NCBI GenBank assembly: GCA_018399635.1
Contig: JAGYOH010000008.1
Span: 1 to 64,000 of the forward strand
DNA from: Clostridia bacterium
GTDB taxonomy: Bacteria; Bacillota; Clostridia; Peptostreptococcales; Acidaminobacteraceae
Direction: 5' to 3'
Length of the DNA: 64,000 bases
Shown: piece after piece, positions 1 through 64,000 of the stretch
Layout: each line of letters starts with the position of its first letter
How positions within the stretch are numbered: position 1 is the first letter of the stretch
The notes under the pieces: generated by a model
Told to the model about the DNA's origin: nothing
Database searches by the model: none
What the model saw: the letters and a program-made list of their open reading frames with translations, nothing else
Program-made: the position numbers and the translations under genes

Positions 1-1
1 T

Positions 2-178
2 AGACGCTGGAATGCATTTATTAATAAGAAAAAAGCGACAATAAATGTTGAATTAGTAAATGTTGTAGACTTGATTAAGTCTTTTTTAAGTTCAATTGTT
101 AATGAAATAGAAAGTAAAGATAACAGTGACAAAACTTGGGACAACGAAAGAAAAGAATGGATAGATAATATTGACTAG
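2..178 (+). CDS. C-terminal end of an unknown protein (partial)
   Basis: An open frame runs in from the left edge and ends at TAG 176-178, giving 58 residues rich in Asn, Lys, Asp and Glu and ending in WIDNID. The codons are AT-rich, like the next gene and unlike the rest of the window. I recognise no domain in this fragment. It is probably part of the same AT-rich acquired block as the ATPase at 405-1745. The start lies outside the window, so no function can be given. Confidence 0.5.
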   Translation, partial: RRWNAFINKKKATINVELVNVVDLIKSFLSSIVNEIESKDNSDKTWDNERKEWIDNID

Positions 179-245
179 TGACTCCATTTTGACTCATTTT
201 TGCAATGATAATAGTAATACGAGATAAAAAATAAGTAGAAAAGAC

Positions 246-278
246 GGGAACCTCGATTAATTTCAGGTTCTCTTTTTT
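246..278 (+). terminator. Intrinsic terminator after the partial gene
   Basis: GAACCT (248-253) pairs with AGGTTC (265-270), extended by two outer G pairs, over an 11-nt loop, and is followed by a run of six T. It separates the partial gene from the ATPase. The rest of 179-357 is AT-rich and I see nothing else in it. Confidence 0.6.
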
Positions 279-357
279 GATATTTTAACCTTTGGTTAGG
301 GATATCAATGATTGCTGATTTACGTTCGTAAAAATGTTGTTTATGCGCATTGTTTCG

Positions 358-386
358 TTGTAATTTATGATTAGTTACCATATAAT
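358..386 (+). promoter_or_regulatory. Sigma-A promoter of the AAA ATPase gene
   Basis: TTGTAA (358-363), 17-bp spacer, TATAAT (381-386). A GGAGGTG ribosome site at 393-399 lies 5 nt before the ATG at 405, so the leader is very short. Confidence 0.6.
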
Positions 387-404
387 TATCGTGGAGGTGA
401 TAAG

Positions 405-1745
405 ATGGATCGTAATGCTATGAATGCTTTGATAAAATGGAAAAATAAAAAGAATAAAAAACCTCTAGTTATAAGGGGGGCCAGACAAGTTGGCAAGACA
501 TGGCTAATGAAGAGGTTTGGTGAGGTTTCATATGAAAATACGGTCTATATTAGCTTTGACAATAATCAGCAAATGAAAGAACTTTTTGACATGGATATGC
601 GAACGGATCGGATTATAACTGGAATTGAATTGTATTCAGGTCATAAAATCAATCCTGAAAATACATTGTTGATATTTGATGAGATTCAAGAAGTACCTAA
701 AGCACTAACGGCGCTAAAATATTTTAACGAAAATGCCCCAGAATACCAAATTGTTTGTGCGGGGTCACTGCTTGGAGTTGCCTTGCATCAAGGAACATCA
801 TTTCCTGTTGGAAAAGTTGAATTTATGGATTTATATCCGTTGTCCTTCACTGAATTCATGAGAGCAATGGGTAAAGAACAATTCGTTGAATTGGTTATTC
901 AAAGCAATTTTGATATGGCAACGACATTTAAACAAGAATATGTAGACCTATTGAAATATTATTATTATGTTGGAGGAATGCCGGAAGTTGTATCCAATTT
1001 TTCTGAGAACATGGATTTTAATGAAGCAAGAGAAATTCAAGAGAGAATACTTATGGCTTATGAGCAAGATTTTTCAAAGCATGCACCTAATGATGCAATT
1101 CCAAGAATTAGAATGTTATGGAATAGTATTCCATCTCAATTGACAAAAGAAAACAAGAAATTTATTTACGGATTAATTAAAGATGGTGCGAGAGCAAAAG
1201 ATTATGAAATGGCTATGCTCTGGTTGATAGATTGTGGACTTGTCCATAAAATTCAACGTGTTAAAGCGCCTGGTTTACCGCTAAAAGCATACGAAGACCT
1301 GAAAGCATTCAAACTATTTATATTAGATGTTGGCTTGCTATCTTGTATGGTTAGATTGAATCAATCGGTTTTGCTAAATGGGAACGAATTGTTTAGGGAA
1401 TTCAAAGGTGCTTTGACAGAGCAATATGTCTTACAACAATTTATGACATTGAAGCATTTAGATACTTATTATTGGACAAATGACAGAGGCAGTGCTGAAA
1501 TAGATTTTCTGGTTGACACGGGTGAAAAAATTATACCAATTGAAGTAAAAGCAGAGACAAATCTTAAAGCCAAAAGTCTTAGGAGTTATTTTGATAAATT
1601 CAACCCATCAATTTCAGTTAGAACTGCTATGCTTGATTATAAAAAAGACGATTGGCTTATTAATATTCCCTTATGGGCAATAGAGGCAATTGAAAATGAA
1701 GTGCATCATAGTTTTAACGAACAAGCGGAATTCCCCACCCTCTAA
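405..1745 (+). CDS. AAA ATPase with C-terminal DUF4143 domain
   Basis: This 446-residue protein belongs to the large AAA_14/DUF4143 family of stand-alone ATPases common in anaerobic bacteria and archaea. Seen: Walker A GARQVGKT at residues 25-32, Walker B ending LLIFDEIQE near residue 90, and a C-terminal part with the pattern EIDFLV...PIEVKAET, typical of the nuclease-like fold of DUF4143. The cellular role of the family is poorly known; links to mobile elements and toxin-antitoxin-like behaviour have been suggested, but nothing here proves that. The gene is AT-rich, unlike the GC-rich genes after 2.1 kb, has its own promoter and is followed by a palindrome, all signs of recent acquisition. 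The last codons (PTL) lie within one arm of that palindrome. Confidence 0.85.
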   Translation: MDRNAMNALIKWKNKKNKKPLVIRGARQVGKTWLMKRFGEVSYENTVYISFDNNQQMKELFDMDMRTDRIITGIELYSGHKINPENTLLIFDEIQEVPKALTALKYFNENAPEYQIVCAGSLLGVALHQGTSFPVGKVEFMDLYPLSFTEFMRAMGKEQFVELVIQSNFDMATTFKQEYVDLLKYYYYVGGMPEVVSNFSENMDFNEAREIQERILMAYEQDFSKHAPNDAIPRIRMLWNSIPSQLTKENKKFIYGLIKDGARAKDYEMAMLWLIDCGLVHKIQRVKAPGLPLKAYEDLKAFKLFILDVGLLSCMVRLNQSVLLNGNELFREFKGALTEQYVLQQFMTLKHLDTYYWTNDRGSAEIDFLVDTGEKIIPIEVKAETNLKAKSLRSYFDKFNPSISVRTAMLDYKKDDWLINIPLWAIEAIENEVHHSFNEQAEFPTL

Positions 1746-1783
1746 GTTACCTTACTTGCGTAAGCGAGAGCATAGGGTGGGGA
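1732..1783. repeat. Palindrome resembling an IS200/IS605-type element end
   Basis: TCCCCACCCT (1732-1741) pairs with AGGGTGGGGA (1774-1783); inside it CTTAC (1751-1755) pairs with GTAAG (1760-1764). The nested hairpin overlaps the last codons of the ATPase. The CCCCACCCT...AGGGTGGGG arms with an inner GTAAG hairpin look like the subterminal structures at right ends of IS200/IS605 elements; that match is from memory and is inference. No transposase or TnpB is present nearby. It could simply be a terminator, but there is no T run. Confidence 0.5.
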
Positions 1784-2162
1784 TGGATAGCTTTCTCCGA
1801 GAGCTGACATTATTTGACCGATTGATTCAGTGGTTTATACTATAATCGAGGTAATAATCTGCGATATCTGAGAGACTAGAAAAATCTTCGAGTCCATTTC
1901 CCCGCGGTTTGAACCTCCCGCGACCTCAGTCTTGAGAGGTTCAACAAAAAGGTGCCGGGCAAGGAAAGCAAATTGGATTGGGGCTGGTCCCCGGCATATC
2001 TTAACACGAGTGTCCACATGAATCAGACGATTTTCAACGGGAATGCCGGAATCAAGGTTCAGAATATCGTTGGGTCTTTTGTTGGATTAGGGTCAAGTAA
2101 CCATCAGCAGCAGAATCAAAGAGGGGATCTGTGTCCACTAATGAAGATGGGGAAGTGATGAT
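1746..2162. other. 417-base gap before the LytTR gene: promoter and structured leader
   Basis: After the palindrome, a likely sigma-A promoter is TTGACC, 16-bp spacer, TATACT (about 1814-1841). Downstream are two long inverted repeats: TTGAACCTC near 1909 with GAGGTTCAA near 1936, and TGCCGGG near 1953 with CCCGGCA near 1991. The octamer GTGTCCAC occurs twice (about 2009 and 2131). A short frame from GTG 1952 (68 residues) or ATG 2018 (46 residues) to TGA 2158 is open, but its ribosome site is weak and I do not recognise the peptide. The base composition switches from AT-rich to GC-rich within this gap. Confidence 0.5.
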
Positions 2163-2900
2163 GTGCCTGCCAGGATAGCCATATGTGATGATGACTTGCG
2201 GGATGTCGAGAGATTGAGACAAGCGATTCAAGCCTATGACGGTGCCCTTGAAACAATGGTTTTCTCGAGTGGGGAGAATCTGCTGGAGGCCTTCATGGGC
2301 GAGGGAGTCTCGGTTGACCTGCTCTTTCTGGACATCTATATGCCGGGACTGAACGGCATTGACACGGCTAGAAAACTGATGGAATCCCATCGGGACATGA
2401 AAATTGTCTTCACCACCAGCAGCGGGGAGCATTATCCCCAGGCTTATGGGGTTTTTGCCTTCAACTATCTTGAAAAACCCCTGTCCAGGGCCCGTCTCCA
2501 CCAGGTGTTGGACAGGGCCCTTGAGGCCATCAATGACGGGGGCGGGAAGCGGTTCCAGATCAAGTACAAGGGAATTTTCTACACGGTGAGGGTTTCTGAC
2601 ATCCAATATATTGAGAGTCGGGACAAGCTGGTCCTGTTTCATCAAAAGGGAGGCCGGGTCTTGAGGTGCTATGGCAAGCTTGACACCTTGCTCAGGGAGA
2701 TTCCGGGAGACTGTTTTCTGCGGTCCCACCAGAGCTTTGCGGTGAACATCAACTATATCACTGAGCTGGGGGACCATTATTTCAGGGTCGGGGAGGTGGC
2801 GATTGCCATCTCGAAGAAATACTTGAAGTCCGCCAAGGAGGCTTATTATGACCGCCTCTTTTCACGGATGGGAGAAGGTGTGGAAAAATGGCAGCCATGA
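2163..2900 (+). CDS. LytTR-type response regulator
   Basis: A 245-residue two-component regulator. The N-terminal receiver domain has the acidic pair DD at residues 9-10, the phosphoacceptor Asp57 in LLFLDIYMPG, and the conserved Lys in LEKPL. The C-terminal half (from about residue 130) is a LytTR DNA-binding domain with IQYIES, LREIPGDCFLRSHQSF and the NINYI stretch. The start is GTG at 2163, preceded by GGGGAAG. It overlaps the kinase gene by 13 bases, so the two form a translationally coupled pair. LytTR regulators usually bind direct repeats near promoters of surface, peptide or autolysis genes; the SLH protein downstream is a plausible but unproven target. Confidence 0.9.
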   Translation: MPARIAICDDDLRDVERLRQAIQAYDGALETMVFSSGENLLEAFMGEGVSVDLLFLDIYMPGLNGIDTARKLMESHRDMKIVFTTSSGEHYPQAYGVFAFNYLEKPLSRARLHQVLDRALEAINDGGGKRFQIKYKGIFYTVRVSDIQYIESRDKLVLFHQKGGRVLRCYGKLDTLLREIPGDCFLRSHQSFAVNINYITELGDHYFRVGEVAIAISKKYLKSAKEAYYDRLFSRMGEGVEKWQP

Positions 2901-4846
2901 CCCGGGTGCGGACCCATCTTCTGGCTGGATTCATTGTTTCAATCCTTTTGATTCACCTGCCAGTGGTGTATACCGTCTTCTACAGTGATTTCAGCGGCGT
3001 TGAAGCCGCCAGAGGAGGAGAGATCGATCTTGGTGGGGTTTCCCTTGAAAAGGGGGCGGTCCTGGAGGGGGAATGGGAATTCTACTGGGATCGGCTGCTG
3101 ATTTCTGAGGACTCGCGGGGGGTCCGACCGGATTTTCTCATCCAGGTTCCGGGCTACTGGTCCCAATACCGGCTTGATGGGGAATATCTCCCCTCTGGGG
3201 GAGTGGCCAGTTACAGACTGCAATTGAATGCTGTCGACCATCCGGATCCAGTGTCTCTCTCGATTTCTGATTTCGGCTGTGCCTATCGCGTATACATTGA
3301 TGGAAGGCTCACCGCCAGCAGCGGCCTGATTTCCAGGAATCCCGAGAAGATTTTTTCAGTGCCCCAGACAGACCTGTTTCCGGTGGTTCTGGCTGCGGAG
3401 GGTTCCCATGAAGTGGTCGTCGAGGTGGCCAGCCAGCGGTTTTCAGGGCTTTACATGGCGCCGGTGATAAAGGACCACGCCCGGGTGCTTGCCTGGATCG
3501 GTTTGAGGGACAAGGTCCGCTTCATGCTCTTCGGTACTGTGATTTTCGCCTTTTTCATCCTTCTGGTGACTTATTTTTTCAACCATGGGGGAGGAATCTC
3601 CTCCCTGTGGTTGCCGTTTTTGATGCTGCTGGTGATTTTCAGGCTCATGCTGACCAGCCGGTTTTTCAGTTTCTGGCAGGAAATCGGCATTATCAGGGGT
3701 TCCTACGAAGGGAGCAACGGGTGGATGTTTCTCGTGACCTTTGCTTTGAAATACCTGCTGATTTTCCTGGCCCAGGAACAATTCAACCTGAGATTTTCCA
3801 GACGGGAGAAGGTCGGGCTCTTCCTGTACTATGCCCTGCTCTATCTGGTTTATCTGCGGGTTCCCGCGGGGGTCTACAATCGACACCTTTCCCTGGTCCT
3901 GCCCCTGGCCAGTTTCACTCTTGAAATTTTTGTTTTTGTCAAGCTCTTCATCATGGGCCTGCCTCCCAGGAAATACGGTGTGCCCGTCTACTGGGCCAGT
4001 CTTCTGGCGATTTCAGGACTGGCCATGGACAGCTATTATCTCAACGGCAACAGCTATGTCGATCTTTCCCTGAGCCTCCTCTTTTTTCTGACGGTCTACC
4101 TGGTCGTCCTCTCTCTGGTCCGGATTCTGGGATGGATGGACACCGTCAAGAATTATGCCCTTTCCACGATGAAACTCGAACATGCCAAGCGCCAGATCAA
4201 CCTTCAGAGGGACTATTATCTGGCCTTGAACGAGCGGATCGAAGAGGTCAGGTCCCTCAAACATGACCTGAGGCATTTTGCCACCGTCATGAAGCAGCTG
4301 GTTGAAGACCGCCGTTATCCCGAACTCGGCCGGTTCTTAAGAGACTACACACAAAAAACAGAAACCGAACCCCTTCCCGTCTTCTGTGAACATGCGGTAG
4401 CCAATTCAATCCTTGGCTATTATGCCTTGAAGGCGGCTGAAAATAGTCTGCAGTTCAACTGCCGATGTGAAATCCCAGAGAATCTGCCGGTCAGTGAAAG
4501 TGACCTGTGCATCACCCTGGGCAATGCCCTGAAAAATGCCTATGAAGCCTGCCTGTCCTCAGAAGAGGTCTCCGGGGGCTACATTTTCGTGGAGGTGCGT
4601 CATTTTGCGGGACAGATTCTCATGATGATCGTGAACAGCTACAGCAAAGAGCCTCTGAGAATTGACGGGGAATACCTGTCCTCCAAGGAAGGCTCGTCCC
4701 GCGGCCTGGGCTTGAGCAGCATCCGGCGGGTCATCAAGGCATCCGGGGGCTACATCGGCATTGAGCACGATCAGGGGATTTTCAGACTCAAGGTGGCCCT
4801 GCCCGTCCCCTATCAAGACCAAGTCCCGGCAACAGAAGAGGTGTGA
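2888..4846 (+). CDS. 7TMR-DISM / GHKL sensor histidine kinase
   Basis: A 652-residue membrane sensor partnered with the LytTR regulator just upstream. Order of parts: an N-terminal membrane anchor (about 9-30); an extracellular galactose-binding-like domain with the GEWEFYWD motif of the 7TMR-DISMED2 family (about 45-200); seven membrane helices (about 205-420); a coiled linker; an H-box SLKHDLRHF with the likely phosphorylated His459; and a GHKL ATPase domain with the N-box (LGNALKNAYEAC) and G-box (SRGLGLSSI). GHKL kinases with HDxRH boxes typically pair with LytTR regulators. The alternative start ATG 2897 overlaps the previous stop as ATGA. The extracellular fold suggests sensing a carbohydrate or envelope ligand; the ligand is unknown. 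Confidence 0.88.
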   Translation: MAAMTRVRTHLLAGFIVSILLIHLPVVYTVFYSDFSGVEAARGGEIDLGGVSLEKGAVLEGEWEFYWDRLLISEDSRGVRPDFLIQVPGYWSQYRLDGEYLPSGGVASYRLQLNAVDHPDPVSLSISDFGCAYRVYIDGRLTASSGLISRNPEKIFSVPQTDLFPVVLAAEGSHEVVVEVASQRFSGLYMAPVIKDHARVLAWIGLRDKVRFMLFGTVIFAFFILLVTYFFNHGGGISSLWLPFLMLLVIFRLMLTSRFFSFWQEIGIIRGSYEGSNGWMFLVTFALKYLLIFLAQEQFNLRFSRREKVGLFLYYALLYLVYLRVPAGVYNRHLSLVLPLASFTLEIFVFVKLFIMGLPPRKYGVPVYWASLLAISGLAMDSYYLNGNSYVDLSLSLLFFLTVYLVVLSLVRILGWMDTVKNYALSTMKLEHAKRQINLQRDYYLALNERIEEVRSLKHDLRHFATVMKQLVEDRRYPELGRFLRDYTQKTETEPLPVFCEHAVANSILGYYALKAAENSLQFNCRCEIPENLPVSESDLCITLGNALKNAYEACLSSEEVSGGYIFVEVRHFAGQILMMIVNSYSKEPLRIDGEYLSSKEGSSRGLGLSSIRRVIKASGGYIGIEHDQGIFRLKVALPVPYQDQVPATEEV

Positions 4847-4853
4847 ATCGAAA

Positions 4854-4880
4854 ACCCTGCGAAATCAAGCGGGGTTTTTC
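4854..4880 (+). terminator. Terminator after the two-component operon
   Basis: AACCCTGC pairs with GCGGGGTT (one G-T wobble) over a loop GAAATCAA and is followed by TTTTT. It closes the regulator-kinase operon. Confidence 0.65.
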
Positions 4881-4968
4881 CATTTTCGAACCTGGAGGGG
4901 TCAATTTCGAAATTGCCTTCTTTCTCACAGGAACCGTGGTATAGTCGGCTTGAAAAGAGGTGCGGCGT

Positions 4969-5349
4969 ATGCGGTATGCGCTCGATTGCCGACTGGACTT
5001 GGAGAGAGTCTTTTGGATCAGGAAGTACCGGACAAGGATTCCCTGTCTGTCGGCCAGGGAGATCCGACGGCGCCATCCGGAGGGGGACTATGCCATCGTC
5101 GGTGAGATAGCCGGTTGGTTGGACCAGGCCCATGCATCGGATGTGCTGGTCCTGGAGGAGAAGCTGGAGATCCCCGTTCTTCCCCAGGGGAGTCACTGCA
5201 GGCCCTATGAATGGATTGCGGGCTATGTCCCGGTGGGGAAAGGGAACTACATCGCCCTGGTCAGAAGTTTGTCGCCGGGTCTTATGTGGCGAAGGTTCAG
5301 TCGAAAAGGGCGGAACAAGGCTGATGACCGGGAGGAAGGAACCTGGTAA
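4969..5349 (+). CDS. Small protein of unknown function (126 aa)
   Basis: An open frame with the GC-rich third-position use of the neighbours. ATG 4969 is preceded by AAGAGG at 4955-4960, and a TATAGT -10 hexamer lies at about 4940-4945, giving a very short leader. The product is basic, about 126 residues, with no signal peptide, no membrane helix and no motif I recognise (it contains IRKYRTRIPCLSAREI and PVGKGNYIALV). It sits between the sensor kinase and the giant SLH protein and may be a cytoplasmic accessory of one of them. Function unknown; it could also be a chance frame, though codon use argues against that. Confidence 0.5.
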   Translation: MRYALDCRLDLERVFWIRKYRTRIPCLSAREIRRRHPEGDYAIVGEIAGWLDQAHASDVLVLEEKLEIPVLPQGSHCRPYEWIAGYVPVGKGNYIALVRSLSPGLMWRRFSRKGRNKADDREEGTW

Positions 5350-5430
5350 AGGGACTGCTTTTGTGGCATTTGTACTTTGTCCGGGGGTCAGGAATATCAG
5401 GAAACGATTGGAAAGGGTGGTGAATCTCTT

Positions 5431-8400
5431 ATGAGAAAAATGTTTCGAAAAACAACGGCGACGATGCTGATGACGGTGATGGTCCTGTCCCTGTTCTCCG
5501 CGCCGGCCCACGCCTATGTGGGAGCCATGACCCAGGGAGAGGGGGGGCTTGTCGCCGGTGAACAGTACGGCTATACCTATCTGGTCAATGATTACATGGG
5601 TTTTTACATACGGCCTGACGGCAATCTGACTACGGTGCCCTCTCAGATGACCCTCGACGAGGTCATGACCCTGGGGGCGACTCAGAGCCACGTCTTCTAC
5701 AGGCAGATTCTCGACTGGTCCACTGACAGTTTCATCACGGAGAGGACCACCCCCCTGCACAAGGGGACGCCCGCAGTCACTATCGACGATTCTGACCCGT
5801 CGAATCCCAAACTGGTTCAGACCTTTCAAGTGACGGGCTACAAGCCCGTCACCGTGACCTATGAACTGGTGCAACTTGACGAGGGGGCTGTCACCGGGTC
5901 GACCACCGGTCTGATCATCGAGAAGGATGATTCCGACAAGGGCAGAACCTGGGGGATACTGGCCAAGGCCACTACGGAATCCACGGTTTATCCGGAATAT
6001 CTGGAACGGGTACTCTGGGTGGTCGAGCATTCCGGCTTCGGAAAGGTCGCCCATGACCTGACGGGACCCGCCCGGCTGGGGAGATATTCCCTTTCCCGTG
6101 ACACCGGGGACGTGACCACCCGGACCAACTACTCTGCCGCCATTTCCTCGGGGATGCCCCGCATGGAGACTGAAGAGATGATCAGTGAGGTTTTCACAGA
6201 CTCCTTTGCCTATGCCAATCCCTTCGTGGCGGGCAGCGGATATCTCGGGGCCTATTCCAGTGGCGCCGGTGGCAAGACTCTGATTTCCGGCATACGGGGA
6301 CACTGGAGCAACTACGCCAGTGCCCTGAGTTATGAACCGGAAAACAAGTCCCTGTTGACGGCGGAACATCATTTTTCCGGCGATGACATGGCCAGCGGGC
6401 TCTGGGGTTTTCGAGATTTGTATGCCGCGTCGGAAAGCGTCAATATTCCTCCTGATCCCGTCAGCCTCACGGAGGATGCCGGTTGTATCGGCATCATCGA
6501 AGAAAACGGGGGACTTTCAGTCAAGGAGGCCGTGGATGAGGCGGAGCTTCTTGAAGAATTCGGTTCTTCGGTGATGGCTGTTTTCAGGGGTTCCTTTTTC
6601 GAAAAGACCCCCGGAGACTACACCTTCATCAACGGTGCGGCACAGCTTTCCCCCTCCCTGATGGCTACCTGGGACGAGGGGAGCGGCGGCTTTTCGGTTT
6701 CCTCTGATGGCACGGTGAGGGCCAAGGCAGTCCATCTTTCAGTGCCCTCCTTCAAATTCTACAAACCTGAAAACGCCCTTGATGAAAGTCTGGACTTCAG
6801 CTTCGGCGAGGGGAAGATGACCGTTGGAATCGTGCCGGAAAACAACGAGGCCATCGTCCACATCGATATCCCGGGGGCCAGCAGCAGCGTGGAGGGAATT
6901 ACCGTGGACCCTGCGGGCGGCGTGGTCTTTGATGGAGAACTGAGCATTGCCACCCCGGTCCTTGAGGCGGCCAATATCACCATGAACCGGTTGGGCATGG
7001 GCTGGCAGGATGATCTTTTTTCATTGACGGGAATCGAGGCCTCCGGTGCCGTGGACATGGAGCAGTTGCTGGGGCTGGATGTTCTGAGTGCCGAGGCGGA
7101 TATCAACAGTTTTCCGGGGGAAGAACGCTACGCCTTTGAACTCAGCCTCAATGTATTCGACTTCTTTGAGGCGGAGGGAGAGCTTGAACTCAAGCAGGTC
7201 TACAACAGCGCGATTATTCCCAACACCCTCAAGTTCAAAGCCGCTTCGGATATCGGGGTTCCCCTGGTGCCGCCGACGGTGGTGGCTGAATTCAACGGCC
7301 TGGGGGGCGGATTTGAGGGCTTTGCCGATACCATCCAGGGGGATTTCTTCGCCGTGCCCCCCATCCGGCTGACCGTGAGCGCCAAGGGAACGGTCCTGGA
7401 AATCATTGAAGGCTGGTACACCCTGACCTTCGGACCCGGCTACTACAAGGTGGCCCTTACCGACGGGAAGCTGCTCAACATGGATATCATCGACGAGTAC
7501 AGCTGGTATATGGAGATTTCTGGTGATGTCCGGACTTATGGGGGAATTGATTACCAGGGGCTGAAAACCGGAGGAGGCATGAAAATGAGCCTCGTGATAC
7601 CAGATGCCACGACACCCTATATCAATGCAGGGGGAGAAATTGAACTTTCGGCTTTTTCCGGCATGGACAACCACATCAATCCCACATCGGCCTACCTGGC
7701 CCTTGGAGCCAATGGCAGGATTTTCGGCAAGGTCAACATTCCGGCAAGTGCCTGGTTCATCAATCGGAATCTGGAACTGGCCAGTGCCGAACTTGAACTG
7801 GCCCTGGGCGGGCAGACCACCATCGGGGTCAACAAGGATACCTTGAACCAGGGGATCCAGGAGGGATTCGGCAATATCGCCCAATACGGCGGGGTGGCCT
7901 ATACCGGCAGTCTTCTGGGATTCCCCTACCGCATCTACTACATTTTCATGGACAAGTCGGTGAAACTTGAGGTCGGCCAACTCGGGAAAGAGTTGGAGCC
8001 CTTCGATCCGGATCCGAACAGTCTGATCCAGCTGTCCCGACTCTATGCGGACAGCGGGGAACAGACCGGGATTCTGGTGATGAACGACAACCTCACCTAT
8101 CTTGCCGCCGCCGATAGTGACGGCCTGTCCCCCTTGGAGGTGGGAGACAACGACGCCCAGGATGACGGGGTGACACTGACTCAGACGGATGCCGAAGAGA
8201 AGAGTTATGAAATAAGCGTCTCCGACACCGCTCCGGAGACAGACTATCTGGCCTTTTCCCTGACCCCGGAAGGAGTGACCGGCGGGACTATCGAAGCTTT
8301 CATGACGGGTCTGGAGGTGCAAAGGACGGGAGAGTCCGGGCCGATGCCCCTTGTGGCGGCCACCTTCAATGGTGACGGAGGGATTTCAAACGAGGACACC

Positions 8401-10662
8401 GCCAATGTGATCCTTGGTGAGGACTCTCTCACCCTCATGCTTGCGGAAAAGGGCACCTGGTCGGTGGTTTCTGATGACACGGCCTTTGATATCGCCTGTT
8501 ACTACGCCCATCCCTACGCCACCCTGTCGGGAATGTCCCTGTCATCGGGGCGAATGACCGGCAATATACAGGACATGGCCCCGGAGACCAATTATATTCT
8601 GCGCACCTATCTGGGAACTGAAGCGGGGGAGACGACCCATCTCCTTGAAGAAAGGAAACTCGCCTCCGACGGGGTGATTGATGCAAGCCTGCCCCTGGCC
8701 GGAGGTGTCGTGCCGACAGGACAGTACCAGGTGACCACGGTTCTCCTTGAAGAGATCCTGGAGGACTTTGATGGTGACGGCAATCCCGAATCCACCCCTA
8801 TCACCACCGACACCCATGCCTTTGCAGAAAAAATCAGTTATAGCAATCTTTATCAGCCACAGGAACCCGGGGTACCGACCCTGACCGCCGTCGGCAATGA
8901 AGTGATGCGGGTGACATGGCGACCCCCGGCAGAGGGGGAGGCCCCTGAGGGCTATTATTTGAGACTCTACTTGAAGGATGGCGATGACTGGACAGAGACA
9001 GGGGCCAATCATTTGTTGAAGGCTTCAGCCCTGACGGCGGATACCGGGGGTGACTACAGCTGGGAAATGGCCGTGACCACCGGTGACGCCGGGGCCTGCC
9101 TGGCCGCCGACAAGACTTATCGTGTCGGCGTCACCGCCTTCAAGTATCTTGAGGAAGGAGACTTTCCCGTGGAGAGCAGTGAGGTTTTCAGCGGGGATGA
9201 ATTCCTTCCGGAAGCGGTCCTGCCGGTTCTGACCTATACACCGGAGCCCTCCGGCAATGCGGGGCAGATGAAAATTCTTCCCCTCAAGGAGCCGGGGGAG
9301 GTGACGGTCCATTCAGATACCGCCACCACCATTTCAGTCATCCGCATGGATACCTCCGAAGTGCTGAAACAGACGGAAAGTCCGGCAGACCAGCTCGCCT
9401 TTGATGTCCCTGATTTCACCGGGGCCCTCAACCTTAAAATCACGGCAACAGATTCCCAGGGTGATATCGCGGTGGATTATCTTGGAATCAGGCTGGATGA
9501 TACGCCTCCCCTGGTGACCCTGGACAAGGCGAGTTTTGAGGCGGACTATGAAACCGGCGCCTTTGTGGTGAAGGGGGTCACGGAAAGTCTTGCGGAAATC
9601 ACCGTCTCGCCGGTGGATGACGGCACCGTCACGATTCTGACCTGGACGGATTCCACTGCAATCAGTGGCAGGGGGCTGGAATACTTGACGGACAGGGGCT
9701 GTTCCCTTCAAATCGATACCGGAATCGGGACACTCTTTTATCCTGCCGGAACACTTGCCGGCCTGGTGGTGGCGGAGGGGGCTGAAATCAGTTTCGTCCT
9801 TGGAAAAGCCAGCGGCTGGAATCCTCCTGATTCGGTGAACCTGCCCCCCGTGGACCCCCTGGTTTTTGAAGTCAGTCTTCTGGTCGATGGAGAGCCGGTC
9901 CATGAACTGGCGGAGGGGATCACCGTATTCCTGGAAAAGAGCGCCATTGATGGGGTGGAGGCACCCCGGCTGCTTCACCTCTTATCAAACGGGTCTTATG
10001 AAGAACCGGAGTTCCGTTGGATCGAGGATAGATGCTGCGTCTGCCTCAAGACCCTCTCCTATCTGCTGGTCTGGGAGGCTGGGGAACTGCAGGGGCCTGT
10101 GGACAATCCCTTTACTGACGTGTTGGAAAAGGATTGGTTCTATGAACCCGTTCTAAGTATCTACCGTCAAGGGGTGATGCTGGGCGTCGGAGGGACCAGT
10201 TTCGGACCAGGGGCAAGCATGACCCGGGCAATGGCCGTCACCACCTTGTATCGGCTGGAGGGGCACGAAGGACACCATGACAACCCCTTTGCCGATGTCT
10301 CCCGGGGGGCCTGGTATGAAGACGCCGTGTCCTGGGCGGTGGCTGAAGGAATCACCCAGGGGGTGGGTGAAGACCGCTTCGCCCCGGATTCCCCCGTTAC
10401 CCGGGAACAATTCGTCGCCCTGCTGTACCGCTATGGCGTCCGACAGGGTCGTGACATGACCGGCACGCCGGGAGGGGGAGATCTCACCTCCTGTCAGGAC
10501 CTTCAGGATATTTCACATTATGCCCTTATACCCCTGGAATGGGCTGCAAGCGCCGGCCTCATCGAGGGGGACGACCAGGGACAATTGAGACCCCGGGATC
10601 AGGCCACCCGTGCCGAGGTCGCCGCGATACTGCATGGATTCTTGAACGACTCAGACCGATAG
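5431..10662 (+). CDS. Giant secreted surface protein with C-terminal SLH domains
   Basis: About 1743 residues. The start ATG 5431 follows AAAGGGTGG and opens a clear signal peptide (basic RKMFRKTT, hydrophobic core, cleavage after SAPAHA near residue 28). The body to about residue 1100 is beta-rich with many Gly, Thr and Asp and no domain I can name; a fibronectin type III-like segment starts near 1145 (VMRVTWRPPAEG) and an Ig-like segment follows (DDTPPLVTLD). The last 185 residues carry three S-layer homology repeats (NPFTDV..DWFYEPV; NPFADV..AWYEDAV; LQDIS..WAASAGLI). SLH domains bind pyruvylated secondary cell-wall polymer, so the protein should be displayed on the wall, as S-layer-associated structure, adhesin or enzyme. 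The flanking two-component system and glycosyltransferase support an envelope role. Confidence 0.85.
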   Translation: MRKMFRKTTATMLMTVMVLSLFSAPAHAYVGAMTQGEGGLVAGEQYGYTYLVNDYMGFYIRPDGNLTTVPSQMTLDEVMTLGATQSHVFYRQILDWSTDSFITERTTPLHKGTPAVTIDDSDPSNPKLVQTFQVTGYKPVTVTYELVQLDEGAVTGSTTGLIIEKDDSDKGRTWGILAKATTESTVYPEYLERVLWVVEHSGFGKVAHDLTGPARLGRYSLSRDTGDVTTRTNYSAAISSGMPRMETEEMISEVFTDSFAYANPFVAGSGYLGAYSSGAGGKTLISGIRGHWSNYASALSYEPENKSLLTAEHHFSGDDMASGLWGFRDLYAASESVNIPPDPVSLTEDAGCIGIIEENGGLSVKEAVDEAELLEEFGSSVMAVFRGSFFEKTPGDYTFINGAAQLSPSLMATWDEGSGGFSVSSDGTVRAKAVHLSVPSFKFYKPENALDESLDFSFGEGKMTVGIVPENNEAIVHIDIPGASSSVEGITVDPAGGVVFDGELSIATPVLEAANITMNRLGMGWQDDLFSLTGIEASGAVDMEQLLGLDVLSAEADINSFPGEERYAFELSLNVFDFFEAEGELELKQVYNSAIIPNTLKFKAASDIGVPLVPPTVVAEFNGLGGGFEGFADTIQGDFFAVPPIRLTVSAKGTVLEIIEGWYTLTFGPGYYKVALTDGKLLNMDIIDEYSWYMEISGDVRTYGGIDYQGLKTGGGMKMSLVIPDATTPYINAGGEIELSAFSGMDNHINPTSAYLALGANGRIFGKVNIPASAWFINRNLELASAELELALGGQTTIGVNKDTLNQGIQEGFGNIAQYGGVAYTGSLLGFPYRIYYIFMDKSVKLEVGQLGKELEPFDPDPNSLIQLSRLYADSGEQTGILVMNDNLTYLAAADSDGLSPLEVGDNDAQDDGVTLTQTDAEEKSYEISVSDTAPETDYLAFSLTPEGVTGGTIEAFMTGLEVQRTGESGPMPLVAATFNGDGGISNEDTANVILGEDSLTLMLAEKGTWSVVSDDTAFDIACYYAHPYATLSGMSLSSGRMTGNIQDMAPETNYILRTYLGTEAGETTHLLEERKLASDGVIDASLPLAGGVVPTGQYQVTTVLLEEILEDFDGDGNPESTPITTDTHAFAEKISYSNLYQPQEPGVPTLTAVGNEVMRVTWRPPAEGEAPEGYYLRLYLKDGDDWTETGANHLLKASALTADTGGDYSWEMAVTTGDAGACLAADKTYRVGVTAFKYLEEGDFPVESSEVFSGDEFLPEAVLPVLTYTPEPSGNAGQMKILPLKEPGEVTVHSDTATTISVIRMDTSEVLKQTESPADQLAFDVPDFTGALNLKITATDSQGDIAVDYLGIRLDDTPPLVTLDKASFEADYETGAFVVKGVTESLAEITVSPVDDGTVTILTWTDSTAISGRGLEYLTDRGCSLQIDTGIGTLFYPAGTLAGLVVAEGAEISFVLGKASGWNPPDSVNLPPVDPLVFEVSLLVDGEPVHELAEGITVFLEKSAIDGVEAPRLLHLLSNGSYEEPEFRWIEDRCCVCLKTLSYLLVWEAGELQGPVDNPFTDVLEKDWFYEPVLSIYRQGVMLGVGGTSFGPGASMTRAMAVTTLYRLEGHEGHHDNPFADVSRGAWYEDAVSWAVAEGITQGVGEDRFAPDSPVTREQFVALLYRYGVRQGRDMTGTPGGGDLTSCQDLQDISHYALIPLEWAASAGLIEGDDQGQLRPRDQATRAEVAAILHGFLNDSDR

Positions 10663-10671
10663 AAGGACAAC

Positions 10672-10716
10672 AATCAAGCCAGGCCGGAATGAAGTGGATT
10701 CCGGCCTGGCTTGATT
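10672..10716. terminator. Perfect 19-bp hairpin between convergent genes
   Basis: Arms at 10672-10690 and 10698-10716 (core CCAGGCCGGAAT) pair without mismatch over a 7-nt loop. It lies between the SLH gene and the convergent glycosyltransferase. There is almost no T run on either strand, so it is either an atypical bidirectional terminator or an RNA-stabilising 3' structure. Confidence 0.6.
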
Positions 10717-10788
10717 TGACGGTCAGGGGCCTGCAAAGGCTTAGACCTTGGAAATTTGATTGCAACTGAAAAGGCGGGGTCGGGGTTT

Positions 10789-12987
10789 TCAGCCTGTGGC
10801 GTCATCGGCAAAGTCTTCCTCAGCACCCATGTGGATTAGCCCCATGGCCTTGGCGACATCCATCTCCGACATTCCCAGGAGGCTGGCGTAGTTTCTGACC
10901 AGGATCCATTGCAGGGGTTCGATGCCGGCAGTCGAATCGGGAGAGGGGCTCTGGAATTTTCCGCCTTGGGTTTCCGGGCCTCTCCATATGGCCTCGAGTC
11001 CTGACTGGACCGTGGCCCATGACCCCAGCACTGTGATGAGTTTCACCTTGAGAGTCTTGGTCAAAAAGGACTGGGCGTCGATGGGGCTTCGGTCACAATA
11101 GACGAAGACGTAGCCCTCGGGGGTTTTCATGAGGGGGAAGACCTTCAATTGGTAAAGCTCTTTGAGGTCGAAATTCGAGGCAAAGGGGGCAAGATCGTAA
11201 AAGGGCAGGGAGGCTTCTCTCAGGAAGGGGACCCGCTTGATCTGGGCCACGGCCTCCATGAGCTGTTCTTCGCTGAGGCTTCCCTTTTGAATCAAGTGGG
11301 CTCCCAGGGAGAGGGAGGGGTCCTTGTCCTTCAGGTAGGCCTGGACCTCCTTCACTTCGATGTGGTTTTTTTCCAGAAGCACGTCACCCAGTCTCCGGTG
11401 AAATCGCTTCAGGATATCCGGACTCAAAAAACTGTGGTCCGTTTTGGACCAGATGAAGCGCTTCTCCTCGGGGGATTCCTTTTGGGAGGGAGAATGACTG
11501 GGAATTTCACCGAGTTCCAGGATTTCGGCTGTCTGGCGTTTTCCCAGGGAAATGATTTCCCGGTTCTCTTCACTGATGGTCCTTCTGGCGTTGTATTCCT
11601 CGCTCTGCAGGGTTTCAACCGACTTGACCCTTGCCCGGTGCCTGGGATTGAATCCCCAGTATTGCCAGAAGGCCTTGCCGGTGGCGACCAGGTTGATCAT
11701 GTTGCCCCAGATGATCCGAAGGGGGACCAGGGGCGGAAAGAGGATGCCGAAGAAGACACTTCTCATCCCGTAGATGTTGTAGAGGGAAACCCCCCGGAAG
11801 AGTTGTCTTTCCAGCATCATCACCGTGACCACCAGACTCAGGTACCAGGACAGGGAGTAGGCGGGGTAGATGGCTGTCAGGGGCATGAAGAAGGAGAGAA
11901 TGAAGTAGACCAGAACGGGATAACCCACGGCGGAGAGCAGGTTGCCCACCTTGGCCTTCTGATCCCTGTACAGGGAGTAGCGGCCTGCCAGGGGGATGTC
12001 GAACTTGAAAATATCCTTGAAACGGTAGGATTGCATGGTGATGCCCAGGGTCCACCGGGTTTTCTGTTTGACAGCCGTTTTGAAGGTGTTGGGGAAGAGG
12101 GATCGGGTGGCGATGTATTCCCAGACCGGCTTTCCCCTGGCATTCACCCGCTGCACCCGCTCCAGGACGTAGAGGAGTGAGAGTCCCTTCTGATAAAGGG
12201 TGAGGGAGAGGCGGTAGTCCTCGGTGATGCTGCCTTCGGGCAGCACCTCGTCCCCGAGGGCCTCGACGGTATCCCGGGACAGGGAAAACCCCGTGCCGGC
12301 GGAGGGGACGAAGGCCCCGCTTTTCTGTCGGCTCACCATGGTGATGAAATGATTTTCCGCGAATTCATCCACATAGGTGTTGGTGGTGATGTTCTTGAAG
12401 AAATTGTCCAGAGTGGGTTTTTTGATCAAGGGGAAGACAGGGAATTGCAGAGCGGGATGATCATCGATCAGATGGTTGGTCACCTTGAGTTCGTAGGGGT
12501 GGACCACGTCCTCGGAATCGTGGATGGTGATGGCGGCGAACCGCCAGTTTTTTTCCCTTTCAAAGGCCTTGATTCCGGCGATGACGCAGTTGATGTTCTG
12601 GGCCTTGGAGGTAGGGCCCGGCAGACAGTTGACCACCGGGTGGACATGGGGATACTTGTCTTTCAAGGCCTCGGCGACGGCGATGGTGGGGCCGTCATTG
12701 GGGTAGATGCCCAGAAAAATGTGATACATGGCGAGGGGATACTGGGCGGAGGCGATGATGTTTTCAATGACATCATAGAGCACCCCCTCTTCGTGCCAGG
12801 CGGCCACCACCAGGGCGATCAGTTTCGGGGGCTTGGCATCCAGGATCTCCATGGCGAGATGTGTTTCCCTTTGCCTGCGACGCCTGAATAGGGTCACGAT
12901 GTCCCATATGAAGTCGTCGAATCCGGTGACAATGTAAAGCATGACCAGGAACAGTCCGATCAGGTAGAGCGTTTGCGGGTTGTTCAT
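10789..12987 (-). CDS. NfrB-like membrane glycosyltransferase with MshEN-like domain
   Basis: A 732-residue protein related to the bacteriophage N4 adsorption protein B family: family 2 glycosyltransferases in the inner membrane that act in exopolysaccharide synthesis. Seen: an N-terminal membrane helix (LIGLFLVMLYIVTGF), a GT2 core with VAAWHEEGV, a DSED acidic motif and later GSITEDYRLS and QKTRWTLGI (the RW-type acceptor motif), then several membrane helices. From about residue 530 there is a domain with the MshEN pattern RLGDVLLEK...LGAHLIQKGSLSEEQLMEAV; MshEN domains in other proteins bind cyclic di-GMP. The start ATG 12987 has GGAGG 7 nt upstream; longer frames upstream have no ribosome site. 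It is convergent with the SLH gene and may make the surface glycan of that system. Confidence 0.82.
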   Translation of the reverse strand: MNNPQTLYLIGLFLVMLYIVTGFDDFIWDIVTLFRRRRQRETHLAMEILDAKPPKLIALVVAAWHEEGVLYDVIENIIASAQYPLAMYHIFLGIYPNDGPTIAVAEALKDKYPHVHPVVNCLPGPTSKAQNINCVIAGIKAFEREKNWRFAAITIHDSEDVVHPYELKVTNHLIDDHPALQFPVFPLIKKPTLDNFFKNITTNTYVDEFAENHFITMVSRQKSGAFVPSAGTGFSLSRDTVEALGDEVLPEGSITEDYRLSLTLYQKGLSLLYVLERVQRVNARGKPVWEYIATRSLFPNTFKTAVKQKTRWTLGITMQSYRFKDIFKFDIPLAGRYSLYRDQKAKVGNLLSAVGYPVLVYFILSFFMPLTAIYPAYSLSWYLSLVVTVMMLERQLFRGVSLYNIYGMRSVFFGILFPPLVPLRIIWGNMINLVATGKAFWQYWGFNPRHRARVKSVETLQSEEYNARRTISEENREIISLGKRQTAEILELGEIPSHSPSQKESPEEKRFIWSKTDHSFLSPDILKRFHRRLGDVLLEKNHIEVKEVQAYLKDKDPSLSLGAHLIQKGSLSEEQLMEAVAQIKRVPFLREASLPFYDLAPFASNFDLKELYQLKVFPLMKTPEGYVFVYCDRSPIDAQSFLTKTLKVKLITVLGSWATVQSGLEAIWRGPETQGGKFQSPSPDSTAGIEPLQWILVRNYASLLGMSEMDVAKAMGLIHMGAEEDFADDATG

Positions 12988-13226
12988 CTGAATCCTCCAA
13001 TAAGAATTTGATGCCTGATGGCGGTTGGAATCAGGCAATGTCCGTGGGTGGGATTTCTGGCGCAGGAATCCCAAGCCTGCGAATATTAGTACTATTTTAC
13101 CATTTAAAGGGAAGTTGAAACAATTTTTTGTGGGACAGGGGCACCTGGGAATTTTTGAGGACATCTTCCGGCGGCAGGGACTGTTTTTCCCAGGCTTCAG
13201 GGACCGGACTCCAAGGGCGTCAAAAA

Positions 13227-13262
13227 AAGGTAAAGGACATTCCTAAGAACGTCCTTTACCTT
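13227..13262 (-). terminator. Orphan minus-strand terminator
   Basis: A 12-bp stem (AAGGTAAAGGAC / GTCCTTTACCTT) over a 12-nt loop; read on the minus strand it ends in TTTTTTT (13222-13228). Nothing protein-coding lies upstream on that strand until the LysR gene, whose 3' end is at 13785, so it either ends LysR read-through or a small RNA from 13263-13460. Confidence 0.5.
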
Positions 13263-13285
13263 CGCCATATTAGTAGGGATTCAGA

Positions 13286-13310
13286 TGATGTAGACAATTT
13301 GTCTACATCA
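13286..13310. promoter_or_regulatory. Perfect 12-bp palindrome, operator-like
   Basis: TGATGTAGACAA (13286-13297) and TTGTCTACATCA (13299-13310) are exact reverse complements around a single central T. Such a tight dyad fits a homodimeric regulator site better than an RNA hairpin. It lies about 160 bp before the selenoprotein gene. I cannot assign a regulator. Confidence 0.45.
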
Positions 13311-13413
13311 ATATTCTACTTGATTGAAAATGAAAAAGAAAGGGTTTTTTTAAAAAAATCCAAATAAATTTAGGTATCTCACAATCAGATTTAGAAAAGC
13401 CGTAATGAAAAAC

Positions 13414-13442
13414 CTTTACAAAATCATCGATTTTTTATATAC
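13414..13442 (+). promoter_or_regulatory. Sigma-A promoter of the selenoprotein gene
   Basis: TTTACA, 17-bp spacer, TATACT, at about 13414-13442. A GGGAGGTGGG ribosome site at about 13461-13470 precedes ATG 13474. Confidence 0.55.
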
Positions 13443-13473
13443 TGATATGGCTGTAAGAAAGGGAGGTGGGTCA

Positions 13474-13788
13474 ATGAATATTTTAACCAATAACGAAACA
13501 GCACAGGAAATCAAAAAGATCGTTGAGGCTCAGGCCGATCACCCCGATAATGTCAGAATCTATATTGCAGGCATGGGCTGATCAGGTCCCAGTTTTGGAT
13601 TAGCTCTGGATGAGCTAAAAGAGGAAGACTTGATTTTTGAATACGAAGGCATCAAATTTGTGATGGAAGCCTACATCCATGAACAATTTGGCGATTTTAA
13701 AGTAGAATATCTCGGAGGAGGCTATCTCGTCGCTCCTGCGGAGCAAGAGCCGGCGGACTGCAGTTCCTGCGGTGGCACCTGCGGTTAA
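13474..13788 (+). CDS. HesB-like selenoprotein (UGA read as selenocysteine)
   Basis: ATG 13474 to TAA 13788 reads through an in-frame TGA at 13579-13581 to give 104 residues. The context is GMGUSGPSFGLALDE with U at residue 36; the tail is CSSCGGTCG. This matches the HesB-like selenoprotein family, where Sec or Cys stands at that site of a small Fe-S-scaffold-like (A-type carrier) fold. Support: coding character, family motif and reading frame continue unbroken on both sides of the UGA, a good ribosome site and promoter precede it, a hairpin with SECIS features follows the UGA, and a terminator begins in its stop codon. Treated as a stop, UGA would leave 35 residues. The exact biochemical role is not known; a redox or metal-thiol function is likely. 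No sel genes are in the window. Confidence 0.9.
13600..13618 (+). promoter_or_regulatory. Candidate bacterial SECIS hairpin
   Basis: TTAGCTC (13600-13606) pairs with GAGCTAA (13612-13618) over the loop TGGAT. The loop starts 25 nt after the UGA and has G as its second base; both fit the published general model for bacterial SECIS elements (loop 16-37 nt from UGA, G in the first two loop bases, stem of at least 4 bp). It lies inside the coding sequence, as expected. Confidence 0.65.
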
Positions 13789-14699
13789 GCATTCATAATT
13801 GAATGCTTTTTTTTATGCCCTTCAGCCACGGCGATGAAGGCCCTGGCGGCAGGGCTTTTGGGCAGGCGCCGGTGGGTGATGATGGCAATGTGTCTTCGGG
13901 GCAGGTCAAAGCGGCCCTTGAGAATGACGAGGCCCTTGTCCTTCGGATTGCCGATGACCCTTTGATCGGCAAAGCCCACGCCGAAGCCCGCCGTCACGAG
14001 ACTGATGATGAGATCGAGACTGATGAGTTCCACCTCGGTATTCATCTTCAGACCCTTTGAGTGGAAGAAGTCCTCTAAAAACCGTCTGGTGCTGGTGTTC
14101 TCTCTGAGGGATACAAAGGGGTAGCGGGAAAGGTCCTTTAAAGTGTAGTGTTCTTTTCCTGACGGCAGAATCTTTTCAGAGGCAAAGAAAACTTCCTCCA
14201 AAGGGAAAAAACCGGTGTAGTCGAACTGGGGATGTGCCTCCCGGATTTCATGGTTGATCAGACCCAGGTCGATGGAGCCCTCCATGAGGCTCTCCATGGT
14301 TTTCAGGCTGGGCTGGTTGTTGATCTGAAGCTTGATTCCGGGATATCTGGTGTGGAATTCTTCGAAGACCTCGAGAAAATAATGCTTGCAGAGGGTATCG
14401 CTGGCCCCGATCCTCAACTGCCCCGACTCAAGATTCTGGTGCTTCTCGAGATAGCGGTGGACCTTGTCGAATTCATTGAAAGCCACCTTGAGATGGGCGT
14501 AGAGCAGGATGCCCTCCTCGGTGAGGGCGATGCCCCGACCCCTTCTGAAAAACAGTTTCACCTTGAGGTGGTCCTCGAGGGATTTCACCGACTGGGAAAC
14601 CGAGGACTGGGTGACGAAGAGTTTGCCGGCGGCCTTGGTAAAGCTCTCCTCGAGGGCCACCTGATAGAAGACCCGGTAGGGTTCCAGGGGATAAGACAC
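13785..14699 (-). CDS. LysR-family transcriptional regulator
   Basis: A 304-residue LysR regulator: N-terminal winged helix-turn-helix (residues about 5-62, FTKAAGKLFVTQSSVSQSVKSLEDHLKVKLFFRRGRGIALTEEG), linker helix, and a periplasmic-binding-like effector domain (about 90-295). The start is GTG 14699, with GGAGTG 7 nt upstream. It is divergent from purL with about 100 AT-rich bases between them, the usual LysR layout, so it could regulate purL or itself. Its 3' end overlaps the selenoprotein stop by 4 bases. The CysL/YtlI-like effector domain gives no clear hint of ligand. A link to purine genes would be unusual for this family. Confidence 0.88.
   Translation of the reverse strand: MSYPLEPYRVFYQVALEESFTKAAGKLFVTQSSVSQSVKSLEDHLKVKLFFRRGRGIALTEEGILLYAHLKVAFNEFDKVHRYLEKHQNLESGQLRIGASDTLCKHYFLEVFEEFHTRYPGIKLQINNQPSLKTMESLMEGSIDLGLINHEIREAHPQFDYTGFFPLEEVFFASEKILPSGKEHYTLKDLSRYPFVSLRENTSTRRFLEDFFHSKGLKMNTEVELISLDLIISLVTAGFGVGFADQRVIGNPKDKGLVILKGRFDLPRRHIAIITHRRLPKSPAARAFIAVAEGHKKKHSIMNA
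13787..13814 (+). terminator. Terminator of the selenoprotein gene
   Basis: AAGCATTC (13787-13794) and GAATGCTT (13801-13808) with loop ATAATT, then six T. It starts inside the TAA stop and lies within the 3' end of the convergent LysR gene. Confidence 0.8.
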
Positions 14700-14744
14700 A
14701 TTAACACTCCTAATGTCAAATATTATATATATTAATTATAATTA

Positions 14745-14750
14745 TATAAT
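14745..14750 (+). promoter_or_regulatory. -10 box before purL
   Basis: TATAAT at 14745-14750 in a very AT-rich stretch (14720-14750) shared with the divergent LysR gene; no good -35 is seen, which fits activator dependence. No purine riboswitch and no CGAAC PurBox is visible in 14700-14798. Confidence 0.4.
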
Positions 14751-14798
14751 GGAGCGTGATAAAATGAAAGTGAAAATAAGGGGAAATGAGGGAATGAA

Positions 14799-17700
14799 AT
14801 GAGTGCTGTCATGAGGGCCTATGTAAAAAAACGCCAGGAGTTCGATGTCTACGGGATGAATCTTATGCAGGAGATCACCCGGAATCTTAAAATCAAGGTG
14901 TCCGGAGTAGCGGTCTATCACGTCTACGATGGAGAAAATCTCTCCCGGGAGGAATTCAATCTGTCTGTGGGTGAGGTTTTCATGGAGAACAACATGGATG
15001 AGGTCTGGGAGAGTCTGACTTTCAATGAAAACCAGAAGGCTTTCAGGGTGCAGTACCTGCCGGGCCAGTACGACCAGCGGGCGGATTCCGCCATGGCCTG
15101 CATCAAGCTCCTGAAACCCCACCTTGAGCCTCTCATACAGTCTTCAACCCTCTACGTCTTCGATGAGATCACCGGGGAGGACCTCGACCGGATCAAGGGA
15201 TATCTGATCAATCCGGTGGATTCCAGGGAGGTGCCCCTGGAGACGCCCGAAACCCTCGCGGTGGCTCTGGAGGAACCTCCGGGAGTGGCGGTCCTCCACG
15301 GCTTCATCTACCGGGAGGAAAAGGAGCTCGGCGCTCTTCTGTCGGATTACAGCCTGGCCATGAGTCTCGAGGATCTGAAAATCGTCCAGGCCTACTTCCT
15401 CAAGGAGGACCGGGACCCTACCATCACCGAACTCAGGGTGCTGGACACCTATTGGTCGGACCACTGCCGCCACACCACCTTCAACACGGTGATTGAATCG
15501 GTGGATTTATCAAAGAACACCCTGGCTGCTCTGGAGGAGACCTATCAAGGTTATCTCGCTTCGAAAAAACAGCTTGGTCGGGAGGACCGGCCCACGACCC
15601 TCATGGATCTGGCCACCGTCAATATGCGGCTGATGAAGGAGAAGGGTTTCCTCGGAGATCTTGAGGAATCAGAGGAGATCAATGCCGTCAGCCTGGTGGT
15701 GCCCGATGACGAAAGAGATCTGCTGCTGATGTTCAAGAATGAAACCCATAATCATCCCACGGAAATCGAGCCCTTTGGAGGGGCCGCCACCTGCCTGGGA
15801 GGGGCGATTCGAGACCCCCTGTCGGGACGGGCCTATGTGTATCAGTCCATGCGCATCAGCGGGGCTGCAGACCCCAGGGTGGCTCTCGAAGACACCCTGC
15901 CGGGCAAGCTCCCCCAACGGGTGATCACCCGGGAGGCGGCCAGGGGCTTCAGCGCCTACGGCAATCAGATCGGCCTCAACACGGGTTATGTCAGGGAATA
16001 CTACCATCCCGGCTTTCTGGCCAAGCGGATGGAGGTGGGCTTTGTCATTGGAGCGACCCCCAGGGAGGATGTCACGAGAAGCACCCCGAAGCCGGGGGAC
16101 CTGGTCCTGCTCCTGGGAGGGGCCACAGGGCGGGACGGCATCGGCGGAGCCACCGGCTCGTCGAAGAGTCACGACATAAAGTCCATCGAGATTTCAGGAG
16201 CCGAGGTTCAAAAGGGAAATCCCCCCATGGAAAGGCGGATCCAGAGATTGTTCATGGATTCCAAGGTCAGCCGCAGCATCATCCGCAGCAATGATTTCGG
16301 TGCCGGGGGTGTCAGCGTCGCCCTGGGTGAAATCGCTGACTCCCTGACCGTGGATCTCGACGCGGTGCCGAAAAAATACCAGGGACTTGACGGGACCGAA
16401 CTGGCGATTTCAGAATCCCAGGAGCGGATGGCGGTGGTGATCGCGCCGGGGGACCTGAAGGATTTTCTAGCGGCCTGTGACCGGGAAAACCTGCCGGCGA
16501 CGGTGGTGGCCGAGGTGACGGCGGATCATCGCTTCAGACTCCTCTGGCGGAAAGAGGTGATTCTGGATCTGGACCGGGACTTTCTGGATGCCGGTGGAGC
16601 CAGGGGCTTGACCCGGGTGACGGTGGAGCCGGTGGATCTTGAGGCCTACCCCCTGGGCAAGGTCCCTCTTGACCCTTCCGTGCTGGAGGATCTCAACGCG
16701 GCCTCTCAACGCGGCCTCGTCGAGCAGTTTGACAATTCCATCGGGCGCAACAACGTGCTTTCTTTTTTCGGCGGGAAGACCCTCTCCACCCCGATTCAGG
16801 GAATGGTTTCAAAGATTCCGTTTTTGTCGGAGGGAAACCCCCTGGTCAGTCTGGTGACTCATGGCTATGAGCCCCTGCTGGCCCAGTGGAGTCCCTTTCA
16901 CGGGGGCATGTACGCCGTGGTGGGTGCCCTGTCCAGGCAGGTGGCCCTCGGTGGTCAAATCCACCGGGTAAGGTTCAGTTTTCAGGAGTATTTTGAAAGA
17001 CCGGGCCGGGAGGCGGTCCGGTGGGGAAAACCCTTCAGCGCCCTCCTGGGTGCCAACCGGGTGCTGGATGCCTTTGATCTGGCCAGCGTAGGGGGGAAGG
17101 ACTCCATGTCGGGGACCTTCATGACCCGGGAAAATCGGCGGATCGACGTGCCCCCCACCCTCATCGCCTTCGGGGTGAGTCTGGGCGAGGTGGGGCGGAT
17201 ACTTTCCCCGGAATTCAAGGGGGAGGGGCACGATGTCCTGCTTTTCAAGGCGCCGAAGAATCCTGACCACACCTTCGACCTGGAGGCGCTGAAGTCCCTC
17301 TACAAGGAGGCCCAGGCCCTCATCGGCCAGGGCCTGGTCCACAGCGCCGCGGTGATTGAAAGCGACGGCATCTACGGGGCCCTGGCCAGGATGACCTTCG
17401 GCAATGAGGTGGGATGCCGCATTGACACCGAACTGGAGGGGGATCTCTATGCCTCCCTCATCCTGGAGGTGGACCACGGGACTGAGACGGCCCTGGGTGA
17501 AAGAATCGGCGGGACCCAAAAGGAGAGAAGCCTTGATTGCCGGGGGGATGGCGTGGCCATCGAAACGCTGAAGCAGAAATGGGAGGCCCCCCTGACACCG
17601 GTGTTCCCGACGGACAAAAAAGTGGCTCTGAGAAAAGAGGACCTTGAAATCTATATTCCCAGGAAGCCTCTCAAGGGGATGAAAACGGCTTCTCCCCGGG

Positions 17701-18488
17701 TCTTCATACCGGTGTTTCCCGGAACCAACTGCGAATTCGATACCGCCTACAGTTTTGAGCAGGCCGGCGCCCTGGTCGATACCCGTGTATTCAGGAACCA
17801 GCGGCCCCGGGATATCGAGGCCTCCATTCTGGAAATGGAAAAGGCCATCCGCGAAGCCCAGATCCTGGCCCTGGCCGGTGGCTTCTCGGCGGGAGACGAA
17901 CCGGAGGGTTCGGGAAAATTCATCGCCTCTGTCCTCAAGAATCCCAGGATCGCCGAGGCGGTGATGGATCTGATCGAGCATCGCAAGGGCCTTGTCATCG
18001 GAATCTGCAACGGCTTCCAGGCCCTGATCAAAACGGGACTCCTGCCCTACGGCCGGATCCAGAGTCTCAAGAGGGATGACCCGACCCTGACCTTCAACCC
18101 CATCGGACGTCACGCGGCCCAGATGGTCTATACCCGGGTCAAGAGCCAGAAGTCTCCCTGGTTGTCCTTGAGCGACCCCCATGCCATCTACACCACGCCG
18201 GTGTCCCACGGGGAGGGGCGTCTGATTCTTCCGGAGGACCATTTTGAAACCTTGAAGGCCCGGGGGCAGATCGCCCTGCAGTACGTCACCCCTACCGGAG
18301 AACCGGCTTATGAAACCCGGTACAATCCCAATGGTTCGGATTATGCCGTAGAGGCCCTTACCAGTGAGGACGGCAGGGTCTTGGGCAAGATGGGCCACAG
18401 CGAGCGAATCGGCAGGCATCTGGCCGTCAACGTGCCGGACAAGGGGGATTTGAGACTCTTTGAAAGCGGTCTCGATTACTTCAAATAA
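14799..18488 (+). CDS. purL: Phosphoribosylformylglycinamidine synthase, single-chain
   Basis: FGAM synthase, step 4 of purine synthesis: FGAR + ATP + glutamine to FGAM. At 1229 residues it is the fused form, combining an N-terminal PurS-like region, two AIRS-like ATP-binding halves (ETHNHPTEIEPFGGAATCLGG near residue 310; VGGKDSMSGTF near 765) and a C-terminal class I glutaminase (FIPVFPGTNCEFDTAY; nucleophile Cys in GICNGFQALI; late His in HGEGR). Bacillus has separate PurS, PurQ and PurL; the fused clostridial type has about 1250 residues. GAGGGA precedes ATG 14799. It is first in the pur cluster but separated from purE by a promoter and operator region. Confidence 0.95.
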   Translation: MSAVMRAYVKKRQEFDVYGMNLMQEITRNLKIKVSGVAVYHVYDGENLSREEFNLSVGEVFMENNMDEVWESLTFNENQKAFRVQYLPGQYDQRADSAMACIKLLKPHLEPLIQSSTLYVFDEITGEDLDRIKGYLINPVDSREVPLETPETLAVALEEPPGVAVLHGFIYREEKELGALLSDYSLAMSLEDLKIVQAYFLKEDRDPTITELRVLDTYWSDHCRHTTFNTVIESVDLSKNTLAALEETYQGYLASKKQLGREDRPTTLMDLATVNMRLMKEKGFLGDLEESEEINAVSLVVPDDERDLLLMFKNETHNHPTEIEPFGGAATCLGGAIRDPLSGRAYVYQSMRISGAADPRVALEDTLPGKLPQRVITREAARGFSAYGNQIGLNTGYVREYYHPGFLAKRMEVGFVIGATPREDVTRSTPKPGDLVLLLGGATGRDGIGGATGSSKSHDIKSIEISGAEVQKGNPPMERRIQRLFMDSKVSRSIIRSNDFGAGGVSVALGEIADSLTVDLDAVPKKYQGLDGTELAISESQERMAVVIAPGDLKDFLAACDRENLPATVVAEVTADHRFRLLWRKEVILDLDRDFLDAGGARGLTRVTVEPVDLEAYPLGKVPLDPSVLEDLNAASQRGLVEQFDNSIGRNNVLSFFGGKTLSTPIQGMVSKIPFLSEGNPLVSLVTHGYEPLLAQWSPFHGGMYAVVGALSRQVALGGQIHRVRFSFQEYFERPGREAVRWGKPFSALLGANRVLDAFDLASVGGKDSMSGTFMTRENRRIDVPPTLIAFGVSLGEVGRILSPEFKGEGHDVLLFKAPKNPDHTFDLEALKSLYKEAQALIGQGLVHSAAVIESDGIYGALARMTFGNEVGCRIDTELEGDLYASLILEVDHGTETALGERIGGTQKERSLDCRGDGVAIETLKQKWEAPLTPVFPTDKKVALRKEDLEIYIPRKPLKGMKTASPRVFIPVFPGTNCEFDTAYSFEQAGALVDTRVFRNQRPRDIEASILEMEKAIREAQILALAGGFSAGDEPEGSGKFIASVLKNPRIAEAVMDLIEHRKGLVIGICNGFQALIKTGLLPYGRIQSLKRDDPTLTFNPIGRHAAQMVYTRVKSQKSPWLSLSDPHAIYTTPVSHGEGRLILPEDHFETLKARGQIALQYVTPTGEPAYETRYNPNGSDYAVEALTSEDGRVLGKMGHSERIGRHLAVNVPDKGDLRLFESGLDYFK

Positions 18489-18526
18489 CGAACATTAAAC
18501 AATAACAACCGATAAAGTGCGGATTA
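18484..18526 (+). promoter_or_regulatory. PurBox-like pair (candidate PurR operator) before purE
   Basis: AATAACGAACATT (18484-18496) matches the Bacillus PurR box AWWWCCGAACWWT at 12 of 13 positions. AAAGTGCGGATTA (18514-18526) matches the reverse-complement box at 11 of 13. The two are inverted and 17 bp apart, as in known PurR control regions. The first begins within the last codons of purL. No purR gene lies in the window. Confidence 0.6.
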
Positions 18527-18528
18527 AC

Positions 18529-18557
18529 TTGAACTATAATTCTGATGATACTATAAT
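18529..18557 (+). promoter_or_regulatory. Sigma-A promoter of purE-purD
   Basis: TTGAAC (18529-18534), 17-bp spacer, TATAAT (18552-18557), placed directly after the PurBox-like pair so that a bound repressor would block the -35 region. Confidence 0.75.
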
Positions 18558-18584
18558 TGTCTTATAAAAAAAGGAGTGTTGAGA

Positions 18585-19082
18585 TTGAAAGTCGGTGTGG
18601 TAATGGGAAGTGACTCGGATTATCCTGTGGTGGCCAAGGCCTTGGAGATTTTGAAGGCCTTCGATGTGAAGGCGACGGTGCGGGTGCTGTCCGCCCACCG
18701 GACACCCCATGAGGCTCTGGATTTTGCCGCAGGGGCCGAGGAGGAGGGGATCGAAGTCATCATCGCCGCCGCCGGCAAGTCCGCCCACCTGCCGGGGGTG
18801 ATGGCCGCCCTGACGGCCATGCCGGTGATCGGCCTGCCCATCCTGTCCTCCACCCTGGACGGCCTGGACTCCCTCCTCAGTATCGTTCAGATGCCCAAGG
18901 GGATTCCGGTGGCGACGGTGGCGATCAACGGCGGAGAAAATGCCGGCATCCTGGCGGTGCAGATGCTTTCCGTCAAATATCCCCGGCTCCGGGAGGCCAT
19001 GAAGACCTACCGGGAGAAGATGCGGGAAGAAGTACTGATCAAAGACCAGGACATGATTGAAAAAACTCGGAACTACCGATAG
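18585..19082 (+). CDS. purE: N5-carboxyaminoimidazole ribonucleotide mutase / AIR carboxylase
   Basis: PurE, 165 residues, makes CAIR in purine synthesis. Motifs: [19 protein letters not shown] with the catalytic His, and [16 protein letters not shown]. The start is the TTG at 18585, chosen because AAGGAG at 18571-18576 lies 8 nt upstream; an upstream GTG would overlap that site. Class I PurE normally works with PurK, which is absent from this cluster, and the KSAHLPG loop differs from the usual GAAHLPG, so direct use of CO2 is possible. It is followed 11 nt later by purC. Confidence 0.93.
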
Positions 19083-19093
19083 GAGGCGCATCC

Positions 19094-19798
19094 ATGGAAA
19101 AAAAGACGATGCTTTATGAGGGCAAGGCGAAAAAAATCTATGCCACTGAGGATCCGGGAGTGGTGCTGGTGGCCTACAAGGACGATGCGACGGCCTTCAA
19201 CGGCCAGAAGAAGGGGACGATTCTGGGAAAGGGTGCCATCAACAACAGGATGTCCGCCATGCTGTTCACCCTTCTGGAAAAGAAGGGGGTTCCCACCCAT
19301 TTCATTGAACAAACCAGTGACCGGGAGTCCCTGGTAAAAAGGGTCGAGATCATTCCCCTCGAGGTGATCATCCGCAACGTGGCCGCGGGGTCCTTCAGCA
19401 AGCGCTACGGGGTGGCGGAGGGCACGGTCTTCGACCTTCCCACCTTTGAATTCAGTTACAAGAATGACGATCTCGGGGATCCCCTGATCAATGAGAGTCA
19501 CGCCCTGGCCATGGGTCTGGCCAGCCAGGTGGAGATGGACCAGATCAGGGCCTATGCTCATGAAGTCAACCGGGTTTTAAGGGAGTTTTTCATGGAAAAG
19601 GGCATCGATCTCATCGATTTCAAACTGGAATTCGGTCGATGGGAGGGTCGGGTCATTCTGGCGGATGAGATTTCTCCCGACACCTGCCGGTTCTGGGACA
19701 GGGCCACGGGGAAGAAACTGGACAAGGATCGTTTCAGGCAGGACCTGGGGAACATTGAAGAGGGCTATAGGGAAATCATTTCAAGACTTGAAGACTAG
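19094..19798 (+). CDS. purC: SAICAR synthetase
   Basis: Phosphoribosylaminoimidazole-succinocarboxamide synthase, 234 residues, the usual bacterial length. It joins aspartate to CAIR using ATP. Seen: N-terminal [19 protein letters not shown], the [18 protein letters not shown] substrate loop and the DFKLEFG / [14 protein letters not shown] pair that binds metal and nucleotide. GGAGGCGC precedes the ATG. Part of the purE-purD operon. The purB gene for the next step is not in the window. Confidence 0.96.
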
Positions 19799-19811
19799 AC
19801 CGGAGGAAAAA

Positions 19812-21209
19812 ATGGATAAACTACACGAAGAATGCGGGGTGTTCGGCATCTTTGACGCCCATATCAACAACCTCTCCAACCAGGTTTATTTCGGCCTGGT
19901 GGCGCTGCAGCACCGGGGACAGGAGAGTGCCGGCATCGCCATCCACAGCGGGAAGGCCATCAATTACCACAAGGGGATGGGCCTGGTTCAGGAGGTTTTC
20001 GACCGGGACAAGCTTCTGGGTCTTGACGGGGACATCGCCATCGGACATGTCCGCTACTCCACCACCGGGGAAAGCCATTTGAGCAACGCCCAGCCTCTGG
20101 TGGTCAGATTCAAGGGGGGCAATATCGCCCTCGCCCACAACGGGAACCTGATCAACGCTTATGAAATCAGAAACGAGATGGAAAAAAACGGCACCATCTT
20201 TCAAACCTCCATCGACTCGGAGGTCATCGCCAATCTTATCGCCGTCGAGTATGACGGGGATATCAAGGAAGCGGTTCTCAGGGCGGTGAAGCAGGTCAAG
20301 GGAGCCTACGGTCTGGTCATCATCTTCAACGACACCCTCATCGGTGTGAGAGACCCCAACGGTCTGAGACCCCTGGTCCTGGGCAGGACCTCGACGGGCT
20401 ACGTGCTGGCTTCGGAGACGGCGGCCCTCGACGTGGTGGGGGCGACCTTCGACCGGGATATCCAGAAGGGGGAAATCGTGATCATCGATCATGAGGGCTG
20501 TCAGGTTGAAGTCTTTGACGACACCCGGCAAAAGGCGATCTGCGCCTTCGAGTACGTCTATTTTGCCAGGCCGGACAGCATCATGGACGGCAGAAACGTC
20601 TACCAGACCCGGCACAGGGCCGGGGAGATTCTGGCCGCCGAGCATCCAGTGGAGGCGGATATCGTCATCGCCGTGCCGGATTCCGGCATACCCGCCGCCA
20701 TCGGCTTTGCCAAGGCCTCCGGGATTCCCTACGATGTGGGTTTGATCAAAAACAAATATATGGGACGCACCTTCATTCAACCGGATCCGAGCCTGAGGGA
20801 TCTTGCCGTTCGTCTCAAGCTCAATGTGCTCAGGGACAATATCAGAGGGAAGAGACTGGTCCTTATCGATGATTCCATCGTCAGAGGCACCACGTCCAAG
20901 AGGATCATCAACATGCTCCGTGAAGCCGGGGCCACCGAAGTCCATGTCCGGGTGAGTTCGCCCCCGGTGTCCCATTCCTGCTACTTCGGCATCGACACTC
21001 CCAGCAAACGGCAGCTGGTGGGATCGAACATGACGGTGGAGGAAATCCGGGACCTCATCGGTGCGGACTCCCTGGGATACATTTCCATTGACGGTTTGGT
21101 GGATGCCATAGGCAAGGGCTATGACAGGCTTTGCACCGCCTGCTTCAACGGCCGTTATCCCATGGAGGTGCCCATGAGCGGGACAAAATATGTTTTCGAG
21201 AAAATGTAG
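19812..21209 (+). CDS. purF: Amidophosphoribosyltransferase
   Basis: The committing enzyme of purine synthesis, making phosphoribosylamine from PRPP and glutamine; 465 residues. The ATG 19812 has GGAGG just upstream. A short propeptide MDKLHEE precedes the N-terminal nucleophile Cys8 (ECGVFGIF), which must be exposed by cleavage as in the Bacillus type. The class II glutaminase domain (LQHRGQESAGIA; VRYSTTG) is followed by the PRPP-binding domain (RLVLIDDSIVRGTTS). The Bacillus-type Fe-S cysteines are partly visible in the last third (SHSCYFGID and LCTACFNG), so an oxygen-sensitive Fe4S4 form is likely. Confidence 0.95.
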   Translation: MDKLHEECGVFGIFDAHINNLSNQVYFGLVALQHRGQESAGIAIHSGKAINYHKGMGLVQEVFDRDKLLGLDGDIAIGHVRYSTTGESHLSNAQPLVVRFKGGNIALAHNGNLINAYEIRNEMEKNGTIFQTSIDSEVIANLIAVEYDGDIKEAVLRAVKQVKGAYGLVIIFNDTLIGVRDPNGLRPLVLGRTSTGYVLASETAALDVVGATFDRDIQKGEIVIIDHEGCQVEVFDDTRQKAICAFEYVYFARPDSIMDGRNVYQTRHRAGEILAAEHPVEADIVIAVPDSGIPAAIGFAKASGIPYDVGLIKNKYMGRTFIQPDPSLRDLAVRLKLNVLRDNIRGKRLVLIDDSIVRGTTSKRIINMLREAGATEVHVRVSSPPVSHSCYFGIDTPSKRQLVGSNMTVEEIRDLIGADSLGYISIDGLVDAIGKGYDRLCTACFNGRYPMEVPMSGTKYVFEKM

Positions 21210-21221
21210 GGGGGCGCTGTC

Positions 21222-22244
21222 GTGACAAAAATCACTTACAAGGATGCCGGTGTGGACATCCACAAGGGATATGAAACCGTGGAGGGCATCAAAAAAATCG
21301 TCAAAGGCACCTATGATCAGAATGTTCTGACGGATCTCGGCGCCTTTGCAGGGCTTTATGCCCTGGATCCCATGAAGCAGCCGGTCCTGGTGACGGGGAC
21401 CGACGGGGTGGGAACCAAGCTCAAAATCGCCCAGATGATGGGCCGGCACGATTCCATCGGGGAGGATCTCGTGGCCATGTGCGTCAATGACGTCCTGTGT
21501 CACGGGGCGAAGCCCCTCTTGTTTCTGGACTATTTCGCCACGGGAAGACTCGAGCCCCAGAGAGCCCAGGAGGTCATCGAGGGAATCGCCCGGGGATGCC
21601 TCAAGGCTTCCTGCGCCCTCATCGGCGGGGAAACCGCAGAAATGCCCGGCATGTATCAGGGGGAGGACTACGACCTTGCAGGCTTCGTGGTGGGGGTCGC
21701 TGAACGGGACGAACTCATCACCGGGGCCGGCATCAAGGCGGGCCAGAAAGTCATCGGTCTGATTTCGAGCGGCGCCCACAGCAACGGCTATTCCCTGATC
21801 CGCAAGGTGTTTTTCGAAAGCCTCCATGAGGATATCCACTCCTACAGACCTCAGCTCGGGGAATCCCTGGGGGAAGCCCTGCTCAGGCCGACCCTGATCT
21901 ACACTCCGGTGATCCAGGCCCTGATGGCAGGTCTCACCCTGGAGGGGGTGGCCCATATCACCGGGGGAGGCTTCTTTGAAAATATTCCCAGGGTCCTCCC
22001 CGAGGGGCTCAGTGTCCGGATCACACCGGATTCCTGGCCGGTCCCCCCTCTTTTTGACCTGATTCAAAGAGAGGCACATCTTGAGAGAGAGGAAATGTTC
22101 GCCACCTTCAACATGGGCATCGGCATGGTCCTGGTGGTGGATGCCGCCGAGGTGGCAAAGGCCCTGGCCATCATCAAGGCTTCGGGTTTCACCGCCTATC
22201 CCATCGGTGAGGTGGTTGCCGGGGATTTCGGGGTGGCCCTGTGA
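21222..22244 (+). CDS. purM: AIR synthetase
   Basis: Phosphoribosylformylglycinamidine cyclo-ligase, 340 residues: FGAM + ATP to AIR. Seen: TYKDAGVDIHKGYE at the N-terminus, GTDGVGTKLKIA, the VNDVLCHGAKPLLFLDYFATG motif and IGGETAEMPGMY. GTG start at 21222 with AGGGGGGC upstream. Its last bases overlap purN (GTGA), indicating translational coupling. Confidence 0.96.
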   Translation: MTKITYKDAGVDIHKGYETVEGIKKIVKGTYDQNVLTDLGAFAGLYALDPMKQPVLVTGTDGVGTKLKIAQMMGRHDSIGEDLVAMCVNDVLCHGAKPLLFLDYFATGRLEPQRAQEVIEGIARGCLKASCALIGGETAEMPGMYQGEDYDLAGFVVGVAERDELITGAGIKAGQKVIGLISSGAHSNGYSLIRKVFFESLHEDIHSYRPQLGESLGEALLRPTLIYTPVIQALMAGLTLEGVAHITGGGFFENIPRVLPEGLSVRITPDSWPVPPLFDLIQREAHLEREEMFATFNMGIGMVLVVDAAEVAKALAIIKASGFTAYPIGEVVAGDFGVAL

Positions 22245-22807
22245 AACGGATCGGCGTCATGGCCTCCGGCGGCGGAACGAATTTCCAGGCCCTGATCGAG
22301 GGAGCCAGGGCGGAAATCGCTGTCCTTTTCGTGGATCGCGACGAGGCCTATGCCCTCGAACGGGCCCGCAGCCACGGGATTCCCACGGTCCTCATCGGCC
22401 TCGGGCATTTCGAGAACGCTGAGGAGAGGGACTCGAGTCTCCTCGGGCTTCTCAGGGAAAAGCAGGTGGATCTCATCGTTCTCGCCGGATTTCTCGGCAT
22501 CCTGAGCCCGGAAATCATCCAGGCCTACCCCAAAAAAATCATCAACATCCATCCCTCCCTCCTGCCAAAATACGGTGGAAGGGGCTATTATGGAAGGAGA
22601 GTCCATGAAGCGGTGATTGCCGATCAGGAAGCATTCACGGGTGTCACGGTCCATTATGTCAACGAAGGCATCGATTCCGGTGAAATCATCGCCCAGGAAA
22701 TAATCCCGGTGGTTCCCGGGGACACGCCGGACTCCCTGGGGCAAAGAGTGCTTGAAATCGAGCACCGGCTTTTGGTCGACACCGTGAATCAGTTATTGGA
22801 GGATTGA
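22241..22807 (+). CDS. purN: GAR transformylase
   Basis: Phosphoribosylglycinamide formyltransferase, 188 residues, using 10-formyl-tetrahydrofolate. Seen: N-terminal MASGGGTNFQALIE nucleotide loop, the catalytic set in INIHPSLLPKYGG (Asn and His) and the Asp in HYVNEGIDSGEII. GTG start overlapping the purM stop. YYGRRVHEA, where many homologues have GLHAHEAV, is a small variation in the substrate loop. Confidence 0.95.
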   Translation: MKRIGVMASGGGTNFQALIEGARAEIAVLFVDRDEAYALERARSHGIPTVLIGLGHFENAEERDSSLLGLLREKQVDLIVLAGFLGILSPEIIQAYPKKIINIHPSLLPKYGGRGYYGRRVHEAVIADQEAFTGVTVHYVNEGIDSGEIIAQEIIPVVPGDTPDSLGQRVLEIEHRLLVDTVNQLLED

Positions 22808-22809
22808 AA

Positions 22810-24312
22810 ATGCGCGCACTGATCAGTGTATCCAACAAGGAAGGCATTACAGAACTGGCCCTCAAGCTCAGGCAGTTGAAGGTGGAGATATTTTCCACCG
22901 GCGGCACCTACGAGCTTTTGAAGAGTGCCGGCATCAAGGTGGAAAAGGTCTCGGACCTCACCGGTTTTGAAGAAATCCTCGACGGTCGGGTGAAAACCCT
23001 CCATCCCAGGATTCACGGCGGAATTCTGGCGGACTTGTCCAATCCGGAGCATCTCAGGGCCCTCAAGGAGCATCACATCGAGCCCATCGATCTGGTCATT
23101 GTCAACCTGTATCCCTTCAGAGAGGTGATCAAGGGGAAGCCGACCTATCACGAAGTGATCGAGAATATCGACATCGGCGGGCCGACCCTCCTCAGGGCCG
23201 CCGCCAAGAACCACCGGCATGTGACGGTGGTGGTGGAGCCCGAGGATTATGACAAGGTCCTTGAAGCCCTGTCATCCGGCGGGGTCACCGCCGCCCTGAG
23301 AAAAAAACTCGCCGTAAAGGCCTTTGAACACACGGCCAATTACGACACCCTGATCGGGTCCTATCTCAGAGGAAAAATCGGTGAAACATTCGAGCAGCAC
23401 CACTACAATTTTTCCTATCCCGGAGCCAGACCCCTGAGATACGGGGAGAATCCCCATCAGAAGGCCGCCTATTACGGTGATGAAAACCCCGTGGGATGTC
23501 AGCAACTCTCGGGAAAGGAGCTTTCCTACAATAATCTCAACGACACCTCCCGCGCCCTGCAGCTCCTGGGAGAGTTCACCCTGCCCACGGCGGTGAACCT
23601 CAAGCACGGCAATCCCTGCGGGGTGGCTTCCGCCAAGGACCTGCTCACAGCCTATCAAAGGGCCCGCGAGGCTGATCCGGCATCCCTCTTCGGGGGCGTC
23701 GTCGCCCTCAACGGCAACGTGGACCTGGCCCTGGCCCGGGAACTGTCCGGGACCTTTCTGGAAATCGTCATCGCGGGCGGCTTCGACAAGGAGGCCCTGA
23801 AGGTTCTTGCCAAAAAGAAAAATCTGAGACTGCTTAAGATCGACCCCCATCAAAGCATTGAAACCACTGAAATCCGGTCTGTCCTGGGAGGCATCCTGGT
23901 CCAGGACCGGGACCAGCATCTTCTGGAAAAATTCGAGGTGGTGACCCGGGAAAAGCCGACGGTGGGCCTCATCGACGATCTTCACTTCGCCTACAAGGTG
24001 GTCAAGCATCAGAATTCAAATGCTGTCTGCGTCGCCAGGGATCTGAAGACCCTGGGGCTCGGCACCGGACAGGTGAGTCGCATTTTTGCCACTCAGAACA
24101 GCCTGGATTTTTCACTGGAGGATACCCGGGGGGCGGTGCTGGCCTCCGACGCCTTTTTCCCCTTCAGAGATGCCGTGGACCTCATGGCGGAAAAGGGCAT
24201 CAAGGCCATCATCCAGCCCGGGGGTTCCATCCGGGACCAGGAGGTCATCGACGCCTGCAACGAGCACGGAATCGTCATGATTTTCACCGGCCTGAGACAT
24301 TTCAAGCATTAG
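22810..24312 (+). CDS. purH: AICAR transformylase / IMP cyclohydrolase
   Basis: Bifunctional last enzyme of IMP synthesis, 500 residues. The N-terminal MGS-like cyclohydrolase domain (RALISVSNKEG, FSTGGTYELL, GRVKTLHPRIHGGIL) is followed by the transformylase (RYGENPHQKAAYY, KHGNPCGVASA, QPGGSIRDQEVI). ATG 22810 is chosen because GGAGG lies 7 nt upstream, inside the end of purN; an in-frame TTG two codons earlier has poor spacing. Confidence 0.96.
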   Translation: MRALISVSNKEGITELALKLRQLKVEIFSTGGTYELLKSAGIKVEKVSDLTGFEEILDGRVKTLHPRIHGGILADLSNPEHLRALKEHHIEPIDLVIVNLYPFREVIKGKPTYHEVIENIDIGGPTLLRAAAKNHRHVTVVVEPEDYDKVLEALSSGGVTAALRKKLAVKAFEHTANYDTLIGSYLRGKIGETFEQHHYNFSYPGARPLRYGENPHQKAAYYGDENPVGCQQLSGKELSYNNLNDTSRALQLLGEFTLPTAVNLKHGNPCGVASAKDLLTAYQRAREADPASLFGGVVALNGNVDLALARELSGTFLEIVIAGGFDKEALKVLAKKKNLRLLKIDPHQSIETTEIRSVLGGILVQDRDQHLLEKFEVVTREKPTVGLIDDLHFAYKVVKHQNSNAVCVARDLKTLGLGTGQVSRIFATQNSLDFSLEDTRGAVLASDAFFPFRDAVDLMAEKGIKAIIQPGGSIRDQEVIDACNEHGIVMIFTGLRHFKH

Positions 24313-24322
24313 GAGGACAAGT

Positions 24323-25573
24323 ATGAGAATTTTGATTTTAGGGGGCGGCGGCCGGGAGCATGCCATCGCCATGAGTCTTCGGACCAGTCCCTCGGTTTCG
24401 GCCCTCTACTGTATTCCGGGAAATCCGGGTATTTCTGAAATTGCCACCACGGCGGCCATTTCCCTTGATGAAGGGGACAGACTTGTGGCCTATGCCGCCG
24501 CCGAGAAGATCGACCTGGTGGTGGTGGGACCTGAGCAGCCCCTGGTGGAGGGCATCGCAGACCGGTTCAGGGCTGCTGGAATCAAGGTTTTCGGTCCGGG
24601 GAAGCAGGCGGCCCGGCTGGAGGGCAGCAAGATTTTTTCCAAGGAGTTCATGGTGCGCCATGGCATCGCCACGGCACCCTATGAAATCTTTTCCTCGAAG
24701 GAAGCCGCCCTGGAGGGACTCAAGGCCTTTTCCTTTCCCGTGGTGATCAAGGTGGACGGTCTCGCCGCAGGCAAGGGGGTTCTGATCCCCAAGAATTTCA
24801 AGGAGGCCGAGGAGGTCCTGGTCCAGATTTTTGACGAGAGGAAATTCGGTCCGGCCGGGGAAAGAATTCTGGTGGAAGCCTTTGTCAGGGGTTTCGAGGC
24901 CTCGATACTTTGTCTGGTGGACGAGAATCACCTGGTCCCCCTGGAGAGTGCCAGGGATTATAAAAAAGCCCTGGACGGGGATCTGGGTCTCAATACCGGA
25001 GGCATGGGCACCATTTCTCCCAATGAGCTCCTGACCCCTTCGATCACCGGGGTCATCGCGTCAGAGGTCCTGGCCAAAACCCTCCAAGGACTCAAGGAGG
25101 ACGGGCTGACCTTTACCGGGGTCCTCTTCATCGGTCTGATGATGGACGAGAACCACCGGCCCCATGTGCTTGAATACAATGTCCGCTTTGGGGATCCTGA
25201 AACCCAGTCGGTGCTGCCGAGGTTGAAAAACGACCTGGGCCGGGTCATGATGGCGACGGTGGACAACCGGCTTGAAGAGCTTGTCCTTGAATGGCGGGAG
25301 GAAATGGCCCTGACGGTGATTCTGGCTTCGGGGGGCTATCCCGAGGCCTATGACCGCCACCTGCCCATCGAGATGGACGATCTCGATGAAGGGGTCATGG
25401 TGTTTCATTCCGGAACGGCCCTCAAGGGAGACCGTCTGGTGACCGCCGGCGGCCGGGTTCTCGGCGTCACCGCCCTGGGCGGGGACAAGGAGGTTCTCAG
25501 AGGGCTGGTTTACAGGAATCTTGAGAAGATCCGGTTTGAAGGAAAGCACTTCAGAAGAGATATCGGACTTTAG
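24323..25573 (+). CDS. purD: GAR synthetase
   Basis: Phosphoribosylamine-glycine ligase, 416 residues, ATP-grasp family. Seen: N-terminal [25 protein letters not shown], the ATP-grasp lysine loop [13 protein letters not shown] and the metal site [23 protein letters not shown] precedes the ATG. Last gene of the pur operon, closed by a strong terminator. Confidence 0.96.
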
Positions 25574-25596
25574 CCACCCTCCGGGGTGGCTTTTTA
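25572..25596 (+). terminator. Terminator of the pur operon
   Basis: AGCCACCC and GGGTGGCT pair over TCCG and are followed by TTTTT; the hairpin starts in the purD stop codon. Confidence 0.9.
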
Positions 25597-25603
25597 AAAT
25601 CCT

Positions 25604-25632
25604 TTGATTAACCGACGGCTTATCGGTATAAT
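25604..25632 (+). promoter_or_regulatory. Sigma-A promoter of the cupin gene
   Basis: TTGATT, 17-bp spacer, TATAAT at about 25604-25632, followed by an AAAGGAGG ribosome site. Confidence 0.75.
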
Positions 25633-25649
25633 CAAAGAAAAGGAGGTCG

Positions 25650-26003
25650 ATGACTATGATCGTAGGTCATGAAAAAGAACTTGAATATAAAATGATGGTT
25701 GCCGATGACGTCAAGGGAGCCGGAATGAAAAAACTCGTAGGTCCCGATGAGGGTTGGGAAAGTCACGTGATGCGGCAGGTGAATCTTGAGGCCCGCGGCT
25801 ATTCTCCCCGCCACCAGCACGACTGGCCCCATATCAATTATGTGCTCAAGGGCGAAGGGGTGATCATGATTGAAGGCAAGGAACATCCGGTGAAGACAGG
25901 ATCCTATGCCTACATTCCCGCCGGCGCCCTCCACCAGTTCATCAATCCCACGGATGAGGAATTGAGTTTCATCTGCATCGTGCCCAAGGAGGGCCACCTA
26001 TAG
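25650..26003 (+). CDS. Cupin-domain protein
   Basis: A 117-residue single-domain cupin. The two conserved motifs are present: PRHQHDWPHINYVLKGEG (metal-binding His residues and Glu/Tyr region) and GSYAYIPAGALHQFIN. Small stand-alone cupins bind a metal and may isomerise sugars, oxidise small molecules or just sense ligands; nothing here decides. ATG 25650 is only 3 nt from GGAGG; ATG 25656 (MIVGHEKE) has better spacing and may be the true start. The next gene starts 1 nt after its stop, so they are co-transcribed. Confidence 0.8.
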   Translation: MTMIVGHEKELEYKMMVADDVKGAGMKKLVGPDEGWESHVMRQVNLEARGYSPRHQHDWPHINYVLKGEGVIMIEGKEHPVKTGSYAYIPAGALHQFINPTDEELSFICIVPKEGHL

Positions 26004-26004
26004 C

Positions 26005-26550
26005 ATGGTGTTTTTCTTCATGAGGCACGGTCAAACGGACCACAACAAGCAGGGTATTCTGCAGGGTCATCTGGACACCTCCCTCAACGACAGGGGCAGG
26101 GCCCAGGTGCTTGAAGCCCTTCAGACCCTCAAAACCCATGAGTTCGATCTCGTCATCACCTCCCCCTTGAAGCGGGCCCGGGAAAGCGCCGGAATCGTGG
26201 CGAGGGAGATCGAAGCCCCCCTGCAGGTGAATCCCCGTCTCAGGGAGCGGACCTTCGGTGAACTTGACGGCAGGCCCTTCAAGGAAATCATGGCCCTGTA
26301 TCCCGATTTCTGGGAGATCATACGAACCGATACCGGCCGGGTCACCCCGGGATGTGAAACCCTCGAGGAGGTGGAAAGCCGACTCAAGGAGTTCCTCCGG
26401 GAGGTGCGGGACCTGGGTCTGAGAAAAAAAATCCTGGTGGTTTCCCACGGGGCGACGGGCAGGATCCTGCACAAGCTCATCAACCGGGATGAGAATTTTC
26501 ACGAGTTTGAAATCGAGAATTGCAAAATCATCGAATTTTCGTTAGAATGA
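26005..26550 (+). CDS. Histidine phosphatase (phosphoglycerate mutase-like)
   Basis: A 181-residue protein of the branch 1 histidine phosphatase superfamily. The phosphorylated His8 lies in FMRHGQTD; other catalytic residues are in SPLKRARESA, the Glu in RLRERTFGELDG and the late His in VVSHGATGRIL. The size and motifs fit small-molecule phosphatases (GpmB/CobC-like) rather than glycolytic mutase; the substrate is unknown. GGAGG lies within the end of the cupin gene. The promoter of the downstream preQ1 leader lies in its last codons. Confidence 0.88.
   Translation: MVFFFMRHGQTDHNKQGILQGHLDTSLNDRGRAQVLEALQTLKTHEFDLVITSPLKRARESAGIVAREIEAPLQVNPRLRERTFGELDGRPFKEIMALYPDFWEIIRTDTGRVTPGCETLEEVESRLKEFLREVRDLGLRKKILVVSHGATGRILHKLINRDENFHEFEIENCKIIEFSLE
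26520..26548 (+). promoter_or_regulatory. Promoter of the preQ1-queT transcript
   Basis: TTGCAA (26520-26525), 17-bp spacer, TAGAAT (26543-26548), inside the end of the phosphatase gene and about 20 nt before the riboswitch. Confidence 0.6.
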
Positions 26551-26569
26551 AGCCGACCATCTATCAATC

Positions 26570-26612
26570 GGACAGTTCGAAAGCCTCCTGTCCACAAAAA
26601 TAAAACTAAGGC
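26570..26612 (+). ncRNA. PreQ1-I riboswitch
   Basis: P1 is GGACAG (26570-26575) with CTGTCC (26588-26593). The loop TTCGAAAGCCTC and the A-rich tail ending ACTAAGGC (26594-26612) fit the class I preQ1 aptamer, in which tail bases pair back into the loop (GCC with GGC here). It lies directly before queT, a known target of this class. Confidence 0.85.
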
Positions 26613-26629
26613 ATCCAAAGGATTTGTTC

Positions 26630-26659
26630 AGGTTGCCCGTCAAGGCGACCTTTTCTTTT
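26630..26659 (+). terminator. PreQ1-controlled terminator
   Basis: AGGTTGCC (26630-26637) pairs with GGCGACCT (26644-26651, one G-T pair), followed by a T-rich run. It stands between the aptamer and the queT ribosome site, so ligand binding should stop transcription. Confidence 0.8.
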
Positions 26660-26679
26660 GCCTCAAAAGGAGTTTCCCC

Positions 26680-27141
26680 ATGATTCGTCAAATGACCCAG
26701 ATCGCCATCACTGCGGCGCTTTATGCCACCCTGACCCTGGCCCTCGCCCCCATCAGCTATGGCAACATCCAGTTCAGACTCTCCGAGGTCCTCACCCTGC
26801 TGGCCTATTACAATCCGGTGTTCATCCCGGGGATCACCCTGGGGACCCTCATCGCCAATCTCTTCAGTCCTCTGGGAACCGTGGACGTGATTTTCGGCAC
26901 CCTGGCGACTTTCCTGAGCGTGGTGATGATTTCCCGGACCAGGAATTTCTATCTGGCCACCCTCTGGCCCACCCTGATCAACGGGGTCATCATCGGCTGG
27001 GAGCTCAACCTCGTTTTCGGCCTCCCCCTCTGGCTGTCCATGGCCCAGGTGGCCGCCGGAGAGTTCGTGGTGGTCAGCGTCATCGGGACTCTGATTTTCA
27101 AAAAGACCCTGAAGAACCAGGACTGGTTCAAGCTTGACTGA
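26680..27141 (+). CDS. queT: QueT-family queuosine-precursor transporter (ECF S component)
   Basis: A 153-residue membrane protein of the QueT family, the substrate-capture subunit of an energy-coupling-factor transporter for preQ1 or a related 7-deazaguanine. About five hydrophobic segments; QFRLSEVLTLLAYYNPVFIPGITLGTLIANL and WPTLINGVIIGWEL are typical. AAAGGAG lies 8 nt before ATG 26680. The preQ1-I riboswitch upstream independently supports the function. The shared EcfA/EcfT subunits are not in the window. Confidence 0.93.
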   Translation: MIRQMTQIAITAALYATLTLALAPISYGNIQFRLSEVLTLLAYYNPVFIPGITLGTLIANLFSPLGTVDVIFGTLATFLSVVMISRTRNFYLATLWPTLINGVIIGWELNLVFGLPLWLSMAQVAAGEFVVVSVIGTLIFKKTLKNQDWFKLD

Positions 27142-27222
27142 CTGAAGGCATCTGAAGGCGGTCGTTTCCTTCAAGTTTGAAGGAATCCGCCATCGGGACA
27201 CCCTTTACCGGCGGCCGGATGG

Positions 27223-27228
27223 TATAAT
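27223..27228 (+). promoter_or_regulatory. -10 box before the EamA gene
   Basis: TATAAT at 27223-27228 overlaps an in-frame TTG (27228) that would otherwise give the longest frame; transcription should start near 27235, so that TTG cannot be the start. Confidence 0.55.
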
Positions 27229-27260
27229 TGAAGAATCATAAGAGAAAGAAGGTTCACGCT

Positions 27261-28151
27261 TTGGGAGTATTCTTGATGTTGATGTCGTCGTTTTTTTTCA
27301 CCCTCAGCACTTTTTTCGGCAAGCTGGTTGCCAACACCACGGAGATGGACGCCATCATCACCTCCTTTTCAAGGTATTTTCTCGGGACCCTGGGCATGGC
27401 GGTCTTCATGCGGGTCAAGGGGATCTCCTTCAAACCGGTCAAAAACAAGCCGGTTCTGACAAGGTCCTTCCTGAACGCCTCGGCCCTGATTCTCCTGACA
27501 GGCTCTTTGAATTTCACCACCATCACCAATGCCAACATGATCCATCTCACCTATCCGGTCTTCGTCTTTCTCCTGGCCAGGTTCATCACCAGGGAAAAGC
27601 TCAAACCCGTCGCCTTCGTCTACCTCTTCCTGATCCTGGTGGGAACCTACATCGTTTCAGATCCCCAGCTGACAGCCATCAATGTCGGAGATCTGATTGC
27701 CTTTGCCTCAGCCATTTTTGCCGGCCTGGCCATCCTTTATCTGACCGAGGCCCGCAAGACGGAATCCACCATCATCATCCTTTTCTATCTGATGCTGGTG
27801 GGAACGATCCTCAGTTTCCCCTTTGTGGTGGGGGATATCGGCAAGCTCTCCTTCGATTCCCTGGGAATCGTCCTCCTGGCTGCCGGATCAGGCTTCTTCG
27901 GCCAGTATTTCACCACCGAGGGCTTCAAGTACGTGGATTCCGCCACGGGATCCATTCTGTCGTCGAGCCGCATGGTGATGGCGGCCCTGATGGGCTACTT
28001 CTTTCTGTCGGAACCTCTGGATTTCAGAATCCTCATGGGAATCCTTCTGATCCTTTCCGCCCTGGTCGGGGTCAGCGGCTACCTGGGGATTCTCAAAGAG
28101 AAATTCAAAAGATCGAAACTTCCCCCTGCCGTTGAAGAGGTGGAGGAATAG
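27261..28151 (+). CDS. EamA/RhaT-family transporter
   Basis: About 296 residues with ten predicted membrane helices in two repeats of five, the drug/metabolite transporter layout (EamA). Seen: SSFFFTLSTFFGKL early in helix 1, a first-half repeat ending in FITREKLKPVAF and a second-half repeat with YFFLSEPLDFRILMGILLILSALVGV. The substrate is unknown; relatives export amino acids or metabolites. TTG 27261 is chosen because AAGAAGG lies 8 nt upstream; ATG 27276 with GGGAG upstream is an alternative. Confidence 0.85.
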   Translation: MGVFLMLMSSFFFTLSTFFGKLVANTTEMDAIITSFSRYFLGTLGMAVFMRVKGISFKPVKNKPVLTRSFLNASALILLTGSLNFTTITNANMIHLTYPVFVFLLARFITREKLKPVAFVYLFLILVGTYIVSDPQLTAINVGDLIAFASAIFAGLAILYLTEARKTESTIIILFYLMLVGTILSFPFVVGDIGKLSFDSLGIVLLAAGSGFFGQYFTTEGFKYVDSATGSILSSSRMVMAALMGYFFLSEPLDFRILMGILLILSALVGVSGYLGILKEKFKRSKLPPAVEEVEE

Positions 28152-28195
28152 GGCGGCCAGGGTGGATTGGACCACCGGCGGCCTCAGGGTCAAAA

Positions 28196-28230
28196 TCAGG
28201 GATGAAATCCCTGATGAACTGAGGTATAAT
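28196..28230 (+). promoter_or_regulatory. Dyad and -10 box before the small membrane protein gene
   Basis: TCAGGGAT and ATCCCTGA (28196-28214) form a perfect 8-bp dyad over GAA, followed by TATAAT at 28225-28230. The dyad covers the expected -35 position, so it may be an operator, or a weak terminator of the EamA gene. Confidence 0.45.
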
Positions 28231-28261
28231 GAAAGCAGAATAGAGATTTTGGGGGATTGAT

Positions 28262-28483
28262 ATGTACAAATTTTATTCTTTTATCTTTTTCGCTGGCATT
28301 GCGACATCACTTTATAGCGGGATAGGACTTAAATTTGGATTTTTGGATGAAACCGTGGCCGGACTTTATGGAATTTTAGGACTCTTGGGAACAGGAATGG
28401 GTTTTGCCGGAAGAAATTATATCTACAAGAAACAGCAATTGGATAAGGCCATCAGGGCGCAGAAAAAAGCCGGTTCACGTTGA
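28262..28483 (+). CDS. Small membrane protein of unknown function
   Basis: A 73-residue protein with two hydrophobic segments (about 3-22 and 31-50, the second rich in Gly: GLYGILGLLGTGMGFAG) and a basic C-terminal tail (KKQQLDKAIRAQKKAGSR). GGGGGA lies 5-6 nt before ATG 28262. It has its own promoter and terminator, so it is a real single-gene unit. I do not recognise the family. Confidence 0.7.
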   Translation: MYKFYSFIFFAGIATSLYSGIGLKFGFLDETVAGLYGILGLLGTGMGFAGRNYIYKKQQLDKAIRAQKKAGSR

Positions 28484-28496
28484 ACCGGTTTTTTTA
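28470..28496 (+). terminator. Terminator of the small membrane protein gene
   Basis: CCGGTTCA and TGAACCGG pair over CGT and are followed by seven T, starting in the last codons. It also lies just beyond the stop of the convergent alr gene. Confidence 0.8.
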
Positions 28497-28500
28497 CGGG

Positions 28501-29649
28501 TTAGAGGATTTCGTTGAGGACAAGACTCTCCCTGCCGCCCTCAAGGTAGATCCGGGGAATCCGGGAGGCGAGTCGGGCCAGGATTTCATTTTTGTTGGTG
28601 GCTGCCAGAACCGCCAGTTCGGCCACCGGCAGGCCCTCTCCGAAGAGCACCGCTTCGTCTCCAGGACCCACATCGGGTATCAGGGTGACATCCACCATCA
28701 TCTGGTCCATGCAGATGATGCCCACGATGGGGGCCTTCATCCCCCTGATCAGCACATGGCCCCGGTTGGAGAGGTTTCTCGGATACCCGTCCCCGTAACC
28801 CACCGGCAGGGTGGCGATCCGGGTGGTTTTTTCGGCCTTGAAGGTGAAGTCATAGCTGACCCCTTCCCCGGGCTCCAGGGTGTTGAGATGGGTGACTCTG
28901 GTGACGAACCGGGCCACGGGCCTGAGGTGGACGTCCTCACTGTGATAGGATTTGAGACCATAGAGGGCGGCTCCCGGCCGGATCATGTCCAGACGAAAAT
29001 CAGGATAATCGATGCCGGAGATGCTGTCGGCGACATGGACCAGGTCAAAGCTAGCCCCCAGGTCTCCGAGGAAATCCTTGAAAGCCCTGAGCTGCTTCTG
29101 GTCTTCCTCCGGTGAGCATAGGGCCAGATGGGTGAAGATTCCCTCCACCTCAAGATGGGGCAGTTTCAGAATTTCGGCGATTTCGATTCCGGATTCCGGG
29201 GTGGGACTCAGGCCCAGCCGGTTGAAACCGGTATTGATTTTGAGATGGACCTTGACGGTAGTCCCGCTTTCAAGGGCGATGTTTTCAAGAATCCTGGCCT
29301 GGTGAAGGGAAAAAATCGTGAGGGTGATTTGATGAGCAACACCGGTTTCAAGGTACTCGTCAGGGGTGTGTCCCATGACGAAAAGGGGATAGGCCGCCCC
29401 GGATTGTCTGAGGGCCAGGGCTTCGAGCAGGTTTGCGACCCCCAGGTAATCGATGCCCTCTTCATGAAGGGCCCTGGCGATTACCGGCGCCCCCAGACCG
29501 TAGGCATTGGCTTTGATCACCCCGGTGACGGCCACCCGGGGACCTACCAGAGCCTTCAGGGTTCTTAGATTGTCTCTCAGGGCGTCGAGGTCGATGAAAA
29601 GCCGGGTGTCCCGGAGGACCAGGGAGGAATCGTAGGATTGGATCATCAT
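28501..29649 (-). CDS. alr: Alanine racemase
   Basis: A PLP enzyme of 382 residues interconverting L- and D-alanine. Seen: VIKANAYGLG with the PLP lysine Lys46, GFNRLGL, the catalytic Tyr in GVSYDFTF, PVGYGDGYPR and ICMDQMMVDVT. Normal length. GGAGA stands before the start; a second ATG follows directly. The gene is divergent from the M20 amidohydrolase, sharing an AT-rich 89-bp intergenic. Next to peptide-salvage genes it may convert D-Ala from wall peptides as well as supply wall synthesis. Confidence 0.94.
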   Translation of the reverse strand: MMIQSYDSSLVLRDTRLFIDLDALRDNLRTLKALVGPRVAVTGVIKANAYGLGAPVIARALHEEGIDYLGVANLLEALALRQSGAAYPLFVMGHTPDEYLETGVAHQITLTIFSLHQARILENIALESGTTVKVHLKINTGFNRLGLSPTPESGIEIAEILKLPHLEVEGIFTHLALCSPEEDQKQLRAFKDFLGDLGASFDLVHVADSISGIDYPDFRLDMIRPGAALYGLKSYHSEDVHLRPVARFVTRVTHLNTLEPGEGVSYDFTFKAEKTTRIATLPVGYGDGYPRNLSNRGHVLIRGMKAPIVGIICMDQMMVDVTLIPDVGPGDEAVLFGEGLPVAELAVLAATNKNEILARLASRIPRIYLEGGRESLVLNEIL

Positions 29650-29671
29650 AAAATCTCCTTTTTTTTTAAGC

Positions 29672-29706
29672 GAATCATTTACAACAATTCAACAAAATAA
29701 TATGAT
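29672..29706 (+). promoter_or_regulatory. Sigma-A promoter of the M20 gene
   Basis: TTTACA, 17-bp spacer, TATGAT within the alr-M20 intergenic region (-10 at about 29700-29706). Confidence 0.6.
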
Positions 29707-29738
29707 TACGATAAATAAGCTTCGTAAAGGGGTCAGTC

Positions 29739-30935
29739 ATGGAACTAAGAGAAAAGGTAGAGGCCGTAATGGAAGACGTGGTGGCGATTCGTCGCCGGAT
29801 CCATCAACATCCCGAACTGGGATTCGAGGAGGTGAAGACCCAGGAACTCGTCATGAAGACCTTGGAGGCCATGGGAATTGAACATCGTCCCGTGGCAAAA
29901 ACCGGGGTTCTGGGCATCATCAGGGGCAGACAGCCGGGGAGGGTGGTGGCCCTCAGGGCCGACATGGACGCCCTCCCCCTCACGGAGGCGACGGGGGCTC
30001 CCTACGCCTCCAAGCGTCCCGGGGTGATGCACGCCTGCGGTCACGACGCCCATACCGCCATGCTGCTGGGCATGGCCCGGGTCCTCGGCGGCATGAGGGA
30101 GGATTTTGAAGGGACCGTCAAGTTGTTTTTCCAGCCGGCGGAGGAAACCGTGGGTGGCGCCCTCCCTATGATCCAAGAAGGGGTCATGGCCGATCCGAGG
30201 GTGGATTACACCCTGGGCCTTCACGTGATGCCCCAGCATCCTGCAGGGGTCGTCTCCCTCAAGTACGGCAAGATGAACGCATCCACCGATACCGTCACAG
30301 TAAAGATCACCGGCAAGGGGGGGCATGGCGCCTATCCCCATCAGGCGGTGGATGCCGTCCTCATCGCCGGACATGTGATTACGGCCCTGCAGTCCATCGT
30401 CAGCCGGAGCGTCTCCCCCCTGGATGCCGTAGTGCTGAGTTTCGGCAGGATTTCCGGGGGCACGGCCGACAACATCATTGCGGATGAAGTGGTGCTCACA
30501 GGGACTCTGAGAGCCCTTGATGAAGGCGTCCGGGCCATGGTCAAGGACAGAATCAAGGCTGTCGTGGCGGACACCTGCACCGCTCTCGGGGGCGTGGGGG
30601 AGACCAGGATCAAGGCCGGCTACAACGCTCTGATCAATGATGACGGGGTGGTGGAGGTGATCCGGGAAAACGCCGCTTCTCTTCTAGGGGAATCCCGGGT
30701 GCTGGTGGCCAAGGAGCCCAGTCTCGGGGCCGAGGACTTTTCCTTCTTCCTCAACCACAGCCGGGGGGCCTTTTTCAACCTGGGCTGCGGCAATGAGTCA
30801 AGGGGCATCACCCAGGGACTCCATCATCCCGGCTTTGATATCGATGAGGCCTGCATGACAATCGGGATCCAGCTTCAGATCATGAATACCCTGTCTTTAC
30901 TCGGAGGAAGAATCCCCGACGGTGGCGGCCTCTAG
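29739..30935 (+). CDS. M20-family amidohydrolase
   Basis: A 398-residue metallohydrolase of the M20D type (N-acyl-amino acid or aminoacyl amidohydrolases, hippurate-hydrolase-like). Seen: RRIHQHPELGFEE, LRADMDALPLTEATG, the metal-binding MHACGHDAHTAMLLG, PAEETVGGALPMI with the catalytic Glu, LHVMPQHPAG and the C-terminal GAEDFSFF. No signal peptide, so it is cytoplasmic. Likely substrates are N-acyl amino acids or short peptides; related enzymes deacetylate diaminopimelate derivatives. The 3' end overlaps the convergent S66 gene by 39 bases. Confidence 0.88.
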   Translation: MELREKVEAVMEDVVAIRRRIHQHPELGFEEVKTQELVMKTLEAMGIEHRPVAKTGVLGIIRGRQPGRVVALRADMDALPLTEATGAPYASKRPGVMHACGHDAHTAMLLGMARVLGGMREDFEGTVKLFFQPAEETVGGALPMIQEGVMADPRVDYTLGLHVMPQHPAGVVSLKYGKMNASTDTVTVKITGKGGHGAYPHQAVDAVLIAGHVITALQSIVSRSVSPLDAVVLSFGRISGGTADNIIADEVVLTGTLRALDEGVRAMVKDRIKAVVADTCTALGGVGETRIKAGYNALINDDGVVEVIRENAASLLGESRVLVAKEPSLGAEDFSFFLNHSRGAFFNLGCGNESRGITQGLHHPGFDIDEACMTIGIQLQIMNTLSLLGGRIPDGGGL

Positions 30936-31856
30936 AAAGTCGACGGTCATCTCGTCGCCGTCGATCCTGACGGTGACCCCCAGGGGTATGGTGAACTGGG
31001 GTGAGACGTGGCCGGCCCTGAAATTGTAAAGGACGGGCTTGTCGTATTTCGACAGGATCTCCCTGAAAATGGTCTTCAAGGGGAGGTCCACCTTGCCCTG
31101 ATAGCCCTCCTCCGCCTTGCATCCGTGGAAGGTTCCCAGGATGATTCCCGCCGCATCCCTGAACTTGCCGCTGAGATCAAGGGACATGAGCATCCGGTCC
31201 ATGACATAGTGGTATTCGTGGACCTCTTCGATGAAGAGGATTCTGTCCCGGGTGTCGATCTCATAGGGGGACCCCAGGGCGGCGGTGAGGAGGGACAGGT
31301 TCCCGCCCACGATCCGTCCCGTGGCGGTACCTCCCTGAAGGGCCGTGAGAGGCTCTCCCGGGGGAGGCTGGTAAAGTCCCAGGGCTTTGTTTCCCATGAG
31401 GTTTTTTTTCAACCAGTCGAAGGTGTAGGGATTGTCGGGATAGAGGGGGGGCTGGCCGTAGGCGGTGGGACCGTGGAAGGTGATGAGGTCCGAGAGCCGG
31501 TTCAGTGGCAGGTGCAGACCCGTGATATCGCTGTAGCCGAGAAAAACCTTGGGATGCCTCCGAATCATATCGAAGTCGATCATCTCAAGGAGTCTGGGGG
31601 TGCCGTAACCGCCCCTGAGGGCGATGACCCCCTTGATTTCGGGATCGGCAAAGGCCGCATTCACATCCCCGGCCCTGAGGGCGTCCTCTCCGGCCAGGTG
31701 GCCGTGGCGGGCATGACAGCTCGGGTAGAAAACCGGCTTCAAGCCCAGGGCCTCCATGGCCTCCCTGGCGACGGCGATATTTTCAGGCAGGATGGGGGAT
31801 GAGGGGGCGACGATGGCGACGGTGTCCCCCTTTGACAAGACTTTTGGCTTGATCAT
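30897..31856 (-). CDS. LD-carboxypeptidase (S66 family)
   Basis: A 319-residue S66 serine peptidase. Family members (LdcA, YkfA, MccF) cut the L,D bond before the terminal D-Ala of murein tetrapeptides, or resist microcin C. Seen: N-terminal LSKGDTVAIVAPSSP, RGGYGTPRLL, the nucleophile Ser in FLGYSDITGLH, VGGNLSLLTAALGSPYE, the catalytic Glu in FIEEVHE and the His in FRAGHVSPQ. No signal peptide, consistent with action on imported muropeptides. Divergent from the M19 dipeptidase and next to a peptide importer, it supports a wall-peptide recycling role. Confidence 0.9.
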   Translation of the reverse strand: MIKPKVLSKGDTVAIVAPSSPILPENIAVAREAMEALGLKPVFYPSCHARHGHLAGEDALRAGDVNAAFADPEIKGVIALRGGYGTPRLLEMIDFDMIRRHPKVFLGYSDITGLHLPLNRLSDLITFHGPTAYGQPPLYPDNPYTFDWLKKNLMGNKALGLYQPPPGEPLTALQGGTATGRIVGGNLSLLTAALGSPYEIDTRDRILFIEEVHEYHYVMDRMLMSLDLSGKFRDAAGIILGTFHGCKAEEGYQGKVDLPLKTIFREILSKYDKPVLYNFRAGHVSPQFTIPLGVTVRIDGDEMTVDFLEAATVGDSSSE

Positions 31857-31930
31857 GGTGGCAATTCTCCTTTAAAAAAGTTATTCTAACCATATTATAA
31901 GCGAATTCTATGCCAATATTGGAGGACATT

Positions 31931-32938
31931 ATGGAAATTCAGAAAATCGCGAAGGAAATTCATGAAAATTCCCCCCTTGTCGACGCCCATCTGGATCTCG
32001 GGGCCATCGTCTATGAAGGCAAGCGCCGGGGAGAAACCAGGGTCATCGAAGAGCACTTTCTAGGGCCCTTCAAGGCGGCGGGAATCAAACTGGTGGTGGG
32101 AGCCATTTTTGTGGATGATATCTATCTCCCTGAAAAGGCCCTCAGGGTGGCCATCAACCAGGTGGAGGACGTCCTCGAGGAAATCGAGGAAAGCTCCGAC
32201 CTGATGCTGGTCACGGATGGCGGGAGTCTCGAAGCCTGCCTGGAGGGTGACCGGATCGGGATCATTCTCTCTTTAGAGGGGGCGGATCCTCTCTACGACG
32301 ACCTGGATCTTCTGAAGGTCTTTTACAGACTCGGCGTCCGGGGACTGGGACTCACCTGGAGTCGCAGGAATTCTGCCGCAGACGGCAGTTTCTTCAGTCC
32401 CAGGGTCCAGGGAAAGGTGGGAGGACTCACCCCCTTCGGCGTGGCCCTGATCAGGGAGGCCGAGGCCCTGGGGATGTTTCTGGACTACAGTCATCTCAAC
32501 GACGAGGGCTTCCTTGACGCGGTGGCTTTCTCTGAAAAACCCTTCATCTTCAGCCACTCGAACTCAAGGGCGCTTCATCCCTCCATGCGAAACATTTCCC
32601 ACGAGATGATGGAGGTTCTCAAGGCCAGGGGCGGCGTCATCGGCATGAACGGGGTCCGCTCCCTGATCAGCGATGAGAGAGAGCGCCACACGATCGCCTG
32701 TTTCGCGGATCATTTCGAGGATACCTTGAAGCTGACGGGCTACGACCATGTGGGCCTGGGCCTCGATCTGTGCAATCTGATCATGCCCCGGGCCTATCCC
32801 GTGGACCTGCTGGAGGATCACGGACAAGTCATTCTCATCACCGAGGAACTGTTGAGAAGGGGACACCGGGCGGCGGATCTCGAGAAAATCCTGGGGGGCA
32901 GTTTCCTCCGGTTCTTTCAAAAACACTGGGAGCTGTGA
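31931..32938 (+). CDS. Membrane dipeptidase-type peptidase (M19)
   Basis: A 335-residue zinc dipeptidase of the renal-dipeptidase family, which cleaves L,D- and L,L-dipeptides. Seen: the metal motif LVDAHLDLG, a Glu in ILSLEGADPL, LGLTWSRRNSAADG, IFSHSNSRALHPSMRNI and HVGLGLDLCNL. ATG 31931 is chosen because GGAGG lies 5-6 nt upstream; an earlier ATG (31910) has no site. No signal peptide, so cytoplasmic, as bacterial M19 enzymes usually are. Its ability to cut bonds to D-residues suits it to wall-derived dipeptides. Its stop lies just before the sigma-54 activator gene. Confidence 0.88.
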   Translation: MEIQKIAKEIHENSPLVDAHLDLGAIVYEGKRRGETRVIEEHFLGPFKAAGIKLVVGAIFVDDIYLPEKALRVAINQVEDVLEEIEESSDLMLVTDGGSLEACLEGDRIGIILSLEGADPLYDDLDLLKVFYRLGVRGLGLTWSRRNSAADGSFFSPRVQGKVGGLTPFGVALIREAEALGMFLDYSHLNDEGFLDAVAFSEKPFIFSHSNSRALHPSMRNISHEMMEVLKARGGVIGMNGVRSLISDERERHTIACFADHFEDTLKLTGYDHVGLGLDLCNLIMPRAYPVDLLEDHGQVILITEELLRRGHRAADLEKILGGSFLRFFQKHWEL

Positions 32939-32943
32939 AAGCC

Positions 32944-34782
32944 ATGGGAGACATACTGAAGCACAATGATTTGCTGCACATTCTTGAAGAAGGAATCCTG
33001 GTGGTCAATCGCGATTTCGTCCTTGAGTACATGAACCCCAAGGCCAAGGAGATTCTGGGGCTGAGTTTCGGTGCCGCTGAGGTTCCCCATGAGGCGGGGG
33101 TCATCGAGGCGGGGGATATCGTCATCCTTGCGGACAACCGTCTGGGCTGTGACGACGGTTTCCTCAGGGCGGAGGACCTCAGATGCCTCGGCATCAAGGC
33201 CAAGGACCTCCTGGAGGGGGATGCCCTGATCGCCATGGGTACCTACGAGGATGCCAAGGGCAAGCCCTTGTACCGGGTCTTCAAGTCCTCGGGCTCGGAG
33301 CTGGTCTATCGTCTTGAAGGGAAGCAGCGGGGCCTGTCCATTGCGGTGACCATCGACGAGGAGGCCAAGGTGATCACCGTGGTGTCGGACCGGGGTTCCT
33401 TCAGCATGAAGTATTTCTACTGTATCGGGTTCATGGTGGTCCTCAGCGGCAAGACCCTGGCTCCCAGATTCTATCAGCGCAGAGGGTATTCCTACCGCGG
33501 GGAGTCCCTGAAGGACCTCCTTCAAGGCGGAGCCTTCCAGGAAAAAAGAACCACCCCCACGGAGGTGGATATTCTGGGGGCCCGGCTCGATACCTTCCCG
33601 GGACACGAGGAGATCACCAGCCACCTCAAGGAGGCCTTCCTCCAGCAAAGAGGATTCAGGGGAAGAATCACCGAGATCAACAAGATTCCGATTCTCAGCA
33701 GTGTCACCCTCTTCGAGGAGGGGGCCATGATCCGCATCGAGAACATCCAGGAGATCGAGGATGTCCTCAAGTTCCGCAATCAGGCCTTCGACAACCTCAT
33801 CAAGCGGGACGACTTCATCCGGGGCCGGCTTGCCATGAACCAGGAGGATCATTTTAAAAAAATCACCGGCAACAGTGCGGCCATCGCCAAGACCAAGCAT
33901 CTGGCCTACAAGGCGGCCACCGTGGATACCACGGTGATTCTCACCGGAGAGAGCGGCACGGGGAAGAGTCTGCTGGCGGCTGAAATCCACAAAAAAAGCG
34001 GCAGACAGGGGGAATTCGTCCATGTCAACTGCGGGGCCATTCCGGACAATCTCTTTGAAAGTGAACTCTTCGGCTACGTGAAGGGCTCCTTTACCGGGGC
34101 TTCCAATCAGGGCAAGATCGGCTATTTTGAAGCGGCCCGGGGGGGAACCATTTTTCTGGATGAGATTGCCGAAGTGCCCATACATATCCAGTCCAAGCTG
34201 CTCCACGTTCTGCAGGAAAAACAGTTCTACCGGATCGGGATGACCCATCCCTCCACCACGGATGCCAGGGTGATCGCCGCCACCAACATCGATCTGGAAA
34301 AGGCCGTGAGGGAGGGGCGGTTCCGCAAGGACCTCTACTACAGGGTCAATGTGTTCCCCATCCAGCTCCCTCCCTTGAGAAAACGCAAGCAGGATCTGCC
34401 CCGGCTGATCCTGGAACTGACCAGGACCGTCAGCCTGCGCTACGGCTTCGCTGAAAAGCAGCTCTCCGGAGATGCCCTTCAAAAGGTGATGGACTACGAC
34501 TGGCCGGGAAACGTCAGGGAACTAGAAAATGTGCTGGAGCGGGCGGTGATCATCTCCGACAGCGGAATCATCTATCCGGAGCATATCGATATTTCCCAGG
34601 ACCCCATGGCCTACTATCTCAAGGATATTCTGGAGATTACAGAAAAGAAGACCATCCTGGAGACCCTGGAGGCATGCAATTATTCCAACAAAATCACCAT
34701 GAGAAAATTGGGGATTTCCAAATCCGCCTATTACGACAAAATGAAAAAATACGGGATTGATCCCTTAAAAAGACCAGATTGA
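32944..34782 (+). CDS. Sigma-54 enhancer-binding activator
   Basis: A 612-residue bacterial enhancer-binding protein. The N-terminal PAS-like sensor (HILEEGILVVNRDFVLEYMNPKAKEILG) and a long regulatory region to about 310 are followed by an AAA+ domain with Walker A GESGTGKS (335-342), GSFTGA loop (381-386; usual GAFTGA), GGTIFLDEIAEVP (Walker B) and the arginine-finger region; the C-terminus has a Fis-type helix-turn-helix (NKITMRKLGISKSAYYDKMKKYG). Such proteins drive sigma-54 promoters; one lies 76 bp downstream. ATG 32944 is used; GTG 32935 overlapping the M19 stop is also possible. The signal it senses is unknown; peptides or amino acids are likely. Confidence 0.92.
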   Translation: MGDILKHNDLLHILEEGILVVNRDFVLEYMNPKAKEILGLSFGAAEVPHEAGVIEAGDIVILADNRLGCDDGFLRAEDLRCLGIKAKDLLEGDALIAMGTYEDAKGKPLYRVFKSSGSELVYRLEGKQRGLSIAVTIDEEAKVITVVSDRGSFSMKYFYCIGFMVVLSGKTLAPRFYQRRGYSYRGESLKDLLQGGAFQEKRTTPTEVDILGARLDTFPGHEEITSHLKEAFLQQRGFRGRITEINKIPILSSVTLFEEGAMIRIENIQEIEDVLKFRNQAFDNLIKRDDFIRGRLAMNQEDHFKKITGNSAAIAKTKHLAYKAATVDTTVILTGESGTGKSLLAAEIHKKSGRQGEFVHVNCGAIPDNLFESELFGYVKGSFTGASNQGKIGYFEAARGGTIFLDEIAEVPIHIQSKLLHVLQEKQFYRIGMTHPSTTDARVIAATNIDLEKAVREGRFRKDLYYRVNVFPIQLPPLRKRKQDLPRLILELTRTVSLRYGFAEKQLSGDALQKVMDYDWPGNVRELENVLERAVIISDSGIIYPEHIDISQDPMAYYLKDILEITEKKTILETLEACNYSNKITMRKLGISKSAYYDKMKKYGIDPLKRPD

Positions 34783-34786
34783 TGGA

Positions 34787-34822
34787 CGGGTTTTCCGAAA
34801 AAAAGGAAAACCCGCTTTTTTT
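34787..34822 (+). terminator. Terminator after the sigma-54 activator
   Basis: CGGGTTTTCC (34787-34796) and GGAAAACCCG (34805-34814) pair over an A-rich loop and are followed by C and seven T. The symmetric sequence could also be part of an enhancer site, but the T run favours termination. Confidence 0.8.
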
Positions 34823-34855
34823 GATGGGAAAATCCCCCCCTGGAGGGTGGAAAAG

Positions 34856-34872
34856 TTGGCACTCATTTTGCA
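34856..34872 (+). promoter_or_regulatory. Sigma-54 (-24/-12) promoter of the peptide transporter
   Basis: TTGGCAC (34856-34862), then TTGCA (34868-34872). The invariant GG (34858-34859) and GC (34870-34871) are exactly 10 bp apart, as the sigma-54 consensus TGGCAC-N5-TTGCW requires. An activator gene lies directly upstream and a peptide-transport operon downstream. Confidence 0.88.
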
Positions 34873-34920
34873 GTGATTATAGACAGCATGTTGATGTGAA
34901 TAAAAAAACAGGAGGTTATT

Positions 34921-36564
34921 ATGAAAAGAAAACTGAGTGTGTTGTTGATTGCCGTACTGGTAATGGCTTTCATCTTTTCCGGGTGCTCGGCACCTGCGGC
35001 ACCGGCGGAGGAAGCTGAACCTGCGCAACCGGTGACCTTGAGGATCGGGGCCAAAACGGAACCGGATTCTACGAGTCCCCTGATCGCCACCCTTTCCGCC
35101 TATGATATCATCGACAATCTGGTCTATGACGATCTCATCGAGTACGATGATGATCTCAATCCCGTGGGATCCCTGGCGGAATCCTGGAGTGTCAGCGATG
35201 ACGGCCTGGAATGGACCTTTGTCCTGAAAGAGGGCGTCACCTGGTTCGATGGAGAAGCCTTCAACGCCGATGACGTGGTGTGGACCTACAATGCCCTGGT
35301 CAAGGGTGAATTCCCCCAAAGCGTCCAGCTGGCCGGGGTGACCAAGGCTGAAAAAATCGATGACTACACCGTGAAGGTTTTCACGGAAGCGCCCAAGGCC
35401 GACATGGAAGCCGCCAGAGTCTCCATCCTGCCGGAGCACATCTATTCAGGCCATGCCCTGGAGGAGCTCAATACCTTTGCAGAGGACTTCCCCGTAGGGA
35501 CCGGCCCCTTTGAAATGGTGGCCTGGGAACCGGGACAGTTCATCAAGTTCCAGGCCAATGACGCCTATTTCGAAGGCGCCCCCCAGATCGACGAAATCGT
35601 CTACGTCTTTTTCGCCAATGACGACACCCTGACCCAGGCCCTGATGGTGGGTGAGGTGGACGCGGTCACCACCGTGGCGACGACCCAGATCGACACCCTC
35701 AAGGCGGATGCCGATATCGAAGTGGTTCAGGCCCTGGGCAGGAACTTCACACAGCTGGGCTTCAATTGCTGGGAATCGGAAGAATCCCTGGGCAATCCCC
35801 TGGTACTGGATCCCGCCATTCGTCTGGCGACGGACTGGGCTCTTGACAAGGAAGAAATCGTCGCCATCGCCTTGAACGGTCTGGGAACCCCCGGCACCGC
35901 CCTGATTCCTCCTTCAGTCGGGGAATGGCACTGGGAACCCGGTGATGAGCTCCACACCTACAATCCTGAAAAAGCCCGAGAAATTCTCGAAGCCGCCGGC
36001 TACACCGATACGGACGGGGATGGCATCCGGGAAGACAGCGAAGGCAACAAGCTGGACTTCAGATTCGCCGTCATTTCCAGCTACGGAGAAGCCTATGTGA
36101 AGGCCTCCGCCATCATTCAGAAGAATCTTCAGGACATCGGCATCGGCACCACCATCACCCTGATGGACGGCGGCGCCCAGTCAGACCTCATCTACGAGCA
36201 GAACTTTGATACCGACATGTTCATCTGGGGATGGGGCACCGAGCTTGACCCCAGTCTCAAACTTTCCGTGCTGCTGACGGAACAGGTGGGAAAAAGAAGC
36301 GACGCCTTCTACTCCAATGAAGAATACGACGCCCTTTATCAAAAGCAGCTGGTCGAGGTGGACCGTGAGAAACGCGTGGCGATCGTCCATGAAATGCAAA
36401 GCATCGTTTACGAAGAAGCCCCCTATGTCATCCTTTACAACAAGGACTCCATCGAGGCTTACAGAACCGACAAGTTTGAGGGATGGACCCAGGTGCCTTC
36501 AGGAATCGGCACCACCATCACCCAGGTCAACAAATCCAATTTCCTCAACGTGAAGCCGAAATAA
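34921..36564 (+). CDS. Peptide ABC transporter substrate-binding lipoprotein
   Basis: A 547-residue family 5 solute-binding protein (DppA/OppA type). N-terminal lipoprotein signal MKRKLSVLLIAVLVMAFIFSGC with the lipid-modified Cys22, then an Ala/Pro/Glu linker and the SBP_bac_5 fold (GSLAESWSVSDDGLEWTFVLKEGVTWFDGE, typical of the family). It captures di- or oligopeptides at the outer membrane face for the permeases that follow. First gene of the sigma-54 operon; GGAGG 7 nt before ATG. A strong hairpin after its stop probably protects its mRNA so it is made in excess. Confidence 0.92.
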   Translation: MKRKLSVLLIAVLVMAFIFSGCSAPAAPAEEAEPAQPVTLRIGAKTEPDSTSPLIATLSAYDIIDNLVYDDLIEYDDDLNPVGSLAESWSVSDDGLEWTFVLKEGVTWFDGEAFNADDVVWTYNALVKGEFPQSVQLAGVTKAEKIDDYTVKVFTEAPKADMEAARVSILPEHIYSGHALEELNTFAEDFPVGTGPFEMVAWEPGQFIKFQANDAYFEGAPQIDEIVYVFFANDDTLTQALMVGEVDAVTTVATTQIDTLKADADIEVVQALGRNFTQLGFNCWESEESLGNPLVLDPAIRLATDWALDKEEIVAIALNGLGTPGTALIPPSVGEWHWEPGDELHTYNPEKAREILEAAGYTDTDGDGIREDSEGNKLDFRFAVISSYGEAYVKASAIIQKNLQDIGIGTTITLMDGGAQSDLIYEQNFDTDMFIWGWGTELDPSLKLSVLLTEQVGKRSDAFYSNEEYDALYQKQLVEVDREKRVAIVHEMQSIVYEEAPYVILYNKDSIEAYRTDKFEGWTQVPSGIGTTITQVNKSNFLNVKPK

Positions 36565-36572
36565 TAAAAAAT

Positions 36573-36602
36573 GGGGGATAGAGAAAACCTTCTCTATCCC
36601 CC
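36573..36602 (+). terminator. Stem-loop after the binding-protein gene
   Basis: A 13-bp perfect stem (GGGGGATAGAGAA with its complement) over AACC at 36573-36602. There is no T run (CTTAAAAA follows), so it is more likely a 3' stabiliser or partial attenuator between the binding protein and permease genes than a full terminator. Confidence 0.7.
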
Positions 36603-36628
36603 CCTTAAAAAGGTGTGAGGCTGACTTC

Positions 36629-37600
36629 ATGAATATCAATTATATTTTGAAAAAACTGTTTCATTCCATGATCACCGTTTTGATCGTGATCACCATCAAC
36701 TTCTTTTTGTTCCGCGTAATGCCGGGTGACCCCTTTGCCATGATCGCCAAGGCGGGAAACCTTTCAGCAGAATACAAGGAATCCCTCAGTGCCCTCTACG
36801 GCTTTGACGAAGCTTACCACATTCAGTATCTGAAATACATCAAGCAGCTTTTGACCTTTGATTTCGGACTGAGTTTCAAATACAGGAAACCCGTGTTGGA
36901 GGTCCTGGGCAATCGATTGATGGCCACCCTGCTCCTGGCCTTTTTCGCCCAGATCTTCGCCATCGTGGCCGGCGCCGTGATCGGAACGATTTCAGCGGCC
37001 TTCAGGGGCAAGAAGATCGATGTCTTCGCCCTGGGCTTCGCTCTTTTAGTGTATGCGATTCCCGCCTTCTGGCTGGGAATCGTACTGGTGCTGTTTTTCT
37101 CCGTGAAACTCGGCGCCTTCCCCCTCAATGGCATGGTGGTGGCCGGGCTGACCCATCCCACCACCTGGGCCTATGTGATGGATGTGGCCAGGCACCTTTT
37201 CCTGCCGGTCTTCACCATGGGCATGGCCATCATGGGAGGCTATGCCATCATCATGAGGGGCTCCTTGCTGGACGTTCTGACGGAGGATTACATCACCACC
37301 GCCAGGGCCAAGGGCTTCAAACGCCGGGATATCGTCATCCACCACGCCCTTCCCAACGCCCTCCTGCCCATGGTGACGGTGATCGCCATCAATATGGGCT
37401 TCATGATCAGCGGGGCGATCCAGACGGAAACCGTCTTCAGCTGGCCGGGAATCGGCCGACTGGTTTACGAGGCCCTGATGGCCAGGGACTATCCGGTGCT
37501 CCAGGGTGCCTTTCTGGTCATCAGTATCACGGTGATCCTGGCGAATCTCATCGCCGATATCCTGTACGGGTATCTTGATCCCCGCATCAAGTACGATTAA
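36629..37600 (+). CDS. Peptide ABC transporter permease (DppB type)
   Basis: A 323-residue inner-membrane permease with six predicted helices, one of the two channel subunits of a dipeptide/oligopeptide importer. N-terminal helix (LFHSMITVLIVITINFFLFRVMPGDPF) is typical of DppB/OppB, as is the EAA loop (DYITTARAKGFKRRDIVIHHALPNALLP) that contacts the ATPases. Follows the binding protein after a stem-loop; AAAGGTGTGAGG precedes the start. Part of the sigma-54 operon. Confidence 0.93.
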   Translation: MNINYILKKLFHSMITVLIVITINFFLFRVMPGDPFAMIAKAGNLSAEYKESLSALYGFDEAYHIQYLKYIKQLLTFDFGLSFKYRKPVLEVLGNRLMATLLLAFFAQIFAIVAGAVIGTISAAFRGKKIDVFALGFALLVYAIPAFWLGIVLVLFFSVKLGAFPLNGMVVAGLTHPTTWAYVMDVARHLFLPVFTMGMAIMGGYAIIMRGSLLDVLTEDYITTARAKGFKRRDIVIHHALPNALLPMVTVIAINMGFMISGAIQTETVFSWPGIGRLVYEALMARDYPVLQGAFLVISITVILANLIADILYGYLDPRIKYD

Positions 37601-37611
37601 GGAGCGACCCT

Positions 37612-38493
37612 ATGACTTACAATCGTGAAAATTTCGAATTGAAAAAGAAGAATATCAATCGTTTCATCACCCTTTTCAAGGGGAACTCCATGGGCGTCAT
37701 CGGATTCTATATCATCGTCTTCTTCCTCGTGGTGGCGGTATTCGGCCCCATGATCTACCAGTACAATCCCCAGGATTTCAACAGCGCCCATATGATCGAA
37801 GCCCCGTCGAAGCAGTTCATTCTGGGCACCGACGACATGGGCAGGGACATTCTCGGCGCCCTGATCTACGGTTCAAGGGTCTCCCTCCTCATCGGCATCT
37901 TCGCCACCCTGATTTCAGTCTTCATCGGGACCCTGATCGGATTGGTCTCCGGCTTCATCGGGGGAAGGCTCGACAGCGTCCTCATGCGTTTCACCGACGG
38001 CTTCATGGTGCTGCCCAAGCTGCCCCTGATCATGATCCTGGCGGCCCTGCTGGGTTCGAGCACGAGAAACATCATCGTGGTCCTGGGACTGACGAGCTGG
38101 ACGGGGACCGCCCGACTGGTGAGATCCCAGACCCTCTCGGTGAAGCAGCGGGCTTTTGTTGAAAGGGCCTTCGCCGTGGGGGCGGGGCGGGTGTATATCA
38201 TGCTCAAGCACGTGCTCCCCAATGTCTTCCCCCTGGTGTTTTCCAACACGATTCTGGTGACCGCCACGGCGATTCTGACGGAGACCACCCTGAGTTTCCT
38301 GGGTCTTGGAAATCCCATGGTGCCCAGCTGGGGTCAGATTCTCAGGGGCGCCTTCACCTCCGGCGCCGTCAGCATCGGTGCCTGGTGGTACTTTATTCCC
38401 GCAGGCCTGGCTGTCATCGTCCTGGTTCTGGGATTCACCTTTTTAGGGTACTCCTTTGATGAAATTCTCAATCCAAAGCTGAGGAGCCGGTAA
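37612..38493 (+). CDS. Peptide ABC transporter permease (DppC type)
   Basis: A 293-residue partner permease with the OppC-type N-terminus (LFKGNSMGVIGFYIIVFFLVVAVFGPMI), the FILGTDDMGRDILGALIYGSRVSLLIG motif and the EAA loop (FVERAFAVGAGRVYIMLKHVLPNVFPLV). Normal length, in contrast to the enlarged homologue at 57430. It starts 11 nt after dppB and ends 1 nt before the ATPase start, so the genes are tightly coupled. Confidence 0.93.
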   Translation: MTYNRENFELKKKNINRFITLFKGNSMGVIGFYIIVFFLVVAVFGPMIYQYNPQDFNSAHMIEAPSKQFILGTDDMGRDILGALIYGSRVSLLIGIFATLISVFIGTLIGLVSGFIGGRLDSVLMRFTDGFMVLPKLPLIMILAALLGSSTRNIIVVLGLTSWTGTARLVRSQTLSVKQRAFVERAFAVGAGRVYIMLKHVLPNVFPLVFSNTILVTATAILTETTLSFLGLGNPMVPSWGQILRGAFTSGAVSIGAWWYFIPAGLAVIVLVLGFTFLGYSFDEILNPKLRSR

Positions 38494-38494
38494 T

Positions 38495-39478
38495 ATGAAA
38501 GCGGAAAAAATTTTGGAGGTCAAGGACCTCAGGACTTATTTCAAGATACGCGAGGGGGTCGTCAAGGCGGTTGACGGGGTGAGTTTCGTCCTCAACCGGG
38601 GAGAATCCCTGGGACTTGTGGGAGAGTCGGGCTGCGGCAAGACCACCACGGCCCTGTCTGTGATCAAGCTCCTCTCAGACAACGGCACCATCGAATCCGG
38701 GGAGATTCTGTTCAAGGGCAGGGACCTGGCCAAGCTGACGGAGGAGGAGATCCTGACCCACCGGTGGAAGGATATTTCCATGATATTCCAGGGGGCCATG
38801 AACTCCATGAATCCCGTGATGAAAATCTCCCGGCAGATCGTCGAGGTCATCCGCCTCCATGAGCCGGAGGTTGGCGAGGAGGAGGCCAGGACAAGGGTCA
38901 AGGAACTCTTCAGGCTGGTGAACCTCGACCCGGACCTCATGGACTCCTATCCCCATGAATTCAGCGGCGGCATGAGGCAGAGGGCCATCATCGCCATGTC
39001 CCTGGCCCTGAATCCCTCTCTGATCATCGGAGATGAGCCGACCACGGCCCTGGATGTGATGGTCCAGGCCCAGATCATCGACCTGATCAACCGCCTCCGG
39101 CAGCAGCTGGGGATGAGCATGATCATGATCACCCACGATCTTTCCATCATTGCGGAAACCTGCGACCGGGTGGTGGTGATGTACGCCGGCAAGGTGGCGG
39201 AAATCGGGCCGGTGGCGGAAATCATCAAAAATCACCATCATCCCTACACGGAAAAACTGATCAAGGCCTTCCCCGACATCTACGGAGAGCGGGAGATGGT
39301 GGCCTCGATTCCCGGGGTGCCGCCCAACCTCATCGATCCCCCCAAGGGGTGCCTTTTTGCCCCGAGATGCCATAAAAAAATCGGGAAAATCTGTGACGAG
39401 GTGGTGCCGGAGCTGGTGGCCGTAGCCGGCAGCCGTCATTTCGTCGCCTGTCATCTGTGGGGTGAAAGTCATGAGTAA
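38495..39478 (+). CDS. Peptide ABC transporter ATPase (DppD type)
   Basis: A 327-residue ATPase: Walker A GESGCGKTT, signature SGGMRQR, Walker B and DEPTTALD, H-loop ITHDLS. The C-terminal oligopeptide-transporter extension has the motif GVPPNLIDPPKGCLFAPRC with clustered Cys residues; in relatives these bind an Fe-S cluster or metal. It overlaps the next ATPase gene by 8 bases. Part of the sigma-54 operon. Confidence 0.93.
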   Translation: MKAEKILEVKDLRTYFKIREGVVKAVDGVSFVLNRGESLGLVGESGCGKTTTALSVIKLLSDNGTIESGEILFKGRDLAKLTEEEILTHRWKDISMIFQGAMNSMNPVMKISRQIVEVIRLHEPEVGEEEARTRVKELFRLVNLDPDLMDSYPHEFSGGMRQRAIIAMSLALNPSLIIGDEPTTALDVMVQAQIIDLINRLRQQLGMSMIMITHDLSIIAETCDRVVVMYAGKVAEIGPVAEIIKNHHHPYTEKLIKAFPDIYGEREMVASIPGVPPNLIDPPKGCLFAPRCHKKIGKICDEVVPELVAVAGSRHFVACHLWGESHE

Positions 39479-40475
39479 TCTGGTGGAATTGAAAAATCTC
39501 AAGATCCATTTTCAGATCAGGTCCAGCTTTTACGAAGAGGTCCTCAGGGGTCGTCGTCGGATCATCAAGGCGGTGGACAATGTCAACCTCGGGATCAAGA
39601 AGGGGGAGATATTTTCTCTGGTGGGAGAATCGGGAAGCGGCAAGACCACCACGGGAAGGGGCATCCTGCAGCTGGTCAAAAAAACCGACGGGGAGATCCT
39701 CTTCGACCAAGAGGCCGTCAGACCCGGGGACAAGGCCTACATGCGCCGGTTCAGGGAAAGGGCCCAGATGATTTTTCAGGATCCCTACCAGTCCCTCAAT
39801 CCCAAATTCACCGTCAAGGAAATCGTGGCGGAGCCCCTGCAGTTGATGGGGAAGGCCCTGAGTGCCGCCGACCAGGAGGACAAGGTGATCGAAGCTCTGG
39901 AATTTGCGGGTCTCAAGCCCGGGCGGGACTTTCTTTACCGCTATCCCCATGAACTCAGCGGGGGACAGCGGCAAAGGGTGTCCATCGCCACCTGCTTCAT
40001 CATGGATCCTGACTTCATCGTGGCGGACGAACCGGTTTCCATGCTCGACGCCTCCGTCAGAGCGGATATCCTCAAGCTCTTCGTGGCCATGAAGGCCCAG
40101 AAGAACACCTCGATTCTCTTCATCACCCATGATCTGTCCCTGGCCTGGCTCATTTCAGACCGGATCGCCATCATGTATCTCGGAAAAATCGTGGAGATCG
40201 GCAGTGCCGGACTCATTGCCGGCGGCGCCCTCCATCCCTATGCCCAGGCCCTCACCAGCGTCCTCACCGTGGTGGGCAGTGATATCAAACGGGAGCGGAT
40301 CGTCCTCGAGGGAGAAACCCCCTCTCCCATGAATGTGCCACCGGGCTGTCGCTTCCATACCCGTTGCCCCTATGTCCAGGAGCAGTGCCGCAGTCTGCAA
40401 CCGGAGCTCAGGGAGATTGAACCGGACCATTTTGTGGCCTGCCACTTTCCCAGACCCATTGAAAACATCACTTAA
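39471..40475 (+). CDS. Peptide ABC transporter ATPase (DppF type)
   Basis: A 334-residue second ATPase with Walker A GESGSGKTT, signature SGGQRQR, Walker B ADEPVSMLDAS and a C-terminal PPGCRFHTRCPYVQEQC motif. ATG 39471 overlaps the end of the first ATPase and follows GGGGTGAAAG. DEPVSMLDAS is the usual form in this subfamily. Completes the importer started at 34921. Confidence 0.93.
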   Translation: MSNLVELKNLKIHFQIRSSFYEEVLRGRRRIIKAVDNVNLGIKKGEIFSLVGESGSGKTTTGRGILQLVKKTDGEILFDQEAVRPGDKAYMRRFRERAQMIFQDPYQSLNPKFTVKEIVAEPLQLMGKALSAADQEDKVIEALEFAGLKPGRDFLYRYPHELSGGQRQRVSIATCFIMDPDFIVADEPVSMLDASVRADILKLFVAMKAQKNTSILFITHDLSLAWLISDRIAIMYLGKIVEIGSAGLIAGGALHPYAQALTSVLTVVGSDIKRERIVLEGETPSPMNVPPGCRFHTRCPYVQEQCRSLQPELREIEPDHFVACHFPRPIENIT

Positions 40476-40486
40476 AGGAGACTCTC

Positions 40487-41329
40487 ATGGAAAAATTATC
40501 CTTAGAAGCAAGACTCAGAGCTGAAGTCATCAGTTTCAGCGGTCATGTGAGCTTTTATGCCAATGACTTCAAGGGCCATGTGATTTCAGTCAATGCCCAT
40601 GAGCAGTTTGAAGCGGCGAGTGCCATCAAGGTCTTCATTCTGGCTGAATTCTTCAGACAGGTCCATGAGGGCCGACTCGATCCCCACCGGCTGCTGGCAT
40701 ACAAGAAGGAAAACTATATCACCGGCAGCGGGCTCCTGCGGCATCTCGACTTCGGGGTCACCCTGTCTGCAGTGAACCTGGCCCGGATGATGATCATCAT
40801 CAGTGACAATATCGCCACCAACACCCTCATCGACGTCCTGGGCATCGACAACATCAACGACACCATCAGGGAACTGGGTTTCTCCAGCACGAAACTTCAC
40901 AACAAAATCGATTTTGACAGGTATGAAAGACTGGGGACCACCACCCCCAGGGACTACGGGGTCTTTTTTGAAAAACTCAGAAGTGAAGCCCTCTGGTCCA
41001 GGGAGGCTTCCCGGCAGATGCTGGACATCTTCAAGAAACAGCAGTACAACCGGATGCTGACCAAGGATTTTCCCCAGTATTATCTGGATTCCGAGGACAC
41101 CGGGGATGAGGAACTCATCACCGTGGCTTCAAAAAGCGGTTCCATGGATGCGGCGAGAAACGACGGCGGCATCGTCTACACCCCCTACGGGAGTTATGTC
41201 ATTGTCATTTTCACCAAGCAGTTCAAGGATCCCCTCTATTACAACGATCATGAATCCTATATCTACGGCGGCAGGGCCTCCAGACTGATCTTCGACCAGT
41301 ACCTGGCCCTCAGGGGCAGATTTGAATGA
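40487..41329 (+). CDS. Cytoplasmic beta-lactamase-fold serine hydrolase
   Basis: A 280-residue class A beta-lactamase/penicillin-binding-type hydrolase (COG2367-like). Visible motifs: SxxK at Ser45-Lys48 (SAIK), SDN at 106-108, and KSG at 216-218; TTTPRDY follows the omega region. Two points are odd: there is no signal peptide or membrane anchor, and the omega-loop motif ExxLN with the deacylating Glu of true class A beta-lactamases is missing (YERLGTTTP instead). A lactamase role is thus unlikely; a peptidase, transpeptidase-like or amidase role on imported peptides is more probable. It is the last gene of the sigma-54 operon (12 nt after the ATPase), so it acts with the importer. Confidence 0.85.
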   Translation: MEKLSLEARLRAEVISFSGHVSFYANDFKGHVISVNAHEQFEAASAIKVFILAEFFRQVHEGRLDPHRLLAYKKENYITGSGLLRHLDFGVTLSAVNLARMMIIISDNIATNTLIDVLGIDNINDTIRELGFSSTKLHNKIDFDRYERLGTTTPRDYGVFFEKLRSEALWSREASRQMLDIFKKQQYNRMLTKDFPQYYLDSEDTGDEELITVASKSGSMDAARNDGGIVYTPYGSYVIVIFTKQFKDPLYYNDHESYIYGGRASRLIFDQYLALRGRFE

Positions 41330-41334
41330 AAAAA

Positions 41335-41417
41335 AAGAAGGTCCTCCCCGGGGGAAGGCCTTCTTTCATTCATTGATTCTAGTGTTGAAAGGTTGCTGAA
41401 AATCAGCAACCTTTTTC
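41335..41417 (+). terminator. Two terminator-like hairpins after the serine hydrolase
   Basis: The first is AAGAAGG with CCTTCTT around a GC core (41335-41365). The second is a 12-bp stem AAAGGTTGCTGA (41388-41399) with TCAGCAACCTTT (41403-41414) followed by TT on the plus strand and by TTTC on the minus strand. It ends the sigma-54 operon and the convergent gene. Confidence 0.75.
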
Positions 41418-41436
41418 AAAAGGGGGTTGAAGGGAC

Positions 41437-41910
41437 TTATCTGGCGAAGCCGCCACCTGCCTGGGGGCCTCTGGGAGCGGTTTCAGAGAGGTTCATTCTC
41501 GGGGCGTCTTCCCCGGGACCGAAGCCGCCCTTGACTTCCTTGTCGCCCTGCTGTCCGAAGAAGAGGTTGTAGGTCTTGCCGATGAAGGACGGCTCAGAGT
41601 CGCAGGCAGCCATTTCGAGGAGAATGGCGTCGGCGTCTTCCTGGGTCAGGGTGCCGTCGGCCACAAGGCCTTCGATGATGGCGGTCTTGCCCGCCAGGTT
41701 GGCGGCGACAAAGGCTTCATAGAAGCCGTTTTCCCTGGCCAGGTCTCCGAAGGTGCCCTCGGCACCCTTGAGGGCGTAGGCCTCGGCGACACTGATGCCG
41801 GCGAGATCGGCGTAGACCTCGGCGGGATTGGTCAGGACTCCGGCGAAGCTCATGGTGCCCATGCCGATGGCGAGTACGGTGATCAACATGAAAGATACGA
41901 ATTTTTTCAT
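41437..41910 (-). CDS. Small secreted protein, DUF2680-like
   Basis: A 157-residue protein with a clean signal peptide (MKKFVSFMLITVLAIGMGTMSFA, cut after AFA-like site near 23). The mature part has a short helical repeat region (AGKTAIIEGLVADGTLTQEDADAILL) like clostridial DUF2680 proteins and a Gly/Pro-rich tail. No cysteine pairs beyond one Cys. It stands alone between the peptide operon and the zinc genes, with a ribosome site AAGGAGGAACC. The function of the family is unknown; export to the cell surface or outside is clear from the signal. Confidence 0.7.
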   Translation of the reverse strand: MKKFVSFMLITVLAIGMGTMSFAGVLTNPAEVYADLAGISVAEAYALKGAEGTFGDLARENGFYEAFVAANLAGKTAIIEGLVADGTLTQEDADAILLEMAACDSEPSFIGKTYNLFFGQQGDKEVKGGFGPGEDAPRMNLSETAPRGPQAGGGFAR

Positions 41911-41980
41911 TTTTGGTTCCTCCTTGGTTGATTAAGATAGTCTCATCATAAGGGGGAATTGTGACCAGAATATGAAGGCG

Positions 41981-42016
41981 AAAAAAAAACCGTCCTTTTG
42001 GAAAAAAAGACGGTTT
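41981..42016 (-). terminator. Terminator of the zinc ABC operon
   Basis: On the minus strand AAACCGTC pairs with GACGGTTT and is followed by a T run. It lies after the permease stop at 42038. Confidence 0.8.
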
Positions 42017-42037
42017 CGCAAGATTCGGGAAAAAGGG

Positions 42038-42850
42038 TCAGCGCCTGGCGATGATCTTTTTTGCCACCAGGGCCAGTCCGTAGGCCAGGACACTGATGAG
42101 AATGATGGAGGCCCCGGAGGGGATGCTGTAATAGTAGGAAACCACAAGACCCATAAGGCTGAACAGCAGTCCGAGTCCCATGGAACTCAAGATCAGCCGG
42201 CTGAAGGATCTGGCATAGAAGCGGGAGATGGAAGGCGGGATGGTGAGGAGGGCCATGATCAGGATGATGCCCACGAGTTTGATGAGGGCCACGATGGAGA
42301 TGGCGATGAGAAAATAGAGCACATAATCCATCCAGAGGGTCTTGATTCCCATGATGAAGGTGAATTCCCCGTCGAAGAGGTAGGCCTTCCAGATATTGTA
42401 GAAGGAGAGCAGGACTCCGAGGACCAGGGTGGTGACCAGGATCATCACGTTGAGATTGGCCTTTGAAATCGTGAGGATATTGCCGAAGAGATAGGAATTC
42501 ATATCCGGGGGATAGCCCGGAGTGAAGGCGATGAAGAGAATACCCAGGGCCATGCCGAAGGACCAGAGCATGGCGGTGAGGTTTTCACTGCCGGTGTCGC
42601 TTTTGCGGTCGATGGTGGGGACCAGCATGGCGGCGACGGTGGTGAAGAGGAAGGCCCCGTAGATGGGTTCGAAACCCAGCATGTAGCCCAGACCGATTCC
42701 GCCGAAGGAGGAGTGGGCGATGCCGCTTGAGAGCATGAGCCACTTTTTCTCTACGATGATGGCTCCGATGATCCCCGTCAGGATGCTGGCCAGAACCGCT
42801 CCCCACAGGGCGTTCTGCATGAATTGATAGGATGCGATGGCATTAATCAT
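42038..42850 (-). CDS. Zinc/manganese-type ABC transporter permease
   Basis: A 270-residue ABC-3 family permease (ZnuB/MntB) with eight or so helices, beginning NALWGAVLASILTGIIGAIIVEKKWLMLSSGIAHSSFGGIGLGYM. It forms the membrane channel for the ATPase and binding protein encoded just upstream. The start overlaps the ATPase end by 8 bases. Metal choice (Zn or Mn) cannot be read from the permease; the His/acidic loop of the binding protein and the neighbouring regulator favour zinc. Confidence 0.9.
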   Translation of the reverse strand: MINAIASYQFMQNALWGAVLASILTGIIGAIIVEKKWLMLSSGIAHSSFGGIGLGYMLGFEPIYGAFLFTTVAAMLVPTIDRKSDTGSENLTAMLWSFGMALGILFIAFTPGYPPDMNSYLFGNILTISKANLNVMILVTTLVLGVLLSFYNIWKAYLFDGEFTFIMGIKTLWMDYVLYFLIAISIVALIKLVGIILIMALLTIPPSISRFYARSFSRLILSSMGLGLLFSLMGLVVSYYYSIPSGASIILISVLAYGLALVAKKIIARR

Positions 42851-43598
42851 GGGAATGACCTCCTAGGGGATGCTCGGGGAAAACCCGGTGCGGCACCCCG
42901 TGGGCGATGAGATCCACCGGACAGCCGTAGATGTGATTGACGGAGGATTCGGTGATCTTGCCGTCCTCGTGAAATTCCAGACTGACATTGAGACAGGCGA
43001 TGGCATCGATATAACTTGAGACGCTCCCCAGGTCATGGCTGATGAGGATGATGGTTTTTTCACCCTTGAGCTTGTTGAGGATGCCGTAGATTTCGGTTCT
43101 TGATTCGGCATCGATACTGGAGGTGGGTTCGTCGAGGATGAGGACGTCCGGGTCCGTCATCAGGGCTCTGGCGATGAGGACCTTCTGCATCTGGCCCCCG
43201 GAGAGCTGGGAAATCTGCCGGTCGTGGAGGGCTTCGATGCCAAGCAGGGCCATCAGTTCATGGGCCCGGTCCTTGTCCGCCTGGCCATAGCGGTGAAAGA
43301 GCGGATTCTTTCCGGAGAGACTGCCCATGAGGACCACCCGGCAGACGGTGATGGGAAAACGCCTTTCAAAGGAATTGAACTGGGGGACGTAGCCCACGGG
43401 CTTGTCGGAGTGGATCTTGAGACTGCCCTCCCGGGGTTTGATCAGGCCCAGAAGCACCTTGATCAGGGTGGTCTTGCCCCCGCCGTTGGGGCCGATGATG
43501 CTGAGAAAGGCGCCCTTTTCAATGGTGAAACTGACATCCTCCAGGGCCTTGACCCGGCCATAGGAGACGCTGACATGGGAGACTTCAATGATTTTCAT
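42843..43598 (-). CDS. Zinc-type ABC transporter ATPase
   Basis: A 251-residue ATPase of the metal ABC family: Walker A GPNGGGKTT, signature LSGGQMQK, Walker B LILDEPTSSID, H-loop ISHDL. The C-terminal tail holds several His residues (HEDGK, IAHGVPHRVFPEHPLGGHSHD), commonly seen in metal transport ATPases. It lies between the binding protein and the permease in one operon. Confidence 0.92.
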   Translation of the reverse strand: MKIIEVSHVSVSYGRVKALEDVSFTIEKGAFLSIIGPNGGGKTTLIKVLLGLIKPREGSLKIHSDKPVGYVPQFNSFERRFPITVCRVVLMGSLSGKNPLFHRYGQADKDRAHELMALLGIEALHDRQISQLSGGQMQKVLIARALMTDPDVLILDEPTSSIDAESRTEIYGILNKLKGEKTIILISHDLGSVSSYIDAIACLNVSLEFHEDGKITESSVNHIYGCPVDLIAHGVPHRVFPEHPLGGHSHD

Positions 43599-43611
43599 TA
43601 TTAAAAACCCC

Positions 43612-44511
43612 TTATAGGACTTCCTTGAAGGTGTCGATGACTTCCTTCAGACTTTCGATGTAGTCGGGGGACAGGGGGGTGAGCATCCTGGTGATGCCGC
43701 CGAGTTCCCCGGCGATGGTTTCCGCCTGCTCGGAATCGAATTCCGCCTGGTAGAAGATGACTTTGATGCCTTTGTCCCTGGCATAGGCGATGATGTCTTC
43801 AATGCCCCTGGCCGTTTCCTCCTTGCCGTCATCCTCGATGGCCAGCATTTCAAAGCCGTAATCGTCGGCGAAGTAGCCGTAGGAGGGGTGGTACATGATA
43901 AAGGCTCTTTGACTCAAGGCCCCGGTCTCTTCCTCGATGTACCGGTGAAGTTCCTCCAGCTCGTCAAGATAGGCGTCCCGGTTGGCTTCGAAGGTTTCCT
44001 TCATTTCTGGATGGTCCGCCACGAGGACTTCGGTGATGGTCCTGACCATTTCCATGGCCCTCAGGGGTGACAACCAGATATGGGGATCCCGGCCTACATG
44101 GCCGTGGTCCTCCCCCTCCTCCTCCTCTTCGTGGGCTTCCTCCTCGAAGAAGCGGTCCGGGTAGATCCCGGCCACGGCTTCGTTGACCCTGATCAAGGTC
44201 ACGTCCTCATTGAACTCGGAAATCTTGGGCAGGATATTGGCCACCTCCGTCGGAACGGCGATGGAAAAATAGTAGGTGGCCTGACTGATCTTGAGCATCT
44301 CCTCCGGGGTGGGCTGGTAACTGGCCGGAGAAGCGCCGGGGGGGACGATGGCCACCACCTCGTAGGCCTCCCCCACCACCTTTTCGACAAAGGTCCTGGT
44401 GGGAACGATGGAAGTGATGATCACCGGTTTTTCTGAAGCTTCAGGCTGGCTGCAACCGGAAAAAACGGCAAGAACCGTTATAAGCGATACAAGCAGGGCG
44501 ATTTTTTTCAT
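43612..44511 (-). CDS. Zinc-type ABC transporter binding lipoprotein
   Basis: A 299-residue cluster A-I metal-binding protein (ZnuA family). The lipoprotein signal ends LAVFSGCSQ. A His/acidic loop (HEEEEEGEDHGHVGRDPHIW) stands at the usual place and suggests Zn2+. Other ligand candidates: PPGASPASYQPTPEEM, HPSYGYFADDYG. ATG 44511 is chosen because GGAGG lies 8 nt upstream; an ATG seven codons earlier lacks a site. Divergent from the Fur-family regulator with a palindromic operator between. Confidence 0.92.
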   Translation of the reverse strand: MKKIALLVSLITVLAVFSGCSQPEASEKPVIITSIVPTRTFVEKVVGEAYEVVAIVPPGASPASYQPTPEEMLKISQATYYFSIAVPTEVANILPKISEFNEDVTLIRVNEAVAGIYPDRFFEEEAHEEEEEGEDHGHVGRDPHIWLSPLRAMEMVRTITEVLVADHPEMKETFEANRDAYLDELEELHRYIEEETGALSQRAFIMYHPSYGYFADDYGFEMLAIEDDGKEETARGIEDIIAYARDKGIKVIFYQAEFDSEQAETIAGELGGITRMLTPLSPDYIESLKEVIDTFKEVL

Positions 44512-44541
44512 GACGGCTTCCTCCTCTTGCAAGTCGTTTGC

Positions 44542-44560
44542 AAATGATATATAATCATAT
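44542..44560. promoter_or_regulatory. Fur/Zur-like operator between znu-type operon and regulator
   Basis: ATGAT (44544-44548) and ATCAT (44554-44558) form a dyad around ATATA, extended by AA and TT outside. It lies in the 84-bp divergent intergenic region where a Zur or Fur dimer would repress both genes. Confidence 0.55.
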
Positions 44561-44595
44561 TACTGAAAAAGAAACCCTTTGTCAATGGAGGTTTT

Positions 44596-45003
44596 ATGGA
44601 TTATCAAGCACTGTTGAAGGAACACGGGATTCAGGCGACCAGACACCGCCTTGAAATCATCGCCCTGCTGAAGGAAAACGAGACCCGTTTCATCAGCATC
44701 GACGAGATCCAGGCCGTGGTGGGGAGCGATTTTTCCACCGCCTACCGGGCTCTTGAGCGGTTCAATGAAAAGGGAATCATCGCCAGGACCAAAATCGAGG
44801 ACAAGCTCTTCTACTCCTACCGCTGCAAGAAGGAGGGTTTCCACCACCATCTGATCTGCGTCAAGTGCGGTCGCAAGGTGGACCTGGACTTCTGCCCCGT
44901 CAAGCAACTCGAGGACCGCTACGAGGGCGTGGGCTTCAGTTCCTTCGAGCATATCCGGGATTTCTTCGGCATCTGCCAGGCCTGCCAGGAAAAAACCCCC
45001 TAG
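44596..45003 (+). CDS. Fur-family regulator, probably zinc-responsive (Zur)
   Basis: A 135-residue Fur-family repressor. N-terminal winged helix (ATRHRLEIIALLKEN...TAYRALERFNEKGII) and a C-terminal dimerisation domain with HHH at 83-85 and structural zinc cysteines C88, C91, C127, C130 (CVKC and CQAC). Because it is divergent from a zinc-type ABC transporter with a shared palindrome, Zur is the most likely role; Fur or PerR cannot be excluded by sequence alone. GGAGG precedes ATG 44596. Confidence 0.85.
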   Translation: MDYQALLKEHGIQATRHRLEIIALLKENETRFISIDEIQAVVGSDFSTAYRALERFNEKGIIARTKIEDKLFYSYRCKKEGFHHHLICVKCGRKVDLDFCPVKQLEDRYEGVGFSSFEHIRDFFGICQACQEKTP

Positions 45004-45056
45004 TCGCTTTCTTCCCGTCGCCGAAGGCATCAAAAGTCCTGCAGGTTTCCAGGTCA

Positions 45057-45092
45057 GGCCCCTCTGAATGACTCAGACAGAGGGGCCTTTTG
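45057..45092 (+). terminator. Terminator of the Fur-family gene
   Basis: GGCCCCTCTG (45057-45066) and CAGAGGGGCC (45078-45087) pair over an 11-nt loop and are followed by TTTT. Confidence 0.85.
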
Positions 45093-45149
45093 CTGGGGTG
45101 GTCTCTGGGAAGGCCTTTTGCCCCGGTCTGTCCTCCGGGGCGAAAGGGT

Positions 45150-45178
45150 TTGCAGGAAAGTCAGGGATTTGGTATGAT
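45150..45178 (+). promoter_or_regulatory. Sigma-A promoter of the AEC transporter gene
   Basis: TTGCAG (45150-45155), 17-bp spacer, TATGAT (45173-45178). The leader is about 90 nt; no known structured motif is seen. Confidence 0.65.
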
Positions 45179-45277
45179 TGACGGGATAATCAAAGCTCTC
45201 ACGCCGCGCTGTGAGGCCTCCCCTGCAAAGGGCGGGGCCGGGTGCGGGTGAAGGTCAATCCCTCAAGGAAGTGTGCC

Positions 45278-46228
45278 ATGTTACAAGTCTATTATGCCTT
45301 CAGTGTGGTTTTTCCACTCATCACCCTCATGGGAATCGGCTACGGTCTGGGCCGCACCGGTTTCCTCACCGGCGAGTATACCGTCGTCGCCAACAAACTG
45401 GTTTTCAAGGTGCTTCTTCCGGTGCTGCTTTTTTACAATCTGTACAAGAGCGAGGTGTCGGTGCTGGACAAGTCACCGATGATGCTCTTTGTCACGGTGG
45501 CGGTGCTGGCCCTGGTGGTCATCCTCTATGGCCTGGTGCCGCGTTTTGTCCTGGAGGACCACCGTCGGGGGGTGGTGATCCAGGCCATCTACCGCAGCAA
45601 TTTTCTCATCATCGCGGTACCCGTCATCGAAAGCGTCTACGGAGCCGCCGGTACGGTTTCCGCCATTCTCCTCAATGCGGTTCTGAGTCCTCTCTTCAAC
45701 GCCACCGCCGTGGTGGTGCTGACGCTTTTTTCCTCGGTCCATAGGGAGGGGCAGGGGGGCGTCCTGAGGATTTTCAGGAGCATCCTCACCAATCCTCCGA
45801 TTCTGGGGACCCTGGGTGGTCTCTTTTTCCACTGGGCGGGGATACCCCTTCCCGGTTTTGTACAGACCACCCTGGCCCTCATTTCCCAGGCGGTGATTCC
45901 GGTGGCCCTGTTGACTCTGGGATCCTCCTTCCGGTTCAGCAATGCCAGGGACAACCGCCGGATTCTGACAGGCGCCATGGCGGTGAAGTTCCTGCTGATT
46001 CCCCTGGTCGTGGGTGGTCTGGCCTATCTTCTGGGCTTCAGAAGCCTGGATCTTTTGTCGATTCTGATGGTTTTCATCGCTCCAGTGGCCATTCTCAGTT
46101 ATGTCATGACCCAGGAGTTCGGGGGAGATGTTGAACTGGCGGGTCAGTTCGTGGTCTTTTCCTCCGTGTTCTCCATGTTTGCCATTTTTTTGATGATCTT
46201 CACCATGAAGACCCTGGGTCTGCTGTGA
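45278..46228 (+). CDS. AEC-family transporter (auxin efflux carrier type)
   Basis: A 316-residue membrane protein with about ten helices of the bacterial AEC family, which exports or imports organic acids such as malate. Seen: YYAFSVVFPLITLMGIGYGLG, VLFYNLYKSE and YRSNFLIIAVPVIESVYG in the first half; GSSFRF and the repeat region in the second. ATG 45278 has AAGGAAG 6 nt upstream; the frame opens 12 codons earlier without a site. The substrate is unknown. Confidence 0.85.
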   Translation: MLQVYYAFSVVFPLITLMGIGYGLGRTGFLTGEYTVVANKLVFKVLLPVLLFYNLYKSEVSVLDKSPMMLFVTVAVLALVVILYGLVPRFVLEDHRRGVVIQAIYRSNFLIIAVPVIESVYGAAGTVSAILLNAVLSPLFNATAVVVLTLFSSVHREGQGGVLRIFRSILTNPPILGTLGGLFFHWAGIPLPGFVQTTLALISQAVIPVALLTLGSSFRFSNARDNRRILTGAMAVKFLLIPLVVGGLAYLLGFRSLDLLSILMVFIAPVAILSYVMTQEFGGDVELAGQFVVFSSVFSMFAIFLMIFTMKTLGLL

Positions 46229-46298
46229 TGACGCCAAGGGCCGAGAATCCGGTTGCTTAATGCCGCTGAATATGTTAAACTATCGATGAAAATAATAA

Positions 46299-46411
46299 GT
46301 TCTTCAGGGCAGGGTGAAATTCCCTACCGGCGGTAGAGCCCGCGACCCTCTTTACAAGAGGTTGATCTGGTGAGATTCCAGAGCCGACAGTATAGTCTGG
46401 ATGGAAGAAGA
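46299..46411 (+). ncRNA. FMN riboswitch
   Basis: The conserved core is complete: GGGCAGGGTGAAATTCCC, TACCGGCGGT, AGCCCGCGA, GATCTGGTGAGATTCCAGAGCCGACAGT and AGTCTGGATG, closed by P1 (TTCTTC at 46300 with GAAGAA at 46405). Upstream TTGCTT, 17-bp spacer, TAAACT (about 46253-46281) is a likely promoter. It controls ribU. Confidence 0.95.
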
Positions 46412-46442
46412 GACTTTTTTTGAGTTCTTTCTTATGGACCTG

Positions 46443-46469
46443 ATGAGACTATTATGTCTCATTTTTTTG
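46443..46469 (+). terminator. FMN-controlled terminator
   Basis: ATGAGAC (46443-46449) and GTCTCAT (46456-46462) pair over TATTAT and are followed by TTTTTTT, between the FMN aptamer and the ribU ribosome site. Confidence 0.85.
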
Positions 46470-46499
46470 TGCCTTGAAGTAAGAAAGGGGAACATTATT

Positions 46500-47081
46500 A
46501 TGTCACAGCCATCAAAACTGAACGTCATGATCAAAATCTCTCTCATGGGGGTGATTTCCCTGATCATCATGTTCTTTGAAATCTCGCTGCCGATTTTTCC
46601 GAGCTTTCTGAAAATCGACCTCAGCGATATTCCGGCCCTGATCACAGGGTTCGCCCTGGGACCCGTGGCAGGTGTCCTGGTGGAGCTCATCAAGAATCTC
46701 CTGCATCTCCTGCGCACCTCCACTGGCGGGATCGGGGAGCTGGGGAATTTCCTGGTGGGGGCCGCCTATGTCCTGCCGGCAGCCCTCTATTACAAGTATC
46801 ACAGGAACAAGAAGGGGGCCCTCATCGGCATGGGTCTGGGAACCCTGGGCATGGGGATCATGGGGGGACTGGCCAACTACTTCATTCTGCTGCCCTTCTA
46901 CGAGACCTTCATGCCCATTGAAATCATCGTCGACATGGCCGCGGCGGTGAATCACCTGGTGGTGGACCTCAGAACCCTGATCTACTACACCATCATTCCC
47001 TTCAATCTCGTCAAGGGGATTCTGATCGCCCTGGTCACCCTGCCCCTGTACAAGAAAATCGCCAGAGTACTGCACGGATAG
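46500..47081 (+). CDS. ribU: Riboflavin transporter RibU (ECF S component)
   Basis: A 193-residue membrane protein with five to six helices, the riboflavin-binding S subunit of an ECF transporter. Typical sequence: LSDIPALITGFALGPVAGVLVELIKNLLHLL with the conserved LKIDLSDIPA and KNL motifs, and NFLVGAAYVLPAALYY. ATG 46500 follows AGAAAGGGG; longer frames start inside the riboswitch and are not real. FMN-riboswitch control confirms the substrate. Confidence 0.95.
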   Translation: MSQPSKLNVMIKISLMGVISLIIMFFEISLPIFPSFLKIDLSDIPALITGFALGPVAGVLVELIKNLLHLLRTSTGGIGELGNFLVGAAYVLPAALYYKYHRNKKGALIGMGLGTLGMGIMGGLANYFILLPFYETFMPIEIIVDMAAAVNHLVVDLRTLIYYTIIPFNLVKGILIALVTLPLYKKIARVLHG

Positions 47082-47120
47082 CCGGGGTGAACCCGGCTTT
47101 TTTGAAAGGGAGTTTTTGAT

Positions 47121-48314
47121 ATGTGGGATGTCATCATCGTCGGTGCCGGACCCAGCGGCCTCATGTGCGGCGTGACCCTGAAGAGCGGCCTCAAGGTCCT
47201 GATACTGGAAAAGAATGAAATTTCAGGTAAGAAGCTCCTGGCCTCCGGTGGCGGGAGGTGCAACCTCACCCATACCGGGAATCTCGAAGCCCTTTACCCG
47301 AGATACAATGCCGGAGGACGTTACATCAAGCGGGCCCTCAGTCTCTTCGACAATCAGGCCCTGATGGCCTTTTTCACTGCAAGGGGACTGCCCCTCACCG
47401 TGGACGAGGGAGGGCGGGTTTTTCCCGAGTCCCAACTGTCCCGGGACGTCCTGGAGGTTTTTTCAAGAGAATTGAGGATTCTGGGGAGAAGACCCGTGAC
47501 CGGGGAGCACGTCAGGGGATTCACACCCCTGGAGACGGGCTTCGAGGTCACCACCGATGAGAAGACCTACCGGGGGAGGATTCTTCTCCTGGCGACGGGG
47601 GGCGTCACCTATCCCACCCTGGGTACCACAGGAGACGGTCACGCCCTCGCCAGGGCGACGGGGCATGACCTCACCCCGACGGGATACGGTCTTGGCGGCA
47701 TCAAGACCGAACCCGACAACTTTGAAACCCTTCAGGGCATCTCCCTGAAGGGGGTGAAGTTCGAGCTGTATAAGAAGGGGAGGAAATTCAGGAGCTATCG
47801 GTCGGACCTGCTCTTCACCGGTGAAGGACTCAGCGGGCCGGGGATTCTCAACGCCTCCAGGGACATCGAGATCGGAGATGAAATCCATCTGGATTTCGAA
47901 CCCCCTGAAAATCTGTTCGCCGGTCCGAAAAACTGCCTCAATGCCATGAAGGGACTCATGCCGGCGGCTCTTGGCGCCTGGCTCCTGGACTCCTGCGGCA
48001 TCAGTGGGACGGCCTTTTATCCCCAGCTCGGGAAAAGGGAGAAGACCGCCCTGGCCAGAGCCCTGGCTTCAAAGGTCTTCACGGTGACGGCCCTGGCCGG
48101 TCCCATGAAGAGCATGATCACCACAGGGGGGGTCTCCTTCAAGGACGTGAGCCTGAAAACCCTGGAATCCAGAAAAATTCCGGGCCTCTTTTTTGCCGGT
48201 GAAATCCTGGACGTGGACGGCGAGTCCGGAGGCTACAATCTCCAGGCGGCTTTTTCCATGGGACACCTGGTGGCCAGGACCCTCAATGAAAGAATCTCAG
48301 GGCTTGGTGATTGA
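47121..48314 (+). CDS. HI0933/BaiN-like FAD flavoprotein
   Basis: A 397-residue flavoprotein of the HI0933/YhiN family. Seen: N-terminal dinucleotide fold (VIIVGAGPSGLMCG), the family motif SGGGRCNLT, a C-terminal TTGGVSFKDVSLKTLESRKIPGLFFAGEILDVDGESGGYNLQAAFSMGHL FAD-binding strand. One member (BaiN of clostridia) acts in bile acid 7-dehydroxylation, but most have no known role, so I give no symbol. GGGAG lies before ATG 47121. The feoA promoter overlaps its stop. Confidence 0.88.
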   Translation: MWDVIIVGAGPSGLMCGVTLKSGLKVLILEKNEISGKKLLASGGGRCNLTHTGNLEALYPRYNAGGRYIKRALSLFDNQALMAFFTARGLPLTVDEGGRVFPESQLSRDVLEVFSRELRILGRRPVTGEHVRGFTPLETGFEVTTDEKTYRGRILLLATGGVTYPTLGTTGDGHALARATGHDLTPTGYGLGGIKTEPDNFETLQGISLKGVKFELYKKGRKFRSYRSDLLFTGEGLSGPGILNASRDIEIGDEIHLDFEPPENLFAGPKNCLNAMKGLMPAALGAWLLDSCGISGTAFYPQLGKREKTALARALASKVFTVTALAGPMKSMITTGGVSFKDVSLKTLESRKIPGLFFAGEILDVDGESGGYNLQAAFSMGHLVARTLNERISGLGD

Positions 48315-48339
48315 CAAGCGGGCTCCTTTGTACTAGAAT
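48311..48339 (+). promoter_or_regulatory. Sigma-A promoter of feoA
   Basis: TTGACA (48311-48316), 17-bp spacer, TAGAAT (48334-48339); overlaps the stop codon of the flavoprotein gene. Confidence 0.8.
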
Positions 48340-48342
48340 GAG

Positions 48343-48361
48343 AGTGATAATAGATATCACT
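48343..48361 (+). promoter_or_regulatory. Fur-box-like operator of feo
   Basis: AGTGATA (48343-48349) and TATCACT (48355-48361) are perfect inverted arms around 5 nt. Read as a 7-1-7 Fur box (TGATAAT-A-GATATCA) it matches the consensus in all but two positions, and it sits right after the -10, where a repressor would block initiation. Confidence 0.7.
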
Positions 48362-48376
48362 TAAGGAGCGATGTCA

Positions 48377-48598
48377 ATGGCACTCGTAGAAGTCAAGCAG
48401 GGGATCAAGGTGGTCCTTAACCATATCGAATACGGCGCATCACTGAAAAGAAAACTGCAGGACATGGGGCTGACCCCCGGTGTCGAATTCACCGTAATTT
48501 CAAAAACCAGTTACGGACCACTCATCATAGAGTTGCGTGGCACACGGGTGGCCCTTGGTAGAGGAATCGCTGAAAAGATCGACGTCTCAATAGCATAG
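48377..48598 (+). CDS. feoA: Ferrous iron transport protein A
   Basis: A 73-residue SH3-like cytoplasmic protein needed for full FeoB activity. Typical FeoA sequence: LKRKLQDMGLTPGVEFTVISKTSYGPLIIELRGTRVALGRGIAEKIDV. ATG 48377 is chosen over ATG 48371 because AAGGAG lies 8 nt before it. First gene of the feo operon. Confidence 0.94.
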   Translation: MALVEVKQGIKVVLNHIEYGASLKRKLQDMGLTPGVEFTVISKTSYGPLIIELRGTRVALGRGIAEKIDVSIA

Positions 48599-48620
48599 AC
48601 TAGTCTGTGCTATTTTTTTT
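48590..48620 (+). terminator. Terminator between feoA and feoB
   Basis: An 11-bp stem (48590-48600 with 48603-48613, one G-T pair) starts in the feoA stop codon and is followed by eight T. Though placed inside an operon, it is a good intrinsic terminator, so feoB would be made at lower level or need read-through. Confidence 0.8.
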
Positions 48621-48678
48621 AGCAGGTGAAATTTTTTGAAAGGAAGATATCCGGGGGTCTGACGATCCCGGGTACGGC

Positions 48679-50610
48679 GTGGCTATGACTCAAAAAAACA
48701 TTGCACTTGTGGGGAATCCCAATTCTGGGAAGACCACCCTCTTCAATCGGCTAACGGGGGCCAACCACTATGTGGGGAACTGGGCCGGGGTGACCGTGGA
48801 GAAGAAAGAGGGATTCACCACTTTCAAGGGCGAAAGGCTGCACATCATCGATCTTCCCGGGAAATACTCCCTCAGTGCCTATTCTCTGGAGGAAAAAATC
48901 GCCAGGGATTACATCCTTGAAGAGAAGCCCGATGTGATCATCAATCTGGTACCGGCGGCAAATCTGGAGAGAAATCTCTACCTGACCCTGCAGCTGATCG
49001 AGATGGAACTGCCGGTGATTCTGGCCGTCAACATGATCGACGAGCTGGAACAAAAGGGTTTGAAAATCGACTTTGAAGCCCTGGAGGAGGCCCTGGGCAT
49101 CCGGGTGATGCCCATATCCTCGGCCAAGAATCAAGGCATCGAAGCCCTCCTTGAAGCGGTGCTCGATTTTGAGCCCTATCCGGAATACCGGGTCTTCACC
49201 TATTCGGGGGTGGTGGAGGAGGCTCTGGGCCGACTGGGGGACGAGCCCCGGTGGCAACGGGTGAAAATGCTCGAGAAGGATCTTGAAATTCCCACGGATC
49301 ATCCGGCCAGGGACTATCTCCTGGAGGAGACGGTGGTCAAGGATCGGTATGAAATCATCAACCGACTCCTTGAAAGGGTGATTTACAGAGAAAAAAGCTA
49401 CCGGTCCCCCTCGGATGCCATCGACAAGGTGCTTCTCGACAAGTACCTGGGTCTGCCCATTTTCGGTCTGGTCATGGCCCTGGTCTTCTACATGACCTTT
49501 TCCATCGGCAATGTTTTCGTCGATATCCTGGACGGGTTTTTCAGTGTCACCCTCTCCGGCGGGGTGGAGGCCCTCTTCACGGACCTCGGAGTCTCCCCCT
49601 GGCTCAAGGACCTGGTCAGTGACGGCATCATCGGCGGGGTCGGCGGGGTCTTGACCTTCCTGCCCAATATCGCGATTCTCTTCATTTTCATCTCCCTGCT
49701 GGAGGATTCCGGCTATATGGGAAGAGCGGCCTATCTCATGGACAAATGGATGCAGAAGGTAGGGCTCAACGGGAAGTTTTTCATTCCCATGCTCCTGGGC
49801 TTCGGCTGCAATGTCCCCGCCATCATGAGCACCAGGACTCTGGAAAACCCCAAGGACCGGCTGGTGGCGATCCTCATCAATCCCTTCATGTCCTGCGGGG
49901 CGAGGTTTCCCGTGTACGTTCTTTTTGCCAGCGTCTTTTTTCCCGGTTATGAGTTTCTCATCGTCCTCTCCCTTTATCTGCTGGGCATCGTCGTCGCCGT
50001 CCTTGTGGCCTATCTCTTTCGAAAGACCATCCTCAGGGGAGAGGAGAGCTTTCTGGTTCTGGAAATCCCGGATTACCGGGTGCCGCAGTTGAGAAATCTG
50101 GTCCTCCACGTCTGGGAAAGGGTCAAGGATTATCTGGTGAAGGCGGGTACCGTGATCTTTGCCGCCTCCATTATCCTGTGGTTCATGCTCAACTATAATT
50201 TCACCGGAGCCGTGGCTCTCGTGGACAGTTTCGGAGCCATGGTCGGCAAGGCCATCGCCCCTGTCTTCGCCCTGTCGGGCTTTGGCAACTGGCAATCCGC
50301 CCTGTCCCTGCTCTCGGGAATTTTCGCCAAGGAGATCGTGGTTTCCAACACCGCCATCATCTACGGACTGGGGGATGCGTCGAGTCTGAGGGACCTTGGC
50401 GGGGCTCTGAGCATGAATTTCACCCCCCTGAGCGCCTATGCCTTTCTGGTCTTCGTCCTGCTCTACACCCCCTGCGTGGCGGTGATCGGGGTCATCAAAA
50501 GAGAGACCAATTCCTGGTTCTGGATGTTTTTCAGCCTGTTCTACCAGTTGGTGATCGCCTTCACCCTGTCGGCGGCGGTTTACCAGATCGGAAGTCTTTT
50601 CCTGGGTTAG
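48679..50610 (+). CDS. feoB: Ferrous iron transporter FeoB
   Basis: A 643-residue Fe2+ transporter with an N-terminal G domain (G1 GNPNSGKTT at 12-20, G2 GVTVE, G3 DLPG, G4 NMID), a helical linker and about eight membrane helices with two Gate motifs (MLLGFGCNVPAIMSTR and the later VVSNT region). It imports Fe2+ in anaerobes. Start is GTG 48679 or ATG 48685; neither has a strong ribosome site. Odd: the usual VDATNLERNL after G3 reads VPAANLERNL, changing the conserved Asp. The gene for a Cys-rich accessory follows 10 nt later. Confidence 0.94.
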   Translation: MAMTQKNIALVGNPNSGKTTLFNRLTGANHYVGNWAGVTVEKKEGFTTFKGERLHIIDLPGKYSLSAYSLEEKIARDYILEEKPDVIINLVPAANLERNLYLTLQLIEMELPVILAVNMIDELEQKGLKIDFEALEEALGIRVMPISSAKNQGIEALLEAVLDFEPYPEYRVFTYSGVVEEALGRLGDEPRWQRVKMLEKDLEIPTDHPARDYLLEETVVKDRYEIINRLLERVIYREKSYRSPSDAIDKVLLDKYLGLPIFGLVMALVFYMTFSIGNVFVDILDGFFSVTLSGGVEALFTDLGVSPWLKDLVSDGIIGGVGGVLTFLPNIAILFIFISLLEDSGYMGRAAYLMDKWMQKVGLNGKFFIPMLLGFGCNVPAIMSTRTLENPKDRLVAILINPFMSCGARFPVYVLFASVFFPGYEFLIVLSLYLLGIVVAVLVAYLFRKTILRGEESFLVLEIPDYRVPQLRNLVLHVWERVKDYLVKAGTVIFAASIILWFMLNYNFTGAVALVDSFGAMVGKAIAPVFALSGFGNWQSALSLLSGIFAKEIVVSNTAIIYGLGDASSLRDLGGALSMNFTPLSAYAFLVFVLLYTPCVAVIGVIKRETNSWFWMFFSLFYQLVIAFTLSAAVYQIGSLFLG

Positions 50611-50620
50611 GAGGATCGAT

Positions 50621-50833
50621 ATGGGTACTTTCATGACCACCTTCATCGCCCTTGCCATGGGGCTGTATTTTCTCCGGGTATTGCGACGCACCCTCTCGAG
50701 TTTGAAGAAGGGGGGCTGTGTGTCCTGTGCCGGCTGCCCGGAAGGGGGCTGTCCCTATCGGGAAGCGGATAACCCAAAGTCCGCCTTGACAAAGGCCCTG
50801 AATCCCGGTACGATATCAGAGACAAAGTGGTGA
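50621..50833 (+). CDS. FeoB-associated Cys-rich membrane protein
   Basis: A 70-residue protein with one N-terminal helix (MTTFIALAMGLYFLRVL), a basic linker and a Cys-rich tail (GGCVSCAGCPEGGCP), the layout of FeoB-associated Cys-rich proteins (p12-like). It probably helps Fe2+ handling at FeoB. AGGAGG lies 6 nt before ATG 50621. A promoter for the asnA leader lies in its 3' end. Confidence 0.82.
   Translation: MGTFMTTFIALAMGLYFLRVLRRTLSSLKKGGCVSCAGCPEGGCPYREADNPKSALTKALNPGTISETKW
50786..50814 (+). promoter_or_regulatory. Sigma-A promoter of the T-box/asnA transcript
   Basis: TTGACA (50786-50791), 17-bp spacer, TACGAT (50809-50814), inside the end of the FeoB-associated gene. Confidence 0.75.
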
Positions 50834-51104
50834 TGAAGGGAAGAGTAGGCGGATCAAGTGCTTATCCAGAGAGTCGACTCCAGGTGAAAGGTCGATTGAG
50901 CGGGACTGCCCAAGAACATCCCTGAGCCTCCAACCGAAACCGACCTGAAAGCGGGTGGGGGAGTAGACTTGGACGGGATTGACGCCGTTATCACGTCAAG
51001 GGATCCCATGGGATCCCCCAGAGTGGACGCCTTTTGGGCGTCAATCAGAGTGGCAACGCGAAACCCTTCGTCTCTTGAATGATTCAAGAGTCCTGGGTTT
51101 TTTT
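50825..51104 (+). ncRNA. T-box leader, asparagine type
   Basis: Signatures: AGAGAG, GGTGAAAGGTCG and GAACATCCCTGAG of stem I, and the antiterminator T-box AGAGTGGCAACGCG (51047-51060; consensus AGGGTGGNACCGCG). The bulge reads TGGC, which would pair with a discriminator G, as in bacterial tRNA-Asn. A candidate specifier codon AAC stands at 50931-50933 (CTCCAACCGAAACC). A large terminator (51061-51104) ends in seven T. The gene controlled is asnA, consistent with Asn sensing. The specifier choice is inference. Confidence 0.88.
51061..51104 (+). terminator. T-box terminator before asnA
   Basis: AAACCC (51061-51066) pairs with GGGTTT (51095-51100); inside, CTCTTGAA pairs with TTCAAGAG (51072-51090). 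Seven T follow. The 5' arm follows directly on the T-box sequence, so the two folds are mutually exclusive. Confidence 0.88.
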
Positions 51105-51135
51105 AATTGGAAAATATTTTTTAGGAGGTCATCGC

Positions 51136-52137
51136 ATGTCAGGAACCATCATTCCCAAGGGGTATGAGCCCAAGCTCGATCTCATCCACACGGAAATCGC
51201 CATCAAAAAGCTCAAGGAGTACTTTCAGGATGCCCTGAGTGAAGAACTGAAGCTCCTCAGGGTTTCGGCCCCCATGTTCGTGGAGGCGGCTACAGGACTC
51301 AACGACAATCTCAATGGTTTTGAAACACCGGTTTCCTTTGAATTCGATTCAAAGAGAATTGAAATCGTCCATTCCCTGGCCAAATGGAAGCGGATGGCCC
51401 TTTTCCGCTACGGCATCGGCCCCGGAGAGGGACTTTACACCGACATGAACGCCATTCGAAAGGATGAGGAACTCGACAACATTCATTCCATCTACGTGGA
51501 CCAGTGGGACTGGGAAAAGGTCATTGAGAAAAAAGACCGGACTGAAGTCAAGCTCAGGGAAATCGTCGAAAGAATCTACCGGGTCTTCAAAAGCACGGAG
51601 GCCTATATTGTAGGAGAATACCCCCGGCTCAAAAAGTCATTGCCCGGGGAGATCACCTTCGTCACCACCCAGGAACTTGAAATCCGTTACCCCGACCTGA
51701 CCCCCAAGGAGCGGGAGGACGTCATCGCCAGAGAGAAAAAGGCGGTCTTCATCATGAAAATCGGCGGCGCCCTTGAGTCAGGCCGGCCCCATGACGGCCG
51801 GGCACCGGATTACGATGACTGGGAGCTCAACGGGGATATTCTCTTCTACAATCCTGTCCTGGACCAGGCCCTGGAACTCAGTTCCATGGGAATCCGGGTG
51901 GATGAAGAGACCCTGGTCAGGCAGCTTGAAATCGCCGGGGCCACGGACCGCAAGGAAATGGCCTTCCACCGGATGCTGCTGGAGAAAAAGCTGCCCTACA
52001 CCATCGGCGGGGGAATCGGCCAGTCCAGGATCTGCATGTACTTCCTGGAGAAGGCCCATATCGGCGAGGTCCAGGCGAGTTTCTGGGATGAAGCGACCCT
52101 GGAAACCTGCGAGCAGGCGGGCGTCAGATTATTGTAA
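51136..52137 (+). CDS. asnA: Aspartate-ammonia ligase
   Basis: Ammonia-dependent asparagine synthetase, 333 residues, related to class II aminoacyl-tRNA synthetases: Asp + NH3 + ATP to Asn. Seen: SAPMFVEAATGLNDNLNGFE, VHSLAKWKRMAL, DMNAIRKDEELDNIHSIYVDQWDWEKVI, and GGGIGQSRICMYFL (motif 3 class II arginine). ATG 51136 has AGGAGG upstream; earlier starts would lie in the terminator. It is under T-box control, as expected for amino-acid supply. Confidence 0.95.
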   Translation: MSGTIIPKGYEPKLDLIHTEIAIKKLKEYFQDALSEELKLLRVSAPMFVEAATGLNDNLNGFETPVSFEFDSKRIEIVHSLAKWKRMALFRYGIGPGEGLYTDMNAIRKDEELDNIHSIYVDQWDWEKVIEKKDRTEVKLREIVERIYRVFKSTEAYIVGEYPRLKKSLPGEITFVTTQELEIRYPDLTPKEREDVIAREKKAVFIMKIGGALESGRPHDGRAPDYDDWELNGDILFYNPVLDQALELSSMGIRVDEETLVRQLEIAGATDRKEMAFHRMLLEKKLPYTIGGGIGQSRICMYFLEKAHIGEVQASFWDEATLETCEQAGVRLL

Positions 52138-52154
52138 ATCCTTGGGGTGTCACC

Positions 52155-52183
52155 TTGTGAGACCCTCCGGGGCTTGGTATAAT
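52155..52183 (+). promoter_or_regulatory. Sigma-A promoter of pcrA-ligA
   Basis: TTGTGA (52155-52160), 17-bp spacer, TATAAT (52178-52183). Confidence 0.75.
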
Positions 52184-52217
52184 GAGGAAAAGAGAAATCT
52201 AACTAAAGGGTGGTTGA

Positions 52218-56367
<4,150 letters not shown>

Positions 56368-56400
56368 TGGCAAAATCACAATTAAATGTTACGTTTTTTT

Positions 56401-56443
56401 AACAGAGAGGGGTCCCTCTCTGTTGTTGTATTTGGGATATAAT
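56401..56443 (+). promoter_or_regulatory. Hairpin and -10 box before the second peptide ABC operon
   Basis: AACAGAGAGG and CCTCTCTGTT form a 10-bp hairpin; TATAAT lies at 56438-56443 about 57 nt before the permease gene. No good -35 is seen. Confidence 0.5.
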
Positions 56444-56499
56444 TGAAGTAACATGAACTACATCAACCCAAAGGCAGTTCAAGAAAGGAGTGAGTTTAT

Positions 56500-57420
56500 T
56501 TGGCTTCATATCTTTTGAAAAGGATTCTTGCCATGGTCATCACCCTCTGGTTTGTCATCACCATCACCTTTTTTCTGATGCACGCCATTCCAGGAGGCCC
56601 CTTTTCTTCGGAAAAACAGTTGCCGGACGAGGTGCTAGAAGCCCTCAATGAAAAATACCACCTCAATGATCCCCTGTACAAACAGTATTTCGATTATCTC
56701 GGAGGAGTCATGACCTTTGATTTCGGGCCCTCCTTCAAGCGGGTCGGGATCTCCGTCAATGATCTGATTTATTCAGGATTCCCGGTCTCCGCCAAGGTGG
56801 GGGGGATGAGCATCCTGGTCATCATTCTCATGGGCATTCCCATAGGCATCATCTCGGCCCTGAAACAGAATTCTCCTACGGATTATTTCGTCACCATCAT
56901 GGCCACCATCGGAGTGGCGGTGCCCAACTTCGTCATCGCCACCGTGATCATCTATATCTTCAGTTCCCGTCTCGGGATTCTGCCCTCCCACGGGCTGACC
57001 TCCTGGGTGCATTACCTCGGACCGGTGGTTTCCCTCAGTGGTTTTTCCCTGGCCTTCGTGGCCCGGTTGACCCGGTCCAGCATGCTTGAGGTGATGCAGC
57101 AGGATTATATCAGAACCGCCAGAGCCAAGGGTCTCGACGAGGGCGTGGTGATTTTTAAACACGCGCTCAAAAATGCCCTGATTCCCGTGGTGACCTACAT
57201 GGGGCCCATGATCGCCGCGATTCTGACGGGATCCTTTGTCATCGAAAGAATTTTCGCCATTCCCGGCATGGGCAAGTACTTCGTCGAGTCCGTGGGGAAC
57301 CGGGACTACACCGTCATCATGGGGATCACCATCTTTTACGCCCTCTTCGCCATCGTGATGATTCTGATCGTGGATATCATCTACGGCCTCATCGATCCAA
57401 GAATAAAATTTTCAGATTAG
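56500..57420 (+). CDS. Peptide ABC transporter permease (OppB type), second system
   Basis: A 306-residue OppB-family permease: N-terminal helix (RILAMVITLWFVITITFFLMHAIPGGPF), EAA loop (QQDYIRTARAKGLDEGVVIFKHALKNALIPVVTYMG) and ERIFAIPGMGKYFVESVGNRDY. TTG 56500 is the start because AAAGGAG lies 9 nt upstream. First gene of the second oligopeptide importer. Confidence 0.92.
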   Translation: MASYLLKRILAMVITLWFVITITFFLMHAIPGGPFSSEKQLPDEVLEALNEKYHLNDPLYKQYFDYLGGVMTFDFGPSFKRVGISVNDLIYSGFPVSAKVGGMSILVIILMGIPIGIISALKQNSPTDYFVTIMATIGVAVPNFVIATVIIYIFSSRLGILPSHGLTSWVHYLGPVVSLSGFSLAFVARLTRSSMLEVMQQDYIRTARAKGLDEGVVIFKHALKNALIPVVTYMGPMIAAILTGSFVIERIFAIPGMGKYFVESVGNRDYTVIMGITIFYALFAIVMILIVDIIYGLIDPRIKFSD

Positions 57421-57429
57421 GAGGTTCAC

Positions 57430-58629
57430 ATGTCCGATAAAAAAATCGATCAAAATTCCTTTGAACCCGTGGATATGTCCCTCCACGAGGCGGAAGCGAT
57501 TTCAAGAAGGAGTCTGACCTACTGGCAGGATGCCTGGAGGAGGCTCAAGAAAAACCATCTCTCCATGCTGGGTCTCGTCGCCATCATCCTCATGACCCTC
57601 CTGGCCCTGATCGGCCCCCTCTTCTCGAGTTTTTCCTATTCGGACCAGTCCCTGGAGCTGGGCAATATTCCGCCCAGGCTTGAAATCTACCAGGTGGGTC
57701 CGGACCATTACGTCTACATGAACAAGGAATACAAGCTCATCGAGGTCACCCGGGAGGGAGAGGTCCTTTCCCGCCACATCCCCCTTGAGGACAATATTTT
57801 TGAAAAATTCAGGATCTACGAGATAGGAGGAAAAAACGTCAAGGTGGACTACAGCTTCGCTGCGGCGGCCTCGAAGTCCTCGGATGCCGAGGCGGTCAAG
57901 TTCGCCATCTCCATCGACGGGGAGCCCCTGGAGATTCTCGACGAGGTGCGCAACCAGACCTACAGGTTCGGATCCGACAATCTGGGCCGGGATCTCTTCA
58001 CCCGGGTCCTCTACGGGGCCCGAATCTCCCTGCTCATCGCCCTGGTGGCGACCCTGGTGAACTTCTTCATCGGGGTGCTTTACGGCGGCATCGCCGGCTT
58101 TGCCGGAGGACGGGTGGACAATCTCATGATGCGGGTGGTGGACGTCATCGCCACGGTCCCCCTGCTTCTTTACGTCATTCTGCTGATGGTCATTTTCGAG
58201 CCGGGACTCAAGACCATCATGATCGCCATCGGTACCGTCTACTGGGTGAACATGGCCCGGATCGTGCGGGGCCAGATTCTGGCCATCAAGGAACAGGAAT
58301 TCGTCCTGGCCGCCAGGACTCTGGGAGCCAGTTCAAGCCGGATTCTGATCCGCCATCTGATTCCCAATGCCATGGGACCCATCATCGTGGCCCTGGCCAT
58401 GATGATTCCCAGCGCCATCTTCACCGAGGCTTTTCTGAGTTTCATCGGCCTGGGGGTCAGCGCTCCCATGGCCTCCTGGGGTACCCTGGCCAATGATGCG
58501 GTTTCAGGGCTCAGGACCCATCCCTACCAGTTGTTTTACCCGGCCCTGTTCATTTCAGTGACGGTGTTGGCCTTTAACTTTCTGGGAGACGGCTTGAGAG
58601 ACGCCCTCGACCCACGACTGAGGAAATAA
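57430..58629 (+). CDS. Peptide ABC transporter permease (OppC type) with enlarged extracytoplasmic loop
   Basis: A 399-residue OppC-family permease, about 100 residues longer than normal. The extra part lies between helix 1 (LGLVAIILMTLLALIGPLFSSF) and the FGSDNLGRDLFTRVLYGARISLLIA motif, and should be outside the cytoplasm; it contains YQVGPDHYVYMNKEYKLIEVTREGE and looks beta-rich. The EAA loop (FVLAARTLGASSSRILIRHLIPNAMGPIIV) is intact. Such OppC variants occur in Firmicutes; the role of the loop, perhaps docking the binding protein, is unknown. Confidence 0.92.
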   Translation: MSDKKIDQNSFEPVDMSLHEAEAISRRSLTYWQDAWRRLKKNHLSMLGLVAIILMTLLALIGPLFSSFSYSDQSLELGNIPPRLEIYQVGPDHYVYMNKEYKLIEVTREGEVLSRHIPLEDNIFEKFRIYEIGGKNVKVDYSFAAAASKSSDAEAVKFAISIDGEPLEILDEVRNQTYRFGSDNLGRDLFTRVLYGARISLLIALVATLVNFFIGVLYGGIAGFAGGRVDNLMMRVVDVIATVPLLLYVILLMVIFEPGLKTIMIAIGTVYWVNMARIVRGQILAIKEQEFVLAARTLGASSSRILIRHLIPNAMGPIIVALAMMIPSAIFTEAFLSFIGLGVSAPMASWGTLANDAVSGLRTHPYQLFYPALFISVTVLAFNFLGDGLRDALDPRLRK

Positions 58630-58641
58630 GGAGGCACATTC

Positions 58642-59637
58642 ATGAACAAACCCTTGCTAGAAGTCAAAAATATGAAAACCTCCTTCTACACCCATGTGGG
58701 GGAGGTCCAGGCAGTGCGCGGCGTTGATTTTCATATTCAACCCGGTGAAGCCCTGGGCATCGTGGGAGAGTCGGGCTCCGGCAAGTCCGTCACCGCCATG
58801 TCCATCATGGGACTCCTGCAGTATCCGGGCAGGGTCAAGGAAGGGGAGGTTTTTTTCAAGGATGAAAACCTCTTGAAGAAATCACAACGGGAGATGATGA
58901 GCGTCAGGGGCAACCAGATCGCCATGATTTTCCAGGACCCCATGACCTCTCTGAACCCGGTCTATACCGTGGGCAACCAGATTGTTGAAGCCATCGTCAG
59001 ACACCAGAAAACCAGCAAAAAGGAGGCCCGGGAGAAGGCGGTCGAAATGCTCAGACTCGTGGGCATCCCATCCCCCGAGCGGCGCATTGACAACTATCCC
59101 CATGAATTCAGCGGGGGGATGCGGCAGCGGGCCATGATCGCCATCGCCCTGTCCTGCGAGCCTTCTCTCCTCATTGCCGACGAGCCCACCACGGCTCTGG
59201 ATGTGACCATCCAGGCCCAGATTCTTGAACTGATCAAGGAGCTCAGAGAAAAGCTGGATACCTCGGTGATTCTGATCACCCATGATCTCGGGGTGGTGGC
59301 GGATGTCTGTTCCAGGGTCATCGTCATGTACGGCGGTCTCATCATGGAGGAGGGGGAGGGCGGCGATATTTTCTATCGTCCCTCCCATCCCTACACCGTG
59401 GGCCTGCTCAAATCCGTCCCCCGGATGGACAAGGCTGAAAAACAGCGGCTGATTCCCATTCCCGGAACTCCACCGGACCTGGTGAAGCCGCCCAAGGGGT
59501 GCCCCTTTGCAGCCCGGTGCCCCCATACCATGAAAATATGCCTGGAAGAAATGCCGGCCTATACCCAGATTTCCAAGACCCATCGGGCGGCCTGCTGGCT
59601 CCTCGACAAGGAGAAATCGGAAAGGGGAGGTGAGTGA
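58642..59637 (+). CDS. Peptide ABC transporter ATPase (OppD type), second system
   Basis: A 331-residue ATPase: Walker A GESGSGKS, signature SGGMRQR, Walker [11 protein letters not shown]-loop ITHDLG, and the C-terminal [26 protein letters not shown] motif with clustered Cys. AAGGAGG precedes ATG 58642. Partners the next ATPase. Confidence 0.93.
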
Positions 59638-59638
59638 C

Positions 59639-60646
59639 TTGACTGAAAAAAACAAAACCTTCGAACCCTTGATCGAGGTCAGGAACCTCACCAAGTATTT
59701 TGAAATCAACCGGGGCATCCTGGGTCGCCACAAGGACTACGTCCAAGCGGTGGACGGGGTCACCTTCACCATCGGCAAGGGGGAGACCCTGGGACTGGTG
59801 GGAGAATCCGGCTGCGGCAAATCCACCACCGGCAGGACCCTGATACGTCTTTACAAACCCACCAGGGGGGAAATCATCTACAACGGGGTGGACCTCGGGA
59901 GTCTGTCCCAGAAGGAACTCGTCCCCTATCGCAAGAAGATACAGATGATTTTTCAGGATCCCTACGCTTCCCTCAACTCCCGGATGACCGTGGGGGACAT
60001 CATCGGCGAATCCATGGAGATCCATCATCTGGCCCGGGGCCAGGAAAGACAGAAGAAAATCTATGAGCTTCTTGAAAGAGTCGGCCTCAGCAAGGATCAC
60101 GCCAGTCGTTATCCCCATGAATTCAGCGGCGGCCAGCGGCAAAGAATCGGAATCGCCAGAGCCCTGGCGGTGGATCCGGAGTTCATCATCTGTGATGAAC
60201 CCATTTCAGCCCTGGACGTTTCCATCCAGGCCCAGGTGGTCAACATGCTGGAGGACCTGCAGAAGGAGCTGGGACTCACTTATCTTTTCATCGCCCACGA
60301 TCTTTCCATGGTCAAGCACATCTCCGACCGCATCGGGGTCATGTATCTGGGGAAACTGGTGGAAATCGCCAATCGCAACGAACTCTACGACGATCCCCTG
60401 CATCCCTACACCCAGGCCCTCTTGTCGGCGATTCCCATTCCGGATCCCGAGGTCTCCAGGCAGTCCCGGCGAATCATCCTTGAGGGGGACGTTCCTTCTC
60501 CCATCAATCCGCCCTCCGGGTGCCGGTTCAGGACGAGATGCGCCTATGCCATGGAGCGATGCGCCCTTGAAGAACCTGAAATAAGAGAAGTCAAGCCGGG
60601 ACACTTCGTGGCCTGCCATCTGATGGAGGACAAGATCGCAGACTGA
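59639..60646 (+). CDS. Peptide ABC transporter ATPase (OppF type), second system
   Basis: A 335-residue ATPase: Walker [10 protein letters not shown], signature SGGQRQR, Walker [11 protein letters not shown]-loop IAHDLS, C-terminal [18 protein letters not shown] motif. TTG 59639 is chosen because GGGGAGG ends 8 nt before it; a GTG three codons earlier overlaps that ribosome site. Follows OppD directly. Confidence 0.93.
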
Positions 60647-60783
60647 CAGGGGTTTTTTGGGCCACTGATGAGGGCTGGGATTCCTTGAGCCGGATAAAAA
60701 AAATTATATGCTGAAAGACCTTGCTAAATAGCGGTTTAAGGCGTTTGAATCAATAGAAAAAGAGCCATGAATTTAGAGAATTG

Positions 60784-60812
60784 TTGATAAAAACAAGGGG
60801 AAGGTTTATAAT
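60784..60812 (+). promoter_or_regulatory. Sigma-A promoter of the second binding-protein gene
   Basis: TTGATA (60784-60789), 17-bp spacer, TATAAT (60807-60812). The preceding gap 60647-60783 holds no other signal I can name. Confidence 0.8.
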
Positions 60813-60817
60813 ACAGT

Positions 60818-60833
60818 ATGACCTAGTGGTCAT
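60818..60833 (+). promoter_or_regulatory. Palindromic operator just after the promoter
   Basis: ATGACC and GGTCAT are perfect arms around TAGT, placed at about +5 to +20. The position and symmetry fit a dimeric repressor (TetR or GntR-like). No such repressor gene is nearby. Confidence 0.6.
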
Positions 60834-60865
60834 TGAGTTTAGAAATAGAAAGGGAGGGGATTTTA

Positions 60866-62431
60866 TTGTTTAAAAAGAAAATGGCTTGGTTACTGGTTCT
60901 GGTGATGGTTGGTGCAAGTCTGGCCGGTTGTTCACAACCAGCCGAAGAAGCGGCTCCGGAAAAGGTTTTGGTCTGGAACATCGGTTCAGAGCCCAAAACC
61001 ATCGATCCGGGTCTCAATGCGGCTTCGGATGGCGGCGACGTGATCAATCAACTGTTTGAGGGATTGATGCGTGAGGTCGGCGGAAGTCTTGAACCCGGTA
61101 TGGCTGAAAGCTATACCATTTCCGATGACAAACTGGTCTATACCTTCGTCCTCAGAGATGCGAAATGGTCTGATGGCGAACCTGTGACGGCTTATGATTT
61201 TGAATACTCCTGGGCGAGGGTGCTTGACCCCGAGACCGCTTCTGAGTACTCATGGATTTTCGACGAAGCCCGTGTGGCAAGCTTCAAGGCCCTGGATGAG
61301 AAGACCTTTGAAGTGACCCTGTCAGATCCCGCACCCTACTTCCTGGGACTTACGGGATTCTTCACCTTCATGCCGGTGAGAGAAGACGCCGTCACCCAAG
61401 GTTCTGACGGTTCCTGGGCCATCAATCCGGAGGTCGCCCTGGCCAACGGTCCTTTCAAATTGGCGGAGTACAAGACCGGAGACCGGTTGGTACTCGAGAA
61501 GAATGAGAACTACTGGAGAGCCGACGAGGTGAAAATCGACAAGATCGAAGGCCTCATGATCGTCGATCTCACCACTTCATTGACCGCCTTTGAATCGGGA
61601 GAGATTCACGTGATCGATGCCATGCCGGCTGAGGAACTGCCGCGACTCATGGCTGAAGACGACAGATTCTACGTGCTGCCCATGGACGGCGTTTACTACT
61701 ACGCCTTCAATGTGGAAGTCGAGCCCCTGGACAATCCCCTGGTCAGAAAAGCCCTGAGCTACGCCATCGACCGTGAGGCCATCGTGGATGTCCTCAACGG
61801 AGGACAGATTCCGGCAACCAACATGGTGTCGCCGGCCTCCTATGACGACAAGGGCAATGTGTTCAGTGAGGCTACCGGGGATTTCACCCCTGTAGGTTCT
61901 GAAGGCATTGAAGAGGCCCAGGCCCTCCTGGCTGAGGCGGGCTATCCCGGCGGAGAAGGCTTCCCGGAACTCGAGCTTCTTTACAATACCAACGACGACC
62001 ACAAGATGATTGCAGAGATCATGCAGGAAATGTGGAAAAACAATCTGGGAATCAAAGTCACCCTGGCCAACCAGGAGTGGGCGGTATTCCAGGATACCCG
62101 TCGGGAAGGCGGCTTTGAGATGGCAAGGGGCGGCTGGATCGGCGACTATTCGGATCCCATGACCTACCTCGGCATGTTCATTTCGGAATCTCCCATGAAC
62201 TACTCAAGATGGAAGAGTCCGGAATACGACGCTCTCCTGGATGAAGCGAAAACCTCGGAACCTGCAAAGCGTTTTGAACTGCTTTACGAAGCCCACCGAC
62301 TCATGATGGCGGACCACGCCTACATGCCGGTCTACATCTACACGGATCCCATGATGGTATCTGAAGCGGTAACCGGTTGGGAAAAGACGACGAGAAACGT
62401 ATTCTTCTTCGGATTTGCCGACATTCAATAA
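60866..62431 (+). CDS. Peptide ABC transporter substrate-binding lipoprotein, second system
   Basis: A 521-residue family 5 binding protein (OppA/DppA). TTG 60866 (GGGAGGGG 6 nt upstream) opens a lipoprotein signal ending VGASLAGCSQ. Family core: GSEPKTIDPGLNAASDGGDVINQLFEGL, SYAIDREAIV, and YTDPMMVSEAV near the end. Separate promoter and operator allow higher, independent expression than the permease/ATPase genes before it. Ends before a strong terminator. Confidence 0.92.
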   Translation: MFKKKMAWLLVLVMVGASLAGCSQPAEEAAPEKVLVWNIGSEPKTIDPGLNAASDGGDVINQLFEGLMREVGGSLEPGMAESYTISDDKLVYTFVLRDAKWSDGEPVTAYDFEYSWARVLDPETASEYSWIFDEARVASFKALDEKTFEVTLSDPAPYFLGLTGFFTFMPVREDAVTQGSDGSWAINPEVALANGPFKLAEYKTGDRLVLEKNENYWRADEVKIDKIEGLMIVDLTTSLTAFESGEIHVIDAMPAEELPRLMAEDDRFYVLPMDGVYYYAFNVEVEPLDNPLVRKALSYAIDREAIVDVLNGGQIPATNMVSPASYDDKGNVFSEATGDFTPVGSEGIEEAQALLAEAGYPGGEGFPELELLYNTNDDHKMIAEIMQEMWKNNLGIKVTLANQEWAVFQDTRREGGFEMARGGWIGDYSDPMTYLGMFISESPMNYSRWKSPEYDALLDEAKTSEPAKRFELLYEAHRLMMADHAYMPVYIYTDPMMVSEAVTGWEKTTRNVFFFGFADIQ

Positions 62432-62441
62432 ATTTTTCCAT

Positions 62442-62472
62442 AACCCTCTGATGAAAATTCAGAGGGTTTTTT
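62442..62472 (+). terminator. Terminator of the second binding-protein gene
   Basis: AACCCTCTGA (62442-62451) and TCAGAGGGTT (62459-62468) pair over 7 nt and end in a run of T. Confidence 0.88.
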
Positions 62473-62509
62473 CTTTAAATTTCCATTGCAGAATCTGATT
62501 TCTGTTTAT

Positions 62510-62540
62510 ACGGGCGCCAAAAAATGATAAAATGACGGAG
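62510..62540 (+). promoter_or_regulatory. Weak promoter of the AMIN-domain gene
   Basis: TTTATA, 17-bp spacer, TAAAAT at about 62505-62533, with an AGAGGA ribosome site before ATG 62569. Confidence 0.45.
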
Positions 62541-62568
62541 ATCAAATACTTCACAAGAGGACGGACGA

Positions 62569-64000
62569 ATGATAAAAAAACTGATGCCAATGCTCGTGAT
62601 CATGACCATACTTTTCTCCGGCGGCGTTTTCGCCGAATACCTCGAAAATGAGGTCATCGGTGCCTATGACGGTCGCCTTGGAACCAATCGGGAATTCATG
62701 ATCGTCAACCTCATCATGAACGGCGAGGACGTCATCCCCGACGTGCCGGGAATTCTGTATGAACTCGACGGAGCCACCAGGACCCTGCTGCCTGTCAGGG
62801 TGATCAGCGACAAAATGGGAGCCTCCGTGGACTGGAACGGGCAGACCCAGGAGGTGACCATCCTCTACGAGGGCAAGGAAATCATCCTCACCATCAACTC
62901 GCCCTACGCCCTGGTCAACGGGGTCAGGAAGGAACTTCCCGACGGGATCGCCCCCGTGATCATTGAATACCTGGGCAACGGCAGGACCCTGGTGCCGGCC
63001 CGGTTCATCTCCGAAGAATTCGGCATGGATGTGGAGTGGGTCCAGGAAACCCGCAGCGTGATCATCAACAAGGAAAAGCAGCAGGTATCAGAGGTTTATT
63101 TCACCATGGCCAACCGGTTTCCCCAGGTGAGGATCAAGACCTCCGGCGAGGTCAAGACCAGTGATTTTTATCTGGAAAAACCAGATGAAAACGACGAACT
63201 CATCGTGGACATCATCAACACGGAGCTGTCGGGGGACTTCAGAAATGCATTTGTCCCCATCAATCTCCTCTATTACGACAGCATCCGGGTTTCCAGCTAC
63301 GAGAAGGGGACCCGGAACACCAGGCTGGCCATCAGTCTTCAGGACACGAGGGGCTATGATATTTTCTACGACCAGGGGGCGGGAGAACTGGTTATCCAGT
63401 TCATCAACAGCGTGGATCTCATCTATACTGAAGAAATCTACGGCGTGGATGCCGTGGTGATCCACACCCAGGAGGAACCGGCCTACAATATCAGCTTCCT
63501 GGGCAACAAGATCATCGTGGATGTCATGAATTCACTGCTGGGTTACAACGAGGGGGATTACGGCTCCGAGTCCAGTGATTCGGACCTCATCAATACCATC
63601 GCCTATTCCCAGTTCGACGCCCGTGAGGCCTACGGGCCCGACGAAAAGGTCTCCAGAATCGTCATCAACCTCAATCAGAACACCACCCCGGAGGAGGTGT
63701 ACGTGGAGCACCAGGACCACAATATCTACGTCTATATCGCCGGCGACCCTCTCAACGGCTTTGACTATTACAAGATCGCCCAGGACACGTCACAGCTGAG
63801 CCTGACCCTGGAGGGGGCCGGCCAGGTCACGACCCGGGAACTGGCCGCAGATGTGCTGAGACTTGAAGTGGCGGACCACCTGATCAGCATCGAAGCGCTG
63901 GAAATCCTCATCGATGACGGCATCATCGAGGATTTCGACATTTCGAAATCCTCCGGCCGGTATCTCATCGACATCGCCATGGCGAAAAACACCACCTATG
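62569..64000 (+). CDS. Secreted protein with copper-amine-oxidase-N-like and AMIN domains (partial)
   Basis: An open frame from ATG 62569 to the right edge (477 residues seen) with a signal peptide (IKKLMPMLVIMTILFSGGVFA). Residues about 40-165 are two copies of the copper amine oxidase N-terminal-like fold (TLLPVRVISDKMGASVDWNGQTQEVTI; TLVPARFISEEFGMDVEW), a wall-surface module of Firmicutes; several AMIN-like beta repeats follow (from about 170). This order is usual in N-acetylmuramoyl-L-alanine amidases, with the catalytic Amidase_3 domain at the C-terminus; that end lies outside the window, so amidase activity is inference. A wall hydrolase here would fit the peptide-salvage genes. Confidence 0.82.
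   Translation, partial: MIKKLMPMLVIMTILFSGGVFAEYLENEVIGAYDGRLGTNREFMIVNLIMNGEDVIPDVPGILYELDGATRTLLPVRVISDKMGASVDWNGQTQEVTILYEGKEIILTINSPYALVNGVRKELPDGIAPVIIEYLGNGRTLVPARFISEEFGMDVEWVQETRSVIINKEKQQVSEVYFTMANRFPQVRIKTSGEVKTSDFYLEKPDENDELIVDIINTELSGDFRNAFVPINLLYYDSIRVSSYEKGTRNTRLAISLQDTRGYDIFYDQGAGELVIQFINSVDLIYTEEIYGVDAVVIHTQEEPAYNISFLGNKIIVDVMNSLLGYNEGDYGSESSDSDLINTIAYSQFDAREAYGPDEKVSRIVINLNQNTTPEEVYVEHQDHNIYVYIAGDPLNGFDYYKIAQDTSQLSLTLEGAGQVTTRELAADVLRLEVADHLISIEALEILIDDGIIEDFDISKSSGRYLIDIAMAKNTTY

Follow-up and report, generated by a model that had tools for sequence, protein, structure and literature searches.

The sigma-54 promoter at 34856-34872 and the enhancer-binding protein (EBP) gene adjoining it are likely to constitute a one-component switch for the uptake and breakdown of wall peptides, comprising the oppABCDF transporter, an inverted repeat that would act as enhancer and terminator alike, and a divergent S66 peptidase arm. 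Directly observed in the window (the whole 64 kb stretch of DNA that was analysed) and in its homologous loci were the intactness of the proteins, the sites themselves, how far both are conserved and the company of genes in which they occur.

The promoter, TTGGCACTCATTTTGCA, lies on the plus strand upstream of oppABCDF and consists of TTGGCAC and TTGCA on either side of TCATT, with exactly 10 bases between GG and GC. The preliminary description of a consensus sigma-54 (-24/-12) element, TTGGCAC-N5-TTGCA, with an exact GG-N10-GC match was therefore confirmed in its letters and its 10-base gap. The element is flanked by the intact EBP gene and oppABCDF. The order of EBP stop, promoter and oppA was correctly given beforehand, but the accompanying distances of 74 and 49 bp are coordinate differences: the EBP stop codon (34780-34782) is followed by 73 intervening bases, the promoter, 48 bases and the oppA ATG at 34921, and the leader letters show AGGAGG five bases ahead of this ATG. 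Nowhere else in the 64 kb window is TTGGCACN5TTGCA matched exactly. Allowing up to two mismatches yielded four window matches (one exact and three with two mismatches) against a shuffle mean of 4.15, and since this total is at the shuffle level, only the exactness of the match at 34856-34872 counts. From the density of exact matches, the chance of an exact right-strand match among the 122 possible positions between EBP and oppA was calculated to be about 1 in 3,900. In a congeneric genome, all consensus positions of the promoter are kept, with 14 of its 17 letters identical, and only 14 of the 33 bases between the T tract and the promoter are identical. An equivalent promoter was found at the same place in three homologous loci (L116, L117 and L118).

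The genome (2.36 Mb in 36 contigs, 95.6% complete) was shown to carry the sigma factor itself. The preliminary description had named the lack of an rpoN gene as evidence against its claim; one full-length rpoN is present on the same contig as the window, encoding 451 residues with the AID (PF00309), core-binding (PF04963) and DNA-binding (PF04552) domains. A search with PF00158 returned 12 strong matches and two weak ones. Eleven of the 12 EBP genes adjoin a -24/-12 site with at most one mismatch, “adjoining” being defined as downstream on the same strand, no more than 1.2 kb from the AAA+ domain, or divergent at up to 3.2 kb, and an EBP paired with a promoter is hence the usual arrangement in this genome. 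Genome-wide, the pattern TTGGCAYN5TTGCW gave 10 exact matches and 45 matches with at most one mismatch, as against 17 with a reversed-pattern control; sites adjoining EBP genes make up six of the 10 exact matches (0.11 expected) and seven of the 35 with one mismatch (0.39 expected).

Two other stretches of the same genome were recorded alongside. On contig C12 (around 10755-10923, L079), an M20 gene and a further oppABCDF operon are separated by two exact -24/-12 sites in back-to-back orientation, and the operon is followed by a different, convergent EBP gene; this is probably a second sigma-54 peptide unit, to judge from its sequence. On contig C34 (around 11340, L081), an EBP gene is accompanied by a divergent -24/-12 site with one mismatch, with oppABCD several kb further along that strand.

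Homologous loci were gathered to follow the arrangement beyond this genome. With the first 303 EBP residues as the query, 33 of 61 genomes (own included) matched at E <= 1e-10, and a 36-sequence profile found matches at E <= 1e-15 in 14 (own included) of 391 genomes sampled evenly across the class. The 91 loci collected (29 of the 38 matches in relatives, 61 named loci and the window) were reduced to 81, window included, by the removal of two without a family frame, two with cut EBPs and six duplicates (more than 97% identity over the last 400 residues); these 81 are mutually related, so locus counts are not independent. The closest genome, that of L116 (LQBE01000008.1), is titled delta proteobacterium ML8_F1, a label that looks wrong, and the other loci are mostly labelled Clostridia or Bacillota. 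In 76 loci the sequence extends for 600 bases or more past the EBP; a -24/-12 site on the same strand, no further than 600 bp from the EBP stop, is present in 41 of them (window included) and missing by this criterion from 35; the wrong strand gave 1/76, the surroundings predict 1.25, and 200 shuffles gave a mean of 0.125 and a maximum of 2. Given the single full-length rpoN, the sites adjoining 11 of 12 EBP genes and these 41 loci, a chance match between EBP and oppA appears unlikely. Together, the sequence, the rpoN gene and the comparison over the 81 loci support the sigma-54 type of the promoter claimed earlier, the role of the upstream EBP as its likely activator and the assignment of a peptide transporter as the target.

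The target operon begins with oppA (34921..36564, plus strand, as are all genes of the operon), which encodes a family 5 peptide-binding lipoprotein (PF00496, 276.9 bits) whose nearest solved chain is AppA (1xoc). It is followed by the permease genes oppB (36629..37600; PF00528) and oppC (37612..38493; PF00528, PF12911), by the ATPase genes oppD (38495..39478) and oppF (39462..40475), both with PF00005 and PF08352, and, as the last gene, by one for a serine hydrolase of the class A beta-lactamase fold (40487..41329; PF13354, 186.9 bits). The hydrolase reached 71.6 bits with the class A equivalog model, for which 200 are needed, and its gene stands at the equivalent place in L116 and L121. A 13-bp hairpin at 36573-36602, between oppA and oppB, is terminator-like on the minus strand only; hairpins often stand behind binding-protein genes, and this one could favour oppA expression. 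A further complete set of peptide transporter genes, oppBCDF followed by one for a binding protein, was noted at 56500-62431 with no -24/-12 match in front; this binding protein shares 54% identity with a cluster representative, and in other genomes that cluster is an EBP-promoter target. Between a minus-strand gene reading like a zinc-binding lipoprotein and a FUR-family gene (PF01475), the inverted repeat TTGCAAGTCGTTTGCAA at 44527-44544 appears in the sigma-54 pattern scan merely as one-mismatch hits, and its sequence is possibly that of a Zur/Fur-type operator.

Directly upstream of the EBP gene, and probably co-transcribed with it, lies a plus-strand gene for an M19 dipeptidase (31931..32938; PF01244), for which the start at 31931 was chosen from the ribosome-binding site and the score of 241.1 bits was obtained with a longer frame from 31910 onward. 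The nearest solved chains of its product are GliJ, dipeptidase 3 and the M19 dipeptidase AC. Two genes further upstream are linked to the pathway by association, namely that of an M20 amidohydrolase/peptidase (29739..30935, plus strand; PF01546) and that of alanine racemase, alr (28501..29649, minus strand; TIGR00492, 315.4 bits with a cut-off of 168); a scan of the gap between them, from 29649 to 29739, gave no -24/-12 match.

The nature of the peptides concerned was judged from the company of the EBP gene in its relatives, the genes within 8 kb of it being clustered in the 81 loci and cluster representatives scanned. Diaminopimelate decarboxylase (LysA) was found in 48 of the 81 loci (representative 462.6 bits, cut-off 297.9), S66 in 38, M20 in 31, alanine racemase in 24, oppB in 21, M19 in 20, diaminopimelate epimerase (DapF) in 18 (representative 213 bits, cut-off 114.65), the class A beta-lactamase fold in 15, an SDF symporter in 14 and an amidohydrolase in seven. 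Scores below the model cut-offs were obtained for an M55 peptidase in nine loci (clear with Pfam M55; 180 bits with the NCBIfam DppA model, below its cut-off of 430), a protein of M15 D-Ala-D-Ala dipeptidase type in eight (141 bits, below the cut-off of 176) and one of Ala/Glu epimerase type in seven (246 bits of 500). Two small membrane proteins with a Gate domain (PF07670), which may form a peptide or amino-acid carrier, occur in 23 of the 81 loci each, often beside S66, M20 or lysA; examples are found in L149 (12144-13345), L121 (7957-8685), L057 and L065.

When LysA, DapF, S66, Alr, Ala/Glu epimerase, M55, M15 and M19 were taken as eight stem-peptide families, at least one was present in 71 of the 81 loci, two in 51 and three in 29, and none in the other 10, several of which lie on short contigs. 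The first gene behind the promoter, in the 43 loci with one, encodes LysA in 14, a family-5 binding protein in 12 (from two separate clusters) and DapF in two, the rest being other or unplaced. In L118, which is about as distant from the window as L117, alr, lysA, dapF, M55, M20, S66, M19, EBP and opp are found together. The window itself yielded no lysA, dapF or Ala-Glu epimerase homologue in the search with cluster representatives, and the only lysA match of the genome sits on another contig; the wall-peptide reading here consequently rests on S66, M19, M20 and Alr together with the relatives, by whose gene content the regulon probably handles wall-derived or D-amino-acid peptides rather than peptides in general.

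The same promoter and activator could alternatively respond to the general supply of peptides and amino acids for fermentation, the wall-peptide genes of the relatives being incidental, an explanation that we regard as unlikely. The M19, M20 and Opp families have broad substrates, ordinary peptides included, and at least two further Opp units lie near EBP genes in this genome, one of them with the back-to-back exact sites. In addition, amino-acid and peptide catabolism is often under sigma-54 control in Clostridia, according to parts of PMC6615313 and PMC7438776. On the other hand, LysA, S66, Alr and DapF, with the frequencies given above, are not genes for ordinary peptides, and neither these four nor any other of the eight stem-peptide families was found near the other 11 EBP genes of the genome (11 stretches, about 183 kb), M20 and Opp each being present in two of these stretches.

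Returning to the wall-peptide switch, a candidate upstream activator site, TTCCGAAAAAAAGGAA, occupies 34793-34808, with one mismatch to TTCCG-N6-CGGAA and its centre 55 bp upstream of the promoter. This motif was first spotted by eye in intervals of the unnamed loci (18 downstream and 15 divergent). An unbiased dyad search of the 43 promoter-bearing EBP intervals, using gapped inverted half sites of four and five letters with spacers of 0-14, ranked TCCG-N6-CGGA first (15 intervals, 0.03 expected) and TTCCG with the N6 spacer third (10 intervals, 0.0 expected). With at most one mismatch, TTCCG-N6-CGGAA occurs in 21 of the 43 intervals (shuffle mean 0.27, maximum 2), with at most two in 32 (shuffles 2.6, maximum 7), and even at two mismatches it is missing from 11; it was also present, at one mismatch or fewer, in 12 of the 24 non-duplicate intervals gathered after the motif had been chosen. 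Geosporobacter subterraneus (L131), a cultured environmental relative, is among the carriers of EBP locus, promoter and motif. Many loci have two or three copies, and in half of the 32 copy-bearing intervals a copy is centred 46-70 bp ahead of the promoter, two of these 16 being poor matches. Within the genome itself, 30 of the 45 sigma-54 candidates were examined, and a copy with at most one mismatch within about 310 bp upstream was found only at 34856-34872; at two mismatches, four of the 30 have a copy. One of these four belongs to an EBP-promoter pair on contig C1 (around 192734, L086), where the related repeat TTCCCGCTTTTGGGAA, with two mismatches, stands 62 bp upstream of an exact -24/-12 site and is possibly another overlap of terminator and enhancer, or a terminator only.

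Seven matches to the motif with at most one mismatch are scattered over the 64 kb window, such that a single copy alone is weak evidence; a perfect copy at 43720-43735, inside a minus-strand coding region, is taken as chance, the motif alone not being specific. The preliminary description had suggested seeking the upstream activator site towards the 3' end of the EBP gene, a location that did not hold: in the window, the 3' coding part contains no copy of TTCCG-N6-CGGAA at two mismatches or fewer, and the candidate lies in an intergenic terminator hairpin. Elsewhere, nine of the 25 first copies run across the stop codon of the EBP gene (L123, L126, L127, L166, L169, L171, L057, L058 and L063), which the copy in the window does not. 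Altogether, the sequence comparison makes TTCCG-N6-CGGAA the probable activator site of this EBP family.

The hairpin concerned is a predicted intrinsic terminator of the EBP gene (34787..34822, plus strand), in which a 10-bp stem with an 8-nt loop is followed by C and seven T, the stem core being the candidate activator site. Its RNA fold of -18.1 kcal/mol (z -3.69) was not equalled in stability by any of 200 shuffles, and the same repeat-in-terminator arrangement was seen in L116, L121, L053 and L063. A longer stem and a T tract accompany seven of the 25 first copies behind the EBP stop, two close relatives (window and L116) being included among the seven, versus three of the 31 other copies; random placement of 25 copies gave a mean of 1.0 with stem and T tract and a maximum of 6 in 500 trials. 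A first overlap count, in which 10 of 28 intervals had a hairpin against 0.62 expected, was discarded as biased because the motif itself forms a hairpin. In some lineages, a single element is predicted from these sequences to act both as the enhancer and as the activator gene's terminator.

It is also conceivable, albeit improbable, that the repeat at 34793-34808 is a terminator stem only and that the true activator site lies elsewhere, for example in the EBP coding region. In both the window and L116, the repeat lies wholly within a strong terminator; the window copy is one base off the consensus, and its distance of 55 bp is shorter than the 100-250 bp of most sites covered in part of PMC6615313. 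Against this stand the 46 of 56 motif copies (at two mismatches or fewer) that have no extended stem and T tract, the several loci with two or three copies, and the recurrent position 46-70 bp upstream of the promoter.

A very improbable proposal is that the promoter is mainly activated by another EBP, the neighbouring one controlling something else. The genome has 12 strong EBP matches to choose from, and some EBPs are known to lie apart from their targets (38 EBPs in 12 groups, in the portion of PMC6615313 available); nevertheless, EBP, motif and promoter occur together in 21 of the 43 intervals, and none of the other 29 sigma-54 candidates examined is preceded by a motif with at most one mismatch. 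Hardly credible, lastly, is the notion that the -24/-12 match is chance or a relic and oppA is read from a sigma-A promoter, for although consensus matches by themselves prove nothing and a housekeeping promoter in the leader, behind the terminator, could act alone, no sigma-70-like match was found between the EBP stop and oppA in a scan of the window from 28 to 42 kb, and the conservation and strand bias of the site speak against it.

The second arm of the proposed sigma-54 switch is the divergent minus-strand gene at 30897..31856, which encodes an S66 LD-carboxypeptidase/MccF-like serine peptidase (PF02016, PF17676). The protein scored 122 bits with the muramoyltetrapeptide carboxypeptidase model NF008424, for which 378 are needed, and its nearest solved chains are MccF and S66 and LD-carboxypeptidases, MccF acting on another substrate. 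A second, weaker -24/-12 site, TTGGCATAGAATTCGCT, faces this gene at 31900..31916 on the minus strand; it has an imperfect -12 part and shares bases with a sigma-70-like match, and its GG-N10-GC is kept in L116, L117, L118 and L121. Where S66 is divergent from the EBP gene, a -24/-12 site lies between the two in 12 of 14 loci (window included), with another gene intervening in some. No activator site was found within 300 bp of the S66 promoter in the window, and only three of 23 divergent sites have the activator motif with at most one mismatch. On this comparison, the S66 gene is probably governed by the same EBP, with the divergent promoter as part of the regulon.

The EBP gene (32944..34782, plus strand) encodes 612 residues with a split PAS domain, an AAA+ sigma-54 interaction domain (33862-34365) and a putative helix-turn-helix (34618-34758). 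PF00158 scored 216.9 bits and PF25601 68.2, and the putative C-terminal helix-turn-helix reached 24.2 bits with PF18024 (cut-off 27) in a region partly conserved in the alignment. The translation contains GESGTGKS, FLDEI and GSFTGA, which we take to be the Walker A motif, the Walker B motif and a variant of the GAFTGA loop, respectively. The candidacy of the protein as a PrdR equivalog was rejected, as the NCBIfam model NF041552 gave 353.2 bits against a curated cut-off of 795 and covered residues 248-604 only.

Pfam PAS_9 was matched by 28 of 36 members of the EBP family at E <= 0.05, the window member being weak and below the cut-offs. An AlphaFold2 model of the sensor built on the 36 sequences (pLDDT 87.5) has a PAS fold formed by residues ~14-40 and 222-267 and split by a beta-rich part, and VIA-align superposed it on the cytoplasmic PAS domain of CitA (8bjp) with Z 12.8 and an rmsd of 2.1 over 95 residues. 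The insert, a beta-rich domain of 178 residues encoded at 33067..33600 (plus strand), was modelled alone with a pLDDT of 88.8 and a pTM of 0.83, and has 15 residues, many of them polar, that are invariant in the 36 sequences. Foldseek returned no match for it at E <= 0.001, and VIA-align found no convincing solved relative among 973 chains, the best being TMEM2 (Z 4.4, 97 residues, rmsd 3.4); the lack of a close solved match to a predicted model does not show a new fold. We infer that the inserted domain is the likeliest place of ligand recognition.

The mechanism that we propose joins these elements, with EBP binding, activation, termination, signal and substrate as its inferred steps. The 17-mer would be a working sigma-54 promoter for oppABCDF and the serine hydrolase gene. 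A small molecule, imported or made in the cell, would bind the split PAS sensor of the EBP, the signal most likely being a stem peptide of peptidoglycan or one of its components (meso-diaminopimelate, D-Ala, D-Glu). The EBP would then oligomerise on its 16-bp inverted repeat, TTCCG-N6-CGGAA, whose position is about 55 bp ahead of the promoter. From there, its AAA+ ring would touch sigma-54 at 34856-34872 through the GSFTGA loops, ATP being used to open the polymerase complex. The transcript is expected to begin near 34883 and to extend through opp and the hydrolase gene. The intrinsic terminator around the same repeat would stop read-through from the EBP gene, which is proposed to leave the transporter dependent on the sigma-54 promoter. 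With the same EBP also driving the divergent S66 peptidase gene, the regulon would import and dismantle the stem peptides of the wall.

Such a switch has ample precedent. Part of PMC7438776 reports that 23 of the 30 genes or operons with a -24/-12 promoter in C. difficile adjoin an EBP gene, and 39 EBP groups are listed for Clostridiales in the available part of PMC6615313. The one-component EBP/sigma-54 regulons described there (PrdR, CdsR, YpdR, XcyR and others; PMC6615313, in part) likewise have a PAS-AAA+-HTH activator adjoining its target, a TTGGCAT-N5-TTGCT promoter, inverted-repeat activator sites and a role in peptide or amino-acid catabolism. No target in Table 1 of that source bears the name opp, S66, alr, lysA or dapF; some of its names (e.g., pepABC of YpdR) are unexplained in the portion available, and a listed group may overlap with this one. 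The repeat of other clostridial EBPs is TGT-N10-12-ACA; the dyad search here put TCCG-N6-CGGA first. Two SigL units of C. difficile, CD2699-CD2697 (EBP CD2700) and CD2862-CD2860 (EBP CD2863), likewise have a -24/-12 promoter beside an EBP gene (PMC7438776, Table 4, and PMC9130780, each in part) and encode membrane proteins with an M20D peptidase or a dipeptidase, resembling the peptidases found here; the CD2699 unit drops to 0.03-0.09 in a sigL mutant. In the parts of PMC7438776 and PMC9130780 concerned, neither unit names an Opp transporter or an S66 gene, both of which the window has.

With respect to the pathway, the closest parallel is B. subtilis ykfABCD-dpp, in which the LD-carboxypeptidase YkfA, the Ala-Glu epimerase YkfB and a dipeptide ABC transporter stand side by side for stem peptides, as described in part of PMC2954226. 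The window shares the peptide ABC transporter (oppABCDF); its S66 domains are clear, in a protein below the muramoyltetrapeptide carboxypeptidase cut-off, and no homologue of the Ala-Glu epimerase cluster representative was found in it. Its relatives add LysA and DapF. To our knowledge, ykfABCD-dpp is not under sigma-54/EBP control. By analogy, a wall-peptide signal would fit the Ykf/Dpp pathway. No description of this regulon, nor of a dedicated sigma-54 regulator for the use of peptidoglycan fragments, was found in the literature searched. While the mechanism of the switch is known, the regulator family and its regulon are apparently undescribed, and two features, the inserted sensor domain and the candidate enhancer within a terminator, deserve a test.

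A broader reading may be entertained tentatively, as something possible rather than expected: the EBP would represent an undescribed family that senses stem peptides or meso-diaminopimelate in the cytoplasm, with a PAS domain into which a 178-residue domain of unsolved type is inserted, a scavenging regulon across Clostridia (uptake, S66, M19 and Alr, and in relatives also LysA and DapF), and an enhancer that doubles as a terminator in some lineages. Free peptidoglycan fragments are abundant where bacteria die. If the wall-peptide switch proposed above is real, it would provide a defined promoter, an operator motif and a sensor with which to ask which wall fragment an anaerobe senses in its cytoplasm, and target genes open to testing would be available across dozens of Clostridia. 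An enhancer that overlaps its own activator gene's terminator would, in addition, be a compact layout in which cross-talk between both functions is of interest.
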